Part shown: one piece after another, positions 1 to 64,000 of the stretch | Numbering within the stretch: the first letter of the stretch is position 1 | Layout: each line of letters starts with the position of its first letter | From: Desulfovibrionaceae bacterium | GTDB taxonomy: Bacteria > Desulfobacterota > Desulfovibrionia > Desulfovibrionales > Desulfovibrionaceae | Assembly (NCBI GenBank): GCA_009783025.1 | Contig: WRHY01000002.1 | Span: 62,001 to 126,000, forward strand | DNA length: 64,000 nt | Direction: 5' to 3' | Notes under the pieces: model-generated | The model's input: only the letters and a program-made list of their open reading frames with translations | What the model was told of the DNA's origin: nothing | Databases searched by the model: none | Position numbers and translations under genes: made by a program

Positions 1-35
1 CGTAGCATTTCGCATGTAAAATATTTGCCCTCCAA

Positions 36-79
36 ACAGAAACCGCCCGTCTACCATTCGGCAGCCGGGCGGTTTCTGT
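36..79 (-). terminator. Terminator of the EF-hand gene
   Basis: A 14-bp perfect inverted repeat (36-49 with 66-79, arm ACAGAAACCGCCCG) lies just downstream of the EF-hand stop codon. Read on the minus strand the stem ends in a T-rich tract, which fits an intrinsic terminator. It is nearly symmetrical, so it could also stop transcription entering from the left. Confidence 0.75.
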
Positions 80-98
80 TATCAAGCAAGATAATGTT

Positions 99-521
99 TT
101 AAGCTCCGGCTTCCTTGTTCGGCTGCTTCTTGCCGTCGCGCTTGCCCTTGTGCTCGGACTTGCACTGTTCGAATTCCTCAAAACTCAGGACGCCATCCTT
201 ATTCTTGTCACACTGGTCGAAGATCTGCCGGAGCTTTTCCGTCCGGCGGGCTTCTCTGAAGGCTTGCCATTCTTCACGGGTGACTTTGCCGTCCTTATTG
301 GCATCCATGGCGGCAAAAAGTTTTTCCCCACCACGCGGGTGACAAGCCAGGAATTCTTCCAGAGTCAAGGCACCGGCGTTGTTTTTGTCACAGTCCTCGA
401 AACTGGGCCGCTTTTTTTTATCGCCCTTGTGTTTACCTTCGGTCATGCCCGAATCGGCGGCAACGGCCGCGGTGGCGAACATACAGATCAGAAAGGCAAG
501 GGATACGCTAAGCTTTTTCAT
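99..521 (-). CDS. Secreted EF-hand calcium-binding protein
   Basis: A 140-residue protein that begins with a Sec signal peptide (residues 1-22, ending AAVAA). It carries three EF-hand loops: residues 45-56 (DKNNAGALTLEE), 73-84 (DANKDGKVTREE) and 105-116 (DKNKDGVLSFEE). The second and third keep the acidic and Gly ligand positions. The first has Asn-Ala in place of the usual acidic residue, so its affinity may be lower. The tail is lysine-rich. The start at 521 is chosen because the signal peptide begins there and AAAGGA precedes it; an upstream in-frame start would bury the signal peptide. It is probably a periplasmic calcium sensor or buffer. No neighbour suggests a partner, and it is transcribed alone with its own terminator. 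Confidence 0.8.
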   Translation of the reverse strand: MKKLSVSLAFLICMFATAAVAADSGMTEGKHKGDKKKRPSFEDCDKNNAGALTLEEFLACHPRGGEKLFAAMDANKDGKVTREEWQAFREARRTEKLRQIFDQCDKNKDGVLSFEEFEQCKSEHKGKRDGKKQPNKEAGA

Positions 522-699
522 GATTTCATCCTTTTGCGTTGGTTTTTGAGGTACGCTACTGTCATTGTACACTGGAAACTACCGTTTGGCGACAGACTTT
601 CACGCTGTCGTTGCAAGAAAAATAGAAGCCAAGTTCGAAGACAGTATGGAGGAAATATGAGGAAACAGTGAAGCGTGTCTGATAGAGCATTTTCACTTT

Positions 700-790
700 G
701 AGATTGTCGCTTAACGGCGAGCAAAGCTCGCCTACGCCAATCTCGTGGCAAGGATTTGCGGACAAATCCTTGCGGAGCCGCTTACGGCTC
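700..790 (+). repeat. Intergenic palindromic repeat family R1, copy 1
   Basis: A string of hairpins shared with 4347-4455 and 28304-28411. It starts GAGATTGTCGCTT, has a small hairpin GGCGAGCAAAGCTCGCC, closes the first arm with CCAATCTC, then has AAGGATTTG-N-CAAATCCTT. Copy 1 ends in a GAGCCG/CGGCTC hairpin (775-790) instead of the GTTTAAC hairpin of the other two copies. It is a REP-like, non-coding, multi-copy element. The rest of the 522-803 spacer shows nothing else clear. Confidence 0.75.
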
Positions 791-803
791 TGGGAATTCC
801 CGT

Positions 804-1550
804 TCAGGCAAGGGGCCTGTGCAGGCCTTCAAAGCGATAGCCCACGCCATAAACCGAAACGATGATCCCTTCCGGCGCTCCCGCCTGCTCGAGTTTGCGG
901 CGCAAATTCTTGATGTGGGTGTCCACGGTGCGGTCCGTGACAATGCGGTTGTCGTCGTACAGGGCGTTCAGCGCCTGTTCACGGGAAAAGGCCCGCCCCG
1001 GTGCTTTGCTGAAAAGCAGCAACAGGCGGAATTCAGCCGGGGTGAGATCGAGCTTGGTCTCTTTGAACCAGGCCTGGAACCCTTGTTCATCCAGGCGCAG
1101 ATGCGAGGGCTCGGAAGATTCCACTCCCTGCACGGGATGCGCGGCTGATAAAGGCGGGTGCGCGCGGCGCAGCATGGCTTTGACCCTGGCCACCACCTCA
1201 CGCGGACTGAAGGGCTTGCAAATGTAATCATCCGCGCCCAGTTCCAGCCCAAGCAAGCGATCGATCTCCTCCACCTGGGCGGTGAGCATGATGATGGGCA
1301 CTTGAGAAAACCCCCGGATTTCCCGGGTTACGGCAAGGCCATCCTTGCCGGGCAGCATCAGATCCAGCAGTACCAGGGCCGGGGGGTTTTCCCGCACGTA
1401 TTCCGCCGCGCCGCAACCTTCGTGCAGCACATGGACGCGGTAATGAGCCGCCGCAAGATATTCGGCCAAGAGAGCGGAGATTTTCGGCTCATCTTCCACA
1501 ATCAGAATGTTCGGCCCGTTCTCGGACTGTTGCTGTACGGCGTTGCTCAC
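804..1550 (-). CDS. baeR: OmpR-family response regulator, BaeR-like
   Basis: A DNA-binding response regulator of about 248 residues. The receiver domain has the acidic pair ED near the start (ILIVEDEPK), a phosphoacceptor Asp in [10 protein letters not shown], and the Thr/Lys switch residues in IIMLTAQ and [11 protein letters not shown]. The C-terminal half is a winged helix ([34 protein letters not shown]). The run [20 protein letters not shown] is very close to BaeR of enterobacteria. The GTG start at 1550 overlaps the stop of the kinase gene (GTGA) after GGAGG, which suggests translational coupling; an ATG at 1586 is the alternative. In the known family BaeSR senses envelope stress and induces drug efflux, and here it lies in an efflux-type operon. 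Confidence 0.85.
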
Positions 1551-3109
1551 GCATCCTCCATGATCGGCAAGCATAGGCGTATCCAAAGTCCGCCCAGGGG
1601 AGACGGGCGGGCGCTGATCTGACCGGCGTGGGCTTCAACCAGGGTTTTGCAGATGGCTAGGCCGAGGCCGGAACCGCCGCGCGCCCGGTTGCGGGACGGA
1701 TCGCCGCTGTGAAAGCGCTCAAAGAGCGAGGAAAGCTGATCTTCAGGCACAGCGGGCGGGGAATCGAACACGTCCACGCAAACGTTGGCATGGTCAGTGG
1801 CGCAACGGACCCGGATGCAACCGCCCGGATCGGTATAGCGCAGGCTGTTTTCCAGCACATTGCGCAATACCTGGGCAATACGGGCCGGGTCAGCCATAAC
1901 CGTGACCGGCGCATCAGGCAGGTCAGCCTCCAAAGATAAGCCCTGCGCCGCAATGCGATCCCTGGTTGCAAAAAGGGCGGATTCAAGGCTGTCCACCAGA
2001 TTCAACGCGCGCATATCGTAACGCAAGCACCCCAAATCGGCCAGGGACAGCGTCTGGATATCATCCACCAGGCGGCCCAGGATTTCCACTTCCACGCGCA
2101 GCGAAGCCAGCGACTCGGGCGTGACCGCGCGCAGGCCGTCCTCCAGGGCTTCTATCTCTCCGCGCAATATGGAGAGCGGCGTGCGCAGGTCGTGCGCTAT
2201 TTCCGCCATAAAGGTCCGCCTGGCGTTTTCATTGGCCTCAAGCGCGCCTGCCAGGCGGTTGAGTTGTGCGGCGAGCACTTCCAGTTCGTCATAATGGGGG
2301 TGTTCCCCGGCGGCAGTGGAAACGGCCGTGTTCCGCAGGATATCTTGGGGCGGAGCCGGGCTCACTCTAGCCGAAAAATCGCCTGAAGCCAGTCTGCCGG
2401 TGGCAGCGGCAAAGCGCCGCAGGGGCGCGATAAGGACGCGGGCCATGATCAGGGCGCAGGTGGCGGCTAAAGCAAGGGAGAACAGCGCGATTAACGCGAA
2501 TGCGGTACGCTGTTTTTCCTGAAAGCGCAGATCCACCGCGTCCGTAATGCCTGTCAGGGGTTCGCGGGTCAGCCAGCCGATACCCTTGCCCTCAAGGGTA
2601 ATCGGACTCCAGTAGGCATCCGGACCGGGAGGCTGTCCCGCAATCAGGGTCTGTTTGTCCAGGGCGACAAGCCCCAACGTGGAGCGCAGGTGGGCGCGCT
2701 CCCAGTTCCGGCGCGCGCGCTCCGCGGGCGTTTCCCCCGCGGGAGTATCCTGCTCCGGCCCGGACTCGGAGCCTTTTTTCCCTTTTTTGCCTCTGGCTGC
2801 GGTATCCGGTTCATGGCGCACAAAACGGTTGATCAGCCTGCGCCAAGCCCTGGGCTCGCGCAAACTGTCCCAAGTTCCAGTCTGGCTGTAATCTTCGGCC
2901 AGTTCCTCGGCCAGGGCGGAAACGCGGGTATCTTCAATTTCCGTGAGGTAGTCGAGAAATCCGGTCTGAAAACTCAGGCGCGCGGCCAGGCCCATGCCCA
3001 GTACCGTGAGCGCGCACACGGCTAAAATGGCCAGAAACAACTTGCCGGTGATGCCCGGCCGTATATGAGACGCCGTTACCATTGCCCAAATTGACCTCTT
3101 AAAGAGCAT
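1547..3109 (-). CDS. baeS: Sensor histidine kinase, BaeS-like
   Basis: A membrane-bound kinase of up to 520 residues, partner of the BaeR-like regulator that it overlaps. Order: N-terminal transmembrane segment (about residues 21-45), a periplasmic sensor region with an odd lysine/glutamate-rich insert around 105-135, a second transmembrane segment (about 205-228), HAMP, the dimerisation/H-box ([12 protein letters not shown]), then the ATPase domain with N-box ([14 protein letters not shown]) and G-box ([19 protein letters not shown]). The ATG at 3109 overlaps the end of the emrA-like gene; a second ATG at 3082 lies after AAGAGG and may be the real start. The overlaps on both sides make marR-emrA-baeS-baeR look like one transcript, so stress sensing and the adaptor are probably co-regulated. 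Confidence 0.85.
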
Positions 3110-4316
3110 TCGTTCGGATAATAGCCTGTATTTCAGCTTCGATTACGCTTGGATCATGTTCAAGCGCGTCTGTCTTGAACAAGGGAGCGGTTTCGTCACG
3201 CGCCGGAGCGAGCATGGGACCGGATGTATCTGTAACGTCCACACGAACGGTACAGGAAAGGCCCACCAGGAGCGGGAATTGAGCCAGGTTGTCGGCATCC
3301 AGGGCTATTCTGACCGGTACGCGCTGCACGACCTTGATCCAGTTACCCGTGGCGTTTTCCGGCGGCAGCAGGGAAAAACTGCTCCCGGTGCCGGGAGAAA
3401 AGCCGACCACAGTGCCGGAATAGATGACTGCGCCGCCATACATATCCGTGCGTATCGAGGCCTTTTGCCCGATGCGCATGTGCGTGAGTTGCACTTCCTT
3501 GAAATTGGCATCCACCCAGACTTCGTGCAGGGGAAGCACGGCCATGAGCGGAAGGCCGGGCGTCACGTGCATGCCCGGCTGCACAGTGCGACGAGCGACG
3601 TAACCATGTACCGGGCTTTTGATTTCACAGCGTTTGAACGTGAGCCAGGCTTCCCGCAGTTGCTGAGCCTGGAGCATAACCAGAGGCTGTTCTTCCAGAG
3701 GACCGTCCAGCAGCAGGCTCTGGTTGCGGCGTAGTTCTTCTTCGGCCACTTGCAGGGAAGCTTGGGCAATAGCCAGGTTGTCGCGCGCGTGGCTAAGCTC
3801 TTCCTCGCTGACCGCCAGAGCGGTTTTGCGATCCCGCCTGCGCAGAAAGTTCCCTTCCGCCTTGTTCAATTCCTCGCGGCGCAATGCAAGCAGGGATTCA
3901 AGGCGCTTTGATTCGATCATCAGACTGCGGGTCTGCCTGACCGCATCGGCAAAGGAGGCGCGAGCCCGGTCCAGGGCAATGGCGGCATCGGCAGGATCAA
4001 GCCGCACCAGCACTTGTCCGGCGGCAACGGCATCCGTATTGTCCGCGAAAATGGCACTGACGCTGCCTTCAATCCGGGGGGAAACCCGGACTTGGTTGCC
4101 CGCCACATAGGCGTTGTCCGTGGACTCTTCAAAGCGCAGGAAAAAATGCCAGTAAATGAACCAACTCGTCCCGGCCAGGGTGAAAAACAACAGGAGCAGG
4201 CTCATGACGCGCGCCCGTGCGGGATGCGCCGTTTGCGCCACGAGCCCGGCCGCCCCTGGGGAAGCTTGCTTTTCCTGTGCGGCGGAAGCCGGAGGCTGTT
4301 CCTGATTCGCGCTCAT
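3099..4316 (-). CDS. emrA: HlyD/EmrA-type membrane fusion protein
   Basis: A 405-residue periplasmic adaptor of a multidrug efflux pump. A short cytoplasmic tail precedes one transmembrane helix (about residues 38-58, SLLLLFFTLAGTSWFIYWHFF), then the typical ESTDNAYVAGNQVRVSPRIEGSV segment of EmrA (biotinyl-lipoyl half), a long coiled-coil hairpin (about 110-215), the second lipoyl half (KSPVHGYVARRTVQPGMHV) and the beta-barrel. RBS AGAGGA lies 8 bases before the ATG. In known systems EmrA links the inner-membrane carrier EmrB to an outer-membrane channel, but no emrB or tolC gene is present here; the next gene is a histidine kinase. The adaptor must use a pump encoded elsewhere, or have a sensory link to BaeS (inference). 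Confidence 0.85.
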   Translation of the reverse strand: MSANQEQPPASAAQEKQASPGAAGLVAQTAHPARARVMSLLLLFFTLAGTSWFIYWHFFLRFEESTDNAYVAGNQVRVSPRIEGSVSAIFADNTDAVAAGQVLVRLDPADAAIALDRARASFADAVRQTRSLMIESKRLESLLALRREELNKAEGNFLRRRDRKTALAVSEEELSHARDNLAIAQASLQVAEEELRRNQSLLLDGPLEEQPLVMLQAQQLREAWLTFKRCEIKSPVHGYVARRTVQPGMHVTPGLPLMAVLPLHEVWVDANFKEVQLTHMRIGQKASIRTDMYGGAVIYSGTVVGFSPGTGSSFSLLPPENATGNWIKVVQRVPVRIALDADNLAQFPLLVGLSCTVRVDVTDTSGPMLAPARDETAPLFKTDALEHDPSVIEAEIQAIIRTNAL

Positions 4317-4346
4317 TCGAAGAGTCCTCTATTGTGATTTACGCTT

Positions 4347-4455
4347 GAGATTGTCGCTTGACGGCGGGCAAAGCCCGCCTACGCCAATCTCGCGGCAAGG
4401 ATTTGTGGGCAAATCCTTGCAGGGCAGTTTAACATTTTCAAAGTTAAACTGCCCT
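4347..4455 (+). repeat. Intergenic palindromic repeat family R1, copy 2
   Basis: Second copy of the R1 element, between the emrA-like gene and marR. It has the same order as copy 1 (GAGATTGTCGCTTGACGG, GCGGGCAAAGCCCGC hairpin, CCAATCTC, AAGGATTTG hairpin) followed by a 13-bp hairpin AGGGCAGTTTAAC/GTTAAACTGCCCT (4421-4455) that begins at the marR stop codon. The last hairpin could slow transcription between marR and emrA, but it has no T tract. Confidence 0.8.
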
Positions 4456-4900
4456 AAATTGCTCTGATATTATCTTTGATCTGCCTGAGCACATTAACGC
4501 AGGCGGCGTGATCGCTCGGGGAAATGTCTTTGAGTATATCGGCTGTAGCGTTTTCGGCAACGTCCCTGCACTGTGTTTTGAGGCGCTCCGCAGTGGGCGT
4601 GCTACAGAGAATCTTGCGTCTGGCGTCGCCGGGATCGCGGCGGCGGGCAACCAGGCCTTTGCGCTCCATGACGTCAAGTACGCGGCTTAAGCTGGATTTA
4701 TCCACGCAGAGAAGGTACGCGAGCTCATCCTGTGAAACGCTGTTCTGGTTCCACAACTGGGCCAGCACCCCCCATTGTTCGGCCGTGAGATCAATGCCGG
4801 ACTCGATCAGCCGCTTGCGAAAATAGGCGCTCATGAGCCGGTTGGCGGTGATGGTCAGAAAGCCTATGGATGATTGAACATCATAATAATGGTTGCACAT
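4454..4900 (-). CDS. MarR-family transcriptional regulator
   Basis: A 148-residue winged-helix regulator of the MarR type, with the expected helix-turn-helix and wing (VSQDELAYLLCVDKSSLSRVLDVMERKGLVARRRDPGDARRK, residues about 53-95). It is the first gene of the operon that continues with emrA, baeS and baeR. A perfect palindrome ATACAAT-T-ATTGTAT (4899-4913) covers its start codon and is a likely operator, so autorepression relieved by a small ligand is expected from the family. Ligand unknown. Two cysteines (in LLCVDK and ILCSTP) could allow redox sensing, but this is only a suggestion. Confidence 0.85.
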   Translation of the reverse strand: MCNHYYDVQSSIGFLTITANRLMSAYFRKRLIESGIDLTAEQWGVLAQLWNQNSVSQDELAYLLCVDKSSLSRVLDVMERKGLVARRRDPGDARRKILCSTPTAERLKTQCRDVAENATADILKDISPSDHAACVNVLRQIKDNIRAI

Positions 4901-4913
4901 ACAATTATTGTAT
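4899..4913. promoter_or_regulatory. Probable MarR operator
   Basis: A 15-base palindrome ATACAAT-T-ATTGTAT overlapping the start codon of the MarR gene. MarR repressors usually bind palindromes of this length at their own promoter, so this is a good autoregulation site. It is AT-rich against a GC-rich background. Confidence 0.5.
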
Positions 4914-4992
4914 ATGCAACAAATTTTTCGGTCAATGAAAAAATGGCGGTGGAAACAGAAGTCCGGAAGCCAAGGTTGCGGGCTCTGCCTCC

Positions 4993-6015
4993 TTAACGAA
5001 AAACACGATCCAGGATCGTTTTTTGCGCGCTCTCGTTGTAACGAGCGGCTGTCTCACGGCAGGAGCGGCAGAGGCTGCGCCAATTCTCGCTGTTTTCATG
5101 CGCCGCGGTCGCGGCATGGGCCAGAGCGAGGCCCGCGCCCAGCGTGTCTCCGTCAGAGGAAAAAAAGCCGTTACCGCAGGCATCCTGAGGAGAGGGGGGC
5201 AGGACATAGGGTGGACCGGTCGGGATGACGCCTGGCGGTGGAAAGCCGCTGAGGTGGCTCTGGCGCATGTATTCCCAGCCACCGAAGCCGGTAAAGCCAA
5301 CGGGTACGCAGCCCGAGGCCATGGCCTCCAGCGGAGGCAGTCCGAAGCCTTCCGGAAATCCGGTACTTACGAACAGGTGGCAACTGGACAGGAGTTCCGC
5401 GACTTCCGCACGGGTTTTTTTGTGAATCTCCACCCATTCCAGACGCGGGGAGTTGGGGCGCTCCGCAAGGCAGGCCGAGGCCACTCGCTGTATCTGCTCG
5501 GCCAGAGCCCGGTTTTTACGGGGCATATAGGCCGCCCGCACGTGGCTGCCCGGCCGGTTTCCGTTCCGGAAAAAGATGTCGTCTATGGCCGGAGGGACAA
5601 TATCCCGCGCTTCCAGGGCCAGCACTTCACGCATGAACCAGGCCACGGGATGGGACACGGCCAGATATTCCAGAGGAAGTTGTTTCCAGCGTATGCCCTG
5701 CGGCAGATTGCTCAACATGTATACCCAGCTCTGCACGTAGACAAGCACCTTGGCTCCGGCGCTGAATCCCACGGAAAAGGCGTTGGGCCAGCTTTCGGGA
5801 ACACACCAGGTATCAGAGCCGGTGAGCTTTGTGCCCCAAGGAAGAACGGCAAAACCTTCGGCCTCGGCTTCCTTGAGTCCGGCCGCGTCCCGGTCCGGTC
5901 CCATGAGCGCGACCTGTCTGCCCAACGCCTTCAGATTGCGGGCCACGCTGTAGATGTTGGCCAGCCCTCCGCTCATGCTGTGCAGAGCGGGAATGAAGAA
6001 AACCGTGCGCATCAT
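4993..6015 (-). CDS. GT-B glycosyltransferase (group 1/4-like)
   Basis: A 340-residue single-gene glycosyltransferase. The N-terminal half has the Gly-rich acceptor loop (PALHSMSGGLANIYSVARNL) of GT-B enzymes. The C-terminal half has the nucleotide-sugar motif (STGFPEGFGLPPLEAMASGCVPVG), in which the two Glu residues are the E-x7-E pair of family 4. It probably transfers a sugar from a nucleotide donor to an envelope glycan or lipid. No other polysaccharide genes are nearby, so donor and acceptor cannot be guessed. The start has two tandem ATGs (6015, 6012). A repeat of family R2 begins about 30 bases upstream. Confidence 0.75.
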   Translation of the reverse strand: MMRTVFFIPALHSMSGGLANIYSVARNLKALGRQVALMGPDRDAAGLKEAEAEGFAVLPWGTKLTGSDTWCVPESWPNAFSVGFSAGAKVLVYVQSWVYMLSNLPQGIRWKQLPLEYLAVSHPVAWFMREVLALEARDIVPPAIDDIFFRNGNRPGSHVRAAYMPRKNRALAEQIQRVASACLAERPNSPRLEWVEIHKKTRAEVAELLSSCHLFVSTGFPEGFGLPPLEAMASGCVPVGFTGFGGWEYMRQSHLSGFPPPGVIPTGPPYVLPPSPQDACGNGFFSSDGDTLGAGLALAHAATAAHENSENWRSLCRSCRETAARYNESAQKTILDRVFR

Positions 6016-6042
6016 GTCGAGCCTCGCTCCATATCACTCACG

Positions 6043-8877
6043 TTATGGTAGTGCCTCAGTTTGGCCGTCAGACGAGGAAGGCGCAGCTTTGGACGATGGG
6101 GCTGGACTCTTACGGTCCTGTCCCGAAGGACAAAGCAAGCCTGACGAAGTATCACGACAAACCGGGGCACTACCGCAACCGGGACCGGATATCCGGCTTC
6201 TGCCCCCGGTTTGCGGCGTTACCTGAATTTGGGTGCTGATGCGTTCCTTCAAGGCCGGCACGTGCGAAATCACGCCGATCAGTTTGCCGTCCTGATTCAG
6301 TCCCGCAAGGGTTTCCAGGGCGATGTCAAGCGCTTCTTCGTCCAGCGTGCCAAAGCCTTCATCCAGGAATAACGAATCCACCCGGACGTTTTTGCTGGCC
6401 ATGTGCGACAAGCCCAAGGCCAGTGACAGGCTGACGATAAAACTCTCGCCGCCGGAAAGGTTCTTCGTGGATCGGATCTCTCCGGCCTGGTAGTTGTCAA
6501 CCACATTGAGTTCCAGGGGCGAAACGCCATCACGAACCAGCAAGTAGCGGTCGGTCATTTTCCGCAGTTGCCGGTTGGCATGACCGATCATCACCTCAAA
6601 GGTCAGCCCCTGGGCAAAGTTGCGGTACTTCTTGCCGTCCGCTGAACCGATCAAGGCGTGCAGATTCTCCCACCTGCGGCATTCCTTTTTCTGAGCATCA
6701 ATAGCCGTTTGCTTTGTCCGCATCCGTTCCTTGGCAACGGCGTTTTCACTCAGCCTGTGCTTGAGACCGGCAATGGTATCCCGCAGGTCTTTCAGAGCGT
6801 CTTGGTAGGCTTTGGCTTGTGGCTCAAGCTCATCAAGAGACGTATCAGTAACTTTTTTGTCAATTTCTTCGGCCAGCCGTGCTTTACGGTCTTCCTGCCT
6901 GGCCTTGAGTTCTGTTTGGGCAATATCCAGTTCCCTGGCTTTGGCGGTCAGGGCGTTTTTCTGTTCAGCAGTCAGTCTGGCTGCAAGAAACTGCTCTTCG
7001 CCAGCAAAGCCGACAGGCTCAAGCGCCGCAAAAAACTCCGTTTCCAACCGTCTCAGTTCCGGCGCTCTCTGGCTGACGCCGCTTTTCAAAGAGGCAACCA
7101 GGGTCTTTGTGCTGTTCAGTTTTTGTTGCAGCTCACCGTGCAAAGCTCTGGACTCTTTTTCAGCGTTTTCGGCAGCGGCAACAGCCTGGTTCAAGCGCCG
7201 CTCTTCAGCATCCGGATTAGCATCGCCGTACAATGCTTTCCGCTCGTCACTTTTGGCGGCGTGTTCTTTTTTCAGGCGTTCCAGGTTTTCTTGTTTTTCG
7301 GTCAGGGCGGCGCGCCGGATGCCGATAACCGCGTCCAAACGCTGTATCCCGCTGTCGAGAGCCGCTATTTGTTGCTCGATGGCCACTTTTTTCTCAATCC
7401 GGGCCTCTGCCTCGCTGATCCGTTGGGTCAGCGCCGCAATCCGCTGTTCGACCGCATCGGGAACAGGAACATTGCCTTTGGCAAAGGGGTGCTGTGCCGC
7501 GCCGCAGAGCGGGCAGGGCTTTCCGTCTTCCAATCTGGCCCGGTAGTCTTCAAGCTCCGCTATTCTCGCCAGGAAAGCCATTTCACGCAGCAGCGTTTCT
7601 TTTTCGTCGCGGCAGGCGCGCAGCAGTTGGCTCTCCAGCATATGGCCCAAGGCATCCTTGGCCTTTTGGGCTGCGTTGCGTTTTTCCCGCTCTTTGCATA
7701 TGGCTTGGTTATCCGCATCAATCTGTGCCGCGTCTTTCCGGCAGTTCTCCTCACCTTCCAGAACGGTTTTTTTCCGCTCGGCAAGCTTTTGGTCGAGGGA
7801 GCGAACCTTTTGTATGATCGGCATCCCGGCTTCCAGTTCCTTTTTGACTTTGGCGCTGTGCTGTTCAGCCAGATGCAGCCGTTCGGCCCGCGCCCTGGTG
7901 GAAGACTCCAGTTCAGGCAGGGCCGCTTCCCCGCTTTGTAGAGCCCGCTGATCATCCGCCTGTTGTTTCCGGATGGTCACAAGTGTTGCGTATAGGCCAT
8001 CCAGTGAGGCCGCGCGCAGAGCCCGGTCAAGTTTGTCACGATCCGGCGCAAAGGCAGCGTCGGCGCTTTGCAGCCTGTTTGCTCCGTCGGCCAGGCTGAG
8101 GACTTCTTTCTTCAGGCCCTCTATGGCGGTCAGCCAGGCAATGGCCTTTCCCACGGCAATGGCTCTGGCGCTGATCTCCGCTTCTTCCTTCTGTTTTGCC
8201 TCAAGCGCCTGCCGTGTCTCTTTTTCTTGTTCCGGCTCCATGAGCGCGATGCCTGTTGTCTCGGCCTGAAGGGTGTTCAGCTTTTCCCGTTCTTCACGCT
8301 GGCGTTCATGGACGCGAATGGATATGCGGCTATAGATCTCCGTGCCCGTTATCTGCTCCAGAATCGGAGCCCGTTCATCCGGCGCTGCCTGGAGAAAGGC
8401 GGCAAAACCGCCTTGGGCCAGCAACATGGAACGGGTGAAGCGGTCAAAATCCATACCGGTGGCCGATTCAATCCGCTCGGCAACGCCTCTGATCCTGGAT
8501 TCAAAAATTGCTCCTGAAGCCGCATCGGCAATCTCGTGTTTCGGGACCTGGAGCTCTCCATCCGGTTGTTTGCGCGCCCGGCGCTGGCTCCAGTGGCAGC
8601 GAAAGCGCCCTTCTTGCGTCTCGAAGGTCACCTCGGCAAAACATTCACCGGTCTGGCGGGACATGATCTCGTTGCCGCTCTTGGTGATCTTGCTCAGACG
8701 CGGCGTTCGTCCGTAAAGGGCGAGACACATGGCGTCAAGGATAGTGGTTTTTCCCGCGCCCGTGGGGCCGGTGATGGCAAAGATGCCGTCGGCCGCAAAG
8801 GCCGGGTGGGTCAGGTCGATTGCCCATTCACCGGCCAGTGAGTTCAGGTTTTTGAAACGTACTTGCAGGATTCTCAT
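6043..8877 (-). CDS. sbcC: Exonuclease subunit SbcC with a repeat-derived C-terminus
   Basis: A 944-residue SMC-like ATPase, the partner of SbcD; together they cleave hairpins and DNA ends. Visible parts: Walker A (AITGPTGAGKTTILDAM, residues about 35-51), Q-loop region (LLAQGGFAAFL), two long coiled coils, the zinc hook CPLCG near the middle (GKPCPLCGAAQHPF), the ABC signature (NLSGGESFIVSLSLALGLS), Walker B (SLFLDEGFGTLDEE) and the H-loop (VISHVPALKERI). The ordinary protein should end just after QIQVTPQTGG. Instead the last 42 or so residues, rich in Ser, Pro and Gly, are read entirely through the inverted-repeat element 6048-6173, which also brings the stop codon near its edge. sbcD lies immediately upstream and is probably co-transcribed. 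Confidence 0.93.
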   Translation of the reverse strand: MRILQVRFKNLNSLAGEWAIDLTHPAFAADGIFAITGPTGAGKTTILDAMCLALYGRTPRLSKITKSGNEIMSRQTGECFAEVTFETQEGRFRCHWSQRRARKQPDGELQVPKHEIADAASGAIFESRIRGVAERIESATGMDFDRFTRSMLLAQGGFAAFLQAAPDERAPILEQITGTEIYSRISIRVHERQREEREKLNTLQAETTGIALMEPEQEKETRQALEAKQKEEAEISARAIAVGKAIAWLTAIEGLKKEVLSLADGANRLQSADAAFAPDRDKLDRALRAASLDGLYATLVTIRKQQADDQRALQSGEAALPELESSTRARAERLHLAEQHSAKVKKELEAGMPIIQKVRSLDQKLAERKKTVLEGEENCRKDAAQIDADNQAICKEREKRNAAQKAKDALGHMLESQLLRACRDEKETLLREMAFLARIAELEDYRARLEDGKPCPLCGAAQHPFAKGNVPVPDAVEQRIAALTQRISEAEARIEKKVAIEQQIAALDSGIQRLDAVIGIRRAALTEKQENLERLKKEHAAKSDERKALYGDANPDAEERRLNQAVAAAENAEKESRALHGELQQKLNSTKTLVASLKSGVSQRAPELRRLETEFFAALEPVGFAGEEQFLAARLTAEQKNALTAKARELDIAQTELKARQEDRKARLAEEIDKKVTDTSLDELEPQAKAYQDALKDLRDTIAGLKHRLSENAVAKERMRTKQTAIDAQKKECRRWENLHALIGSADGKKYRNFAQGLTFEVMIGHANRQLRKMTDRYLLVRDGVSPLELNVVDNYQAGEIRSTKNLSGGESFIVSLSLALGLSHMASKNVRVDSLFLDEGFGTLDEEALDIALETLAGLNQDGKLIGVISHVPALKERISTQIQVTPQTGGRSRISGPGCGSAPVCRDTSSGLLCPSGQDRKSPAPSSKAAPSSSDGQTEALP
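6048..6173. repeat. MITE-like repeat family R2, copy inside sbcC
   Basis: A 126-bp element bounded by GTAGTGCC and GGCACTAC. It is about 80% alike, in reverse orientation, to the element at 22928-23052; both share the GCGCAGCTTTGG and GGGGCTGGACTCT stretches. It encodes the C-terminal tail of SbcC. Shorter pieces resembling its end occur near 24549 and 28873 (CAGTTTGG or GAGTTTGG followed by GTGAT). Confidence 0.75.
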
Positions 8878-8885
8878 AAATAGCT

Positions 8886-10115
8886 TTACTCCGCCCGCCG
8901 GTCATCGTCATAAAGCGACGAAAGCGTTTCCCGGTAGGTGCGGAGCAGATCCGGCCACTGGTCTTCAGGCACGCCATGAACGTTGAGGCAGCGTTCAAAC
9001 ACGTCGGTTACGTTCAGGTCGTCAAGTGTTTCCCGCTCATGGATTTGTCCCAGCACGCGCTCAGTGATGCGGTTGTTTTTCACCCGGAGAACTTCCAGGC
9101 GCGTGCCGGAGACGGCGGTCTCCAGGCGCTCGCGCAGATCGCCGAGGATTTCGTCGCCGTCGTAGATGACTTCAAGCCACTGCGGAGAGCCGGTTGCCGC
9201 CAGTTCGGCAATGCGCCGCGCGATGCCGTCCCAGTCCCCCTGGAGACGCTCAAGCTTCTGAAACACCGGCACATCAATCAGTTGCACGGATGCAGCCAGG
9301 TCGTGAAAGGCAATTTGGCAAACAGACTTTTGCTGTTTTGCCTCTTCAAAGCCCATGGGCAGGGGAGAACCGCTATAGCGCATGGTTTCGGAGTTATTTA
9401 CCTTCTGCGGGGCGTGGAGATGCCCAAGCGCCAGGTAGTCGAAGCAGGCCGGGAAAATCCCGGCAGTTACATGGGCCAGCGAACCGACGTAGAGGTCGCG
9501 CACGCCGTCGCCCAGGGCGGTTTGTCCACCGGCGGCAAACAGGTGCCCTGTGGCGACAATGGGCACAGCAAGGCCGACTTCCCTGCGCTTTTGTTCGGCC
9601 AGGGCGGCAACAACGGCGTAATGATTGCGGATGCCGTCAAGCAGTTTGCGCTCCTTATCCTCGATGCTTTCCCCGGCTTCCGCCACGCGGATATCCCTGT
9701 CACGCAAATATGGCACGGCGCAGACAATCAATTCCGGCGTACCCTGCCCGTTGCGGAGCAACAGCACTTCGTCTTCCGGATCTTCGGACGCGCTTCCGAT
9801 CACATGGACATCAAGGATTTTGAGCAGTTCCTTGGGGGCATCAAGGAATGAAGGGGAGTCGTGGTTGCCGGCCACCACGACAACATGCCGACAGGACGAG
9901 GCGGCCACTCGGCGCAGGAAACGGTAATAGAGCTCCTGCGCGCGATTGCTCGGAACGCTGCTGTCAAAGACATCGCCCGCCACCAGCAGGACATCGATTG
10001 CCTGGTGCTGCATCGTCTCCGCCAGCCAGACAAGAAAGGCCTCGAACTCCTCGTAGCGTTTTCTGCCGTGAAGGGTTCTGCCGATGTGCCAGTCGGATGT
10101 ATGAAGAATTTTCAT
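8886..10115 (-). CDS. sbcD: Exonuclease subunit SbcD
   Basis: A 409-residue Mre11-type nuclease subunit. All phosphoesterase motifs are present: DWHIG (residues 7-11), GDVFD (about 46-50), GNHDSPSF (about 82-89), GHLFAAGG and GHLHAPQ for the two metal ions. Length matches the family. It starts the sbcDC pair, with sbcC 8 bases downstream of its stop. The complex trims DNA hairpins and protein-blocked ends using ATP from SbcC. Nothing is unusual in this subunit. Confidence 0.93.
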   Translation of the reverse strand: MKILHTSDWHIGRTLHGRKRYEEFEAFLVWLAETMQHQAIDVLLVAGDVFDSSVPSNRAQELYYRFLRRVAASSCRHVVVVAGNHDSPSFLDAPKELLKILDVHVIGSASEDPEDEVLLLRNGQGTPELIVCAVPYLRDRDIRVAEAGESIEDKERKLLDGIRNHYAVVAALAEQKRREVGLAVPIVATGHLFAAGGQTALGDGVRDLYVGSLAHVTAGIFPACFDYLALGHLHAPQKVNNSETMRYSGSPLPMGFEEAKQQKSVCQIAFHDLAASVQLIDVPVFQKLERLQGDWDGIARRIAELAATGSPQWLEVIYDGDEILGDLRERLETAVSGTRLEVLRVKNNRITERVLGQIHERETLDDLNVTDVFERCLNVHGVPEDQWPDLLRTYRETLSSLYDDDRRAE

Positions 10116-10180
10116 GCCGGGACAATAGCAAAAGATGCTTCCCGCGCCAACGGAAACCGAGCGCTTCCGGCGGGGGCCAT

Positions 10181-10495
10181 TTACTGCTGCTGATGTTCCC
10201 GTGCCAGCGGCGTTACCGCGAGGCGCATACCCATCGCGCCGAGAATGGCCTGAAAGCTCCGCAGTTCGGGGTTCCCGGCACTCGACAGGGTGCGATAAAG
10301 AGTCTTGGGATTGAGGTTCGCGCTTTCCGCCACATCTTTCATGCCGTAAGCGGAAGCAATACGGCGCAGGGCGAGCATAAGCTCTTCCTGGTCGCCATCT
10401 TCAAGCACGGCGTTCAGATATTCGGCGGCATAGTCCGGGTCTTGTTTGAAGCTCTCAATGGTGGCTTCTTCATGCGAAACATATGGCTTGTTCAT
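10181..10495 (-). CDS. Antitoxin of a HigB/RelE-type module (HTH)
   Basis: A 104-residue protein with a helix-turn-helix (YGMKDVAESANLNPKTLYRTLSSAGNPELRSFQAILGAMGMRL). It belongs to the probable addiction-module antidote group that pairs with RelE-like killers. The ATG at 10495 is preferred because AAGGAGG lies 7 bases before it; an ATG at 10501 is too close to that RBS. The gene begins 2 bases after the toxin stop, so the two are translationally coupled. Order toxin-antitoxin as in HigBA. It should bind both the toxin and the operon promoter. Confidence 0.82.
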   Translation of the reverse strand: MNKPYVSHEEATIESFKQDPDYAAEYLNAVLEDGDQEELMLALRRIASAYGMKDVAESANLNPKTLYRTLSSAGNPELRSFQAILGAMGMRLAVTPLAREHQQQ

Positions 10496-10497
10496 TA

Positions 10498-10830
10498 TCA
10501 TTCCTCCTTGCCTTTCATCCGGTGCAGGAAATCGGCCCTATAGGCGACTGCCTTACTGATGTCCGCATCCTGCGTGCGTTTGTCACCACCGCACAGAAGC
10601 ACAACTAGCGTTTGCCCATGCTGGAAATAATACACCCGATACCCTGGCCCGCAATCAATGCGCATTTCCGACACTCCGTCACGGCAAGCCTTGTGGTCGC
10701 CGAAGTTGCCTAGGGCCGCCCGGTCAACCCGCCGCAGAACGGCAATCCGGGCGCGAGCATCTCGCAGGGCGTCCACCCATCCCTGGTACAAGTCCGTACC
10801 GTCTTCAGTCATGTAGTGAACGATGTTCAT
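10498..10830 (-). CDS. RelE/ParE-superfamily toxin
   Basis: A 110-residue toxin of the phage-derived Gp49/HigB-like group. The segment AALGNFGDHKACRDGVSEMRIDCGPGYRVYYF and the final LLCGGDKRTQDADISKA are typical of addiction-module killer proteins, which cleave ribosome-bound mRNA. Its stop codon sits 2 bases from the antitoxin start. The region upstream has no strong RBS. It is an ordinary chromosomal TA pair lying next to sbcD. Confidence 0.82.
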   Translation of the reverse strand: MNIVHYMTEDGTDLYQGWVDALRDARARIAVLRRVDRAALGNFGDHKACRDGVSEMRIDCGPGYRVYYFQHGQTLVVLLCGGDKRTQDADISKAVAYRADFLHRMKGKEE

Positions 10831-10874
10831 GAATCGATAGTAGCTTTTAAGCGAAAAAAGTCAAGATGCTGTTT

Positions 10875-10903
10875 TTGCATTCCTTGGCTTGGTGAAATAT
10901 GAA
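10875..10903 (+). promoter_or_regulatory. Candidate sigma-70 promoter for the Trp leader
   Basis: TTGCAT at 10875, a 17-base spacer and TATGAA at 10898 give a reasonable housekeeping promoter upstream of the Trp-rich leader peptide. A second possible box pair, TTGACA (10992) with TATGGT, overlaps the leader start and is less likely to drive it. Confidence 0.35.
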
Positions 10904-11015
10904 ACGCACTGTGGTGGCAGGCAAAAGCTGTCACTCTGGCGTACTGTTTCGGGAGTGCTCCAGTTTGAGCAATGCCCAGAAAATCCCGGCCTTGACAGGA
11001 AGAGTTCTTTTTTTT

Positions 11016-11126
11016 ATGGTCTCTTCCGTTATGCAATATATTGCCCGTCATGATTTTTTTGGTTCCAGCTTCGCCTCCCAGTGGTGGCGTTCTTGGTCTG
11101 TGCATGCCGGGGCATCTGGTTGGTAA
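11016..11126 (+). CDS. Trp-rich leader peptide (attenuator)
   Basis: A 36-residue open frame containing SQWWRSWS and ending in GW-stop. Four Trp codons lie at 11082-11087, 11094-11096 and 11121-11123. It is followed 28 bases later by a strong terminator (11154-11180) and then by a TRAP transporter operon. This arrangement is that of trpL-type ribosome-mediated attenuation: a stalled ribosome at Trp codons would favour read-through. GGAAGAG stands upstream of the ATG at 11016; the inner ATG at 11031 has no RBS. The peptide itself probably has no function beyond sensing charged tRNA-Trp. No similar peptide could be looked up here. Confidence 0.72.
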   Translation: MVSSVMQYIARHDFFGSSFASQWWRSWSVHAGASGW

Positions 11127-11153
11127 TACGCGGAATTTTTCCAACACCCACAG

Positions 11154-11180
11154 CCGCCGGTATTTCCGGCGGTTTTTTTT
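11154..11180 (+). terminator. Attenuator terminator before TRAP operon 1
   Basis: Perfect 7-bp stem CCGCCGG/CCGGCGG with a TATTT loop followed by eight T residues. It lies between the Trp leader peptide and the dctP start at 11219, so it must be passed for the transporter to be transcribed. Upstream segments can compete with it: CTGTG (11098) with CACAG beside the stem, and GTTGG (11118) with CCAAC (11141). Confidence 0.8.
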
Positions 11181-11218
11181 ATTCTTCCCGCCGGAAATCC
11201 GGCAACCAGGAGTAGGCC

Positions 11219-12283
11219 ATGCTCGAATCCAGCTTGCAGCGTGTTTTCGCTGCCCGACAGACGGCGTTGTATTCAGCCTTTTTGTTGCTTTACTGTAGTC
11301 TGCTTTTCTTGCCCGCGGGCGATGCCGGGGCGGTGGAAACGCGGCTGCGTTTCGCCAATTTTCCCGCCGCCGCCACCTTTCCCTGCGTGTCCATGGAGCG
11401 TTGGGCCGAGGAGGTGCGCAAACGCGGCAACGGTTCGGTGATTGTGGAAACCTTTCCCGGCGGCACCCTGCTGGAGGCGAAAAATATGGTGCGCGGGGTG
11501 ATCCAGGGTCAGGCGGACATCGGCTGCATCAGTGTGGCCTACCATCCGGGCGCGTATCCTTTTTTGAGCGTGTTTGAGCTGCCCTTGGGCTTTGCCTCGG
11601 CCGAAGAAGCGGGCAGGGTCATGTGGCAGCTACTGGGGCGGCACGAGCCTGACGAACTGTCCAAAATCAAGGTCATTGCCCTGTTTTCCAGCGCGCCTTC
11701 CCAAATAATGAGCACCAGGCCGTTGAAGGGACCGGAATCTCTGCAAGGTCTCGTGCTGCGCGCTTCCGGCGTACTTTCCGACGTTGCCGAAGCCTTGGGC
11801 GCTTCCCCGGTGTCCATGCCCCAGAGCGATACTCCCGAAGCCTTGCAAAAAGGCGTGGTACAGGGGGTATTTTCTTCCTTTGACGTGCTCAAGGACTATA
11901 ACTTCGCCGCGAGTTGCCGCTACGGCATGGTTGTGGACGGCCCGGTATATCCGTTTATGTTTTTCATGAGCCGTAAAAAATGGGATGCCCTGCCCAAGGA
12001 CGTGCAGGACGCCATTACGGAACTGGCCGAGGAACATTCCGTCTGGACCGGCCGCTATGTGGACGAGCACGGGCGGGAAGCCGTGCGCTGGTCCGAGGAA
12101 ACCTACGGCTATTCCCTGCTCCGCCTGGATGACGGGCAAAAAGCCGCCCTGCGTGAAAAGGCCGCGCCGGTGCTGGAGGCCTGGAAAAAACGTTCGACAG
12201 GCAAGGGCGTGGATGCTGAAGTGTTGCTGCGGGAAGTGCTGGCAGCCAAAGCGGAGTATAGTGGCAAACCGGTCACTGAGTAG
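11219..12283 (+). CDS. dctP: TRAP transporter solute-binding protein (DctP), system 1
   Basis: A 354-residue periplasmic binding protein of a TRAP transporter. A hydrophobic signal (about residues 17-33) is followed by the mature fold. Family signatures are MERWAEEVRKRGNGSVIVETFPGGTL and the central RASGVLSDVAEALGASPVSMPQSDTPEALQKGVVQG, where the Arg normally binds a substrate carboxylate. RBS AGGAG is 7 bases before the ATG. It heads a PQM operon controlled by the Trp leader, so the ligand may be tryptophan, a precursor or a related aromatic acid. That substrate is inferred only from the regulation. Confidence 0.88.
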   Translation: MLESSLQRVFAARQTALYSAFLLLYCSLLFLPAGDAGAVETRLRFANFPAAATFPCVSMERWAEEVRKRGNGSVIVETFPGGTLLEAKNMVRGVIQGQADIGCISVAYHPGAYPFLSVFELPLGFASAEEAGRVMWQLLGRHEPDELSKIKVIALFSSAPSQIMSTRPLKGPESLQGLVLRASGVLSDVAEALGASPVSMPQSDTPEALQKGVVQGVFSSFDVLKDYNFAASCRYGMVVDGPVYPFMFFMSRKKWDALPKDVQDAITELAEEHSVWTGRYVDEHGREAVRWSEETYGYSLLRLDDGQKAALREKAAPVLEAWKKRSTGKGVDAEVLLREVLAAKAEYSGKPVTE

Positions 12284-12298
12284 CAACAGGATATAACC

Positions 12299-12823
12299 AT
12301 GAAATTTTTTCTCGAACGGAGCGGACGGGTGTTGCGCCTGGCCTCGCTGGCCTTGGCCGGGGCAGGAGGCTGCATATTCCTGGTGATGCTGGGTGTTATC
12401 TGCGCCAATATTATTTTACGGCCTCTGGATGGCGGCATCCGGGGCGCTCTGGAGCTTTCCGGCTATCTCTGCGCCTTGGCCGTGGGCTTGTGCATGCCTG
12501 CCGCCCAACTGGCGGGGAGCCATATCGCCGCCGGACTGTGGGTATCGGCCCTGCCTCGTCTGGCCCGGCAGATACAGCGGATTTTGTGCGGCCTGTTCTG
12601 CGCCTTTCTGCTGGGCGCGGCCGGAAACGAAATTCTGGGCGTGGCAGCGTATGCGCACGACATGGGCGAATACATTGACGGGTTTGATTTTTCCTATGCT
12701 TTCATGGCCCTGGGCTTGGCCTCCGGCCTGTTTTTACAGAGCATTATTTTTATTCATGAAACACTGTGCGCGCTCTTTCTTCCCGCTGACTCTTCCGGTG
12801 GAGCGCAGGGGAGGGAAGCCTGA
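12299..12823 (+). CDS. dctQ: TRAP transporter small membrane subunit (DctQ), system 1
   Basis: A 174-residue membrane protein with four hydrophobic segments (about residues 15-45, 50-72, 88-110, 130-158), the usual form of the DctQ subunit. It joins the binding protein to the large DctM permease. The gene starts 15 bases after dctP and its TGA overlaps the ATG of dctM. Sequence is poorly conserved in this family, so the call rests on topology and position. Confidence 0.85.
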   Translation: MKFFLERSGRVLRLASLALAGAGGCIFLVMLGVICANIILRPLDGGIRGALELSGYLCALAVGLCMPAAQLAGSHIAAGLWVSALPRLARQIQRILCGLFCAFLLGAAGNEILGVAAYAHDMGEYIDGFDFSYAFMALGLASGLFLQSIIFIHETLCALFLPADSSGGAQGREA

Positions 12824-14124
12824 TGAGCGCGGCTGTTCTGGTGTTGGCCAGTGTTTTTTTGCTCATGGCCGCCATTTGTTATCTGCGCATGCCCATAGGC
12901 ATGCTTCTGACCTTGCTCGGTGTTGCCGGATATGCCTTACTGGACGGTCCGGCCAATGCCGTTTCCATGCTCGGCAATGAATTTTGGGGGACCTTTTCCA
13001 ACGCGGGTCTGACAGTGGTCCCGTTGTTCGTGTTCATGGGGCAAATTTGTTTCCACTCCGGCTTGAGTTCGCGTCTGTACCAAGGGATTGCCGCCTGGAT
13101 AGGGCACAGGCGCGGCGGAATTGCCGCTGCCACTGTGGCGGCTTGCGGTGCGTTCGCGACCATCTGCGGCTCCAATACCGCGACTGCGGCAACCATGTCT
13201 GTGGTTTCCCTGCCCGAGATGCGGCGTTACGGCTACCAGTCCGCGTTCGCTTCCGGGGTGATCGCGGCCGGGACCACGCTGGGCGCGGTCATTCCTCCCA
13301 GTGTGGTGGCCATTGTGCTGGGCATCCAGACCGGGCTTTCGATTAAAAAACTTTTTATGGGCGGGGTGCTGCCGGGGCTGCTGCTGCTGGCCCTTTTTTT
13401 GTTGACCATTGCCTGGCTGGCTAGAGTAAGGCCTGATTGGGGACCGGCCGGGATAAAAGCGACCTGGCGCGAGCGCATGGCCGGGTTGCCGGGCCTCTTG
13501 GAGGCTGTGCTGCTGTTCGGCCTGGTGGTGGGCGGGCTTTTTTCGGGAATATTCACGCCCACCGAAGCCGGAGGAGCGGGTTCGGCCTTGGCCCTGTTGT
13601 TCGCCTTTGCCCGCGGAGGGCTGAATGGTAAAACACTGGCCCGTGCTGTTATGGAAACCTTGAACGTTTCCGCCATGATTTTTCTGCTTCTGGCCGGGGC
13701 CGGATGCTACGGCAAATTCCTGTCCGTAAGCAGAACGCCGTTCATGGTGGCCGAATGGGTGCAGGGTGCGGCCATTGCTCCCTTTACCCTGCTCCTGCTT
13801 ATTTTGCTGGTCTATATTGTCGGCGGCATGATCATGGACGCCTTGGCCTTGCTTCTGATCACCCTGCCCATCTTCTTCCCTCTGGTGCAAGGCATGGGGT
13901 ATGATCCGCTCTGGTTTTCCCTGCTCCTGCTGGTGGTCACCACCTTGGGGGCGATCACGCCGCCTGTCGGAGCCTCGGCCTATGTGGTGGCTTCCATGGG
14001 CAAGACTCCCCTGGGTGATGTGTTCAGGGGCACGCTGCTCTTTATTCCGGCCTTTTTACTTTGCATCGCCGTGATGCTGGCTTTTCCGGATATGGTGTTG
14101 TGGTTGCCGGGCTTGGTGGACTAG
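12823..14124 (+). CDS. dctM: TRAP transporter large permease (DctM), system 1
   Basis: A 433-residue permease with about twelve hydrophobic segments. It carries the repeated family signatures: GSNTATAATMSVVSLPEM in the first half, GTTLGAVIPPSVVAIVLG, SGIFTPTEAGGAGSALAL, and LGAITPPVGASAYVVAS in the second half. It couples solute uptake to a sodium gradient. It is the last gene of the operon and ends 4 bases before the convergent hydrolase gene. Confidence 0.92.
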   Translation: MSAAVLVLASVFLLMAAICYLRMPIGMLLTLLGVAGYALLDGPANAVSMLGNEFWGTFSNAGLTVVPLFVFMGQICFHSGLSSRLYQGIAAWIGHRRGGIAAATVAACGAFATICGSNTATAATMSVVSLPEMRRYGYQSAFASGVIAAGTTLGAVIPPSVVAIVLGIQTGLSIKKLFMGGVLPGLLLLALFLLTIAWLARVRPDWGPAGIKATWRERMAGLPGLLEAVLLFGLVVGGLFSGIFTPTEAGGAGSALALLFAFARGGLNGKTLARAVMETLNVSAMIFLLLAGAGCYGKFLSVSRTPFMVAEWVQGAAIAPFTLLLLILLVYIVGGMIMDALALLLITLPIFFPLVQGMGYDPLWFSLLLLVVTTLGAITPPVGASAYVVASMGKTPLGDVFRGTLLFIPAFLLCIAVMLAFPDMVLWLPGLVD

Positions 14125-14128
14125 GGCA

Positions 14129-14983
14129 TCAGCCCCCGATCCGGATGGTCCGTAGTTCTTCCAGCAGCATGGCAGCCGTGCGCGGGCTGAAAAGCATGGC
14201 AAAGTGGGGCAGGGGCGGGGTCAGGCGCATGTTCCAGCCTTGTGGCGGGATAAGGGAGGAAGATGGAAGCACGGCTTCATCCTCCGGGCTGACCAGACTG
14301 GTACAGGGCAGATTGGAGATCGGCGGGAGATCGCGCAGAAAAGCCACCAGCGAACCATTCGGCCGGATGCTCCGGACCAACGCGCCAGGGCCGAACACAG
14401 CCATTTTGCTCCCCGCGTGCGGCGTAGCGAGGGTGATGATGCCGCGCACGCGATCGCTCCCGTTATATTCCGCCAGCCACTTTCGAGATAACAGCCCCCC
14501 CATGCTGTGACCGATCAGAACCGGTTTTTGGCCGGTCAGCCGTTGCACCGTGGCCACATGCTCGTCCAGGCCATGCAGGATCCTGTCCAAGGATACGAAA
14601 AAGCTGAAATAGGCATAGGTGCTGACATTGTATCCGGCTTTGTCCAGGGCTCTGGCCATATACAGCCAGGCCCCGGCGTTGTTGTAGATGCCGTGGATCA
14701 AGATGAGCGGAGGAAACGCGTCCGCGCCGGAACCGGCCGGTCCGTCTTTCAACGCGGGTTTGCGGTGCAGGAAAAGGCCGACAACGGCCAAAGCGACACA
14801 TAAGGCGTAACTGGTCAGGGTGGCGCAATAGTGGGACAGGCAGGAAAAAAAGCCCGGCTTTGGCGCGGGAATACGCTCTTCCGGGCTGTTCATGGTTTCA
14901 TACCAGTAGAGAGCGCTGCCGCAACAGCCTATGACCAGAAAAACGAGAGCGGCCAGGGAAAGTAGAGTCAACAGAATGGACAT
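14129..14983 (-). CDS. Membrane-anchored alpha/beta hydrolase (lipase-like)
   Basis: A 284-residue hydrolase with two N-terminal hydrophobic helices (about residues 4-26 and 52-72). The oxyanion-hole segment LILIHGIYNNAGAW and the nucleophile elbow GHSMGG with Ser as nucleophile are clear, and LATPHAGSKMA resembles triacylglycerol lipases. A catalytic His near the C-terminus (PLPHFAMLF) is a candidate. It probably acts on lipid or ester bonds at the inner membrane. It is a single gene, convergent with dctM; substrate unknown. Confidence 0.75.
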   Translation of the reverse strand: MSILLTLLSLAALVFLVIGCCGSALYWYETMNSPEERIPAPKPGFFSCLSHYCATLTSYALCVALAVVGLFLHRKPALKDGPAGSGADAFPPLILIHGIYNNAGAWLYMARALDKAGYNVSTYAYFSFFVSLDRILHGLDEHVATVQRLTGQKPVLIGHSMGGLLSRKWLAEYNGSDRVRGIITLATPHAGSKMAVFGPGALVRSIRPNGSLVAFLRDLPPISNLPCTSLVSPEDEAVLPSSSLIPPQGWNMRLTPPLPHFAMLFSPRTAAMLLEELRTIRIGG

Positions 14984-15058
14984 GCGTACCTCACGCGGGT
15001 GGAACAGTTGAGCGTCAAGCTCAAATGTTCCATACGACAGGGTATTATAATCTTGAAA

Positions 15059-15673
15059 CTATAACATCTTCGTTACAGACTTTTCCAGTATCGCCGCAAG
15101 CGGCGCATCATCGCCTTTAAAGGCGGCGATATCAGCGGCAAGTAGTTCATTCGCAGTTATACCGCCAAAATCAAGATCATACCCGGCGCTTTTTGATAGC
15201 TGCCTGAAATATTCTCGCGCAGCACGACCATTTCCATCACGGAAAGGGTGCAGGGCATTTACCTCGCCCATATAGCGAGTTAAACGTTGAACGAATTTTT
15301 CCTTGTCCAAGCCGCGTAATTTGTTTTCTTCTGCCAAGGCGGAAAAAATTCTCTTGGCATTTTCCGGAATGTGCCGCCCAAGGCAGAAGATGGAAGCGCC
15401 TTTTGCCATAAATTCTCCACGCCGGATGGAACCGGCCCAATCATATATGTCACCAAAAATAAACCTATGGATGGCACAAAGATGGGGAAAGCCATAGTGC
15501 CCCCGCGAGGGCTTTACTCGAAGCATAAGGAGTTTGAGACTGGTGATTTCGCGTTCCGCCAAAAGCAGGGCTTCAGAATCGCGGATGCCTTGTTTGTTCC
15601 GAAAGACGGAAGTGCCTGGGTAGCAATAACTATCCTGCCCATCATGGGAATATTCATAATTTTGCGTTGCCAT
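15059..15673 (-). CDS. Fic-domain toxin (VbhT/FicT-like)
   Basis: A 204-residue Fic protein. The active-site motif HPFRDGNGRAAREY matches HxFx(D/E)GNGRxxR, with the His that transfers AMP (or another nucleotide part) to a target hydroxyl. The fold begins YPGTSVFRNKQGIRD, and IHRFIFGDIYDWAGSIR is the usual flap region. The ATG at 15673 is chosen because it overlaps the antitoxin end by about 20 bases. No N-terminal inhibitory helix is present in the protein; it is supplied by the small upstream gene. In the known family FicT AMPylates GyrB and ParE. The region is clearly more AT-rich than its surroundings, suggesting acquisition. Confidence 0.85.
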   Translation of the reverse strand: MATQNYEYSHDGQDSYCYPGTSVFRNKQGIRDSEALLLAEREITSLKLLMLRVKPSRGHYGFPHLCAIHRFIFGDIYDWAGSIRRGEFMAKGASIFCLGRHIPENAKRIFSALAEENKLRGLDKEKFVQRLTRYMGEVNALHPFRDGNGRAAREYFRQLSKSAGYDLDFGGITANELLAADIAAFKGDDAPLAAILEKSVTKML

Positions 15674-15842
15674 CGTTCGCCCGTGTGTGACGTTTGATGG
15701 TTTGGCGCAATACTTCATGTATATTGGCCTTGCCTGTCAGGCAATCGCGAAGACGGTTTTTATCCTGGTCTGTAAGCGGCATGTTTTCCATGGACATGGA
15801 AAGGTTAATATCATGTATCGTTTTTTCGATTTGTACATTCAT
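15654..15842 (-). CDS. VbhA-like antitoxin for the Fic protein
   Basis: A 62-residue protein just upstream of and overlapping the fic gene. It contains SMSMEN, which fits the Fic inhibitory motif (S/T)xxxE(G/N), followed by LTDQDKNRLRDCLTGKANIHE, the usual second half of the VbhA family. In class I Fic systems the Glu blocks the ATP gamma-phosphate and so prevents AMPylation. AAGGAG lies 7 bases before the ATG. Identified from the motif and gene order. Confidence 0.8.
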   Translation of the reverse strand: MNVQIEKTIHDINLSMSMENMPLTDQDKNRLRDCLTGKANIHEVLRQTIKRHTRANDGNAKL

Positions 15843-16065
15843 TCGGTTACTCCTTGCCACAAAGGCACCAATCAGGCTCAAAAAGAATCCTTAGCGATAC
15901 CATACTATACACAAAAGGAATTATTTAGACACCAGACTCTTTATATTCATCTTCTGGCGGTGATTCTAAGTTCATACTGAATAGTTTTGCTGTGATAAGC
16001 TTTGCATAGGACTTGAACGTTGTCTAAATTGCTTTGCTCAGCGACTACGCTTAATCACCTGATGG

Positions 16066-16512
16066 CTAAACGTATCTTACTGCCACTCCAAGGCCAATGA
16101 GAAAAAGAAACAGAGATACAATAAAAAAAGCTATTGGTACCCATCTGTACTTTTCAAGCTGCTCGTAGGTAATAAGTATTCTTCCTTTGCAAGGCCAGAA
16201 CACAGGTATATATGGCTTATCTGGCTCTTCAGAGGTATGCCGCCATGACTCCAGCAAGGCCATTGTATACCAGTAGGCAACGCCAAGAGCTAATACACCA
16301 GCCAAAGCACCAAGCCCTAATATCGCGGCTGCCCAATAAAGTTTAACGTCTTTTGTCGAGAGTAAAGCGGTGGCAGCTGCGCCATTTAACAAAAGGCAGG
16401 CATTTAAGCTCAACTTTGCGTAGGCCATGGAGAATTCGTTTGTCTTTTCTATCATAGTAAATTTGTGCTGCTCTTTCATGAGCTTAAGTTTATTTTCAAC
16501 TGGCAGGTCCAT
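16066..16512 (-). CDS. Hypothetical small membrane protein
   Basis: A 148-residue protein I do not recognise. It has a charged N-terminal helix, then three hydrophobic stretches: about residues 34-50, 57-84 and 124-145. A short soluble loop (residues about 90-120) carries Trp and Cys. AAGGA precedes the ATG at 8 bases. It is AT-rich like the neighbouring Fic pair and may belong to the same acquired island. The two N-terminal helices plus one C-terminal helix recall small effector membrane proteins, but there is no functional evidence. Confidence 0.6.
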   Translation of the reverse strand: MDLPVENKLKLMKEQHKFTMIEKTNEFSMAYAKLSLNACLLLNGAAATALLSTKDVKLYWAAAILGLGALAGVLALGVAYWYTMALLESWRHTSEEPDKPYIPVFWPCKGRILITYEQLEKYRWVPIAFFIVSLFLFLIGLGVAVRYV

Positions 16513-16927
16513 ATGGTAATCCTTTTTGTTACATAGTGACTATCAGAGAGATGCCTAATCTTTGTTGGCCGTCTACAATAAATCTTGGATTAGTAAGCAT
16601 CGTATACGAACACCCGACCACAGGCAAGGTAATGACCTTTGCCTTGGCTATCTTTGGTTAAATCAGCATATTACTTCAACGATGGGGTTTTCCATACGCC
16701 CGCTCTCCTTAAGTATTCCCAAAAGGGCGGGAATACCATCCGGGAGTAAAGTCCCTTCCACCTGCCTTCGCCCTTCTTCCGCGCGGAGCGTTACGGCAGA
16801 GGCAGGCGTGACGTTTCAGAAGGCCGTTGCATTACAGGCCAAAGCGGGCTAACGTACCCGGAAACCGATACCGACTGTCTGTTACCGCGCCTGCGGCCCG
16901 CAGCCCACATTTTACCTCCACCATACC
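16513..16927. other. Gene-less spacer with a small palindrome
   Basis: About 415 bases with no convincing gene. It holds an imperfect palindrome GGCAAGGTAATGACCTTTGCC near 16622 that could be an operator or a fossil of a mobile element. The composition changes here from AT-rich (left) to GC-rich (right). No terminator with a T tract was found. Confidence 0.4.
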
Positions 16928-18883
16928 ATGAAAAAACAGCAACATATCTCCGCTTTTCAGTCCCGCGCCCTGCGCTTGGCCCTCTGTGGCCTGCTTTTGC
17001 TGCCTCTTGTCATTTCCGGCTGTCTTGACAAAAAACGGCTGGCCGAGAGCGATCTGCCGCCGGTTGTGACGGCAAGTCCTTTGGATGAAGCAAGGCAAGC
17101 CTATAGCGGCGGCAACTACGCGCGGGCTGAAACCGTGGCTCTGCGCTTGTCATCCGACAAGTCCCTGACCCGTGAACAGAGTGTGGAAGCGAACCGGATT
17201 CTTGCCGCCGCCGCCTTGCGGAATAAGCATCCCAGTGTGGCTTTGACCGCCCTTGACCAGTGGAACACCCTTGCTCCCGGCACGGACAACACCAGGGAGT
17301 GGCAGGACGCCTGGGCCAGGGCCATGCGCGTACTCTCCTCGCATGACGCCAGAACCAGGGCCAATGCTGTTTACCAGGATGCCTCGCGCTCGGCTCAGGT
17401 TCGCAGCATGGCCGGGGTGGTTCTGGCCGTGCGGCAGTGGCGGGACGGCGATCTGGGCCAGAGCATGGTCGCGTTGGAAAATATCTATGTTTCGGCCGCG
17501 GGCTCTCAGGATAAGGCCACGCTGGAACGGCGGCTGGCTCTGGAACTCTCTTTTGCGCCTGCCGCGACTTCGGCCCTTGCGGCTTCGGCGATCACTGAAA
17601 GCAATCGGGGAACCTTCCCGTATAGTGTTATCCTGATCGACAATTTGCGCCGCGAAAGTAACAGCCCCCAGACCAGGGAGGCGGCACAGGCGGCCTTGCA
17701 ACAGCTTTCCGGGCAAATTTCGCTTGCCGACCCCTCTTTGTTGCAGGGGCCGCCCAGCGAGTCCGACATTGTTATCCAGGGCGGCGCTGCCGCGCCCGCG
17801 CCCACGGGGCCGGTTCCCGGCCAGCCTGTGGTGCTGGCCCTGCCGCTTTCCGGGCAACACGCCTCTGTTGCCGGAAAAATCGTGGCCGGAGCCCGTGTGG
17901 CCTGCGATGAACTTTCCGCAAGCGGCAACCAGGTTTCTTTGCTCGTCATTGATACGAACCAGCCGGACTGGGTGGCTCAAGTCGATGCCCTGCCCAAAAA
18001 CGCGGCTGTTGTCGGCGGTCCCCTGCGCCGGGACGATTATGCTCAAGCCAAGTCCCGTGGGTTGACCTCGCGCCGGGCTCTGTTCGCCTTCCTTCCCGCT
18101 CTGGAAGCGGGCGACGAGGGCCGCACGGCCTGGCGCTTTTTTTCCGGCGCGCAGGATCAGATCGACACCCTGCTGGCTTTTACCTCGAGTCTGGGCATCA
18201 AGGGCTACGCGGTTTTTTATCCGGAAGAAAACTTCGGGCGGCGCATGGCCACGCTGTTTGACGAGCGCGCCCGGGCCTCGGGCGCGGGCAATGTGGTTTT
18301 GCAATCCTACCAGCCGGGCGATCAAAACAACTGGATGCGGTCCGCCAGCGACCTGCTCGGTCAGAACAAGTCCGGCCGCGCTTTCCAGGCGATTTTTCTG
18401 CCCGACAGTTGGAAAAATATGGATCAGATCGTGCCCAACTTTTTCTATTATAATGAAACCCGCCAGGTCCTGCTCGGCACGTCTCTTTGGGAGCAAGGGC
18501 TGTCCGGCAATAGCTTTGTCAGCATGCAATATTATAATCTGGCGGTATTCCCAGGCTCCTGGAATGCGGCCCAGCCCTCTCCGGCCGGTCAGAGGCTCCA
18601 GTCCGGCCTGGCGGGAGCAGGCGCGGGCACGGCGGATTACTGGGCCGGGATTGGCTACGATTTTGCCCGGCTTTCGGCCGGGCTTGGAGTGCGCGACGGC
18701 TGGACCCCGGACAGTGTAAATGCCGCCCTACAGGCCGTGAACATGAGCTGGAGCATTGCCCCGATTCGTTGGAACACAGGGGTTGCCACACAGCAAATGT
18801 ATCTTTTCCGGCCCAAGGCGAACGGCTTTGCTCCTCTTAATGAGGCCGAGTTCCGGGCTGCCTTTGCCGAAGCCTGGAGATAG
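16928..18883 (+). CDS. LppC/LpoA-like lipoprotein with periplasmic-binding domain
   Basis: A 651-residue lipoprotein. The lipobox LVISGC places the lipidated Cys at residue 32. The first half (about 50-285) is alpha-helical and TPR-like; the second half, from VVLALPLSGQHASVAGKIVAGA, is a type-I periplasmic-binding fold. This two-part form is that of LppC/LpoA proteins, which activate penicillin-binding proteins. The central hydrophobic-proline linker is short. It is monocistronic and its stop is followed within 15 bases by a MITE-like repeat. It could also be a ligand-binding protein of the Leu/Ile/Val family fused to TPRs. Confidence 0.75.
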   Translation: MKKQQHISAFQSRALRLALCGLLLLPLVISGCLDKKRLAESDLPPVVTASPLDEARQAYSGGNYARAETVALRLSSDKSLTREQSVEANRILAAAALRNKHPSVALTALDQWNTLAPGTDNTREWQDAWARAMRVLSSHDARTRANAVYQDASRSAQVRSMAGVVLAVRQWRDGDLGQSMVALENIYVSAAGSQDKATLERRLALELSFAPAATSALAASAITESNRGTFPYSVILIDNLRRESNSPQTREAAQAALQQLSGQISLADPSLLQGPPSESDIVIQGGAAAPAPTGPVPGQPVVLALPLSGQHASVAGKIVAGARVACDELSASGNQVSLLVIDTNQPDWVAQVDALPKNAAVVGGPLRRDDYAQAKSRGLTSRRALFAFLPALEAGDEGRTAWRFFSGAQDQIDTLLAFTSSLGIKGYAVFYPEENFGRRMATLFDERARASGAGNVVLQSYQPGDQNNWMRSASDLLGQNKSGRAFQAIFLPDSWKNMDQIVPNFFYYNETRQVLLGTSLWEQGLSGNSFVSMQYYNLAVFPGSWNAAQPSPAGQRLQSGLAGAGAGTADYWAGIGYDFARLSAGLGVRDGWTPDSVNAALQAVNMSWSIAPIRWNTGVATQQMYLFRPKANGFAPLNEAEFRAAFAEAWR

Positions 18884-18896
18884 GATCCGGGGGCCA

Positions 18897-19041
18897 TTTC
18901 CAAATAATTCTTTTGTCCAACTAGCTGCGTCACCCGGCCCTTTTTGCTCCGGTCGAGTACCATAAGAGTACACTTCCTCCGCAAAAAGGGCCGGGTTCCT
19001 TGCTCTTGGAGCAAAATCTCTTATTTGGAAATGGCCCCCGG
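18897..19041. repeat. MITE-like repeat family R3, copy 1
   Basis: A 145-bp element with perfect 21-bp terminal inverted repeats (18897-18917 with 19021-19041; the end reads CCGGGGGCCATTTCC). The inner part has GCAAAAAGGGCCGGGTTCC and TGCTCTTGGAGCA, shared with 57961-58046. It lies between two convergent genes and its right end supplies the last codons and stop of the von Willebrand gene. No transposase is encoded. Confidence 0.8.
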
Positions 19042-20298
19042 GAACCGCAGCCGTACTCCCAATAACAGTCCGATGAACAGGGCCAGAAGGAGCGTTCCCC
19101 AAAGCAGGTTCGTACTGCCGCCGGGCTCCGGACGGGCGGATTCCTTGGTGTTGTGTTCAGGGGGCGTTGTTTCATTGGCGGCTGGCGCTCCCGGCCGCGC
19201 CTCATGGTTGGAGAGCGAAACGCGCTCAGGACCGTTTCCCGCAGCCAGGCCTTCGGTATCGGCCATGGCCAGATAGTCGGACAGAGTAACCTGTAGGGTT
19301 TTCACGCCCGGCGGCGGGGTGGGCTTGTTTTTTTCGTGAATGGGAGGCCCGGCCAGCGAGGCCGCGGCCTGACCTATAGTGGCCGGAACTTTTAGTTCCA
19401 ATCCGGCCGTCTGCGTCGTGTTCCGGTATATCCGGCTCAAAACGGCATCAAGGGTCTGCCCGGAACTGGGCCGGATATCTTCGGGAATTCCGAACACAGC
19501 TTCATACATTCGGGTCATGCTGTCCCGCTCCCCTCTCAGCAGTTCGTAAGAAGCTTCCTGTAGAGCCTCGGCTGAAGCCGCGAAACGGAAATCGCCTCCA
19601 CTGGCCTCGGCCAGTTCCTTGAGGGCGGCCGGATACTGTTGCGGCTCATTGCCCGCCAAGGTAGCCAGGCCTATGGCCAGGATACGGATATCATTGGCCT
19701 CGGCCATGTGCAGGATTTCTTCCCGCGAAACGCTTCCACCTTCGTCTTTGCCGTCCGTGATAACCAACAAGGCCCGCCGTCCGGGAATGTACTTCATGAG
19801 CTCCAAGCCGGACAACATGGCCCGGTAGAGTTCCGTGGACTCTCCGGCAACCCGCAGCCGGGCCAGGGCCTGTTTGAAGGTTTCCCTGTCTGAAGTGAAG
19901 CCGGAGGCCAGTTCCACGGAATCGTTAAAGGCCAGCAGCGCCACCTGCTCGTCCTTGTCCAGTTCGTCCACATAGCGGGCCAGGCTGTCTTTGATCATCT
20001 TGAGATGGGCGGGGCTTAAACTCCTGCTGGTATCCAAGGCCACGACAATGCTTGCGGGCCTGGGGCTTTCGGACAACTCCGTGACCCCGGAGGCGGCGAT
20101 ATTGGCGCCTCCGGCAGTTCCGGGAGCGGGCAGGGTCATCATGAAACCCTTGGTCTGTTCTCTTCCCAAGGCTTCGACAATGACCCGGACAGTAGGCCAG
20201 TCCGAGGTATCCACCCGCTTTACGGTTATATCTTCGGCTCCGGCGGGCCCGCACAGTAGCAGACAGACCGTGAGCGCGATCAATAGATATTTGCACAT
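19021..20298 (-). CDS. von Willebrand factor A domain membrane protein
   Basis: A 425-residue exported protein: signal peptide (residues 1-21, ending GPAGA), a VWA domain with the metal-site motif DTSRS (in VVALDTSRSLSPAHL) and LLVITDGKDEGG, a variable stalk, and a C-terminal transmembrane helix (LLWGTLLLALFIGLLLGV). It probably presents an adhesion or assembly domain outside the inner membrane. The ATG at 20298 follows GGAGG; upstream start codons would add a non-signal tail. The last residues (PGAISK) and the stop are encoded by the terminal repeat of element R3, so the original end has been altered. Confidence 0.8.
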   Translation of the reverse strand: MCKYLLIALTVCLLLCGPAGAEDITVKRVDTSDWPTVRVIVEALGREQTKGFMMTLPAPGTAGGANIAASGVTELSESPRPASIVVALDTSRSLSPAHLKMIKDSLARYVDELDKDEQVALLAFNDSVELASGFTSDRETFKQALARLRVAGESTELYRAMLSGLELMKYIPGRRALLVITDGKDEGGSVSREEILHMAEANDIRILAIGLATLAGNEPQQYPAALKELAEASGGDFRFAASAEALQEASYELLRGERDSMTRMYEAVFGIPEDIRPSSGQTLDAVLSRIYRNTTQTAGLELKVPATIGQAAASLAGPPIHEKNKPTPPPGVKTLQVTLSDYLAMADTEGLAAGNGPERVSLSNHEARPGAPAANETTPPEHNTKESARPEPGGSTNLLWGTLLLALFIGLLLGVRLRFPGAISK

Positions 20299-20578
20299 GA
20301 AATCCTCCAAAGTAAGCCATACCATGCCGCCGGGACCGGCGCGGCAGCGCGCCGGACAGCAAAATGCCGACACGGAAAATATATGTTATGCTATATTTAG
20401 GGTTGTGCAAATATCTTGCGCGATTTTTAGAGCAATTTCGCTTTAAAAAAAGCGAATAGTTTGAAAACAGGTCCTTGAAGGCTTGCAAAAAATAGCAGGT
20501 ATGCGCTAGGTTATGGCATTATCAATAATAACCGCCGTGCTCTGTACCTGTCGGCGTTGCGAAAGGAGGAGGCCAGTC

Positions 20579-21385
20579 ATGAGTGGAAATGGGAAAAAGG
20601 ACAGCCATGAATACTTGGCGGAGTTTTTCGGCACTTTTGTCTTTTTGTTTTTAGGTATCGGCTGCGTGGCCGGGCTCAAGGTGGCCGGAGCCAGCTTCGG
20701 ACAATGGGAAATTGCTATTGTCTGGGGTGTTGCCGTAAGCATGGGCGTGTATTTGTCGGCGGGCGTGTCAGGAGCGCATCTGAATCCTTCCGTGACCATT
20801 GCCTTGGCTGTTTTCGCCTGTTTCCCCAAGCGCAAGATTATCCCCTTTATTCTGGCCCAGACCTTTGGCGCATTTTGTGCCGCAGCCCTGGCCTATTTTC
20901 TGTACCAGAACCTTTTTGACGCGGCCCTGACCGCCGCCGCCGGAGACGCGGCCAAGCGGGTGGCTCTGGCCGGAGCCTTCTGTACCTTCCCCAATCCCGG
21001 TATCTCCATGCTCCAGGCCGGATTAACGGAAATGGCCATTACAGCCCTGCTCATGGCCTTGATCATGGCCCTGACTGACGACGGTAACGGTGTGCCCAAG
21101 GGTCCGATGGCTCCGCTGCTGATCGGTCTGCTGGTGGCGGTTATCGGCGCGTCCTTCGGTCCGCTGACCGGCTTTGCCATGAATGCGGCCCGCGATTTCG
21201 GGCCGCGTGTTTTCGCCTATCTGGCGGGTTGGGGAAGCGATGTCATGACCGGTTATTCCTTGAGCAAAAATATTACCATCCCCTATTTCCTGGTGCCGCT
21301 TATCATGCCCGTGTTCGGCGCCTTGCTGGGGGCCTGGCTGTATAAGAACCTGATCGGCAGAAGCCTGGCCTGTAAGATAGACTGA
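20579..21385 (+). CDS. glpF: Glycerol facilitator-like aquaporin with altered NPA boxes
   Basis: A 268-residue major intrinsic protein with six transmembrane helices. It is followed 35 bases later by glpK, so glycerol uptake is the likely role. The two pore motifs are changed: the first is NPS (residues 69-71, HLNPSVTIAL) and the second is NAA (202-204, MNAARDFGPR), where E. coli GlpF has NPA and NPA. Arg after the second motif, which sets selectivity, is kept. The start at 20579 follows AAAGGAGGAGG. A 7-bp inverted repeat TTCGCTT/AAGCGAA lies at about 20442-20461 in the promoter region. Confidence 0.85.
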   Translation: MSGNGKKDSHEYLAEFFGTFVFLFLGIGCVAGLKVAGASFGQWEIAIVWGVAVSMGVYLSAGVSGAHLNPSVTIALAVFACFPKRKIIPFILAQTFGAFCAAALAYFLYQNLFDAALTAAAGDAAKRVALAGAFCTFPNPGISMLQAGLTEMAITALLMALIMALTDDGNGVPKGPMAPLLIGLLVAVIGASFGPLTGFAMNAARDFGPRVFAYLAGWGSDVMTGYSLSKNITIPYFLVPLIMPVFGALLGAWLYKNLIGRSLACKID

Positions 21386-21402
21386 CGGACATTGCGTCAT
21401 AA

Positions 21403-22926
<1,524 letters not shown>

Positions 22927-22927
22927 G

Positions 22928-23052
22928 GTAGTGCCTGAGTTTGCCGTGATACATCGTCAGGCTTGCTTTGTGCTCCGGGGCAGGACCAGAAGAGTCCAGC
23001 CCCATCGCCCAAAGCTGCGCCTTCCTCGTCTGACGGCAAACTGAGGCACTAC
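22928..23052. repeat. MITE-like repeat family R2, intergenic copy
   Basis: A 125-bp element with 20-bp terminal inverted repeats differing at one position (GTAGTGCCTGAGTTTGCCGT and its partner at 23033-23052). It lies between glpK and mgtE and is the same family as 6048-6173, in opposite orientation. It encodes no protein. Confidence 0.8.
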
Positions 23053-23083
23053 GAAGAATAAAGGGGTCCAGGGGCAACCACCC

Positions 23084-24502
23084 CTATAATAGTACCAGCG
23101 TGGCTAGGCCCAGGAACAGAAAAAAGCCCGCGCTGTCGGTAATGGCAGTGAGGAAGATGCTGGAGGCCTGGGCCGGGTCACGCCCGAGTTCTTTGAGCAG
23201 AAGCGGAATGGAAGCCCCGGCCACCGCGCCGAGCACCATGTTCAGCATCAGAGCCACAACCATGACCGAGGTCAGGGCCGGAGAACGGGTGAACAGGAAC
23301 ACGGCCGCCCAGACTATGACTCCGAGGATCAGGCCGTTGGCTATGGATATTTTCCCCTCACGCAGAACCGCGCTCCAGGCTTTGCGGCGGGAAAATTTTT
23401 CCGTGGCCAACTGCCGGATAATCACGGCCAGGGCTTGCTGTCCGGTGTTTCCGGCCTGGTTGGCGACCATGGGCATAAACACGGCCAGAATGGCCATCTG
23501 GGCGATACTGCCGTCAAAAAGATAGACCACCCCGGCCGCAAGGGCCGAGTTGACCATGTTCACCAAAAGCCAGGGCAGGCGCATTTTGATCGACTCAAGC
23601 CACGGCGTGTCCGCGGTTTCGTCCTGGCCCGCGCCCACCATGCCCAGCATGTCTTCGCTGGCCAGGTCCTGCATGATGTCGATGACGTCGTCGTGGGAAA
23701 TAACGCCCAGCAGGCGGCCTTCGTAGTCGACCACGGGCAGGGCCACCAGGTTATAGCGGCCGATGACCCTGGCCACTTCCTCACGTTCCGTGTCATAGGT
23801 GACCGTGATCAGTTCCTGATCCGCGAGTTCGTCCTTGAGCGGCGTGCCCGGCGGACTGACCAGCAGATCGCGCAGGGAAAGCACGCCCACCAGGATATCG
23901 TCATCGCTGACAATATAGGCGTAGTAAGGAATTTCCTTGTCTCTTATTTCACTGCGAATCTGGTGAATGGCCTCGTCCGCTGTAATATCTTGGGACAGAA
24001 TGATAATTTCCGTGTTCATGACCCCGCCCGCGGTTTCCGGGTCAAAGGCCATGAGGTTGCGGATTTCCTCCGCATCTTCGGATTCCAGTTTGGACAGGAG
24101 GACTACGCTGTGATCTTCATCCAGTTCTTCCAGAACGTCCGCGGCGTCGTCAAAAGACATTTCGCCGACGATTTCCGCAGCGGTATCCGGGTCCAGGTTT
24201 TCCAGGAGTTCGACCCGGGTGTGTTCGTCAAGTTCGGCCAGGGCTTCGGCCGCTTCATCAGGAGGCAGGGCCGTAACAATACAGACCTGTTCCTCCAGGG
24301 TCAGATTTTCCAGGTGTTCGGCCACGTCAGCCGGATGGCTGAATTCCGTGGCCAGAAACTCCTCACCACAGTTGCGCAGGCGTTCTTCCAGAGTTTGCTG
24401 TTCGCCTGCGCTGTTTTCCTGCGCAAGAGCGGCATCTTCGGCGTTGTCAGCACTGTGGCGGGATTCAAGGGAGGGGGTAGGAGAGATATCTTTTTTACTC
24501 AT
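23084..24502 (-). CDS. mgtE: Magnesium transporter MgtE
   Basis: A 472-residue Mg2+ channel/transporter. In order: a MgtE N domain with acidic repeats (residues about 45-165, LPPDEAAEALAELDEH, MSFDDAADVLEELDED), two CBS domains (about 165-290), a plug helix and five membrane helices (about 315-470, with PMVANQAGNTGQQALAVIIR). In the known family the cytosolic domains sense Mg2+ and gate the pore. ATG at 24502 follows GGAGG at 7 bases; an upstream in-frame start at 24535 is less likely. Single gene, convergent with glpK. Confidence 0.92.
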   Translation of the reverse strand: MSKKDISPTPSLESRHSADNAEDAALAQENSAGEQQTLEERLRNCGEEFLATEFSHPADVAEHLENLTLEEQVCIVTALPPDEAAEALAELDEHTRVELLENLDPDTAAEIVGEMSFDDAADVLEELDEDHSVVLLSKLESEDAEEIRNLMAFDPETAGGVMNTEIIILSQDITADEAIHQIRSEIRDKEIPYYAYIVSDDDILVGVLSLRDLLVSPPGTPLKDELADQELITVTYDTEREEVARVIGRYNLVALPVVDYEGRLLGVISHDDVIDIMQDLASEDMLGMVGAGQDETADTPWLESIKMRLPWLLVNMVNSALAAGVVYLFDGSIAQMAILAVFMPMVANQAGNTGQQALAVIIRQLATEKFSRRKAWSAVLREGKISIANGLILGVIVWAAVFLFTRSPALTSVMVVALMLNMVLGAVAGASIPLLLKELGRDPAQASSIFLTAITDSAGFFLFLGLATLVLL

Positions 24503-24711
24503 GGCGGTCCTCCCGGAGCGAAACAAAGGAAACAAGATCCGGCGGTTAGCGCCTCAGTTTGGAGTGATGCTTCATCCGGCCGCGAGGCGACTTGACGAAA
24601 CCGGGAGCGGCTTTTAGGCTGTACCGGATTCATGTATCAGGAACAATGAAAGGCCGGAACGTGGTCCGGCATCGCGAAACCTCTATCACTTCAGGGCTGG
24701 AGATACAATCC

Positions 24712-25629
24712 ATGCACGGGGCTGTTTTTGATAATTTTTTTTCCGGCGTTGCGCGCCGCCATCTGGTGCGCGCTATCAGGGATGCGCTCATGGAGGACGG
24801 CCCTGATTTGACCACCAACGCCGTGTTCCCGGAAGGCGCGCGCCTGACCGCCGTCATTGTGGCCAAGGAAGATAGCTTACTGGCCGGGCTGCCCCTTGTG
24901 CCTCTTGTGCTGGAGGAAACCGCCGCTCTGGAACACGGCCAATGGACGTGGGCTCCCCTGGCCGAGGAAGGGGCGCGCCTCAGCATGGGAAGCATGGTTG
25001 CGGAAATTCAGGGCAGCGCAAGGGTTATCTTACGCGCCGAGCGGGTTATCCTTAATTTCATCTGCCACCTTTCAGGCATAGCCAACCTGGTTGCCCGCCA
25101 TGTGCAGGCTCTGGAAGGCACGGGCGTGCGCCTGCTGGATACGCGCAAAACCCTGCCCGGCCTGCGCTATCCGGAGAAATACGCGGTACTGGTCGGCGGA
25201 GGGCACAACCACCGCAAGGATCTGAGTGAACTGCTCATGCTCAAGGACAACCATATTGACGCGGCCGGGGGCATTATTCCCGCCGTGGAGCGGCTGCGCG
25301 CGGCTTATGGCGACAAGATTCCCATCGAGGTGGAATGCCGCACGCCGGGCGACGTTCGGGAAGCGGTTTCAGCGCAAGTGTCGCGTATCATGCTTGACAA
25401 TATGAAGCCGGAGATGATGCAAGAAGCATTGGACATCATTCCCCGTTGCATTGAAGTGGAAATCAGCGGCGGCGTGACCCTGGACTCTCTGGCCGAACTG
25501 GCCCGTGTGGGCGGAGAACGCAAGGCCGACTTCATTTCCGTGGGCAGGTTGACTCATTCCGCGCCTGCGGCGGATTTCAGCATGCGTATTTGTCAGCACA
25601 GCCCTGGCTGGCATGGAATAGCTGAGTAA
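24712..25629 (+). CDS. nadC: Nicotinate-nucleotide pyrophosphorylase
   Basis: A 305-residue quinolinate phosphoribosyltransferase, third step of de novo NAD synthesis (quinolinate plus PRPP to nicotinate mononucleotide). Family features: EDGPDLTTNAVFP near the N-terminus, NFICHLSGIAN, LDTRKTLPGLRYPEKYAVLVGGGHNHR, LKDNHI and the C-terminal VEISGGVTLDSL and ISVGRLTHSAPAADFS. The ATG at 24712 has GGAG nine bases upstream and is preferred to an earlier in-frame TTG. It starts a nadC-nadA-nadB operon. Confidence 0.93.
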   Translation: MHGAVFDNFFSGVARRHLVRAIRDALMEDGPDLTTNAVFPEGARLTAVIVAKEDSLLAGLPLVPLVLEETAALEHGQWTWAPLAEEGARLSMGSMVAEIQGSARVILRAERVILNFICHLSGIANLVARHVQALEGTGVRLLDTRKTLPGLRYPEKYAVLVGGGHNHRKDLSELLMLKDNHIDAAGGIIPAVERLRAAYGDKIPIEVECRTPGDVREAVSAQVSRIMLDNMKPEMMQEALDIIPRCIEVEISGGVTLDSLAELARVGGERKADFISVGRLTHSAPAADFSMRICQHSPGWHGIAE

Positions 25630-25657
25630 AATTACAATACAGGACAGTGTAGGCCTC

Positions 25658-26716
25658 ATGACGACAGTATCCCTTTTCCAGAGCATTGAGCAACAGCGCA
25701 AGAACCTGGGTTCCGCCCTGACCGTTGTCGGGCACCATTACCAGGCCGAAGAGGTCATCCGCCACGTGGATATCCGGGGCGACTCCCTGGAACTGGCCCG
25801 CAAGGTCGCGAACGTACATTCCGAGTACATCATGTTTTGCGGGGTGTATTTTATGGCTGAATCCGCGGCCTTGCTGGCCAGGGAAGGGCAGCAGGTGCAC
25901 CTGCCCGAGCCGTCCGCCGAGTGCAGCATGGCCCTGATGTCGCCCCCGGATTATGTGGAGGGGGTGCTGCGCACGCTCATGCGCGGCGGGCGCAAGGTCA
26001 TCCCCCTGACCTATGTGAATTCCACTCTGGCCGTAAAAGCCGTGGTCGGGCGCTTTGATGGTTCGGTCTGTACTTCGGCCAATGCCCGGACCATGCTGGA
26101 GTGGGCTCTGAACGAGGGCGACGCGGTGCTGTTTCTGCCGGATGAGAACCTTGGCATGAACACAGCGGATGTGCTTGGCATCCCGGAGTCGGAGCGGCAT
26201 CAGGTGGATATCCGGCGCAAGGGCGAAGCCGTTGACACGGCCAAGGCGGACAAGGCCAGGCTCCTGCTCTGGCCCGGATTTTGTTCCATCCACACGCATT
26301 TTACCGTGGCCCAGGTCCAGGCCATGCGCAAGGCGCATCCTGAAGCTAAAATCGTGGTGCACCCGGAGTGCACGCCAGAGGTGGTCCGGGCCTGCGACGG
26401 CGCGGGATCAACATCCTATCTGATTCGCTATGCCGCGGAACTGCCGGATGGCGAAACCCTGGTCATCGGCACGGAAATCAATCTGGTGCGGCGGCTTGCC
26501 GAGCAGCACAAAGGGCGTATCAGTATTTTGCCTCTCACAGAAAGTACCTGTCCGCACATGGCTCAGACAACAGAGGAGCGCCTGGCCGCGGCGCTTGACG
26601 CTCTGCAAAACAGCCGGGAAACGGGGCAGGACTCTCCATTTCTGGTCCGTGTGCCCGAAGATCTCAAGGCTCCGGCCAGAGCGGCTTTGGAGCGCATGCT
26701 TGAGGTCTGTAAATAA
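25658..26716 (+). CDS. nadA: Quinolinate synthase A
   Basis: A 352-residue 4Fe-4S enzyme that condenses iminoaspartate with dihydroxyacetone phosphate to quinolinate. Visible: GHHYQAEEVI, the first cluster Cys in IMFCGVYFMAESAAL, Cys in SVCTSANA, WPGFCSIHTHFT, VVHPECTPEV and the last cluster Cys in STCPHM. It lies between nadC and nadB with 28 bases before it and no gap after it (nadB starts directly after its stop). Oxygen-sensitive cluster suits an anaerobe. Confidence 0.93.
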   Translation: MTTVSLFQSIEQQRKNLGSALTVVGHHYQAEEVIRHVDIRGDSLELARKVANVHSEYIMFCGVYFMAESAALLAREGQQVHLPEPSAECSMALMSPPDYVEGVLRTLMRGGRKVIPLTYVNSTLAVKAVVGRFDGSVCTSANARTMLEWALNEGDAVLFLPDENLGMNTADVLGIPESERHQVDIRRKGEAVDTAKADKARLLLWPGFCSIHTHFTVAQVQAMRKAHPEAKIVVHPECTPEVVRACDGAGSTSYLIRYAAELPDGETLVIGTEINLVRRLAEQHKGRISILPLTESTCPHMAQTTEERLAAALDALQNSRETGQDSPFLVRVPEDLKAPARAALERMLEVCK

Positions 26717-28303
26717 ATGCCAAGAACCTCTTCCACTGTCCTGGTCATAGGCGCGGGTCTTGCCGGATGCATCACGGCGCTGCGCCTGGCGGATATGGGT
26801 ATTCAGGTCACGTTGCTCTCAGCCACGGACAATCCCCATAACGCCAATTCCTGGCTGGCCCAAGGCGGTATCATTTATAAGGCCGAACAGGGAAACGACG
26901 CTGAAAGTCTGGCCGAGGACATTTTCACGGCCGGGCATTGCCTGAATCTTCCGGACGCTGTGAACTTTCTGGCCGACGAAGGTCCGGGGGCCGTGGAAGA
27001 TCTGCTGATAGACCGGGTCGGTGTGCCTTTTGATCGGCACGCAACAACGGCGGAAAAAAGCGCGTGGGCTCTTACCCGCGAAGGTGGGCATTCGACCAAC
27101 CGGATTCTGCACTGTGCGGACCATACCGGATTCACGATCATGGAATACCTGTTCCGCGCGGTCCGGCAGCATCCGGCCGTCAATTATCTCGAAGGCTACA
27201 CGGCTGTTGACCTTCTGACCTCGCACCACCACAGCCGGGGCATGAATTACCGTTACCAGCTTGAGGACCAGTGCTGCGGCGCCTATGTGCTCAATGAGAG
27301 AACCGGACAGGTGGGCACCATGTTGGCCGATGTGACCGTGCTGGCAACCGGCGGGGCCGGGCAGGTCTATCTGCACACGACCAATGCCGCCACCGCCACC
27401 GGTTCGGGCATTGCCATGGCCAGCCGGGCTTTTGTGCGCCTGATGAATATGGAGTTCATGCAGTTTCACCCGACCACGCTTTTTCATCTGGAGCCGCGCC
27501 GCTTTCTGATTACCGAGGCTCTGCGCGGCGAGGGCGCGCGACTGTTCAACGCCAAAGGTGAATATTTCATGCAGAAGCGCGATCCGCGCGGGGATCTCGC
27601 CCCGCGCGATATTGTCGCCAGAGCCATTGTCGATGAGCTCCTGACCAGCGGCGAACCCTGCGTGTTCCTGGATCTCAGCGGGGTCAAACAGGATTTGGAA
27701 GAGCGCTTCCCCACAGTGCTGCAAAGCTGTCTGGAGCGCGGCATTGATATCCGCACCGAGCCCATTCCGGTGGTCCCGGCCGCCCATTATTTCTGCGGCG
27801 GCATCCTGGTAAACCGGCAGGGCCGTACCAGTCTGAACCGGCTGTACGCCGTGGGGGAATGCAGTTGCACGGGCGTGCACGGGGCGAATCGTCTGGCCAG
27901 TACCTCACTGTTGGAGGCCGTGGTTTGGGGCAGGGCGGCGGCCGAAGACATTGCCGCGGCTGTCAGGGCCGGGCTGGACCCCTCCCGGCGGCTGCATGCT
28001 GAAATCCGGGATTGGGAACCGTCCGGGGACGAGCATAATGACGACCCGGCGCTCATTGCCCAGGATTGGGCCGCCCTTCGCAACACCATGTGGAACTATG
28101 TGGGCATTACGCGCACCAGTTCCCGCCTGGCCAGGGCCTTTGAAGATTTGCGCGATCTTTCCCGCCATTTGCATACCTTTTACCGGACAACACCGCTTTC
28201 CCGGCCCATTGTGGACCTGTTCCACGGCTGTCAGACCGCCTACCTGATCACCCAGGCGGCATTGCGCAACACCGGGAACGTGGGTTGCCATTACCGGGTC
28301 TGA
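26717..28303 (+). CDS. nadB: L-aspartate oxidase
   Basis: A 528-residue flavoprotein that oxidises aspartate to iminoaspartate for NadA; anaerobes use fumarate as acceptor. The FAD-binding loop is GAGLAGCITALRLADMG, the succinate-dehydrogenase-like segments are HSTNRILHCADHTG, TGGAGQVYLHTTNAATATGSGIAMA, EFMQFHPTTLF, EALRGEGARLFN and the C-terminal GECSCTGVHGANRLASTSLLEAVVWG. The Asn and His of the substrate site are kept. Its stop is followed at once by an R1 repeat. Confidence 0.93.
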   Translation: MPRTSSTVLVIGAGLAGCITALRLADMGIQVTLLSATDNPHNANSWLAQGGIIYKAEQGNDAESLAEDIFTAGHCLNLPDAVNFLADEGPGAVEDLLIDRVGVPFDRHATTAEKSAWALTREGGHSTNRILHCADHTGFTIMEYLFRAVRQHPAVNYLEGYTAVDLLTSHHHSRGMNYRYQLEDQCCGAYVLNERTGQVGTMLADVTVLATGGAGQVYLHTTNAATATGSGIAMASRAFVRLMNMEFMQFHPTTLFHLEPRRFLITEALRGEGARLFNAKGEYFMQKRDPRGDLAPRDIVARAIVDELLTSGEPCVFLDLSGVKQDLEERFPTVLQSCLERGIDIRTEPIPVVPAAHYFCGGILVNRQGRTSLNRLYAVGECSCTGVHGANRLASTSLLEAVVWGRAAAEDIAAAVRAGLDPSRRLHAEIRDWEPSGDEHNDDPALIAQDWAALRNTMWNYVGITRTSSRLARAFEDLRDLSRHLHTFYRTTPLSRPIVDLFHGCQTAYLITQAALRNTGNVGCHYRV

Positions 28304-28411
28304 GAGCAGTTTAACATTGAAAATGTTAAACCGCTCTGCAAGGATTTGCGAGCAAATCCTTGCCGTGAGATTGGCATAGGTGGGCTTTGCCCACCGTCAA
28401 GCGACAATCTC
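28304..28411 (-). repeat. Intergenic palindromic repeat family R1, copy 3
   Basis: Third R1 copy, in the reverse orientation, between nadB and the DedA-like gene. Order on the minus strand is the same as copy 2: GAGATTGTCGCTTGACGG, a GTGGGCAAAGCCCAC hairpin, CCAATCTC, AAGGATTTG hairpin, then a GTTTAAC hairpin at the nadB stop. Confidence 0.8.
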
Positions 28412-28435
28412 AAACGTAAACCGCTATGAGTCAAG

Positions 28436-28873
28436 ATGGCCGACCTCCTTACTTACTGGGGCTTGTTCCTTACGGCTTTTATCGCTGCCACGCTCCTGCC
28501 CGCGCAGTCCGAGCTGGTGCTTTCCGGCCTGCTCCTGTCCGGGAAACAGCCCGCCTGGGCTTTAATCGCCGTGGCCTCGGTCGGCAATACCCTGGGCTCT
28601 GCCGTCAACTGGCTTATGGGACGCTATGTGCACCACTTCATTGACCGGCGCTGGTTTCCGGTCAAGCGGGAAAGTCTGGCCAAGGCTGAAGGCTGGTACC
28701 ATAAATACGGACGCTGGTCCCTGTTCCTAAGCTGGGCGCCGGTTATCGGGGGTCCGCTGACCCTGGCCGCGGGCCTACTGCGCGAGCCGTTCTGGTCTTT
28801 TGTCCTGCTGGTGGCCCTGGCCAAGACGGTTCGTTATCTGGTGATGGCGGGTATAGTGCTTTCTTGGGGGTAG
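28436..28873 (+). CDS. DedA/YqaA-family small membrane protein
   Basis: A 145-residue membrane protein of the YqaA type: four to five hydrophobic segments, with the conserved ELVLSGLLLSG near the start, VGNTLGSAVNWLMGRY, and the substrate-transport-like motif FLSWAPVIGGPLTLAAGLLREP. Members of the DedA superfamily move lipid carriers or support proton-dependent membrane homeostasis. No RBS is obvious at the ATG. It is monocistronic, following a repeat. Confidence 0.8.
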   Translation: MADLLTYWGLFLTAFIAATLLPAQSELVLSGLLLSGKQPAWALIAVASVGNTLGSAVNWLMGRYVHHFIDRRWFPVKRESLAKAEGWYHKYGRWSLFLSWAPVIGGPLTLAAGLLREPFWSFVLLVALAKTVRYLVMAGIVLSWG

Positions 28874-28947
28874 AGTCTGAGTTTGGCGTGATACTGCTCT
28901 TTCCCTTGTTTGTAGAAAGATGATGCGACAATAAATAGCAATGAATA

Positions 28948-29910
28948 TTATGAAAATCTGGCTGTTGGCAAATGCTCTCCTACATGACCAATATATACTC
29001 TTTTATTGGGCCTGTCCGAAAAGAGATGTACCCGCAAAGCGCGGTTGATTCGCACATGCTCCCAAAATTCACGTCTTATCCCATCGGGGCATGAAAATGT
29101 CCGTGCGGCGCGTGCTTTTGGCATATCCATGGTGGTGGATCTTTCACCGGGAATATAATGTATCCCCTGCGGCGCGAATTCGGCTTCAGGTCTATCGACT
29201 AAACGCATCGCCTCATTAAGCGCTTGTAAAATTCCTACTATAGTCCGAAAATACATATCGTTCCTGTCCATGCCTTCAAGTTGCCAAGGGGCATCTCCAC
29301 AAAAGGCCAAGTAAGGGAAAGTGACCGCAGCCTTTTCCAATAAGACTGCGCCATTGGGTATATCCGGCATAAGGCAGGCGCGGACTTTATCCTCGTGCTT
29401 CGATATATCCGCCTCACGCGAGAGACGTAACACGCGGCAAGGATGACTAGCGATGTTTGCGTCTTCATCCATTACATTCCGAGAAAAAGAGATTTCGTCA
29501 TCGGCAAAACGCGTATCACCGGCCAGCGAAAGAGCCGGTATTCCCCAAATATGCGCCAGAGCCAACCCAAAACAGTGGTTGCTTTCATCAAAACGATACT
29601 CTTCAAATTCAGTCATGCCATGCTCTTGGCATAGGCTTTCCACATAAGGGCTTTTAGAAAACCTGGAAAGCATGAGTGAGTACATATCTTTGAATGCGAT
29701 CCGAGCGTCTTTATCCACAATCCAGTCATTGTAGGTATATCCTTTCGCCAACTCGCGCGTGGCAAAATCCCTCGTTGTTCTCACGCTGCGGCAAAATCCC
29801 AGCTTTTCTAAAGATACTGAGGCTTGGCAAACATCGTACATTGCCTGTAGGGCTCGATATTTGTCAGAGTGGGCGCCTGAAAGGGATAATTCGTTAAAGA
29901 TCTGATCCAC
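28948..29910 (-). CDS. Uncharacterised third gene of the DUF262 operon
   Basis: A 320-residue protein I cannot name. The GTG at 29910 starts 12 bases after the ATPase stop and follows AAGGGG; an ATG at 29976 would overlap the ATPase by 55 bases. It contains several Cys and Trp residues, the acidic region FADDEISFSRNVMDEDANIASH, and ends in a segment VYIGHVGEHLPT, of a kind I associate with the C-termini of some defence-island proteins (from memory, not verified). No signal or membrane segment. The local DNA is AT-rich compared with the housekeeping genes around it. As last gene of the operon it may be the effector of the system (inference). Confidence 0.6.
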   Translation of the reverse strand: MDQIFNELSLSGAHSDKYRALQAMYDVCQASVSLEKLGFCRSVRTTRDFATRELAKGYTYNDWIVDKDARIAFKDMYSLMLSRFSKSPYVESLCQEHGMTEFEEYRFDESNHCFGLALAHIWGIPALSLAGDTRFADDEISFSRNVMDEDANIASHPCRVLRLSREADISKHEDKVRACLMPDIPNGAVLLEKAAVTFPYLAFCGDAPWQLEGMDRNDMYFRTIVGILQALNEAMRLVDRPEAEFAPQGIHYIPGERSTTMDMPKARAARTFSCPDGIRREFWEHVRINRALRVHLFSDRPNKRVYIGHVGEHLPTARFS

Positions 29911-29921
29911 AATTTCCCCTT

Positions 29922-31001
29922 TTAAAGAAGTTCCGCGAGTTGTTTGTCCCACTCGTCGAAAAAATCGTCCGGCCAAACGTCAAAACGTCCGTTTGCATCA
30001 ATGCGGGGGCTTATCACCATAGCCTTGCCCTCATCACCAAGGGTAAAAAAATGCACTTTGGTCTGCTCGGGAGCAAGTTTGCCGTGCTTCACCGCTACAC
30101 GTATACCGTTGAGCAGGTGATCGCTGTGCGTCTCCACTAAAATCTGAATACCCGCAGCGGCCGCCAAACTGAGAAATTCGCCTATAACGGCCTGTCCTTT
30201 GGGATGCAGGTGCGCTTCCGGATTTTCAATAATGATAAAGTCTCCCGGCCTGGCGGAAAGCACGGCCACAAAGATCGGGAGAGCATACGTCAGCCCGAAT
30301 CCTACGTTGGAGGCGCGGAATTGGCGTATAAAACCATCGTCAGAAAATGAAAACTCCAAATTCACCAAGTCCATCTTGGGTTGAAAATCTGTATGTACCC
30401 GCACCGGACGGCAAACACGCGCAAGCCACGCTTCAGTTTGTGTTCGAAGGTCGCCGCTCAAAGGCTCGCCGTCCTGCTGAGAAAGAATGAGCTCCTCACA
30501 CGAGACTCTTTTCATGCCCAGCCGTTCCATCTCATAGGCGGCAAACTGTCCCATATTACCAAGCCTGTTGGCGGAATGTTGCTCCGGTGTTGGTACAGGG
30601 AACAGCGCCCTTGGGCCGATACGCTCGGCGCACAGGTATACAAGCCTGGCTGCAAAGGGAGACTTCCATGACGTATTATCGGTCAAAGAAAATACGCTCT
30701 CCTCCAAAGCCATGTGGTAGCGCATCTCTTGTGAGTTATGGATGAGAGTTACGGCAAGGGTGTCGTCCAGGGCGTTTTCGGAAAGAACATCTTTGGGCTG
30801 CCCCAAGTTGATAAGGTAGCCGTTGATGATGAAATTACGCCCCGGAACGGCCGCGCCGCACGTCTGCTCAAGAGCAAGAAGCGCCTGAATGAGGCTGCTT
30901 TTTCCTATGCCGTTCACACCGGACAGTACGGTGAGGGGCGCAAAATCAAAGCTTTGCTCGACGTGGCATTTGAAATTGTGCAGAAAAATTTTCTCAAGCA
31001 T
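29922..31001 (-). CDS. AAA/ABC-type ATPase with DUF3696 tail
   Basis: A 359-residue RecF/OLD-like ATPase. Walker A GVNGIGKSSLIQALL is at residues about 29-43; Walker B is FIIIENPEAHLHPKG, followed by the switch histidine in VETHSDHLLNGIRVAVKHG. The last 25 or so residues (GRFDVWPDDFFDEWDKQLAELL region) match the DUF3696 end. It overlaps the DUF262 gene by 8 bases, so the two are coupled. Such ATPases commonly sense phage or foreign DNA and drive a nuclease partner. There is no TOPRIM nuclease domain in this protein, unlike OLD proteins. Confidence 0.82.
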   Translation of the reverse strand: MLEKIFLHNFKCHVEQSFDFAPLTVLSGVNGIGKSSLIQALLALEQTCGAAVPGRNFIINGYLINLGQPKDVLSENALDDTLAVTLIHNSQEMRYHMALEESVFSLTDNTSWKSPFAARLVYLCAERIGPRALFPVPTPEQHSANRLGNMGQFAAYEMERLGMKRVSCEELILSQQDGEPLSGDLRTQTEAWLARVCRPVRVHTDFQPKMDLVNLEFSFSDDGFIRQFRASNVGFGLTYALPIFVAVLSARPGDFIIIENPEAHLHPKGQAVIGEFLSLAAAAGIQILVETHSDHLLNGIRVAVKHGKLAPEQTKVHFFTLGDEGKAMVISPRIDANGRFDVWPDDFFDEWDKQLAELL

Positions 31002-32145
31002 GGAGTGTCTCTTTGATTATTTTTTGAATTGCAGCGTACCTCAGTTGTACGCGGGCAACTGAACCTGTACCCTGAGAGACGGAATTCTCAAAGTCGCGGT
31101 TATTCATAAGAGCGATGAAGGCGTCTTTAAGCGTTTCCTTACGCGATATCAGAACTTCCATATCCTGTTCGGAAAGGCTCCCCAGGTTGACAGTCCAGGT
31201 TTCAAACAGCGCCTTGTTTACGGGATAACGCCCGCCTTCTCTTCTGTAACGCTTACGAAAGGCGTCACTGCCAAAAATATCCGGGATGTATCGCATTACC
31301 CGCAAAAAGTTTTCGCATATGGCCTCCAACTGCTTCGGCATCAATAGATTGGCCTTTTCCATGCCGGCATTAATGAAGGTATCATAATCATCCTTGTAAG
31401 CGTCAGGTGAAGTCAGGCTGAAAGCAATAAAGCGGGCTATACAGTCGCGGTCATCCATACGCTTGGGCGACACGCCTCCGGCGGTGGCAACTTTGAATTC
31501 GTCGCTTTCCGCAAGTTGCTCAAGCTTCCTGGTAACAGACCCCTGGTTCAAGGCATGCCGAATTTCTTGCGGGCTCAGGGACAAGCCGCCGGTGTTAATT
31601 CTCTTGAATACGTTGAATTTAACTTTTGCCGGTGTTCCCGGCATTATCTGATAGGTAGTCAATACCGTTTCCAGGATGGTGCGCTGTAACGGGCGCGGCA
31701 ATTTGTCGTAAGAAGCATTGTTATACTTATCGCCAAGAAATTCAAGGTCTTGTAGTGTGAGGTCTTTGTCCAGAATAAAACGGTTCAGCGCAGTCAGCCG
31801 TTGGAGGCCGTCCACCACAAGCCATTTTTCGTCATCTGTCGCGTCAAAGTAAAAGGCCGGTATGGGAATGCGCAGCAGCAGAGATTCGATTAAGCGAGAC
31901 TGTTCTTTATCTTTCCATATTCCGGCTTCTCGCTGAAAGTCAGGCATAAGGTCGATTTCCTTGTTCTTTATGCGCCCGATCAGCAAGTCAATGGTCATAG
32001 GTTTGGCTTCGATGCGGATTTTGCTCGTATCAAACGGAAATGATATGGTATCCTGATCTTGACTACTGGTATCGCCGCCGTCAAGTTCAATATTTTTTTC
32101 ATTTACAATGAGCTCTGTCGGAGTATTGGTATCAGGCGCGGACAT
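30994..32145 (-). CDS. DUF262 (ParB/GmrSD-like) protein
   Basis: A 383-residue protein with the DUF262 core (residues about 45-250): PDFQREAGIW, the catalytic-type DGLQRLTALNRF, and FKRINTGGLSLSPQEIRHAL. In the known family (for example GmrS) the DGQQR region resembles the ParB nucleotidase site and supports a nuclease; here Gln is replaced (DGLQR). No HNH or DUF1524 part is visible in the C-terminal half. GGGAG precedes the ATG. It opens the three-gene operon with the ATPase and the unknown protein, a typical defence-island arrangement. Confidence 0.82.
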   Translation of the reverse strand: MSAPDTNTPTELIVNEKNIELDGGDTSSQDQDTISFPFDTSKIRIEAKPMTIDLLIGRIKNKEIDLMPDFQREAGIWKDKEQSRLIESLLLRIPIPAFYFDATDDEKWLVVDGLQRLTALNRFILDKDLTLQDLEFLGDKYNNASYDKLPRPLQRTILETVLTTYQIMPGTPAKVKFNVFKRINTGGLSLSPQEIRHALNQGSVTRKLEQLAESDEFKVATAGGVSPKRMDDRDCIARFIAFSLTSPDAYKDDYDTFINAGMEKANLLMPKQLEAICENFLRVMRYIPDIFGSDAFRKRYRREGGRYPVNKALFETWTVNLGSLSEQDMEVLISRKETLKDAFIALMNNRDFENSVSQGTGSVARVQLRYAAIQKIIKETLHA

Positions 32146-32323
32146 ATGAACTCCCAGGGTAAAATTTTCTCGGATTCTTCATATCTCATGCTGACTTGAT
32201 CAGCAAGCAGGCGAGCATTTGCTACCAATGTTTTATCTTGACAAAGCATCGGATACGGCATACCCACACAAAAGCGCCCGGAATGACCCGGGCATGATGT
32301 TGTTGTCAGCAAGGAACGAACTT

Positions 32324-32404
32324 ATGCCGCAGGCTTTCACGCAGTATTATTACTACCCGGATTCCATATCGGCACCCGGGCTCTTTGCGTTGCGCCTGCC
32401 ATAA
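32324..32404 (+). CDS. Tyr-rich leader peptide (attenuator)
   Basis: A 26-residue peptide with four consecutive Tyr codons (TAT TAT TAC TAC, 32345-32356) in AFTQYYYYPDS. AAGGA stands six bases before the ATG. A terminator follows at 32431-32461, then the symporter at 32522. Three copies of the same pairing block occur: CCCGG directly after the Tyr codons (32356-32360), CCCGGG at 32375-32380 and CCCGGG within the terminator (32442-32447). A ribosome stalled on Tyr codons would hide the first block, freeing the second to pair with the third and open the terminator. This is the layout of hisL and pheL. Proposed tyrosine-responsive attenuation. Confidence 0.72.
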   Translation: MPQAFTQYYYYPDSISAPGLFALRLP

Positions 32405-32430
32405 CCTGAGCATATCACGAGTTTTGTCAG

Positions 32431-32461
32431 ACCGCCGCCCACCCGGGACGGCGGTTTTTTT
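32431..32461 (+). terminator. Attenuator terminator before the symporter
   Basis: Stem ACCGCCG (32431-32437) with CGGCGGT (32449-32455), extended by CCC/GGG around a small loop, followed by seven T residues. It lies between the Tyr leader peptide and the symporter gene, in an attenuator position. A weak promoter pair TTGACA (32238) and TACCCA (32261) stands upstream. Confidence 0.8.
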
Positions 32462-32521
32462 ATTACAAGGGAGCCTTGCTTTTCACCCCACCCGTGCAGT
32501 CATTGGAAGAAGGTGCGTCAC

Positions 32522-34087
32522 ATGCTGATCAAGATTCTGTTGCTGTTGGTGTTTTTTACGGTCACGATTTCCATCGGGTTATATTTTCGCAAACGCGCGT
32601 CCAGCGTGAACGAGTTTGTTCTGGGCGGGCGTTCCGTCGGGCCGTGGCTGACCGCTTTCGCTTACGGGGCGACCTATTTTTCCGCTGTGGTTTTTGTGGG
32701 ATTCGCGGGGCAGTTCGGCTGGCGCTTCGGCACGGCAGCCGTATGGATCGGCCTCGGCAACGCCTTTATCGGTTCATTAATGCCGTGGCTCGTCCTCGGG
32801 CGGCGCACCCGCATCATGACCAATCATTTGAAAAGCGCCACCATGCCGGAATTTTTCGGGTCCCGGTATGGGTCAACGGCTTTGAAAATAGGCGCGGCCA
32901 TCATTGTTTTCATCTTTCTCATCCCCTACACCGCATCGTTGTATAACGGGCTGTCGCGACTGTTCTCAATGGCATTCGGCGTTGATTTTACGGTTTGCAT
33001 TCTGGCGATGGCGATTTTGACCGGGATTTTTGTGGTCACCGGAGGATACTTTGCAACCGCGGTCAATGACTTCATACAGGGCATGATTATGCTGGGAGGG
33101 ATTGTCGCGATAATAGCCGTGGTCTTGAGCGATAACGGCGGCTTCACGGAAGCGATACATTCTCTTGCCCGCGTCAATGTTGGCGAAGCGGCTTCTGTGC
33201 CCGGCGTGTTTACGTCCTTTTTCGGCCCGGATCCGATAGCATTGCTGAACGTTGTGATTCTAACCTCGCTCGGCACCTGGGGATTGCCGCAGATGGTCGC
33301 GCGGTTTTACTCCATACAGTCCGAAAAGCAAATTACCAAGGGTGCGATAATCTCGACGATTTTTGCGCTCATCATAGCGGGCGGCAGCTACTTCATCGGC
33401 AGCTTCGGACGCTTGTACTCGGACCTGGTTGAAGTAGGCGCAAACGGCGTTGTCATATATGACTCCATTATACCTACAATCCTTTCGCGCTTTTCCGACG
33501 TGATGATCGGCCTTGTCATTCTCCTGGTGTTCGCGGCGTCGATATCCACGCTTGCCTCTCTGGTCATGACCTCGGCATCGACCCTGGCGCTGGACTTTTT
33601 AAGGGGCCACATCATCAAGGACATGGACGATAAAAAGCTGCTTTTGACCATCCGCGCGCTGATTGTGGTATTTGTCCTTATTTCCTCAATAATCGCGATT
33701 ATACAGTATAAGGGCGGAATTACCTTTATAGCCCAGCTCATGGGCATTTCATGGGGCGCTTTGGCAGGCTCGTTTCTGGCGCCGTTCCTGTACGGATTAT
33801 ACTGGAAGCGCGCGAGCGCGCTTTCTGTCTGGTGCTGTTTTATATTCAGCACGGGACTGATGACCCTGAATATCTTTTTCAGAAGCGCATTCCCCGCGCT
33901 ATTGCAGTCGCCCATTAATGCCGGCGCCTTCGTCATGCTTGCCGGTCTTGTTATCGTGCCGATCGTCAGCCTGTTTACAAAAGCGCCGGACAAAGCTTTG
34001 GTTGAAGCCAGTTTCTCATGCTATGAGAAAACAGTCAGCGTCAAAGTCAGCGATGACCTTGGCGGCAATGGTAATACGGCCAAATGA
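32522..34087 (+). CDS. Sodium:solute symporter (SSS family)
   Basis: A 521-residue permease of the SSS family with about 13 hydrophobic segments. Motifs: the N-terminal VNEFVLGGRSVGPWLTAFAYGATYFSAVVFVG, SLGTWGLPQMVARFYSIQSEKQ and ISTLASLVMTSASTLALDFLRG with sodium-site Ser/Thr. ATG 32522 with AAGG upstream is preferred to a GTG at 32513. Substrate cannot be read from the sequence. The Tyr leader and terminator upstream suggest tyrosine (or a close aromatic) uptake. No soluble partner gene. The next gene is convergent. Confidence 0.88.
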   Translation: MLIKILLLLVFFTVTISIGLYFRKRASSVNEFVLGGRSVGPWLTAFAYGATYFSAVVFVGFAGQFGWRFGTAAVWIGLGNAFIGSLMPWLVLGRRTRIMTNHLKSATMPEFFGSRYGSTALKIGAAIIVFIFLIPYTASLYNGLSRLFSMAFGVDFTVCILAMAILTGIFVVTGGYFATAVNDFIQGMIMLGGIVAIIAVVLSDNGGFTEAIHSLARVNVGEAASVPGVFTSFFGPDPIALLNVVILTSLGTWGLPQMVARFYSIQSEKQITKGAIISTIFALIIAGGSYFIGSFGRLYSDLVEVGANGVVIYDSIIPTILSRFSDVMIGLVILLVFAASISTLASLVMTSASTLALDFLRGHIIKDMDDKKLLLTIRALIVVFVLISSIIAIIQYKGGITFIAQLMGISWGALAGSFLAPFLYGLYWKRASALSVWCCFIFSTGLMTLNIFFRSAFPALLQSPINAGAFVMLAGLVIVPIVSLFTKAPDKALVEASFSCYEKTVSVKVSDDLGGNGNTAK

Positions 34088-34111
34088 AGGGTAAGGGCCG
34101 GGGCGGGTGTG

Positions 34112-35251
34112 TTACCGCGCTCCGGCCCTCAGCACAATGCGCGTCACTTCCGACGGCACGCCCAGCCTGACCGGGAAGCCGCTCCATAGTCCCGCTCCAT
34201 GGCTGACATACAGTTGCATGGAATCCAGTTGATACAAGCCGGAAACAAAGCCGTTGTTAAACCGGGCCACAATGCGGTCAAAACCGAGGAAATGCCCGCC
34301 GTGAGTATGCCCGGAAAGTTGCAGGTGGACGCCTTTGGCCGCGTTTTCTCTGGCGTTGCCGGGACGGTGCTCCAGCAGAATGCGCGTCGCGTTTTCCGGA
34401 CTTCCCGCCAGAGCCGCGTCAGTATCCGGGCCGGGCAGGCCGAAGCGCTCGGCTACCTGGTCCGTTGTTCCGGCAATGACCAGGGAAGCGCCGTTTACCT
34501 CGATGACAATATGGCTGTTCTCCAGCATGGTGAACCCGAGTTCGGCGAAACGGGCCATCCAGTCGTTGTACCCCGAATAGTATTCATGATTGCCGATACC
34601 GGAAAACACGCCATGCGGCGCGGTCAGATCCGCAAGCGGGGCCACGTCCCGCCACCTTCTCTCAACCGATCCGTCCACCAGGTCGCCGGACAGCACAATG
34701 AGGTCCGGCTGCATGGCCATGACTGTGTCCACCATCGCCCGTACTCGCGGACCGCGCAACAGGGCGCTGGCGTGCGGATCGGTGATGTGAGCGAGCGTGA
34801 ATCCGTCCAGCGCCGTAGGGAGATCCGGCAGGATGATTTCCACACTGCGGGCCTCGGGCGGGCGCACGCCCTGCCAGACGCCGTAAGCGGAAAGAACAAG
34901 GGCGATGCTGATCATGATTCCGGCCTGGCGCAAAGGTGAACCGGGCAGGCGCGCCGTAAGGCCGGTCCGCCGGGCCAGCCAGAGGGCGATCAGCGTCACA
35001 TCGCGCAGGAGCAGCATGGCGAACAGGAGGACCAGAGCGAAAAACAGCCAGCCCTGGATCATCAGCACGGGAGCGGGAAGCTCGGGAGCGGCCAGCGAGC
35101 GCAGCAGGTAACGGGAAATGAGGTGATACAGGGAAGCCAGCAGCATGAAGAGCGCGGCCGCTATTTTGCTTTTCCGCGTCAAAGGCAAACCGGGCAGGAG
35201 TCGCAACGCCGCATAACAGAACACGATCAGGGAATAAAAGGGAAAGAGCAT
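34112..35251 (-). CDS. Membrane-anchored metallophosphoesterase
   Basis: A 379-residue protein: four hydrophobic helices (about residues 1-22, 28-50, 60-85, 112-130) and a cytoplasmic or periplasmic calcineurin-like domain. Metal motifs: ITDPHAS (residues about 158-164), SGDLVDG, GNHEYYSG and GHTHGGHFLG. This is the YkuE-type subfamily, with reported activity on UDP-linked or phosphorylated substrates in some members. The ATG at 35251 is chosen because the membrane segments begin there; the longer open frame upstream to 36178 covers the GntR gene in antisense and is not coding. Confidence 0.82.
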   Translation of the reverse strand: MLFPFYSLIVFCYAALRLLPGLPLTRKSKIAAALFMLLASLYHLISRYLLRSLAAPELPAPVLMIQGWLFFALVLLFAMLLLRDVTLIALWLARRTGLTARLPGSPLRQAGIMISIALVLSAYGVWQGVRPPEARSVEIILPDLPTALDGFTLAHITDPHASALLRGPRVRAMVDTVMAMQPDLIVLSGDLVDGSVERRWRDVAPLADLTAPHGVFSGIGNHEYYSGYNDWMARFAELGFTMLENSHIVIEVNGASLVIAGTTDQVAERFGLPGPDTDAALAGSPENATRILLEHRPGNARENAAKGVHLQLSGHTHGGHFLGFDRIVARFNNGFVSGLYQLDSMQLYVSHGAGLWSGFPVRLGVPSEVTRIVLRAGAR

Positions 35252-35365
35252 GGCGGATGGGTGTCCTTGTAAATTGACTTTACATTCGGGCCTTGTCAAC
35301 GTAGCCTTTATACAATTGTGATCAGTACGGCGATATGATGGCTGTGTAAAGGCCGGGAACAGGGT

Positions 35366-36160
35366 ATGTACGCGATGTCGAACGGATCTGAACAATTTGC
35401 TTTGGGCAAACGCCGGGGGCTTCCCGAGGAGTTGGCCTCCATTATCATCTCCCGCATAGAAGGGGGAGACTTCAAACTCGGCGATGTCCTGCCGTCGGAA
35501 CAGGCCTTGGCGGACATGTACAAGGTCAGCCGGACCGTGGTGCGTGAGGCTTTGGCCCGGCTCAAGTATGAGGGGATTATTCTGTCCAAACGGGGCAGCG
35601 GGCCTGTGGTGTGCAGCACCATTGCGCTCAAGAGCCTGGACATGGATATCACTATGGCTGCCGAGGAGTCGCTGTCCGAGTTTTTCGAGTTTCGTCTGCT
35701 GCTGGAGGGGGAGGCCTCGGCCCTTGCCGCCATACGGCATACGGAGGCTGACGCGGCTGCGCTCAAAGGTTACCTTGACCAGATGCGGCGGGCTTTGGAT
35801 GAAAAAACTTCCGGCGCGGAGCCTGACTACCGCTTTCACGGGCTGATTGCCGAGGCGGCGGCCAATGAATATATCGCCAACTTTACCAAAGATCTGTCCA
35901 GCAAAATCTGGATGCGGGTTTACAGCGCGCGTGACCTGTTCAACCAGGTACAAGAGATTGCCCGTATTGTGCTGGATGAGCACACGGCCCTGTACGAAGC
36001 CATTATCGCCCGGGAGCCGCATCGGGCTAAAGCGGCCGCTCAGAAGCACATCCTGTGCAGCGCCAAACGGCAGGGTGTCCAGGTGGACACGCGGCATCTC
36101 CCGCTGGATACGCAGCACTTGCGTTGCGGCGAAGCCCTGAAAAAATATGTGGGTAAGTGA
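35366..36160 (+). CDS. GntR/FadR-family transcriptional regulator
   Basis: A 264-residue regulator: winged helix (residues about 22-85, GDVLPSEQALADMYKVSRTVVREALARLKYEGII) and a FCD/FadR-type effector domain (FRLLLEGEASALAAIRHTEADAA, HGLIAEAAANEYIANFTK, DEHTALYEAIIARE, in which the His residues bind metal). It is upstream of the 2-oxoacid oxidoreductase operon on the same strand but ends in its own terminator (36184-36207). Inverted repeats in the kor promoter (GTATG-TTTAT-CATAC, 36274-36288) are likely operators. The FadR/LldR branch senses organic acids or acyl-CoA. Confidence 0.85.
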   Translation: MYAMSNGSEQFALGKRRGLPEELASIIISRIEGGDFKLGDVLPSEQALADMYKVSRTVVREALARLKYEGIILSKRGSGPVVCSTIALKSLDMDITMAAEESLSEFFEFRLLLEGEASALAAIRHTEADAAALKGYLDQMRRALDEKTSGAEPDYRFHGLIAEAAANEYIANFTKDLSSKIWMRVYSARDLFNQVQEIARIVLDEHTALYEAIIAREPHRAKAAAQKHILCSAKRQGVQVDTRHLPLDTQHLRCGEALKKYVGK

Positions 36161-36183
36161 GTGCGCATGATTGCACAATAAAG

Positions 36184-36207
36184 CCGCCGGGAGACCGGCG
36201 GTTTTTT
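36184..36207 (+). terminator. Terminator of the GntR gene
   Basis: Perfect stem CCGCCGG/CCGGCGG with GAGA loop followed by six T residues, just after the GntR stop codon. It separates the regulator from the kor operon, which therefore needs its own promoter. Confidence 0.85.
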
Positions 36208-36249
36208 GTATAACACCGGCAGGCTATTGACAAAATTTCGTTTTCCTTT

Positions 36250-36288
36250 GTACGCAAGCTGGCGTATCAGATGGTATGTTTATCATAC
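36250..36288 (+). promoter_or_regulatory. Candidate GntR operators before the kor operon
   Basis: GTATG-TTTAT-CATAC (36274-36288) is a perfect inverted repeat, and a second imperfect one (GTACGC-N6-GCGTAT) is at 36250-36267. A TTGACA-like box is at 36228. The site lies about 60 bases before the first kor gene, where a repressor would act. Confidence 0.45.
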
Positions 36289-36349
36289 AAAGCAACGAGG
36301 CGTCTGTCGGCCAGGCCGACGTTCAGGCGCAAAAATCCCGGAGAAGTCT

Positions 36350-36568
36350 ATGGAGCCTGTAACAATCAACGTCAAGTGGTGTAAGGGCTGCGGCGTGTGC
36401 GTGGCTTTTTGTCCCAAAGGCGCGCTGGCGCTCGCAGGTGAAAAGGCGGTCCACTCCCTTGACAAGTGTATTGTCTGCGGCCTGTGCGAACTCTATTGCC
36501 CTGATCTGGCGGTAGTTGTGGATAAGACGCAAAAGCCCGGAAAGGCGAAGAAAGAGGAGGCGGCATGA
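36350..36568 (+). CDS. korD: 2-oxoacid:ferredoxin oxidoreductase, ferredoxin subunit
   Basis: A 72-residue dicluster ferredoxin: CKGCGVCVAFCP (residues about 11-22) and CIVCGLCELYCP (about 42-53). It is the delta subunit of a four-gene 2-oxoacid oxidoreductase and passes electrons from the thiamine centre to soluble ferredoxin. ATG 36350 follows GGAG; the TTG start of the longer frame has no RBS. Its stop overlaps the alpha gene start (ATGA). Confidence 0.88.
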   Translation: MEPVTINVKWCKGCGVCVAFCPKGALALAGEKAVHSLDKCIVCGLCELYCPDLAVVVDKTQKPGKAKKEEAA

Positions 36569-37746
36569 GTGCGCAGAAAAAAAGCGGCGCAGGCGCGGCA
36601 GCGCCGGAAATTCGCTTTGTTCAGGGTAATGAGGCTTGCGTGCGCGGCGCTCTTTATGCGGGCGTTGGTTTTTTCGCGGGCTATCCCATCACTCCCTCCA
36701 CGGAAATCGCCGAGCATCTGGCGGAACTGCTCCCCAAAAAGGGCGGCACATTTATCCAGATGGAAGACGAGATTGCGGCCATGTGCGCCGTGTGCGGCGC
36801 ATCCCTGGCCGGTGAAAAATCCATGACCGCCACTTCCGGCCCCGGTTTTTCCCTGAAGCAGGAGGCCATCGGTTACGCCTGCATGGCGGAGATTCCCTGC
36901 GTGGTGGTCAATGTGCAGCGCGCCGGTCCCTCCACCGGCCTGGCGACCAAGGTGGCCCAGGGCGACGTGAATCAGGCCCGCTGGGGAACGCATGGCGACC
37001 ATTCCATTGTGGTGCTGACCGCTTCCAGCATCCAGGATGTGTTTTCCATCTCCGTTGAAGCCTTTAATATCGCGGAAACCTACCGTACACCGGTCATTTT
37101 GCTTTTTGATGAAGTGATCGGACACATGCGGGAAAAACTGATTGTGCCCGCTCCCGGCGAACTGGAAGTGGTGGAGCGCCTGCGCACCAGCGTCAAGGCC
37201 GGGGTGAATTACCATCCCTATCTGCCGCGCGAGGACGGCCGCCTGCCCATCTCCGATTTCGGCGGTGTGCACCGCTATAACGTGACCGGCCTGTACCACG
37301 ATATTTTCGGGTTCCCCACCGAAAATCCGGAGCAGGTGGACAAGCTTATCCATCACCTGGTGGACAAGATTGAAAACCGCGCCCATTTACTGGCCCGGTA
37401 TAAAGAATACTACCTGGAAGACGCCGAACACGTTATTATTTCGTATGGTTCCTCGGCCCGCAGCGCTTTGCATTTGGTGGAAGGCCGCCGCCGCAAGGGC
37501 GATCGCATCGGCCTGCTCGAGCTGCAAACGCTGTGGCCCTTCCCCGCGCAGATTGTCAGGGAAAAAACCAGGCAGGCCAAGAATGTGTTCGTGGTTGAAA
37601 TGAATATGGGGCAGGTTCTGGCCCAGGTAAAGGCGGCCGTTACCAATCCGGATCGGGTTTTCCTGGTCAATCGTATGGACGGCACGCTCGTGACTCCCAC
37701 GGATATCGGTAAAGTCATGCGCACCATTGAAGGAAGGGGGTTCTAA
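36565..37746 (+). CDS. korA: 2-oxoacid:ferredoxin oxidoreductase, alpha subunit
   Basis: A 393-residue subunit with the pyrimidine-binding domain: GNEACVRGALYAGVGFFAGYPITPSTEI, MEDEIAAMCAVCGASLAG and TSGPGFSLKQE, followed by the transketolase-C-like domain. Closest in layout to 2-oxoglutarate (Kor) or 2-oxoisovalerate (Vor) types with four subunits; the exact substrate cannot be read off. Start overlaps korD and the stop is just before korB. Confidence 0.85.
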   Translation: MSAQKKSGAGAAAPEIRFVQGNEACVRGALYAGVGFFAGYPITPSTEIAEHLAELLPKKGGTFIQMEDEIAAMCAVCGASLAGEKSMTATSGPGFSLKQEAIGYACMAEIPCVVVNVQRAGPSTGLATKVAQGDVNQARWGTHGDHSIVVLTASSIQDVFSISVEAFNIAETYRTPVILLFDEVIGHMREKLIVPAPGELEVVERLRTSVKAGVNYHPYLPREDGRLPISDFGGVHRYNVTGLYHDIFGFPTENPEQVDKLIHHLVDKIENRAHLLARYKEYYLEDAEHVIISYGSSARSALHLVEGRRRKGDRIGLLELQTLWPFPAQIVREKTRQAKNVFVVEMNMGQVLAQVKAAVTNPDRVFLVNRMDGTLVTPTDIGKVMRTIEGRGF

Positions 37747-37747
37747 G

Positions 37748-38548
37748 ATGTCCTTCAAAAAATTCATCCGCGAACGTTTCTTCCCGCATATCTGGTGTCC
37801 CGGCTGCGGTCACGGCACCGTGCTCAACGCCATCTTGCACAGTGTTGATGAACTTAATCTTGATCAGTCCTCTTTGTGCATGGTTTCCGGCATCGGCTGC
37901 TCCTCCCGCATTTCCGGCTATGTGGACTTCCACACCATGCATACCATGCACGGCCGGGCTCTGGCCTGCGCCACCGGTTTGAAAATGGCCAAGCCCTCGC
38001 TCAATGTTTTTGTGCCCATGGGCGACGGCGACGCCACGGCCATTGGCGGCAACCATTTCATCCACGCCTGCCGCCGCAATATAGACCTTACGGCCATTGT
38101 GCTCAACAACCGTATCTACGGCATGACCGGCGGTCAGTACTCGCCTCTGTCCGGCCAAGGCATTCTGGCGACCACAGCCCCCTATCGCAGCATTGACCCG
38201 GCCTTTGACATTGTGAACCTGGCCCTGGGCGCGGGCGCGAGCTTTGTGGCCCGGACCACCTCTTTCCACGTCAAGGAACTGGGCAGCCTGATCAAAAAAG
38301 CTACCGAACATAAGGGGTTTTCCGTGCTGGAAGTCATGGTGCAATGCCCGACCTACTTCGGCCGCAAGAACAAGATAGGCGGAGCAGTGGAGATGCTTGA
38401 ATACTATCGTGACAATACGGCTCCTCTCGGTTCCAAAAAGCTGGAGGAAAACCCTCAGTTCATTCCCAGAGGCGTATTCCGGGAGGAAATCCGGCCCGAA
38501 TACTGTGACGAATACGCCAAAATGGTCGCCAAGGTCCGGGAGGCGTAA
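37748..38548 (+). CDS. korB: 2-oxoacid:ferredoxin oxidoreductase, beta subunit
   Basis: A 266-residue thiamine diphosphate-binding subunit: CPGCGHG at the N-terminus (4Fe-4S ligands) and the GDGDATAIGGNHFIHACRRN motif with NN 12 residues later (NNRIYGMTGGQYS). It decarboxylates the 2-oxoacid and, with CoA, gives acyl-CoA. GGGGG is 8 bases before the ATG. It belongs to the korDABC operon that runs into sucCD. Confidence 0.87.
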   Translation: MSFKKFIRERFFPHIWCPGCGHGTVLNAILHSVDELNLDQSSLCMVSGIGCSSRISGYVDFHTMHTMHGRALACATGLKMAKPSLNVFVPMGDGDATAIGGNHFIHACRRNIDLTAIVLNNRIYGMTGGQYSPLSGQGILATTAPYRSIDPAFDIVNLALGAGASFVARTTSFHVKELGSLIKKATEHKGFSVLEVMVQCPTYFGRKNKIGGAVEMLEYYRDNTAPLGSKKLEENPQFIPRGVFREEIRPEYCDEYAKMVAKVREA

Positions 38549-38549
38549 G

Positions 38550-39107
38550 ATGATGGAAAGATACCGTTTTCTCATGTCCGGCTCCGGTGGTCAGGGCGTC
38601 ATTACCATGGCTATTCTTTTGGCGGAAGCCGCTGTCCTTTATGAGGGCCTCAATGCCGTGCAGTCGCAATCCTACGGTCCGGAGGCGCGCGGCGGCGCGA
38701 CCCGTTCCGACGTCATCGTGTCCGAAGGTCCGATTTACTTTCCCAAAGTCATACAGCCCAACTATCTGGTGGCTCTGACCAACGAGGCTGCCGCCAAGTA
38801 TTTGCCGTTGATCCGGCCGGGCGGTTTGTACCTGTATGATTCAGATCTAGTGCAGCCGGACGCCCGTGTGGATGCCCGCAGATATGGCCTGCCCATGCAC
38901 CAGGCCGTGCTGGATACTCTGGGCAGGCCCCAGGCCTTCAATATCTGCGTGCTCGGCGCTTTAGCCACTCTGACCGGCGCCGTTTCCCTGAACGCACTGG
39001 AAAAAGTTCTGGTCGAACGCTTTGCCGCCGCGCACCACGAAAACAACAAAAAGGCGCTGCATCTCGGTGTCGCTATGGCCGCGTCTCTGCTGGATGGGGC
39101 GGATTAG
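38550..39107 (+). CDS. korC: 2-oxoacid:ferredoxin oxidoreductase, gamma subunit
   Basis: A 185-residue gamma subunit: MSGSGGQGVITMAILLAEAA near the start, then SQSYGPEARGGATRSDVIVS, the usual CoA-side signature. Start ATG at 38550 (or 38553) follows GGGAGG one base after the beta stop. With the delta, alpha and beta genes it makes a complete enzyme. The next element is an intergenic repeat of family R4. Confidence 0.87.
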   Translation: MMERYRFLMSGSGGQGVITMAILLAEAAVLYEGLNAVQSQSYGPEARGGATRSDVIVSEGPIYFPKVIQPNYLVALTNEAAAKYLPLIRPGGLYLYDSDLVQPDARVDARRYGLPMHQAVLDTLGRPQAFNICVLGALATLTGAVSLNALEKVLVERFAAAHHENNKKALHLGVAMAASLLDGAD

Positions 39108-39335
39108 TTGGAGGGACGCTGTCCCTCCAAACCTCCCTGCAAGGGGACTGAGTCCCCTTGACCCCGCAATTTCCGGAAAACGGCAAAGCCGTTTTCCGGA
39201 TATGGGGGTGCAGGGGGCAAGCAGTTACGATAAAGCTTCACGTTGTTCACATCGCGGGCATTGCAGAAGCAAAACTAGCGTGTTACTGCGGCCCCTGCCG
39301 GGGGAGTCTGAGGGGGCAGAGCCCCCTCAGGAGGA
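39108..39335. repeat. Hairpin repeat family R4, copy 1
   Basis: Chain of four short hairpins: GGAGGGACGCTGTCCCTCC, AAGGGGACTGAGTCCCCTT, GGAAAACGGCAAAGCCGTTTTCC-like stem, and a GGGGGCAGAGCCCCC stem close to the sucC RBS. The same set, in the same order, is at 54170-54330 upstream of the MFS gene. It may influence transcription or mRNA stability between korC and sucC. Confidence 0.75.
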
Positions 39336-39341
39336 GTCATA

Positions 39342-40526
39342 ATGAATATTCATGAGTATCAAGCCAAGGAATTGCTGGCGGCCTATGGCGTGCCCGTGCC
39401 CAAAGGGGGCGTGGCCGACAGCGTGGAGGGCGCGCTTGCTGTGGCCGGGACCCTGCCGGGTCCGGTTTGGGTGGTCAAGGCTCAGATTCATGCGGGCGGC
39501 CGGGGCAAAGGCGGCGGCGTGAAGGTCTGTAAGAGCATGGACGAAGTAAAGGCCGCTGCTGAGGCTATTCTCGGCATGCAACTGATTACCCACCAGACCG
39601 GGCCGGAAGGCCGGAAGGTCAAGAAGGTGTGGGTAGAACAGGGCACCGCCATTGAGCGTGAACTGTACCTGGCTGTGGTACTGGATCGCGGCTTTGAATG
39701 CCTGACAATAATGGCCTCGCCGGATGGCGGCATGGATATCGAGGAAGTGGCGGAAAAGCATCCCGAACGCATTTTTAGCACTCGCCTGGACGCTTCCAGC
39801 CAGGTCTGGCCCTTCCAGGCCCGGCAACTGATGTTCGGTTGCGGCCTGAAGGCCGAACAGGTCAGCCAGGGCGTGCGGATCGTGACCAATCTGGTCAAGC
39901 TGTGTGTGGAGAAAGACGCCACCCAGGTCGAAATCAACCCTCTGGCCCTGGATCGGGAAGGCGCTCTTCTGGCTCTGGACGCCAAGATGAACTTTGACGA
40001 AAGCGCGCTCAAGCGGCATCCGGAAATTGCCGCCCTGGAAGACCCGGACGAAGTCGATCCGCTGGAGCGCAAGGCCGCCCAACTTGGCGTGAACTACGTC
40101 AAACTGAACGGTTATGTGGGCACTATGGTCAACGGAGCGGGGCTGGCCATGGCCACCATGGACGCCATCAAACAGGCCGGAGCCGAGCCCGCCAACTTTC
40201 TGGACGCGGGCGGCGGAGCCAATGTGGAGATGGTCAAGAAGGGCTTTGAAGTCATGCTTTCCGACCCCAATGTGCGCGGCATCCTGATCAACATTTTTGG
40301 CGGCATTCTGCGTTGCGATATTGTGGCCGAGGGCGTTGTCCAGGCGGCCAGGGAAATGAACCTGAAGCTTCCCCTTGTGGTACGCATGGAAGGCACCAAC
40401 GTGGACGCCGGACGTGCAATCCTCGAACAAAGCGGGATCAACATCGTTTCGGCCAAGACCATGATTGAAGCGGCGCGCAGTATTGCCGAACTGACCCGTG
40501 AGAACAAGGAAGGAGCCCGCCCGTGA
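39342..40526 (+). CDS. sucC: Succinyl-CoA synthetase beta subunit (ADP-forming)
   Basis: A 394-residue ATP-grasp subunit starting [20 protein letters not shown]. Lys and His of the nucleotide site lie in [18 protein letters not shown]; the C-terminal domain has [15 protein letters not shown] and [13 protein letters not shown]. With SucD it makes ATP from an acyl-CoA. GGAGG is 7 bases before the ATG. Placed behind korDABC it would convert the acyl-CoA made by that enzyme into free acid and ATP. Confidence 0.92.
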
Positions 40527-41410
40527 GTATCTTGATTGATGAAAACACCCGCGTGGTGGTGCAGGGTCTGACCGGCCGCGAGGGCATGTTCCACGGCCAA
40601 CAGATGCTGGACTATGGGACCAAGATTGTGGCCGGAGTCACTCCCGGCAAGGGTGGGCAGGAAGTGCTCGGCGTGCCGGTGTTTGATACGGTTGCCGAGG
40701 CCGTTGCCAAGACCGGAGCGAGCGCCAGCGTCATTTTCGTGCCTGCGGGAGCCTCTGCCGACAGCGCCTGTGAAGCGGCCGACGCGGGTATCACGCTCAT
40801 AGTGATCATCACCGAGCACATCCCGGTGCTGGATATGGTACGCTGCAAGGCCTACCTTAAATCCAGGGGAGCCATGCTGATCGGCCCCAACTGCCCCGGC
40901 CTGATCAGTCCGGGCAAGTGCAAAATCGGCATTCAGCCGGGCTACATTCATAAGCGGGGTTCCATCGGCCTGATCAGCCGTTCCGGCACCCTGACCTATG
41001 AAGCGGTGCACCAGTTGACCGTTGCGGGGCTCGGCCAGAGCACTTGTATCGGCATTGGCGGCGACCCGGTGCCCGGCCTCACATATATCGAGCTTCTGGA
41101 AATGTTCCGTGACGACCCGCAGACCGAGGCGGTTGTCGTGATTGGCGAAATCGGCGGCGACAACGAGGAAAAGGCCGCCGCCTACATCAAGGAAAGCAGA
41201 TATCCCAAACCGGTTTTCGGCTTTATCGCGGGCTTGACCGCGCCTCCGGGTAAACGCATGGGCCATGCCGGGGCCATCATTTCCGGCTCCAAGGGCCGGG
41301 GTGAGGACAAGATCGCGGCTATGCGCGACGCGGGCATCACCGTCATTGAAGAGCTCGGCTTTCTCGGCGAGACCGTTGCCAAAGCCATGAAAAAAACGGA
41401 CGAGCCTTAA
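40523..41410 (+). CDS. sucD: Succinyl-CoA synthetase alpha subunit
   Basis: A 295-residue subunit with CoA-binding Rossmann fold ([38 protein letters not shown]), [16 protein letters not shown] and the phospho-histidine region [22 protein letters not shown]. The GTG start overlaps the sucC stop. It could be a general succinate thiokinase or act on a relative (branched-chain acyl-CoA or a sulfo-acyl-CoA); the local sulfonate genes make the latter worth testing. Confidence 0.9.
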
Positions 41411-41536
41411 GCTCCTGAAGCCCGGCGGAAACGCCGGGCTTCAGGTTTACGAAGTCCAAGTCGTTTTTGCATCGTTTTTTATGGCCATTCCATTCTTTGC
41501 TGTATTTTTTCTTTGTCCGGCATTAATTTCACCATA

Positions 41537-41552
41537 AGGCATGGTTTCTGCA
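41537..41552 (+). promoter_or_regulatory. Candidate sigma-54 promoter for ald-tpa
   Basis: AGGCAT-GGTTT-CTGCA keeps the GG and GC doublets ten bases apart. It lies 128 bases before ald and is close to a sigma-54 regulator gene, but two other positions deviate from the consensus, so this is tentative. The 269-base spacer before ald has no other clear feature. Confidence 0.35.
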
Positions 41553-41679
41553 ATCGGCATATTTAAGGACGCGAGCGGAAGTTCTTCGGTACATTCAGCG
41601 AAAAAAAGCCGCATTTCCATGTGGCTGATCAGCGTGACCTGTTACACTCATTTTTATATCCTTGGTAAGGAGAATACGC

Positions 41680-42798
41680 ATGAAGATCGGTTGCCCCACA
41701 GAGGTTAAGAACAACGAAAATAGAGTCGGCCTGACCCCGAACGCCGCCAGCGCTTATGTGGCCGCAGGGCATGAGGTGTTCATACAGAAGGGAGCAGGCC
41801 TCAAGTCGGGTCTTACGGATGAGGAATATGTGGCTGCCGGAGCGAAGATTCTCGCCACAGCCGATGATGTCTGGGCCACAGCGGACATGATCGTGAAGGT
41901 CAAAGAGCCGCTCAAGGAAGAGTACGCCAAAATGCGCGAGAATCAGCTCGTGTACACCTACTTTCACTTTGCCGCGGACGAGGAACTGACCAAGGCCTGT
42001 ATGCGGCAGAAGATTATTGCCCTGGCTTATGAGACCGTGGAAGAAGGACACGCGTTGCCTCTGCTCAAGCCCATGAGCGAAGTGGCCGGGCGCATGGCTT
42101 CCCTGATGGGCGCTTTTTATCTGGCTAAAACCCAGGGTGGCCGGGGCCTGTTGCCCATGGGCGTGACCGGCGTGGCTCCGGCCGAGGTGCTGGTTCTGGG
42201 CGGCGGCGTCGTGGGAACCAACGCGGCCCGTGTTGCCGCGGGTCTTGGCGCCAAGGTTACCATGATGGATGTCAACCTGGCTCGCCTTGAGTACCTCGGT
42301 GAAATCATGCCGGCTAACGTGACGCCGCTGTACAGCGATCCGGTTAACCTGGAAGCCTGTCTGCGCACGGCCGATTTTGTGGTCGGCGCGGTGCTCATCC
42401 CCGGAGCCCTCGCACCCAAACTGGTACGCAGGGAACATCTGAAAATTATGAAGCCCGGCGCGGTGCTGGTGGATGTGGCCATTGATCAGGGCGGCTGCTT
42501 TGAAACATCCCACCCCACCACACACAGTGACCCCATTTACGAAGTCGACGGCATTGTCCACTACTGCGTGGCCAACATGCCCGGCGCTTATTCCCGCACT
42601 TCCACTTTTGCCCTGAACAACGCCACCCTCCGCTATGGCCTTATGCTCGCCAACAAGGGGGCTGAAAAGGCCTGCCGGGAAAATCAGGGCTTGAAAATGG
42701 GCCTGAACATGTACAAGGGTATCATTACATATCAGGCCGTGGCTGAAGCCTTTGGTCTGATGGCCGACTACAAGCCCGTGGACTCTGTCCTGGGCTAA
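41680..42798 (+). CDS. ald: Alanine dehydrogenase
   Basis: A 372-residue NAD-dependent enzyme that oxidises alanine to pyruvate and ammonia. Substrate-site residues are in MKIGCPTEVKNNENRVGLTP and in VKVKEPLKEE; the NAD fold is VLVLGGGVVGTNAARVAAGLGAKV with DVNLARL, and HYCVANMPGAYSRTSTFALNNAT is the typical hinge. The start at 41680 is set by TAAGGAG. It lies 22 bases before tpa; in the known taurine pathway of Bilophila it regenerates pyruvate for Tpa, releasing ammonia. Confidence 0.93.
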   Translation: MKIGCPTEVKNNENRVGLTPNAASAYVAAGHEVFIQKGAGLKSGLTDEEYVAAGAKILATADDVWATADMIVKVKEPLKEEYAKMRENQLVYTYFHFAADEELTKACMRQKIIALAYETVEEGHALPLLKPMSEVAGRMASLMGAFYLAKTQGGRGLLPMGVTGVAPAEVLVLGGGVVGTNAARVAAGLGAKVTMMDVNLARLEYLGEIMPANVTPLYSDPVNLEACLRTADFVVGAVLIPGALAPKLVRREHLKIMKPGAVLVDVAIDQGGCFETSHPTTHSDPIYEVDGIVHYCVANMPGAYSRTSTFALNNATLRYGLMLANKGAEKACRENQGLKMGLNMYKGIITYQAVAEAFGLMADYKPVDSVLG

Positions 42799-42820
42799 CC
42801 ATAAATGGAGGCAACACGCA

Positions 42821-44176
42821 ATGACCAGGGATCCTTCTGACTACATCAACAGTGATCTTAAAAACGTATGGCACCATCTGACCCTGCACCAGGGCAAGGC
42901 CCCGATGATCGTGGTGGAAGGCAAGGGACTGCGCATCAAGGACATTAACGGCAAGGAATACCTGGACGCCACCTCCGGCGGGGTATGGTGCGTCAATGTC
43001 GGCTACGGGCGCGACAGGATAGCGGACGCGGTCGCCGCGCAACTCAAAACTATGGCCTATTACGCGGCTTCGGCAGGGAATCTGCCGACCATCGATTTCT
43101 CGGCCAAGCTCCTGGAGTATATGCCCGGATTATCCCGCGTCTATATTTCCAACAGCGGCTCCGAAGCCAATGAAAAAGCCTACAAAATGGTGCGTCTGCG
43201 CGCCTATAACAGCGACAAGAAAGAGAAAAAGAAAATCTTGTACCGTTACCGCGATTACCACGGCACCACGCTCGGCGCCTTGAGCTCCACGGGCCAGCCT
43301 GAGCGTAAGGAGTGCTTCGGCCCCTTTGTGCCGGGCTTTGTGGAAGTGCCGCACGCCTGCTGCTACCGCTGCGCTTTCGGCAAAACGTACCCCGGCTGCA
43401 ACCTGGAGTGCGCCAAGGCGGTTGAGGATGTTATCCTGAAGGAAGGTCCGGACACGGTCGGCGGAGCCATTTTCGAACCCATTACCGCAGGCGGCGGCGT
43501 GATTCCGCCGGTGAAAGAATATTACACGGAAGTGGCGGCCATCTGCAAAAAGCACGGCGTACTTTTAATAATGGACGAAGTGGTCTGCGGCATGGGCCGT
43601 ACCGGCACCATGTTCGGCTACCAGCATTACGGCGTGATTCCGGATATCGTGACCATGGCCAAGGGTGTTGCCAGCGCTTACATGCCCATTTCCTGCACCG
43701 TGACCACGGAAGAGGTGTTCGCCTCCCTGCAGGACCCCAAGGATAAGCTGTCCTATTTCCGGGATATCAGCACCTTTGGCGGATGCGCCGCGGGAGCCAC
43801 GGCCGCCCTGGAAAACACCAGGATTATTGAAGAGGAAAAACTGCTCGATAACGTAACCGCCATGGGCAACTACCTTCTGGAAGGCTTGAAGGAAAACCTC
43901 AGCCACGCCAACGTGGGCGACGTGCGCGGCAAAGGTTTGCTCTGCGGCATCGAATTCGTGCAGGACAAAGCTTCCAAGACTCCGCTCGGCGAGGACAAAA
44001 TCATTGCCATATGCGGCGAAATGGCGGCCAAGGGCGTGCTGGTGGGACGCACCAACCGCAGCTTCCCGAACCAGAATAATATCATCAACCTGGCGCCGGC
44101 CTATGTGGTGACCAAGGATGATATCAACGTCATGCTCTCCACGTTGAGAGACGCGATTAAAACAGTACTGGGCTAG
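42821..44176 (+). CDS. tpa: Taurine:pyruvate aminotransferase
   Basis: A 451-residue class III aminotransferase. It carries YYAASAGNLPTIDFSAKLLEYMPGLSRVYISNSGSEANEKA and the PLP lysine in TMAKGVASAYMP. These and the Cys-rich insert HACCYRCAFGKTYPGCNLEC match the taurine:pyruvate group that makes sulfoacetaldehyde and alanine. The partner Ald is directly upstream. The next expected gene, sulfoacetaldehyde reductase, is not in this window. The identity of the amine substrate (taurine rather than a diamine) rests on similarity and the neighbour genes. Confidence 0.85.
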   Translation: MTRDPSDYINSDLKNVWHHLTLHQGKAPMIVVEGKGLRIKDINGKEYLDATSGGVWCVNVGYGRDRIADAVAAQLKTMAYYAASAGNLPTIDFSAKLLEYMPGLSRVYISNSGSEANEKAYKMVRLRAYNSDKKEKKKILYRYRDYHGTTLGALSSTGQPERKECFGPFVPGFVEVPHACCYRCAFGKTYPGCNLECAKAVEDVILKEGPDTVGGAIFEPITAGGGVIPPVKEYYTEVAAICKKHGVLLIMDEVVCGMGRTGTMFGYQHYGVIPDIVTMAKGVASAYMPISCTVTTEEVFASLQDPKDKLSYFRDISTFGGCAAGATAALENTRIIEEEKLLDNVTAMGNYLLEGLKENLSHANVGDVRGKGLLCGIEFVQDKASKTPLGEDKIIAICGEMAAKGVLVGRTNRSFPNQNNIINLAPAYVVTKDDINVMLSTLRDAIKTVLG

Positions 44177-44194
44177 ACCTAGACCCTGTCACAA

Positions 44195-44236
44195 AACTGG
44201 AACGGCCCGGCTTTTTAAAGCCGGGCCGTTCCAGTT
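44195..44236. terminator. Bidirectional terminator between tpa and the sigma-54 regulator
   Basis: A 42-base perfect palindrome (AACTGGAACGGCCCGGCTTT and its complement, centred on TTAA). It lies between two convergent genes and would end both transcripts. Confidence 0.85.
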
Positions 44237-44251
44237 GAGGGTGTTACGCCT

Positions 44252-46036
44252 CTATTTCTCACTCCCAATACCAAGCTCCTTCATCTTGCGCACCACCGTG
44301 GACTGGCTGATACCCAGGATTTTGGCCGCTTTGTAAGTGCTGCCGCCCTGGGCCAAGGCCTTGCGCAGCAGGGATTTTTCCAGAGCCCGGACGGCCGAGG
44401 GCAGGTCACTGGCCTGTTCCTGGGGAAGCAGGGTGGCGCCCATGCCCATGTCAGCCACGAAGGCGGCCATTTCCGGGCTTGTCGCCAGGATGTGCGGGGG
44501 CAGGTCCGCAACGCGGATGACACTGCCTTCGGTCATGGCAGCCAGAAACTCGACCGCGGCGCGAAGCTCCCGCACGTTCCCCGGCCAGTCATGCGCGGAA
44601 AAGCACTTGAGCACTTTGGGGGAAAAGGTTTTCATGGTGCCGTGGCGCTGGCAGGCTTCTTCCAGAAAGGTCATGGCCAGTTCAGGGATATCCTCCGGGT
44701 GCTCGCGCAAAGGGGGAATCACGACGCTGAGCACCCGCAAACGGTAATAGAGATCAGCCCGGAAGTCGCCCGAAGCCACCAGTTGCTCCAAAGGCCTGTT
44801 GGTGGCCGCGATGATGCGGATATCCACCTTGATACTCTTTTCTCCACCGATCTTGTGGAAAGTCTGATTGTCCAGCACATGCAACAGCTTGGCCTGCATG
44901 CTCAAGGGGAGCTCGCCGATTTCGTCGAGCAGCAAAGTTCCCTTGTCCGCCAGTTCAAAAAATCCTTTTTTCCCGCCCTGTCCGGCTCCGGTAAAAGCCC
45001 CCCGTTCATAGCCGAAAAGCTCCGATTCGATCAGCGATGAAGGGATGGCCGCACAGTTCACGCTGATAAAGGGAGCAGCGGCGCGCGGGCTTTTCTGGTG
45101 GATGAGCGAAGCGGTCAGGGTCTTGCCTGTGCCGGTTTCCCCCAGAATCAGGATGCCGGACGGGGCCTTGGCCGCTTTCTCCAGTTCGCGCATGCAGTTA
45201 CGCATGATTTTGCTGTTGGCGATAAAGCCCGCGGCTTGCTCCCGCTGTACGTTGTCCAGGCGGCTTTTGTACAGATGGGCTTCTACTTCGGCCTCGGCCA
45301 GACGCTTTTGCAGGTTTTCCAACTCGGTCATATCCCGGATGGCGGCGACCACCCGCCATACCTTGCCCTCAGCATCAAAAAAGGGGGTACTCGTATTCAG
45401 ACAGCGCGTGCCGCAGGCATAGTCATCAAACATGGTCACGGGCTTGCGCGCTTCCAGAGCTCTCAGGCTGACGCAGGTAGTGAATTTTCCTTCATGCATG
45501 GGCTCCGTGACATGTTTACCGATGACGGTTTCAGGATCAAGCTGGGCAATGCGTTTCATGGCTTTGTTCACGTGCACGGTGCGGCCTTCACCGTCTATGA
45601 CCCAGATTCCGTCGTGCAGGGAATCAATGATCACCTGCAGTTCCTTGTTCAACTGTTCATATTCCTGAGCGCTGGGCGAAGGGGGCAGAGGCTGAAGAAA
45701 AAACAGGCGCTGATCTTCTTCGTTTTCCTGCTCAGGGGCGGGACGGGTCCAGGAGAAGAGAAAATGGCCGTGCTCCCCGGACAGCACAATGCTTTGATCC
45801 GGTTGTGCGGCGCAAAGCTGCTGCGAAGCCGTAGCAAAGCCCTTGCTTTTGAGAAGAGTCACCAGGGATTTTCCTGTAAGGCCGTTTTTGCTTCGCGCCT
45901 TGCCTTGACGGAGGAAGTCGTGGAGCGGCGCGTTCCATGAGCGCAGTTCCCAGTCTTCACCTATGCAGAGACCGGCATATACGGGGAGAGGAGAGGCCTC
46001 TATTGCGTTTTTTGCACTGGAAAGGTAATAATACAT
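44252..46036 (-). CDS. Sigma-54-dependent regulator with PAS sensor (taurine module)
   Basis: A 594-residue enhancer-binding protein. N-terminal region (1-120) unrecognised; PAS domain (about 130-245, LQVIIDSLHDGIWVIDGEGRTVHVNKAM); AAA+ domain (about 270-505) with [27 protein letters not shown] (GAFTGA loop), TLLLDEIGELP and the R-finger region; Fis-type helix-turn-helix at the end (GGSTYKAAKILGISQSTVVRKMKEL). There is no receiver domain, so it senses a ligand through PAS. It lies between tpa (convergent) and the TRAP operon (divergent), and is the likely activator of both. Confidence 0.88.
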   Translation of the reverse strand: MYYYLSSAKNAIEASPLPVYAGLCIGEDWELRSWNAPLHDFLRQGKARSKNGLTGKSLVTLLKSKGFATASQQLCAAQPDQSIVLSGEHGHFLFSWTRPAPEQENEEDQRLFFLQPLPPSPSAQEYEQLNKELQVIIDSLHDGIWVIDGEGRTVHVNKAMKRIAQLDPETVIGKHVTEPMHEGKFTTCVSLRALEARKPVTMFDDYACGTRCLNTSTPFFDAEGKVWRVVAAIRDMTELENLQKRLAEAEVEAHLYKSRLDNVQREQAAGFIANSKIMRNCMRELEKAAKAPSGILILGETGTGKTLTASLIHQKSPRAAAPFISVNCAAIPSSLIESELFGYERGAFTGAGQGGKKGFFELADKGTLLLDEIGELPLSMQAKLLHVLDNQTFHKIGGEKSIKVDIRIIAATNRPLEQLVASGDFRADLYYRLRVLSVVIPPLREHPEDIPELAMTFLEEACQRHGTMKTFSPKVLKCFSAHDWPGNVRELRAAVEFLAAMTEGSVIRVADLPPHILATSPEMAAFVADMGMGATLLPQEQASDLPSAVRALEKSLLRKALAQGGSTYKAAKILGISQSTVVRKMKELGIGSEK

Positions 46037-46455
46037 AAAGATATAGTCTCGTATGTGTTTTTTTATATAGCATGGGATAATTCATGCCTGCATCAACGGA
46101 CTAAAGTACATGGCGGCTGTGAGTCAATATCGCATCATTTTTTCTGTTTGCAAAGGGGGAAATTTCACCGGAAGTACGGAATTTCGCGCTATTTGTGAAA
46201 AGGTACACTTCATGCACAAGAAGGTGCATCCAGGCAGAGGTGCGGCGTACAGGTTTCGTCGCGTCCCGCCGGCATCAGGCAATGGTCTTCCCCTGGTTCA
46301 ACCGGGGGAAGACCAGGGTCGGGGCTCATTAAAGGAGCCCTGGTGTAGAGATAGCTGCAAAAAAATGATAATGTATCCAGGATGATGTAAAAGGCGCCTG
46401 CTGGAAGTGGAAGTAACAGATTGTTCATGCATCGGCCTTGCTTGGAGGCGGCTTT
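46037..46455. promoter_or_regulatory. Structured leader before the TRAP QMP operon
   Basis: About 419 bases between the divergent regulator and dctQ. It has a possible sigma-54 promoter AGGTAC-ACTTC-ATGCA (46201-46216) and, between that and the gene, two hairpins: a strong 13-bp stem (46284-46296 with 46302-46314, loop TTCAA) and GGGCTC/GAGCCC (46322-46340). Neither has a T tract. Such a leader may be a transcript stabiliser or a regulatory structure; no known riboswitch was recognised. Confidence 0.45.
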
Positions 46456-47004
46456 ATGCTAAAACGCGCAGTACTGGCCTTTTTTGACCATTTCGAGAGC
46501 TATATCTGTCAGGTTCTTCTGGTCTTTTTCGTCTGCATTATTTTCATGCAGACCATCTTGCGGGCCACGGGCCACTCCCTGCAATGGACGGAAGAGATCG
46601 CCCGTTACGCCTTTTTGTGGTTTATCCTGTTCGGGGCCTGCTACGCCACACGGCTTGCCGCCCTGAACAGGATAACTATGCATTTCTCCAAGTTTTCTCC
46701 GACTGTCCGCACCAGCCTGCTGCTCTCCGGGGATTTGCTCTGGCTGATCTTCTGCCTGATTATGGCCTGGCATGGCTACCTGGCCGTGCTTGATCTGGCG
46801 GAATTTCCCTACCACACGCCCGCTTTGGGTTGGGATTTGTCCAGAGTTTACCTGATTTTTCCCATCAGTTTCACGCTCATGGCCATTCGCATCATCCAGG
46901 TCAACGTGATCAAGTATATTCTGAAACGGGAGATAGCCGACCCGGATCAGCAGGCCCTTGAGGAAAACAAACATGCTTTGACTGATGAGGGCCAACAGGG
47001 ATGA
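46456..47004 (+). CDS. dctQ: TRAP transporter small membrane subunit (DctQ), system 2
   Basis: A 182-residue four-helix membrane protein (hydrophobic stretches at about residues 15-35, 45-65, 85-108, 130-155). Start ATG 46456 after GGAGG; the upstream TTG frame adds no RBS. Its TGA overlaps the dctM start. First gene of the QMP operon next to ald/tpa and the sigma-54 regulator; in known taurine users TRAP systems carry taurine, which is the suggested substrate here. Confidence 0.85.
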   Translation: MLKRAVLAFFDHFESYICQVLLVFFVCIIFMQTILRATGHSLQWTEEIARYAFLWFILFGACYATRLAALNRITMHFSKFSPTVRTSLLLSGDLLWLIFCLIMAWHGYLAVLDLAEFPYHTPALGWDLSRVYLIFPISFTLMAIRIIQVNVIKYILKREIADPDQQALEENKHALTDEGQQG

Positions 47005-48311
47005 TGGAATTTACCTCCGCACATATGGCGTCTATCCTGTTTGGCGTATTCATGCTGCTCCTGGTGATGGGCGTGCCGATTATGGTTGCCTTGGGCATGG
47101 CCGCCATGGCCTGTTTCATGGTGGCAGGCACGGATCTGAATACCATGATCCAGATGGGCGCATCCTCCATGACCGCCTTTCCGCTCATGGCTCTGCCCAG
47201 CTTTGTGTTGGCCGGAGCGCTTATGGAAGCGGCGGGCATTTCACGACGATTGGTGAATATTGCCGAAAATATTGTCGGCACCTTGCCGGGCGGGCTGGCC
47301 GTGTCCACGGCCTTGGCCTGTGTATTTTTTGGATCCATTTCAGGCTCCGGCCCGGCCACCACGGCAGCCGTGGGCATGCTCATGATCCCGGCCATGATAC
47401 GGCGGGGGTATCACCCGGGCTATGCCGCCGCGACAGCGGCCACGGCGGGAGGCATCGGCATAATAATCCCGCCGAGTATACCTATGGTTATCTATGGGGT
47501 GGCCGGACAGCAGTCCATAGCTAAAATGTTTATGGGCGGCATCATTCCCGGCCTGCTGATAGCCCTGGCTCTTACCCTCATCCATTTTTTTCTGTGCCGC
47601 AAGCTCCCTCCGGACGGGCAGGCCTGGTCTTTGCGCGCACTGCTGGACTCCCTGCTAAAAGGCTTCTGGTCTTTGCTCGCGCCGTTGCTCATTCTGGGCG
47701 GTATTTATTCGGGCATGTTCACTCCTACCGAGGCCGCGGTGGTGGCCATTTTCTATACCCTGTTCGTGGGCGTCTTCATTCACAAGGAGCTGACCTTCAA
47801 GGCCATCATGACCTCGCTCAATACCACTTCCTGGCTCACCGGGCGGATTCTGGTAATCGTGTTCACGGCCATCGCTTTCGGGCGCGTCCTCACCGAGTAT
47901 CGCATCCCCATTGAAATAGCCAATTGGATTCTGGGCTATACGGAAAACGTCTATGTGGTCTGGTTCTTTGTCGTCATTCTGCTGTTGTTCCTGGGCATGT
48001 TCATGGAAATCCTGGCCCTCATCCTGCTGGTTACCCCGGTGCTGCTGCCGGTTATGGTGGCCTATGGAGTGGACCCCATCCATTTCGGGGTGATCCTGGT
48101 TTGCTGTTGCGCCATAGGGCTTTCCACCCCGCCGCTGGGAGAAAATCTGTTCATCTCCTCTGGTATTGCCAGAATTGCCTATGAGGATGGAGTCATCAAA
48201 GCTCTGCCCATGGTTTTTGTGAACATACTGCTGGTTACTCTACTGGTGGTCTTTCCGCAACTGGTGCTGTGGCTGCCCAATATACTCATGCCCTCCGTTG
48301 CGGGCGGCTGA
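47001..48311 (+). CDS. dctM: TRAP transporter large permease (DctM), system 2
   Basis: A 436-residue permease with about twelve hydrophobic segments. Signatures: FGSISGSGPATTAAVGMLMIPAMI, GGIGIIIPPSIPMVIYG, SGMFTPTEAAVVAIFY, and IGLSTPPLGENLFISSGIA. It uses a sodium gradient to take up the substrate delivered by the binding protein encoded 50 bases downstream. Confidence 0.92.
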   Translation: MMEFTSAHMASILFGVFMLLLVMGVPIMVALGMAAMACFMVAGTDLNTMIQMGASSMTAFPLMALPSFVLAGALMEAAGISRRLVNIAENIVGTLPGGLAVSTALACVFFGSISGSGPATTAAVGMLMIPAMIRRGYHPGYAAATAATAGGIGIIIPPSIPMVIYGVAGQQSIAKMFMGGIIPGLLIALALTLIHFFLCRKLPPDGQAWSLRALLDSLLKGFWSLLAPLLILGGIYSGMFTPTEAAVVAIFYTLFVGVFIHKELTFKAIMTSLNTTSWLTGRILVIVFTAIAFGRVLTEYRIPIEIANWILGYTENVYVVWFFVVILLLFLGMFMEILALILLVTPVLLPVMVAYGVDPIHFGVILVCCCAIGLSTPPLGENLFISSGIARIAYEDGVIKALPMVFVNILLVTLLVVFPQLVLWLPNILMPSVAGG

Positions 48312-48361
48312 ACAGAAAGCTTTTGCAGTCCGTATTATAACACATTGTAAAAGGAGCACTT

Positions 48362-49369
48362 ATGAAACGCATTACTTTATTGTTGTTAGCCCTGCTCATG
48401 CTGACCGTCGGAGTTGTTTCCCAAGCTCATGCCGCCAAAACACTGAAAATAGCCTTGGGCGATCCTGAAGATTCGGAAATGGGCGTTGTGGGCAATACTT
48501 TCAAGCAGTTTGTAGAAGACAAGAGCAAGGGCGCCATCAAGGTGGACTTGTTTTTTGCCGGAAGCCTTGGGGACGAAACCGAAACCATCCATAACGTGCG
48601 CTCCGGCACCCTGGACTTGAGCTGCGTGGGCATCGCCAATATCGTGCCTTTCGCCAAGCAGATGGGCGTGCTGACTCTGCCCTATATGTTCAGCAATCTT
48701 GATGAAGTCGTGGCAGCCACCAAGGGTGCGCCTTCGGATCTGCTTAACACCTATGCCGCAGCGGCGGGTTTTCGCGTTCTGACCTGGACCTACACCGACT
48801 TCCGCTATATTTCCAATTCCAAGCGGCCCATTATCAAAATGGCCGACATGAAGGGTCTGAAATTCCGCGTGCCCCAGAACGCCATACTTATTGCCGCGAT
48901 CGGCGCTTTTGGCGGCAGTCCGGTACCCATTTCCTGGTCCGAGACTTTCACCGCCCTGCAGCAAGGGGTGGTGGACGGCCAGTGCTACGGCTATATCGGC
49001 TTCAAGGCCATGAAGTTCTATGAAGCCAATCAGAAGTACATCAGCGAATGCCATTATACCTACCAGTTGCAGCCGCTGATTATTTCCGAGCGAATCTTCC
49101 GCGCGATGAACAAGGAAGAGCAGCAGTTGATGATCGACGCCGGCATGGCGGCTCAGGAAGCTGTGCTGAAGTATCAGATCGAGGAATCTGGCAAAGCCAA
49201 GGAACATATCATGCAGGTCGGCGTCCAGATCAGCCAGCTTGAGGATGAGGATGAGTGGAAAAAGGTGGCCATGCAGAAGGTATGGCCGGAAATGGCTGAC
49301 TTTGTTGGCGGCAAGGAGGCCATCAACGCCTTCCTGAAAGCTGCCGGCAAGCCTCAGTGGAATCCCTAA
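48362..49369 (+). CDS. dctP: TRAP transporter solute-binding protein (DctP), system 2
   Basis: A 335-residue periplasmic protein with signal peptide 1-24 (ending AHA). Mature fold features: EDSEMGVVGNTFKQFVEDKSKGAIKV, GSLGDETETIHNVRSGTLDL, and LKFRVPQNAILIAAIGAFGGSPVPISWSETFTALQQGVVDGQCYG, where Arg (in KFRVP) binds the acid group. RBS AAAAGGAG is 5 bases before the ATG. Last gene of the QMP operon, followed by a clear terminator. Probable taurine or isethionate-type ligand, from context. Confidence 0.9.
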   Translation: MKRITLLLLALLMLTVGVVSQAHAAKTLKIALGDPEDSEMGVVGNTFKQFVEDKSKGAIKVDLFFAGSLGDETETIHNVRSGTLDLSCVGIANIVPFAKQMGVLTLPYMFSNLDEVVAATKGAPSDLLNTYAAAAGFRVLTWTYTDFRYISNSKRPIIKMADMKGLKFRVPQNAILIAAIGAFGGSPVPISWSETFTALQQGVVDGQCYGYIGFKAMKFYEANQKYISECHYTYQLQPLIISERIFRAMNKEEQQLMIDAGMAAQEAVLKYQIEESGKAKEHIMQVGVQISQLEDEDEWKKVAMQKVWPEMADFVGGKEAINAFLKAAGKPQWNP

Positions 49370-49446
49370 GCTGGTACAGTTGCCCATTCCTCCGCACAAA
49401 TAGTCACGGAGTGCGATGCTCTGGACTTAAGCATCATAAGATGAAA

Positions 49447-49476
49447 GAAGCTGCTCGTTGAGCAGCTTCTTTTTTT
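49447..49476 (+). terminator. Terminator of TRAP operon 2
   Basis: Stem GAAGCTGCTC/GAGCAGCTTC with a three-base loop and a T run. It closes the QMP operon before the regulatory spacer of the activase operon. Confidence 0.9.
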
Positions 49477-49663
49477 GTGTCCTGTGAAATTGTACCCGTA
49501 ACAAAAAGCGGCTCGGCGATAATTAGGATATGACAGCGGCTACTCTCGTTCGTGCAGTAAATGTGTACCGATAGGACAGATGTGTACTCCTTTTGACACA
49601 ATATGGTGTTAACGGATTTTATTAAATTATTTCAGATAAGTGAATAAACAGGAAAAGCTTCTT

Positions 49664-49681
49664 TGTACTCAAACGCGTACA
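49664..49681. promoter_or_regulatory. Upstream palindrome (sigma-54 activator site), activase operon
   Basis: TGTAC-N8-GTACA, preceded by TT. The same 5+8+5 design with the same TT flank is at 62629-62646 in front of the GRE operon. It is 76 bases upstream of the -24 box, a normal enhancer distance. Further TGTAC half-sites occur at about 49493, 49563 and 49583 in the same AT-rich spacer. Likely bound by the regulator at 62777. Confidence 0.65.
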
Positions 49682-49756
49682 GATAAATTATCAAATATAA
49701 CTTTATTTTTATTTTATATCAACAATTAAACCACAGTGTTACCAAAATAATGCACG

Positions 49757-49772
49757 TGGTACGAACATTGCT
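49757..49772 (+). promoter_or_regulatory. Sigma-54 promoter of the GRE-activase operon
   Basis: TGGTAC-GAACA-TTGCT: near-consensus -24 (TGGCAC) and -12 (TTGCA) boxes with the right spacing. It is about 115 bases before the activase gene. The spacer 49477-49888 has no gene. Confidence 0.78.
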
Positions 49773-49888
49773 TCATCAAATAGCTCAGCCAGTTTTGTCG
49801 GTTGGAGGCGTCCGGAGCCATGTGATTTTTATAACGCCCGGCTGCTGAGCGGGAAGAGCCAATCGGCGGGCGGACAGCAAAGGTTTTG

Positions 49889-50785
49889 ATGATGCAAAAA
49901 GGCATGGTTTACAACATCCAGCGCATGTCTACCGAAGACGGTCCGGGCATGCGCACAACGGTATTTCTCAAGGGATGTCCTTTGCGCTGCCTTTGGTGCA
50001 GCAACCCTGAATCGCAGAAATTCACCCCCCAACTCATGGTTTTTGAGGATTTGTGCACCGGTTGCGGGCACTGCGCCGAGGCATGCCCTTCCGGGGCCAT
50101 TGTGCGCAAAGGGGACAAGTTCAACCGCGATACCGGCCTCTGTACCGATTGCGGGGCTTGTGTACCCGGCTGCCCGAGCAAAGCCCGCGTCATGACCGGT
50201 GAGGAAATGAGCGTTGAAGAAATCCTGAAGGTCGTCAAAAAGGACGAGCTCTTTTACGCCAACTCCGGCGGCGGCGTGACCATTGGCGGCGGCGAGCCTG
50301 TTTCGAGCGGCGATTTTTTGTTGGATCTTTTGCAGGGCGCCTATGATGCCGGTCTGCATATTTGTGTTGATACCTGTGGTTTCTGCCCGGAGGAACGCTT
50401 CAAAAAGGTGATCGAGCGAACCGATCTGTTCCTGTTTGATTGCAAGCACATGGATCCGGAAAAACACAAGGAAATGACCGGCGTGGATAACGCGCAGATA
50501 TTGGCCAACCTGCGCCAGGCTCTTGAATCCAGGGCGGAGGTGCGGATCAGGATTCCCCTGATGCCGGGCCTAAACGATTCGGAAGAGAATATCGCGGCCC
50601 TGGCGGAATTTTTGCGGCCGTTCAGGCACATGAACGTCGATGTGTTGCCCTATCACGCTTTCGGGCGCAATAAGTATGCGGCGCTCAATCTGGAGCAGCC
50701 GACTATGGAAACCTACGCCCCGGAAGCGCTGAAAGCCGTCCTGGCACTTTTCGAAAAGCATGGCCTCAAGGCCGAAATCGCATAA
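49889..50785 (+). CDS. Glycyl-radical-enzyme activating enzyme (radical SAM)
   Basis: A 298-residue activase that makes the glycyl radical with S-adenosylmethionine. Radical-SAM cluster Cys: CPLRCLWC (residues about 31-38). Next come two ferredoxin-like 4Fe-4S motifs, CTGCGHCAEACP and CTDCGACVPGCP, as in the activases of CutC-, HPAD- and IslA-type GREs but not PFL activase. GGGEP (about 131-135) is the SAM site. Start may be 49889 or 49892; AAAGG is 5 or 8 bases before. No GRE gene is adjacent; the matching one is 9 kb away on the other strand with the same promoter type and enhancer, so it is probably the partner (inference). Confidence 0.87.
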   Translation: MMQKGMVYNIQRMSTEDGPGMRTTVFLKGCPLRCLWCSNPESQKFTPQLMVFEDLCTGCGHCAEACPSGAIVRKGDKFNRDTGLCTDCGACVPGCPSKARVMTGEEMSVEEILKVVKKDELFYANSGGGVTIGGGEPVSSGDFLLDLLQGAYDAGLHICVDTCGFCPEERFKKVIERTDLFLFDCKHMDPEKHKEMTGVDNAQILANLRQALESRAEVRIRIPLMPGLNDSEENIAALAEFLRPFRHMNVDVLPYHAFGRNKYAALNLEQPTMETYAPEALKAVLALFEKHGLKAEIA

Positions 50786-50794
50786 ACAACCCCT

Positions 50795-50817
50795 GGGAGA
50801 GTTCCCGACGCTCTCCC
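50795..50817 (+). promoter_or_regulatory. Intercistronic hairpin before dctP3
   Basis: GGGAGAG/CTCTCCC stem between the activase stop and the TRAP binding-protein gene. No T tract follows, so it more likely stabilises the mRNA of the abundant binding protein than terminates transcription. Confidence 0.5.
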
Positions 50818-50842
50818 CAAACATGCAACAGACGGAGAGAAG

Positions 50843-52156
50843 ATGAAAATTTATGAAGGCTACCCGCATACCACGAGGCGTACATTCCTGAAGGGTTCGG
50901 CCGCCGCGGCTGCGGCACTCTCCCTGGGGGGGCTGCCCGGCATTGCTTCCGCCGCCGAGCCGGCCGCAACCGGCTTGGTGTCGCCGGGGCAAAATCCCTA
51001 CATCACCCAGCTCACGCCCGAAATAATCGCGGATAACAACAAAGGCTGGGTCTATTACGGCGCTGAAAGCGGAACCTCTTTCGGCCCGAATCTGATCAAC
51101 GCCAAAGCGCAGATGAAGCCCGAGGAGTTTGACAAGAACGCTATTGTTCTCAAATGCTCCTGCTACTACCCCGATACCGGCGACATCGGCCACGGCGTCC
51201 ACTGGGAGACCTTCAACTTCCTTGAGCACATGTTTGAAGGCCGCCTGAAGTTCGAGCGTTATTTCGGCCAGTCCCTGCACAGTCTCGCGGACGGCTGGAA
51301 AGCCCTGCGGGCCGGTCTTGTCGATGTCGGCCAGACCTATCACCTGCATAACCAGGGCGCTTTCAACCTGTCCATGGGCGACGGCCTGCCCTTTCTTTCC
51401 AACAGCCAGGTCGTGGCCACCCAGATCATGGAAGAGATGTACCCCAAGTACTTCAAAAAGGAATATGAAACTCAGGGGATGTATCTCGGCTGGATTCCCC
51501 ACTTTGACGTGCAGAGCATTATCTGCACTACGCCCATCCGCACGATGGAGGACCTCAAGGGCAAACGGATTATGGGTTTTGGCGGCGAAGTGCTGCGCGA
51601 CACCCTTATCGCCCTGGGCGCGACTCCCGTGCAACTCCCCACTCCGGACATCTTTATCGGCCTGCAGCGCGGCGTTGTCGACGGCGTGGCCTGGGCCGCC
51701 GGCGGCATCATCCCCTGGCGCTTCCACGAGGTGGCCAAGTACTGCACCATCACCGGTATGTCCCAGACCCGCATCGACTATGGCGTGAACAAGAAAATGT
51801 TCCATAGCCTTCCCAAGGAATTCCAGGAGGAACTCTACTTCAAGTTCCGTCTGGCCGGTAATCACATGTCCGAAGGCTACACCAAGATGGAAGATCGCGG
51901 CTTTGACGACCTTAAAGCGGCCGGCATTGAGATTATCTTCCTGCCCGCGGAAGAAAAGAAGCGCTGGACCGATGTGGGCGACACCGTTTGGGAGCAGTTC
52001 ATCAAGAAAAACGAAGCCAAGGGTCTGCCGGCCAGGCAATTCGCCCAGGACTTCCGGAATGCCGCTGCCAAGTACAACGCCATGTCCATCCGGGAGATCC
52101 GCGAATACGTGCAGGATCCGAAGAACATGATCCACGGCATCGTTGACGGATTCTAA
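50843..52156 (+). CDS. dctP: TRAP solute-binding protein with Tat signal, system 3
   Basis: A 437-residue TRAP binding protein, longer than the usual 330-350. The N-terminus is a twin-arginine signal (TRRTFLKGSAAAAAALSLGGLPGIASA, residues about 11-37), so it is exported folded, perhaps with a bound cofactor or metal. Fold features: WETFNFLEHMFEGRLKFERYF, KALRAGLVDVGQTYHLHNQG, KGKRIMGFGGEVLRDTLIALGATPVQLPTPDIFIGLQRGVVDGVAWAAGG. The usual Arg is replaced in the central segment (GFGGEVL). Likely specific for the GRE substrate. It follows the activase in the same operon. Confidence 0.88.
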   Translation: MKIYEGYPHTTRRTFLKGSAAAAAALSLGGLPGIASAAEPAATGLVSPGQNPYITQLTPEIIADNNKGWVYYGAESGTSFGPNLINAKAQMKPEEFDKNAIVLKCSCYYPDTGDIGHGVHWETFNFLEHMFEGRLKFERYFGQSLHSLADGWKALRAGLVDVGQTYHLHNQGAFNLSMGDGLPFLSNSQVVATQIMEEMYPKYFKKEYETQGMYLGWIPHFDVQSIICTTPIRTMEDLKGKRIMGFGGEVLRDTLIALGATPVQLPTPDIFIGLQRGVVDGVAWAAGGIIPWRFHEVAKYCTITGMSQTRIDYGVNKKMFHSLPKEFQEELYFKFRLAGNHMSEGYTKMEDRGFDDLKAAGIEIIFLPAEEKKRWTDVGDTVWEQFIKKNEAKGLPARQFAQDFRNAAAKYNAMSIREIREYVQDPKNMIHGIVDGF

Positions 52157-52187
52157 ACCGCCGCCGATCACCCCGGCCTATTCTTAC

Positions 52188-52221
52188 CCCGTACCCCGGA
52201 AGCATGCTTCCGGGGTACGGG
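52188..52221 (+). promoter_or_regulatory. Strong intercistronic hairpin between dctP3 and dctQ3
   Basis: A 34-base perfect palindrome (arm CCCGTACCCCGGAAGCA) with no T tract. It may protect the dctP message and lower expression of the membrane subunits. Confidence 0.6.
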
Positions 52222-52296
52222 TGATGCTGGATTTGCGCGTCCGGCCGGACGCGCGCCTGTGCTTATCCGATTTACACCGACAGGGAGTATTATTGT

Positions 52297-52848
52297 ATGG
52301 TTGAACAAAACGCTTCACCCGGCGAGGCTGCGGAAGTCCAGGCCAAAAGCGGGTGGATGAGAGGCGTGGATAAAGTTGCCGACGGCTGTCTCTCCGTCAG
52401 CATGTATGTTCTTTATCCCGCCATCCTGCTGGTCATTTGTATTGACGTAATCGGCCGTAACTTCTTTCACACTCCCCTCTCTTGGGCCATTGAGGGCAGC
52501 GGTCTTTTTCTCATCGGGGCCATCTTTCTGGCCGTACCCAGAGTAGAACTGGACAGGGGCCATATTCTGCTTGATATCCTGTATGCCAGCTATCCCGATA
52601 CGATGAAGTGGCTCTGCGACACGCTGACCCGGGCCTTTGCCTTTCTCTGGATGGTGGGCGCCACCATCCGCAGCGCCATGGAAATTCCCACTGCCTATCT
52701 CCTGAATGAAAGCGGGGCGGACTTCCGCTATCCCTTCTGGCCCATGCGTGTGATCATGACCATCGGCTTTCTGGTGCTTGCGCTGGCGCTACTCTCCAAT
52801 GTTGTTGACTCGTACAGGCATTACCGCCAGGGAGGCCGGAAGAAATGA
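52297..52848 (+). CDS. dctQ: TRAP transporter small membrane subunit (DctQ), system 3
   Basis: A 183-residue protein with four hydrophobic segments (about residues 32-55, 65-85, 106-128, 147-170) in the usual DctQ form, including DVIGRNFFHTPLSWAIEG. Its stop overlaps the dctM start (ATGA). It is the middle part of the system-3 transporter, in the operon headed by the activase. Confidence 0.85.
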   Translation: MVEQNASPGEAAEVQAKSGWMRGVDKVADGCLSVSMYVLYPAILLVICIDVIGRNFFHTPLSWAIEGSGLFLIGAIFLAVPRVELDRGHILLDILYASYPDTMKWLCDTLTRAFAFLWMVGATIRSAMEIPTAYLLNESGADFRYPFWPMRVIMTIGFLVLALALLSNVVDSYRHYRQGGRKK

Positions 52849-54161
52849 CCGAACTTTATATGCTGGGCTACTTGGGCATTTTTGTCATGCTGTTGCTTTC
52901 CGTGATGGGAATGCCCATGGCCTACGCCATGTGCGGGGTAGCCAGCCTGGGACTGTGCTTCACCCTGGGGCCTGTCAACGCGGCTACCCAGACCATGTTC
53001 GTGGCCTGGGAGCAGGCAAGCAACTTTTCCCTCCTGAGTATTCCGCTGTTCATTTTCATGGGCACCATCGCCTACTATACCGGCATTGTGTCTGACCTGT
53101 TCGTGGCTTTCCGGCGTTGGATAGGCTTTTTGCCCGGTGGCCTGGCCGCGGCGGGCGTTCTGGCCGCCGCCGCCTTTGGCGCTGTGACCGGCTCAACCGC
53201 CGCGTCTTCCGCCACCATGGCCTCGACAGTCATACCGGAATTGGAAAAAGCCGGCTACGACCAGGAGCTGGCCGCCGGATCCGTCGCCGCCTCAGGTGGT
53301 CTGGCAGCCATCATTCCCCCGAGCGTGTTCGTCATTATATACGCGGTGCTCACGGACCAGTCCGCGGGCCAGATGTTCATCGCCATCCTTGGCCCCGGCC
53401 TGTTGACCACAGGCCTGTTCGCGCTTTACTGCATTGTCCGTTGCTGCATTACTCCATCCATGGGCCCCAAGCAGCCCAGCGCCACCTGGAAAGAGCGCTT
53501 TGAAAGCTTGCCCAGCGCCATCCCGATTATTATCACCTTTCTCATTGTGGTGGGCGGCATTTATTGCGGCCTGGCCACGCCCACCGAGGCCGCGGCCCTG
53601 GGGGTGGTAGGCGTGATCCTCATTGCGGCCTGCATGCGCCGCATGAGCAAAGAACTGCTTGTTCCGGCCTTCAGGGAAGGGGCCAAGATGAGCGCGGCCA
53701 TTTTCTTCCTGTTTATCGGGGGCTGGCTGATGGCGCGTTTCATGGTCACCACCGGCACCACGCGCCACATGGTGGAGATGTTCGTGGGCGCGCAGATGTC
53801 CTACAACATGCTTCTTTTCTGGATGTTCATCCTGTACCTGATCCTGGGCTGTATCCTGGAATCCACCTCCATCCTGGTCCTGACCATGCCCATCATGTAC
53901 CCTATCACCCAGGCCTACGGGGTTGATCCGGTCTGGTTCGGCGTGTTCGTGACCGTCATGATGGTGCTGGCGGGCATGTCGCCCCCGGTGGGTCTCAACG
54001 TCTTTGTGGTGCGCGGAGTATGTCCGCACATCGGGGTGATGAAGATCTACAAGGGAGCCTTTCCCTTTTTGGTGATGATGCTGATCACCGTTTTTGTGAT
54101 GTGCGCCTGGCCGGATCTCGTCATGGGGCCGGTGCGGAGCATGATGGGCGGTGGTTACTAG
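52845..54161 (+). CDS. dctM: TRAP transporter large permease (DctM), system 3
   Basis: A 438-residue permease with GAVTGSTAASSATMASTVIPEL, GGLAAIIPPSVFVIIYA, CGLATPTEAAALGVVGV and AGMSPPVGLNVFVVRGV. Twelve hydrophobic segments. It completes a PQM set with the Tat-exported binding protein. Regulation by the sigma-54 promoter at 49757 is likely for the whole operon. A hairpin repeat of family R4 follows. Confidence 0.92.
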   Translation: MTELYMLGYLGIFVMLLLSVMGMPMAYAMCGVASLGLCFTLGPVNAATQTMFVAWEQASNFSLLSIPLFIFMGTIAYYTGIVSDLFVAFRRWIGFLPGGLAAAGVLAAAAFGAVTGSTAASSATMASTVIPELEKAGYDQELAAGSVAASGGLAAIIPPSVFVIIYAVLTDQSAGQMFIAILGPGLLTTGLFALYCIVRCCITPSMGPKQPSATWKERFESLPSAIPIIITFLIVVGGIYCGLATPTEAAALGVVGVILIAACMRRMSKELLVPAFREGAKMSAAIFFLFIGGWLMARFMVTTGTTRHMVEMFVGAQMSYNMLLFWMFILYLILGCILESTSILVLTMPIMYPITQAYGVDPVWFGVFVTVMMVLAGMSPPVGLNVFVVRGVCPHIGVMKIYKGAFPFLVMMLITVFVMCAWPDLVMGPVRSMMGGGY

Positions 54162-54169
54162 CTCGCTCT

Positions 54170-54330
54170 TTTGGAGGGACGCTGTCCCTCCAAACCACCC
54201 CGCAAGGGGGCGTGGCCCCCTTGACCCGCAATATTCCTGAAAACAGCGAAGCTGTTTTCAGGGTATGAGGGGTGCAGGGGACTCAGTCCCCTGCCGGGGT
54301 TTGGGGCGGAGCCCCAATTCCGGAGATCCT
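54170..54330. repeat. Hairpin repeat family R4, copy 2
   Basis: Second copy of the R4 set: GGAGGGACGCTGTCCCTCC, AAGGGGGCGTGGCCCCCTT, GAAAACAGCGAAGCTGTTTTC and a GGGGACTCAGTCCCC stem, ending in GGGCGGAGCCCC before the MFS gene. It lies in the same relation to the next gene as copy 1. Confidence 0.75.
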
Positions 54331-54332
54331 TT

Positions 54333-55595
54333 ATGTCCACTCCCTCCTTTTCGCCCGAGCCCGTCCGGTCCTGGTCCGGCATGTGGGTAAGCGTCGCTCT
54401 GGCGAGCATTATTTTGATGGTCGCCTACGGGGTGCGCCTTACTGTCGGGCTGTTCGTACATCCGCTCATGCAGGACAAGGGGCTGAGCATCGGCGAAATC
54501 AGCATTGCTCTGGCCATAGGGCAGATCTCCTGGGGTCTGTTCCAGCCGATTTTCGGAGCCTGGGTGGATAAAGGGCATGCCTTTGCCGCCCTGTTTGTCG
54601 GAGCTTTGTGCCTTATTGGCGGGCAGCTTCTGACCATGGTTTCAGACAACGTCTGGATACTGATACTGGCTCAGGGGCTTTTCTCTCCGGCCGGCATCGC
54701 GGCCGGGAGTTTTGCCATTCTGATCGGCATTGTCGGAGCCCGGCTGGCGCCGGACAAGCGTTCCGTGGCCAGCGGAATCATCAATTCCGGCGGTTCCGTG
54801 GGGCAGTTCGTGTTTGCGCCCGTTGTGCAGTTTTTCATTCATTTGCGTGGTTACTACGCTGCCCTGTTGGTGCTGGCCGGAATAGCCCTGGCCGCCATTC
54901 TGCCCGCCTGGGCACTGTGTAAAAGAAACCCGCCCATAGCTCGCGCTGATAGGATTGAGGCCTGGAGGCCTGAAACCGAACTGTCCAGGGAGAGTTTACG
55001 GGATCAACTACGGGTAGCCATGCGGGATCCGAGTTTTCTGCTGCTGAACGCGGGATTTTTCACCTGTGGTTTTCATGTGGCTTTTCTGGTCACGCACCTG
55101 CCCGGCGAGGTTATTGCTTGCGGGCACGCGGCAACGGTGTCCGCAGCCACCATTTCCCTGATCGGCCTGTGCAATATTGCGGGCAGCATCGGCGCGGGGG
55201 TTCTCGGCAAGTACTATCGGATGAAATACGTGCTCGCGGCCACCTATGCGGCGCGGGCCGTGGTCATTGCTCTGTTCATGTTTTCCAGCAAATCGGTAAT
55301 GGCCTTTTATCTTTTCGCGGCCGCGACCGGGTTTACCTGGCTGGCTACCGTGCCCCCGACAGCGGGCATCGTGGGCAAGCTGTTCGGCCAACGCTATGTG
55401 GCCACCTTGTTCGGGCTGACCTTTTTTACGCATCAAATCGGCGGCTTTTTCGGCGCCTGGCTCGGCGGCGTGGCCATGGAAACAGCCGGAAACCTCATCT
55501 GGGTCTGGTGGGTGGACGTTGCCCTGGCCCTGATGGCGGCTGCCGTGAACCTCCCGATCAAGGAGCAGGCGCCGCAACCTCTTGCCGCGAGATAG
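54333..55595 (+). CDS. MFS transporter (OFA/MCT-like)
   Basis: A 420-residue 12-helix carrier. The loop motifs FGAWVDKGHAFAALF (between helices 2 and 3) and the second-half counterpart LGKYYRMKYVLAATY, and the region INSGGSVGQFVFAPVVQF, place it among MFS monocarboxylate/oxalate-formate type carriers. It is downstream of the TRAP genes and ends in a terminator. It may export the product of the GRE pathway; no substrate can be given. Confidence 0.8.
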   Translation: MSTPSFSPEPVRSWSGMWVSVALASIILMVAYGVRLTVGLFVHPLMQDKGLSIGEISIALAIGQISWGLFQPIFGAWVDKGHAFAALFVGALCLIGGQLLTMVSDNVWILILAQGLFSPAGIAAGSFAILIGIVGARLAPDKRSVASGIINSGGSVGQFVFAPVVQFFIHLRGYYAALLVLAGIALAAILPAWALCKRNPPIARADRIEAWRPETELSRESLRDQLRVAMRDPSFLLLNAGFFTCGFHVAFLVTHLPGEVIACGHAATVSAATISLIGLCNIAGSIGAGVLGKYYRMKYVLAATYAARAVVIALFMFSSKSVMAFYLFAAATGFTWLATVPPTAGIVGKLFGQRYVATLFGLTFFTHQIGGFFGAWLGGVAMETAGNLIWVWWVDVALALMAAAVNLPIKEQAPQPLAAR

Positions 55596-55612
55596 GCATC
55601 TTAAAAGCCTCA

Positions 55613-55657
55613 AACCGGCGCCGTCCCTGTTCGTAGCGAACAGGGACGGCGCCGGTT
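55613..55657 (+). terminator. Terminator after the MFS gene
   Basis: A 21-bp stem (arm AACCGGCGCCGTCCCTGTTCG) with a 3-base loop followed by TTTTC. It ends the activase-TRAP-MFS operon. The next 130 bases before the chemoreceptor gene are AT-rich without other features. Confidence 0.85.
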
Positions 55658-55787
55658 TTCACTGTTTTAGTTCTTCAATAGAGTATAACGTCATACTTTA
55701 TGATAGTAATCATTTTCTATTGAAAGTTTTTAAAAGACAGGTATTAATATTATTAAGAGATACTTAATTTAACGAAGTGAGGGCCTC

Positions 55788-57815
55788 ATGCGCTTATCCA
55801 TTACCTCCAAAATTGTCGTGATTACCGTTATCGGGATTGTTGTTGCTTCCATCTCCGTCATGGCCGCAACGACCGTGCTGATGCGCCAGACCTCGGAGGC
55901 TCAGCTCGATGCCTCGGTACGCCAGTTGAGAAGCGTGGTGGAGGCATACTATCAGCTTATCGAAAGTGGTTTCAGTGATAACATCCGGCACGTGTCCGCG
56001 CTCCCTGAATTGATTGAGGCGATGGGTTCCGGGAAATATGACGATCTTGCGCAGTTCAGTACGGATATTATGCATGAGACCAGATCGGACGTGTGCACCA
56101 TTACCGATGCACAGGGCATCGTGGTTGCGCGGGGACATTCGGACAAAAAGGGAGATTCTCTCGCGGGACAGTATATGGTGCGCAAGGCCATGCAGGGAGA
56201 ATCCACATCCGGTATCGTGACCTCCACGGTTGTTCCGTTCTCTGTCCGGGCCACAGCCCCCATTCTCAAGGACGGCAAGGTCATCGGCACCATCGGCCTT
56301 GGCGTGTCCATTGTTACCGAGGACTTTGTGGACAGGCTGAAGCGGCTCTCCGGAATGGACGTGACCTTTTTCCAGGACGATACCCGGGTTATGAGCACTC
56401 TCACCCAGGGGGGCAAGCGCGTAATAGGCACCAAGCTCAACCATCCCGAGATAGAGGAGGCGGTTCTCAAACGCGGGCAGATGGTTTTCCGCGATATATC
56501 CCTTTTCGGTGTTCCCTATAAAACCGTCTACTGGCCGGTTATTGACGTTGAGAAGCAAATCGTCGGCATGTGGTTCGTGGGCAAACCTATTCAGGATTAC
56601 GTCGATGGACAGCGGCAGGCCCTGTTTTGGGGGCTGGCGGGAATGCTGGGCATCACGCTCCTTCTGGCCGGCTTCAGCGTCTTTCTCGGCAGGCGGCTGG
56701 CCCGTCCCATAAAAGAGGTGACGGCCTTTTCCCAGGTTGTTGCCGGAGGCGACCTGAGTGCCCAGCTCCAGGTGCACAGCACTGACGAAGTAGGCGTTCT
56801 GGCCGGAGCTCTGGAAAGTATGGTGGACAACCTGAAGGCCCGCATTGCCGAGGCCGATCAAAAGAGCCAGGAGGCGGCTGAGCATAGCGCAAAAGCGCTC
56901 GCGGCCATGCAGGAGTCGGATGTGGCCAAGGAAAAAGCCGAAGAAGGGAGAAAGGCCCTTCTGGAGGCGGCGCAGAGCGTGGAGCAGGTAGTGGGCCGCC
57001 TGTCCGAGGCCATGGACGAACTGTCAGCCCAAGTTGAGCAAGCCGGTCACGGCGCGGAGTCGCAACGGCAGGCTGTGGCTTCCGCGGCGACCGCAATGGA
57101 AGAAATGAACGCCACGGTGCTGGAAGTCGCCCGCAACGCGGCTGTCGCCTCTGAAGGTTCGAACGGAGCCAGCCAAAAGGCTACCGAGGGAGCGGGTATT
57201 GTCACTGAGTCCATAACCGCCTTGGACCGGCTGCAGAAAAGCGCGGAAAGCACGACCAGGGAGTCTGTTGATTTGGGTAAACAGGCCGAAGCCATTGGTG
57301 CGATTATGTCCGTGATCAACGATATTGCGGATCAGACCAATCTGCTTGCGCTTAACGCCGCCATTGAAGCGGCCCGCGCGGGAGAAGCCGGACGCGGGTT
57401 TGCCGTTGTGGCTGACGAAGTGCGTAAGCTTGCGGAAAAGACCATGCAGGCCACCAAAGAGGTCGGCTCGGCCATCAGCGGCATTCAGCAGGGAACGCAG
57501 CGCAGTATTGACGCCCAGGCTGAGGCCGCGCGCAATGTGCAGGACGCGCAAAAGCTGGCCGCCGCATCCGGCACATCCCTGGAAGCGATAGTGACAGACG
57601 CGCGTGCTGTTGCCGGGCAGATCCAGGCCATTGCGGCTGCCGCTGAGCAGCAATCCGCCTCCAGCGGGGAGATTACCCGGACTCTGGAGCAGATTAATGA
57701 AATGGCGGGAGAAAATGCCGCGGCAATGGCCCAGTCCACTCAGGCTGTCACGGAACTGACCAAACAAACGTATGAACTGCAAGGTCTGGTGCAGCGTCTG
57801 CGCGAGAACGGGTAG
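55788..57815 (+). CDS. Methyl-accepting chemotaxis protein with Cache sensor
   Basis: A 675-residue chemoreceptor. Transmembrane helix 1 (about residues 8-32), periplasmic Cache-type sensor (about 35-275), helix 2 (about 282-303), HAMP (about 303-357, [24 protein letters not shown]), long coiled coil and the signalling hairpin tip [41 protein letters not shown]. No C-terminal pentapeptide for CheR/CheB. It lies between the MFS carrier and the GRE operon, so it may direct cells to the same substrate. It has its own promoter region. Confidence 0.9.
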
Positions 57816-57960
57816 AGTAGGGCCTGTTAAGGCTATGGCCCTTTTGCCCCCTGCCTGCGTCAGGAAAACTTTTTATTCCGGTCGACAATTTTGCAGGATA
57901 GCAAAATTGGGAACCGCCCGCAGGGCGGTAGCCGAAGGCCGAGGCACAGGATGTGCCGAG

Positions 57961-58046
57961 TCAGTACCATAAGAGTACACTCCCTTCGCAAAAAGGGCCG
58001 GGTTCCTTGCTCTTGGAGCAAAAGCCCTTATTTGGAGACAGCCCCT
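57961..58046. repeat. Repeat family R3, copy 2 (partial)
   Basis: Shares with 18950-19041 a run of about 75 similar bases, including AAGAGTACACT, CGCAAAAAGGGCCGGGTTCC and TGCTCTTGGAGCA, and ends CTTATTTGGAGACAGCCCC. The left half (57816-57960) differs and holds GC-rich inverted sequence. Together with the terminator it fills the gap between the chemoreceptor and the TPR gene. Confidence 0.7.
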
Positions 58047-58094
58047 AGCGTAAGGTAAGGCGGACCGGCTCTGAAAACGCTGACCCACTATGTA

Positions 58095-58138
58095 CATAAA
58101 AAATCGCCGCTACGGGATGCATCCCATAGCGGCGATTT
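58095..58138 (-). terminator. Terminator of the GRE operon
   Basis: A 12-bp stem AAATCGCCGCTA/TAGCGGCGATTT with a partly self-paired loop; on the minus strand it is followed by six T residues. It ends the GRE-HesB-HesB-TPR transcript. Confidence 0.85.
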
Positions 58139-58157
58139 GCTGTAAATCGGCATCTTT

Positions 58158-59069
58158 TCACTGTAGCGGCGAGTCTTCGGAGGGCAGGACGCTTTCCGGA
58201 GCCGTGTCCATGCCAAGGGCGCTGAGGAGCTGATGCGCCCTGTGCATCAGTTCATTCGCCTTTTCCGCCGCCCCAAGGGCTTCGTAGGCGACAGCCAGGT
58301 TACGCAGGGTAAAGGCATAGTCCGCATTTTCGCCCACGGCCGTTTTCAGGTGGGCCAGCGCGGATTCATAGGCCCGCACCGCATCCTGAATCCTGCCTAT
58401 TCTGTAGTAGGCCTCGGCCATGCCCGCCAGGGCCGCGGCATATTGCGGTCCGGTGGCTTCCGTGCGCGTGTTCTGAAAAACAGCCATGGCCTTTTCCAGA
58501 ATTGCCACGGCTTCGTCCTGTCTGTTAATCTTCAGCAGTACATGAGCCAGATTGACCATAACCGTGGCCGTGTCCAGGGGCACGCCATCCTGCTTTTCCA
58601 GGATGGTCAGCGCCAGTTCGAGATTTTCCACGGCCTCATCATAGTTGCCTAATTCTTCATAAATGGAGCTGACATTGTTGTACACACCGGCCAACCGGTA
58701 ATCATCCTCGGGCAGGTGATGCCGAAAAACGCCGAGCGCGCCGGTGAAAAACTCCAGGGCCCGGACAGTGTTCCCGGCGGCTCTATGGGCCGTGGCCGCA
58801 TTGAGCAGGGTGGTGCCAAAGGGAACCGTGTTCTCATAGCCGAGGGAGCGCAGGATCGCTATGGCCTGATCCCCGGCTTTGATGGACGCGGCATGATCGC
58901 TGATCTTGCGGTAAAAGCCCATCATTTCATTGAGTATGGTAACGGCGGCGTTAAAGTCCTTTTCCGCGTCGGCCTGGTTCAGGCTGTGCAGGAGATGAGC
59001 AGCGATCAGCTCCCTGTCGCCGCTTTTGTATCCGGCGTCCAGCCCCTGGAAAAACGCGTCTATATCCAT
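58158..59069 (-). CDS. TPR protein of the GRE operon
   Basis: A 303-residue soluble protein built of about six tetratricopeptide repeats (residues about 80-285, for example LAGVYNNVSSIYEELGNYDEAVENLELALTIL and ATVMVNLAHVLLKINRQDEAVAILEKAM). No signal or membrane segment. AAGGA is 7 bases before the ATG, 28 bases after the HesB-like selenoprotein gene. TPR proteins hold partners together; with a GRE and two HesB-like proteins a scaffold or assembly role is possible. I know of no GRE operon described with such a gene. Confidence 0.8.
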   Translation of the reverse strand: MDIDAFFQGLDAGYKSGDRELIAAHLLHSLNQADAEKDFNAAVTILNEMMGFYRKISDHAASIKAGDQAIAILRSLGYENTVPFGTTLLNAATAHRAAGNTVRALEFFTGALGVFRHHLPEDDYRLAGVYNNVSSIYEELGNYDEAVENLELALTILEKQDGVPLDTATVMVNLAHVLLKINRQDEAVAILEKAMAVFQNTRTEATGPQYAAALAGMAEAYYRIGRIQDAVRAYESALAHLKTAVGENADYAFTLRNLAVAYEALGAAEKANELMHRAHQLLSALGMDTAPESVLPSEDSPLQ

Positions 59070-59097
59070 GTGAAGTTCCTTATACTTTACCGGAGCG

Positions 59098-59442
59098 CTA
59101 CCGGATAGAGAAGCGCGTAGCCCTGAGGGGCGCGACTTTCCATTCCTTAGGGGTGACCAGGTATCTTCCGTTCGGGTCTACAGCGATGGCAAATTCGCTT
59201 CCATACTGATCAAAAAGCAGCCTGCCGATAACAAAAGGCAGAGCGTCAGCCTCGCCTTGCATGTCATCGTCTTCCAATTCATCGTCTATGCTCAACCTGA
59301 GCATCACCTCGGTATTCGTGCTTCAGCCGCCGCAGCCGCTCCTGAACTCGCGGATGCGCAGCCGCGCGTCGCTGCTCTCTTCCTTTTCCAGGAGGGCGCG
59401 CAAGCCGTCCGCGGCTTCGGAAGTAAGGGAAATCTTGAGCAT
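59098..59442 (-). CDS. HesB/IscA-like protein, probable selenoprotein (in-frame TGA)
   Basis: The reading frame from ATG 59442 (AGGAG 9 bases before) runs 39 residues to an in-frame TGA (59323-59325) and then continues in the same frame to a TAG at 59098: 114 residues in all. The context is SGCGG-TGA-STNTEV. Both sides align with the neighbouring HesB-like protein (59548-59835): RALLEKEESSDARLRIRE and LRLSIDDELEDDD before and after the TGA. Directly after the TGA a hairpin can form (AGCA 59319-59322 with TGCT 59300-59303, extended by CTG/CAG including the TGA, loop with GAGGT), as expected of a bacterial SECIS. HesB-like selenoproteins are known in deltaproteobacteria. The C-terminal CGCG of IscA is absent. 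Confidence 0.8.
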
Positions 59443-59547
59443 GGCCGGTATCTCCTGTTTAAAGCGCAACAAGCCCGCAGCTTCTGCGGCCACGGGCTTG
59501 CGAATTCGGATATGGCTGAACAAAGCCGTCAGCCACCAGCGCGTGGA

Positions 59548-59835
59548 TCAGCCTGCCGCTTCAACCTCGGGCATGCCGTCTTCACCCAGGGTGATAACAA
59601 AATCCAGTCCGTATTGTTCGACAAGTTCCTCGTTGATCACAAAGGGGATGGAATCTATTTCCGCTACGACATCATCATCTTCGCGCTCGTCATCAATGCT
59701 TGCCCGAAGCACTATTCTGGCCTTGCAGGCCGTACCTACTTTTGTCTCGCGGATGCGCACGGCAGCATCGCCGCCTTCCTCTTTCAGCAGGGCGCGGAAC
59801 TTTTCCGCGACGCCGTTGTTCATTTTGACATTCAT
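59548..59835 (-). CDS. HesB/IscA-like small protein of the GRE operon
   Basis: A 95-residue relative of the HesB/IscA fold: FRALLKEEGGDAAVRIRETKVG, IVLRASIDDEREDDD and FVINEELVEQYGLDFVI correspond to the IscA strands. Only one Cys (in GTACKAR) is present and the C-terminal CGCG cluster motif of IscA is missing. It is the second gene of the operon, 85 bases downstream of the GRE, and precedes its Sec-containing paralogue. Possible roles: cluster carrier, small GRE subunit, or redox partner. Confidence 0.8.
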   Translation of the reverse strand: MNVKMNNGVAEKFRALLKEEGGDAAVRIRETKVGTACKARIVLRASIDDEREDDDVVAEIDSIPFVINEELVEQYGLDFVITLGEDGMPEVEAAG

Positions 59836-59919
59836 TTGTTGCTAACCTCTTTTATCAGTTGGGCCGCCGCCGGCGGATTCCCGCAACAGCGGCGGCCGTA
59901 TTTAATGGTATGGTAAATG

Positions 59920-62373
59920 TTATCTCATCTGTTCGTGCTGGGTGCGCTTGATTATTTCGTTCTGTACGCCCTTGTCAAGCCGCGTGAAGTAGGAACTGAA
60001 ACCGGCCACGCGGACCACAAGTTCCTTGTAGTTCTGCGGGTTCTTCTGAGCATCCTTCAGGACTTCGGTATCCACGCAGTTGAACTGGATGTGGCAGCCG
60101 CCGAGGTCAAAGTAGGTCCTGATCAGAGACCACAGGTTGCGGGCGCCGGACGGGCCTGCCAGGAAGGAAGGCAGGAACTTCACGTTGAAGTGGTTGGCGT
60201 TGTACTTCACGGTATCAACGGCCTTGGCCGCGGACTTCATGAGCGCGGTAACGCCTTCCACGTCCGTGCCGGGCATGGCGGATACGCTGGCATCGGTCAT
60301 GGGTTCGCCTCTGCGGCGTCCGTTGGGCAGAGCGGAGGTCAACGGGGCAAAGTAGTTGTGGAAGGACAGGGAGAAGGCATCCATACGGGCTTCGTAACCG
60401 AGGTAGTCGGTGCCGCTGGCGCGATAGATTGCTTCCAGGTCGCGGTACATGCTTTGTATCACGTTGTCCATGTCGGGGTAGTCGTTGCCGTGCTTGGGCG
60501 CTTCAAAGCACATCTTCTGAATTTCGTCATAGCCTTCGAAGTTGGCGGCCAGAGCTTCCAGAAGTTGCTCCATGGTCAGCTTTTTGGTGTCGTATACCAG
60601 GTGCTTGACAGCATACAGAGAGTTGGCCGCGTCCACGCCGCTGGTGGTGATGCACAGGGACTGGGCGTACTTGGGACCGCCAGCTTCCTCGCACAGGCCC
60701 GTTTCCAGGCAGCCTTCAAGCACAGTGGAGCGGAACACGGTGGGCACGATTTCTTCACGGGTGGCGTTGCCGATGTCGCTGATGCGGCGTTGCAGCTTGA
60801 AGAAGTACTTGCTGTGTTCAAGGAAGGCCGCATAGAACTCTTCCCAGGTCTTGATTTCTTTGGGGTCCTTCACCTTGGGGCCAAGCTGCTTCTTGGTGTT
60901 GGTGTCAAGGCCGTCAAAAAGGGTGAACTCAACGAGCTTGGCCAGGTTGGGCTGGCCTTCAAAGGTTATGTAGGAACCCTGACCCTGCTGGCCGGTGCCC
61001 ACGCAGCCGAACACGACACTGTTTGCGCGGGCCTCTTCGATGGTGATGCCGCGCGAGCCGAAACGGGACAGATGACGCGGAATGACCACGTTGGCGTTCA
61101 TGATTTGGGGCATGCCGCTGCCGCCGCGAATGCACTCCACGGCTTTATCCAGTATGGATTGCTTTGTCTTGGGCGTGACGAACAGCACCAGGGCGGGCTG
61201 GATGTTGTTCATGATGATCTGGGTGTCCATGAGCAGTTCTTCAAGCTCGGTGGAAGCGTCTTCGCCGTCAGCGGTGTAGCCGCCCATGGTGAGGGCCTGG
61301 CCGGTGTGACCGGAGAAGGACAGCGCATAAGAGGTGCCCTGGTACACGGCGACTTCCAGGTGCTTGAGGAACTGGAAGCGGAGCAGGGTAATGACCTGTT
61401 CCTTGGTCAGGGTGCCGTTATCAATGTCCTGGCGGTAGTAAGGATACATGTACTGACCGAAACGGCCCGGAGAGACGCCGCAACCGGTCTGTTCGATCTG
61501 GAAGATCAGGTGGGTGAACCAGAACGCTTGCTGGGCTTCACGGAAGTTGCGGGCCGGATGCTCGGGCACATGGCGGCACACTTCGGCGATTTCCATCAAT
61601 TCGGCCTGCATCTTGGGGCAGCTTTCGGTCTTGGCCGTGGCTTCAGCCAGATCCGCATAGCGGTGGGCATAAGTAATGATGGCCTTCAGGACGATCTGGC
61701 AGGCGCGGTAGAATTCCATCTTGTTGTAGTTGGTGGCCTTTTTGGGCAGAGCTTCAAGACGTTCGGTCACTTCCGCCAGAATGCCGGAAATGCCTTTGGT
61801 GATCACCTTGTTGTAATCGGCGGAGCCGGAACCGGTGCTGTTGTCGTTCACCGGATAAATCCAGCCGGATTTTACGAGCAGTTCAGCGTTTTCGCCGTAA
61901 ATTTCTTTGTAGATGGCGTTGGCGCGGTCATAGGTGGTGTTGCCCTTCCACTGCTTGTACACCTGCTTGAGCAGATCCTGGGTTTCCTGCGGAATGCCCA
62001 CTTCGCCGAGGGAGGATTTCGCGGTTGTTTGCGCGGTCATCTTGACCATGTCAAGTTCGTCTTTGATCCAGTTGACCTGCCACTCGGGATACGCATACAC
62101 GCCCGCGCGGAAGCCGGTAATGGTGCCGACGACAGGGTTGTTGTCAAGGAAGATGTCCTTTTTGGTCAGAACGCGCTCAAGGAGTCTGGCGCGCTTGATA
62201 ACGGCCGATTCACCCCTGTATTCCTCATATATCTCCGTGAGGAACTGCAGACGTTGCGGGTCCATCTTTTGGGGGGAATCCATCAGGAACGCCTTGTGAT
62301 CCTTGATGCGCTGATCGGCATTTTCCCAATTCACGGCGCAAGCGCCGGTAGTTTGCATACTGTCCTTTAACAT
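59920..62373 (-). CDS. Glycyl radical enzyme of unknown substrate
   Basis: An 817-residue GRE. The radical Gly is residue 791 in VRVAGFSSYF, and the thiyl Cys is residue 457 in VVFGCVGTGQ. Two residues after the Cys is Gly459, where CutC, glycerol dehydratase, HypD and (from memory) isethionate lyase have Glu as general base. PFL has CC and benzylsuccinate synthase a different motif. The ends (EVYRGES-like N-terminus, VQNEIIKRTQHEQMR at the C-terminus) are of the general PFL2/GRE eliminase type. RBS GGAG is 7 bases before the ATG, and a sigma-54 promoter and enhancer lie upstream. Followed by two HesB-like genes and a TPR gene. Reaction unknown; another C-S, C-C or C-N cleavage is possible. 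Confidence 0.88.
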   Translation of the reverse strand: MLKDSMQTTGACAVNWENADQRIKDHKAFLMDSPQKMDPQRLQFLTEIYEEYRGESAVIKRARLLERVLTKKDIFLDNNPVVGTITGFRAGVYAYPEWQVNWIKDELDMVKMTAQTTAKSSLGEVGIPQETQDLLKQVYKQWKGNTTYDRANAIYKEIYGENAELLVKSGWIYPVNDNSTGSGSADYNKVITKGISGILAEVTERLEALPKKATNYNKMEFYRACQIVLKAIITYAHRYADLAEATAKTESCPKMQAELMEIAEVCRHVPEHPARNFREAQQAFWFTHLIFQIEQTGCGVSPGRFGQYMYPYYRQDIDNGTLTKEQVITLLRFQFLKHLEVAVYQGTSYALSFSGHTGQALTMGGYTADGEDASTELEELLMDTQIIMNNIQPALVLFVTPKTKQSILDKAVECIRGGSGMPQIMNANVVIPRHLSRFGSRGITIEEARANSVVFGCVGTGQQGQGSYITFEGQPNLAKLVEFTLFDGLDTNTKKQLGPKVKDPKEIKTWEEFYAAFLEHSKYFFKLQRRISDIGNATREEIVPTVFRSTVLEGCLETGLCEEAGGPKYAQSLCITTSGVDAANSLYAVKHLVYDTKKLTMEQLLEALAANFEGYDEIQKMCFEAPKHGNDYPDMDNVIQSMYRDLEAIYRASGTDYLGYEARMDAFSLSFHNYFAPLTSALPNGRRRGEPMTDASVSAMPGTDVEGVTALMKSAAKAVDTVKYNANHFNVKFLPSFLAGPSGARNLWSLIRTYFDLGGCHIQFNCVDTEVLKDAQKNPQNYKELVVRVAGFSSYFTRLDKGVQNEIIKRTQHEQMR

Positions 62374-62442
62374 GGTCAGGCTCCTTTTTTATGAAAAGCT
62401 TTGGGTGAAAAGAAATTGGCAACAGAAATTTACTTTATTAGT

Positions 62443-62458
62443 AGCAAGGCTCGTGCCA
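62443..62458 (-). promoter_or_regulatory. Sigma-54 promoter of the GRE operon
   Basis: On the minus strand TGGCAC-GAGCC-TTGCT: perfect -24 box and near-perfect -12 box, about 70 bases before the GRE start codon. Confidence 0.88.
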
Positions 62459-62618
62459 CAATATACTATTAATAATTACAATATATTATAGATATACAGT
62501 GTGAAAGTGTGCGCTCAGAATCAGAGACGGTGGGGCGGTTATTGAAGGGTTATTCAGGACACAAAAATGTAACGATGTAAAATTATTTATTTTTTGTGAA
62601 TAGTATGCTTTTTTGCCT

Positions 62619-62652
62619 GTACACTGTTTGTACTGAAAATGGTACAATTGTA
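62619..62652. promoter_or_regulatory. Upstream palindromes (sigma-54 activator sites), GRE operon
   Basis: TGTAC-N8-GTACA (62629-62646), the same as at 49664-49681, overlapping GTACA-N5-TGTAC (62619-62633) and TACAATTGTA (62643-62652). They lie about 170 bases upstream of the -24 box, between the divergent GRE and regulator genes, where an enhancer-binding protein would sit. The rest of 62374-62776 is AT-rich and holds no gene. Confidence 0.7.
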
Positions 62653-62776
62653 TCAGGCTGCGTGACACCACGGGGGCCTCTTGACGATGCCCGTTTTCCT
62701 CCCTACTCTAAACGGCACGTTAAGCTTGGGATGCCTGCTTAATGCCGGACCAAACCGCCTGTACCAGGAACATCCG

Positions 62777-64000
62777 ATGTCCACTACCCACAATTTCACT
62801 ACTCCCGAAGCGCTGGCGGAACTTGCTGAAAGCCCCTACACCGGGGTTTTTGAAATGCTGCATACCGGGATAGCCATACTTTCCGCCGGCGGCGATTTTC
62901 TTTACGTCAACAAGGCATTCCTGGAGATGTTCAATCTCCCCGGAGATATCGTCGGCAAGCACGTTTCAGAGTATTTTCTGACCGCCGAACAGGGCGTCAT
63001 GGCCACCATCCGCACCCGTAAGCTGACTCTCTGCTCGAGTGTCACCAAAGATAACGTCCAAGGTGTTTCCTTCAGGTATCCCATACTGGACGCCAATGGT
63101 GAACTCGTCGGCGTCACCATAGAAAGCATTTCCACCAAGCTTGGTGAAGGCAAGCTGCTTTCCCTGTTGGACACGGTGCGCAACCTGGAGGAGCAGGCCG
63201 ACTATTTTGAGCGTAAGTCCCATAAAAAACATGGGATGCTCAGTACGTTCGAGAGCATTGTCGGAGAGTCCGAATCCATGCAGGCCATGAAAAAGCGCGG
63301 CAGACGCTTTGCCCGCAGCATAGAGCCGATTCTGTTGTTCGGGGAGAGCGGCACGGGCAAGGAGCTGATCGCTCAGGCCCTGCACGCGGCAAGCGAGCGC
63401 GCGTCCAAGCCTTTTGTTACGGTCAACTGCGCGGCCTTGCCGCATGAGCTTATGGAGTCCGAACTCTTCGGCTATGAGGCCGGAGCATTCACGGGCGCTA
63501 AGTCCGGAGGCATGAAGGGAAAATTTGAACTTGCGGATAACGGTACGATTTTTCTTGATGAAATCGCTGAGTTGCCTCTGCCCATGCAGGCCAAGCTGCT
63601 GCGCGTGCTGGAGAGCGGAGAAATACAGAAAATCGCTCATCCCGGCCGCCTGCATTCGGATTTCCGCCTGATTGCCGCAACCAACAAAAACTTGGCCGAA
63701 CAGGTGAAGAACGGGAGCTTCCGGGAAGACTTGTACCACAGGCTGAACATCCTGGAACTGACCATTCCTCCTCTGCGCGATCGCATCAGCGATATTCCGC
63801 TCCTGACCCGCTATTTTATCGAACAGAGCCTCGGACACAAGCGGGCCCGTGAGATACACATTTCCAACGAGCTATACCGCGTGTTCGGCCTCTACCCTTG
63901 GCGCGGCAACATTCGTGAACTGAAGAACGTACTGACCTTCGCCCTGTATAACCTGGAGGGCGACGGCGATATTCTGAACATCAATCACTTACCGGATCGT
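62777..64000 (+). CDS. Sigma-54-dependent regulator with PAS domain (GRE module), partial
   Basis: At least 408 residues, open at the right edge of the window. Start ATG 62777 after AGGAA. N-terminal PAS (residues about 18-125, [29 protein letters not shown]) and AAA+ domain (about 160 onward) with [49 protein letters not shown] and [11 protein letters not shown]. No receiver. The C-terminal DNA-binding part lies outside. It is divergent from the GRE gene and close to the shared palindromes, so it is the likely activator of both GRE-module operons in response to a PAS ligand. Confidence 0.9.

Follow-up and report, generated by a model that had tools for sequence, protein, structure and literature searches.

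We describe a conserved gene partnership that points to an undescribed enzyme system in sulfate reducers, in which a glycyl radical enzyme (GRE) with two cysteines is accompanied by an IscA-like protein that often contains selenocysteine (Sec). It emerged from sequence analysis of 64,000 nucleotides from a Desulfovibrionaceae bacterium, hereafter the window. Tentatively, and with somewhat less than even confidence, we assign the system three core parts: the two-cysteine GRE, a radical-SAM activase, and a small protein of IscA fold in which a single Cys/Sec is conserved.

Some of the most demanding reactions of anaerobic metabolism are catalyzed by GREs. To our knowledge, a Cys-x-Glu motif is used by most of those characterized, apart from pyruvate formate-lyase (PFL), ribonucleotide reductase, and the succinate synthases. 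Different chemistry is expected of a clade that lacks this Glu and has a fixed new cysteine and a Cys/Sec companion, and the pairing places some of the HesB-like selenoproteins in a concrete setting. No report joining a GRE and a HesB-like protein was found in the open-access PMC literature. The idea is testable because GREs with the same no-Glu motif, 57–59% identical to that of the window, occur in named species such as Desulfobaculum bizertense and Maridesulfovibrio ferrireducens.

Organization of the locus

The GRE gene, two HesB/IscA-like genes, and a TPR gene lie head to tail, all on the minus strand, with intergenic gaps of 84, 105, and 28 nt in the order GRE, HesB-like 1, HesB-like 2, TPR. 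Open reading frames and Pfam matches confirm this four-gene cluster, with its in-frame TGA in the second HesB-like gene, as given in a preliminary description of the same DNA. The extent proposed there (58158..62373) covers the four genes but misses an activase/transporter block (49886–55595) and a sigma-54 activator (62681 onward), both of which appear to belong to the same functional unit. This unit is larger than four genes, since the activase and the TRAP transporter, located ~3–8 kb away, are linked to it by sigma-54 sites and by synteny in relatives. The features are as follows.

59920..62373, minus strand: GRE, 817 aa; Pfam PF02901/PF01228; thiyl Cys C457, extra Cys C298, radical glycine G791
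59548..59835, minus strand: HesB/IscA-like protein 1, Cys form (C37), 95 aa; NF033940, 85.6 bits; conserved beside the GRE
59098..59442, minus strand: HesB/IscA-like protein 2, predicted selenoprotein with CGGU motif; reading the TGA as Sec (U40) gives 114 aa; frame conserved through the TGA across loci
59323..59325, minus strand: in-frame TGA, predicted Sec codon of HesB-like 2; aligned column Sec/Cys in 71 of 73 domains
59288..59304, minus strand: SECIS-like hairpin, 6-bp stem ATGCTC/GAGCAT, AGGTT loop
58158..59069, minus strand: TPR protein, 303 aa, lineage-specific accessory; Pfam TPR_12, 1e-34
62444..62458, minus strand: sigma-54-type promoter, exact TGGCAC-N5-TTGC, upstream of the GRE
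62681..64000, plus strand: divergent PAS/sigma-54-dependent activator, truncated where the window ends; Pfam Sigma54_activat, 4.4e-65
49886..50785, plus strand: GRE activase (radical SAM), 299 aa, taken as cognate; TIGR02494, 358.6 bits; synteny
49757..49771, plus strand: sigma-54-like site with 1 mismatch, preceding the activase/TRAP operon
50843..52156, plus strand: TRAP solute-binding protein DctP, TAT signal; Pfam DctP, 2.5e-31
52297..52848, plus strand: TRAP small permease DctQ
52845..54161, plus strand: TRAP large permease DctM
54333..55595, plus strand: MFS transporter, syntenic with the activase/TRAP block in loci L001 and L003

For the activator at 62681, a later ATG may be the true start. 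Scanning the window for Rfam families and tRNAs yielded no matches.

A GRE clade with two cysteines

The window GRE matches the PFL-like (3.7e-149) and Gly_radical (2.1e-29) Pfam families, and it has all the marks of the superfamily: both domains, the catalytic Cys, and the RVxG[FY] loop. C457 is found in the motif GCVGTG, C298 in TGCGVS, and G791 in RVAGF. The Cys-x-Glu motif is broken, with Gly instead of Glu at Cys+2; neither this loss nor the additional cysteine is mentioned in the preliminary description. The same holds for the whole clade, where C298 is kept and Glu at Cys+2 is replaced by Ser, Gly, Ala, or Thr in 58 of 58 members. A cysteine equivalent to C298 occurs in 2 of 55 distinct other GREs, both of which keep the Glu. 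This comparison set supersedes one of 115 GREs with 57 others and was obtained by dropping repeats (L048, equal to L005; the L171 GRE, equal to that of L008; and L058_17425, equal to the L147 GRE); two near-identical pairs of clade GREs from different places of origin are both kept in the counts. In the tree, the split holding all 58 clade GREs has a support of 0.47, and that holding 57, without L120, a support of 1.0.

The window GRE scores below the cut-off of every NCBIfam GRE equivalog searched (IAD, HpsG, HypD, CutC, HpfG, HPAD, PflD, and PFL), the best match reaching 478.8 bits against a cut-off of 1100. By sequence, it is a member of a clade outside every curated subfamily searched. The preliminary description had found the gene order unlike that of known GRE operons, and in the libraries searched the GRE reaches no curated NCBIfam subfamily.

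A GRE with Sec of its own was also considered and rejected. A CutC-like GRE in L149, from another genome, has an in-frame TGA where its relative has Gly, which is probably a nonsense mutation or an assembly error.

Conserved partnership with HesB-like proteins

A neighborhood comparison across the GRE family, an idea raised in the preliminary description, finds the HesB-like neighbors conserved across genomes. Among 348 genomes of the order, a clade GRE is found in 55, NF033940 in 56, and both in 53 (Fisher 2e-56, a value that does not count independent events because the clade is one lineage). A HesB gene lies on the same strand within 4 kb of 54 of the 58 clade GREs, versus 1 of the 55 distinct other GREs, with one further partner of these on the opposite strand (40 neighborhood regions were chosen from the matches before HesB was sought there, although the first six loci had already shown a HesB neighbor; the controls were 40 GRE regions hand-picked among the matches listed). 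Judged from these sequence comparisons, the GRE/HesB-like arrangement is not due to chance.

The exceptions are few. Genome G186 has a clade GRE and no NF033940 match, and no HesB partner accompanies the second clade GRE in G187. Among genomes with NF033940 and no clade GRE, G168 has a GRE fragment next to its HesB genes, at the end of a contig. G308 and G317 have only weak NF033940 matches (6e-7 and 2e-7), and neither the genome search nor the regions examined showed a clade GRE in them; one G308 gene has the U-x-G-P motif of TIGR01911.

Other neighbors were clustered from the gene order given by a simple ORF caller, which includes some antisense artefacts, and one representative was annotated per conserved cluster. 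The activase cluster is present in 39 of 46 distinct loci and the PAS/sigma-54 activator cluster in 37 of 46. Another neighbor, found in 8 loci (one representative annotated), is a putative redox protein of the C_GCAxxG_C_C type, and no thioredoxin or disulfide reductase is found among the annotated conserved neighbor clusters. The TPR gene, counted in the preliminary description as part of the operon, was rejected as a core component: its homologues are found in 4 of the 46 distinct loci, including the window, and another TPR cluster in 3 more, so that the gene is, by this distribution, a lineage-specific extra. DUF4125 was rejected as an exclusive partner, being present in 45 of 55 GRE genomes and also in 62 of 293 others.

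Sequence evidence for selenocysteine in HesB-like 2

The assignment of HesB-like 2 as a selenoprotein, made in the preliminary description, agrees with all the sequence tests applied (frame, hairpin, and SelB in relatives). Three observations support its Sec well: the frame is conserved, a SECIS-like hairpin is present, and TGA goes together with SelB. A hairpin of at least 5 bp with a GGY loop is predicted in 31 of 35 TGA genes versus 5 of 30 Cys genes, a difference whose p-value is optimistic, as the rule was set after inspecting folds. Plain folding z-scores differ little, with means of -1.0 for Sec genes and -0.3 for Cys genes. SelB, tested in the genomes of relatives and thus evidence at the family level, is above cut-off in 44 of 45 TGA genomes, the remaining one having a SelB fragment, and in 2 of 8 HesB genomes without TGA. 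G186 and G340, GRE genomes in which no HesB was found, both have SelB. Sec is dispensable, because 9 of 45 loci have only Cys forms of the HesB-like protein.

Fold and possible roles of the HesB-like proteins

Pfam Fe-S_biosyn matches HesB-like 1 and 2 weakly (E 0.21 and 0.0019), both below the curated cut-off. NCBIfam NF033940, named ErpA-related iron-sulfur cluster insertion protein by NCBI (cut-off 65), matches HesB-like 1 with 85.6 bits, and HesB-like 2 falls narrowly short with 64.1. A structural model of HesB-like 2 (pLDDT 88) has IscA as its nearest fold, the closest PDB entries being 1r94 (IscA), 1nwb, 2k4z (DsrR), and 2d2a (SufA). The predicted protein therefore has the IscA fold of the A-type Fe-S carriers. 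One alignment column is Cys or Sec in 71 of 73 HesB-like domains (68 of 70 when the repeat L048 is dropped). With HesB-like 1 as query, a protein search returned 9 proteins including itself, too few to use.

A-type Fe-S carriers have three cysteines, including a C-terminal CxC. HesB-like 2 shares its predicted fold with IscA, SufA, ErpA, and the IscA-like DsrR, but the C-terminal CxC is present in 0 of 73 HesB-like domains, leaving the single conserved Cys/Sec. This weakens a classical role as cluster carrier, one of the functions suggested in the preliminary description. In a related role, the HesB-like protein would deliver or repair the Fe-S clusters or iron of the GRE activase, much as an A-type carrier does. 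The fold, the name of NF033940, and the frequent presence of the activase, whose sequence has extra ferredoxin-like cysteines, favor such a function. We nevertheless consider it unlikely, given the lost CxC, the near absence of partners from other GREs, several of which have their own activase, and the fact that Sec is generally an unusual cluster ligand.

Selenol chemistry is well suited to thiol repair, and the C_GCAxxG_C_C protein in 8 loci would fit a second role, akin to the repair system suggested in the preliminary description. Here the HesB-like protein would act after oxygen exposure or inactivation, protecting or restoring the glycyl radical or the active-site cysteines, and individual turnovers would not depend on it. 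However, nearly all other GREs examined lack the partner, though they too are generally expected to be oxygen-sensitive, and the association follows the C298/no-Glu clade and not GREs in general. We regard this role as distinctly unlikely.

Similarly improbable is a structural subunit, or a carrier of substrate or product through its Cys/Sec like GrdA of glycine reductase, that donates no electrons. The tight linkage and small size recall accessory subunits of other GREs, and Sec is known to act as a nucleophile. The preliminary description had proposed extra subunits as in benzylsuccinate synthase, but family and fold searches revealed no relation to known GRE small subunits, and one to three copies per locus, often with Cys and Sec forms mixed, fit poorly with a fixed subunit.

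Proposed mechanism

We tentatively favor, at a little under an even chance, a HesB-like protein that acts as a dedicated thiol/selenol redox partner of the two-cysteine GRE and not as an Fe-S carrier. The activase would make a glycyl radical on G791, and C457 would become the thiyl. C298 would sit in the active site and join a thiol/disulfide or hydrogen-transfer step, and the C298/C457 pair would then be reset by the HesB-like protein through its selenol or thiol. Contact, a disulfide, or electron transfer between the GRE and HesB-like proteins is proposed from their genomic partnership. What the sequences show is the partnership, Sec, the lost Glu, the invariant C298, and the sigma-54 sites; mechanism and substrate are inferred. 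Weighing against this reading are the clade GREs of G186 and G187 that stand without a HesB partner, the loci with Cys forms alone, and the lack of a thioredoxin or disulfide reductase among the annotated conserved neighbor clusters.

This scheme is reminiscent of class III ribonucleotide reductase (NrdD), which pairs its glycyl radical with a second cysteine in the active site and draws on an external reductant; the likeness is a works-like analogy by description, not by cysteine positions, and does not imply class membership. A more specific version, which we hold to be rather doubtful, is a GRE performing net redox chemistry, that is, a reductase outside ribonucleotide reduction, whose two cysteines are re-reduced in each turnover by an IscA-fold selenoredoxin. 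The IscA-like protein would in that case have been repurposed from cluster carrying to selenol chemistry.

Regulation and transport

Sigma-54 sites with at most 1 mismatch precede 47 of the 57 clade GREs that have enough upstream sequence. The whole window contains only 3 sigma-54-type sites, one of which precedes the activase/TRAP operon. The system thus appears, from these motifs, to be transcribed from sigma-54 promoters under the divergent PAS/sigma-54 activator. DctP is located near the GRE in L001, L003, L053, and L055, and in the lineage of the window the GRE system appears to be fed by the TRAP transporter. The best PDB match of DctP has 64.5 bits, and no ligand was inferred from it. 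The substrate would presumably be a small organic anion or zwitterion, and our best reading of the chemistry is a redox or radical reaction on a small imported substrate.

Comparison with known systems

B12-independent glycerol dehydratase (PDB 1r8w) is the best solved sequence match of the window GRE, with 436 bits. In the alignment, its residues H164, H281, E435, and D447 correspond to Ser, Cys, Gly, and Phe. We take these four to be functional residues of the dehydratase, with H281 presumably lining the active-site pocket; nothing on this position of H281 was found in the open PMC literature. It is by this single aligned position that C298 is putatively placed in the active site. Dehydratase and lyase GREs (glycerol dehydratase, CutC, and IslA types) have Glu at thiyl Cys+2, in contrast to the clade GREs. 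It is highly improbable that the window GRE simply belongs to a known dehydratase or lyase subfamily and has its neighbors by coincidence: it has the standard superfamily domains and activase and its best solved match is a dehydratase, but the matching NCBIfam equivalogs are far below their cut-offs, the Glu is missing in all 58 clade members, and the neighbors are conserved.

PFL uses an adjacent Cys–Cys pair; in the window GRE, Val follows C457, and TIGR01255 gives 73 bits against 994. Benzylsuccinate and alkylsuccinate synthases are GREs with small accessory subunits. The window GRE matches TutD and MasD with 276–288 bits and 8iof with 340, all below glycerol dehydratase. Benzylsuccinate-type synthases have dedicated small Fe-S subunits and bind fumarate; the modeled small protein of the window has an IscA fold.

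TIGR01911 is an IscA-like family in which Sec takes the place of the first HesB cysteine. The HesB-like proteins score 13.9–30.3 bits against its cut-off of 66.35 (26.4 and 13.9 for the window pair). Excerpts of PMC1794560 and PMC13188914 record HesB-like selenoproteins in bacteria including Desulfovibrio, and the word "glycyl" does not occur in the main text of either. The UxGP motif of TIGR01911, as given in one of these excerpts, is absent from the window protein, which has UST.

Isethionate sulfite-lyase (IslA/IseG), a GRE known from Desulfovibrio and Bilophila, has the GRE fold, a radical-SAM activase, and sulfate-reducer hosts in common with the present system. An excerpt of PMC6453916 describes a conserved glutamate of isethionate lyase as required to deprotonate the substrate hydroxyl; this glutamate is missing in the window GRE. 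Three genomes with a clade GRE also contain IslA-type GREs. With these, the GRE of the present system shares 31–32% identity; they retain Cys-x-Glu, and none comes with a dedicated HesB partner. They score 1291–1473 bits to 7kq3, and the window GRE 341–346 bits to 7kq3/5ymr. Isethionate lyase had been considered as the identity of the window GRE, with TRAP, alanine dehydrogenase, and aminotransferase genes nearby, and was rejected, as IslA-type GREs are separate genes in relatives. In L070, an IslA-type GRE lies downstream of the HesB gene that belongs to the clade GRE.

Conservation of the GRE and HesB-like genes

The glycyl radical enzyme (GRE) gene of the window is followed by two HesB-like genes and a TPR gene, and the preliminary description placed all four correctly; they lie on the minus strand:

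59920-62373, minus strand: GRE, strong family match
59548-59835, minus strand: HesB-like 1, match to NF033940 (an ErpA-related family) of 85.6 bits (cut-off 65)
59098-59442, minus strand: HesB-like 2, match to NF033940 of 64.1 bits (cut-off 65), in-frame TGA
58158-59069, minus strand: TPR protein, strong family match

Both HesB-like proteins match Pfam Fe-S_biosyn weakly. HesB-like 2 contains a single in-frame TGA (59323-59325), located within the motif C-G-G-U.

The window GRE falls under the cut-off of every NCBIfam GRE equivalog matching it and fits no curated subfamily. Among PDB entries, glycerol dehydratase matches it best (436 bits). It scores 341-346 bits to entries of isethionate sulfite-lyase (IslA), whereas the IslA-type GREs of relatives reach 1291-1473 bits to 7kq3. 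We aligned the GREs from the loci examined, 113 once three repeats were dropped. A cysteine at position 298 together with the absence of glutamate two residues after the predicted thiyl Cys457 defines a clade of 58, to which the window GRE is 39-100% identical (27-42% to the others). Among the 55 other GREs, two have the cysteine with the glutamate kept (loci L147 and L149) and eight lack both residues. A FastTree tree of 114 sequences contains a split isolating exactly the 58 clade GREs with support 0.47; support is 1.0 for 57 of them (L120 left out) and for 64, the clade plus six Cys-x-Gln relatives. No HesB gene was found within 4 kb of these six. Loci L122, L115, L124, and L177 hold a sister group with Cys-x-Gln in place of Cys-x-Glu, likewise lacking a HesB neighbour within 4 kb.

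A same-strand HesB gene lies within 4 kb of 54 of the 58 clade GREs, including a second GRE in L049 whose HesB gene, 3.5 kb off, adjoins the other GRE. The exceptions are L087 (contig end), L132, L123, and L121, where a Sec-type HesB gene is found ~4 kb away on the opposite strand. Among the 55 other GREs there is one same-strand case, the IslA-type GRE of L070, which lies downstream of the HesB gene belonging to the clade GRE, and one opposite-strand case, the CutC-like GRE of L147. Fisher's test gives 3e-26 (4e-25 without the L049 case), but the clade is a single lineage, so that these values do not reflect independent events.

Across 348 genomes of the order Desulfovibrionales, the clade GRE is present in 55 (E ≤ 1e-140) and NF033940 in 56 (E ≤ 1e-6), with 53 genomes common to both (Fisher 2e-56). 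Genomes G186 and G340 have only the GRE, the match in G340 spanning only residues 8-366. NF033940 occurs without a GRE match in G168, whose two HesB genes adjoin a fragment of a GRE gene at the end of a contig, and in G308 and G317, where the matches are weak only. In the first set examined, 45 of 46 distinct loci encode one or more HesB domains (70 in total; 73 when the repeated locus L048 is counted), and the sequence of the remaining one, L087, stops 729 bp past the GRE gene. The pairing of the GRE with HesB-like genes is conserved. As for the TPR gene, it is a lineage-specific accessory outside the conserved core.

Selenocysteine in the HesB-like proteins

TGA occurs in 37 of the 73 HesB domains, with the frame conserved past it; the same column holds Cys in 34 others and Asp or Arg in two, so that Cys or Sec is kept in 71/73. 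At least one Sec form is found in 36 loci, and nine have Cys forms only. A GGY-loop hairpin of at least 5 bp is present in 31/35 distinct Sec genes versus 5/30 distinct Cys genes (p = 3e-9, by a rule chosen post hoc from the folds), and plain folding z-scores differ little between the two. The loop starts 18 nt past the codon in nearly all cases and 24 nt past it in the window. Within the 55 GRE genomes, all relatives of the window's own, SelB exceeds the cut-off in 44 of the 45 whose HesB genes include a TGA, the remaining one (G331) having a partial match, and in two of the eight with HesB but no TGA (p = 1e-6; 8e-6 with G331 scored as lacking). A SECIS-like hairpin is also retained downstream of the TGC codon in HesB-like 1, the Cys form, which would be expected of a former Sec gene. 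The CutC-like GRE of L149 (G263:C1:3906947-3908896) has a single in-frame TGA, aligned with Gly in its relative; a nonsense mutation or an error in the assembly is the likely cause.

The GRE–selenoprotein system is real and conserved. HesB-like selenoproteins are already known, Desulfovibrio included, according to PMC1794560 and PMC13188914. The family studied here scores below the cut-off of the HesB-like selenoprotein family TIGR01911, and no paper combining GRE and HesB terms was found in the open-access PMC literature. As far as these searches go, the system is undescribed.

Mechanism

The model of HesB-like 2 (pLDDT 88) has IscA, AQ_1857, DsrR, and SufA as nearest folds; DsrR is an IscA-like protein that is not known to bind a cluster. 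The family shares the IscA fold with A-type carriers but lacks their cluster-binding motif: none of the 73 HesB domains has the C-terminal CxC. That the protein services the clusters of the activase is an unlikely reading. In the GRE, C298 aligns with H281 of glycerol dehydratase, presumably a substrate-pocket residue. Our best, still tentative, reading is a two-cysteine GRE, both cysteines of which would be reset by the Cys/Sec protein. The likeness to class III ribonucleotide reductase is one of logic, used as an analogy and not as a claim of membership. Repair of the radical or a thiol by the HesB-like protein seems slightly less probable than cluster service, and so does a role as a subunit or covalent carrier. 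A conserved glutamate is required to deprotonate the substrate hydroxyl in isethionate lyase, according to PMC6453916; since this residue is missing, such chemistry is unlikely here.

Probable extended functional unit and candidate substrates

Further elements accompany the four genes:

62444-62458, minus strand: exact match to the sigma-54 consensus TGGCAC-N5-TTGC, upstream of the GRE gene
49886-55595: GRE activase, TRAP transporter (DctP, DctQ, DctM), and MFS transporter
49757-49771: sigma-54 site with one mismatch, upstream of this block

The 64-kb window has three such sites in all versus ~7 predicted by shuffles, so their position, not their number, carries weight. Sites with at most one mismatch precede 47 of the 57 clade GREs with enough upstream sequence, compared with 18/55 other GREs and 3.8% of 2000 windows drawn at random. 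From ~62681 onward lies a divergent gene for a PAS/sigma-54 activator, whose cluster is represented in 37/46 distinct loci. L001 and L003 reproduce the window's order GRE, HesB-like, TPR, MFS, DctM, DctQ, DctP, activase; L053 and L055 have TRAP genes and activase near the GRE gene, whereas the TRAP genes of L129 and L131 lie farther off. The functional unit appears to extend beyond four genes to the activase, TRAP, and MFS genes.

In the window's lineage, the presence of TRAP genes hints at a substrate that is a small anion or zwitterion. Many other loci have instead an amino-acid permease (21 loci) and a TauE/SafE protein (23 loci) nearby, which would weakly fit amino acids or sulfonates.

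Other neighbours

DUF4125 proteins occur near the clade GRE in 19 distinct loci (including L001:14405-15028 and L084:15778-16326) and also near other GREs (G253:C19 at 38959, G239:C28 at 1152528). The confident model (pLDDT 91) is all-helical, with no PDB fold match at E < 2, and the protein may be GRE-related. DUF169 and C_GCAxxG_C_C, each named from one annotated representative, are found in seven and eight loci, respectively (L067, L074, L077, and others).

Between the two operons, 55788-57815 encodes a methyl-accepting chemotaxis protein that carries a Cache sensor domain and might act as a substrate sensor. Adjoining the activase operon, 41662-49370 encodes alanine dehydrogenase, a class III aminotransferase, a sigma-54 activator, and a second TRAP transporter, whose solute-binding gene was assigned by position alone; these genes could have a role in a related amino-substrate pathway.
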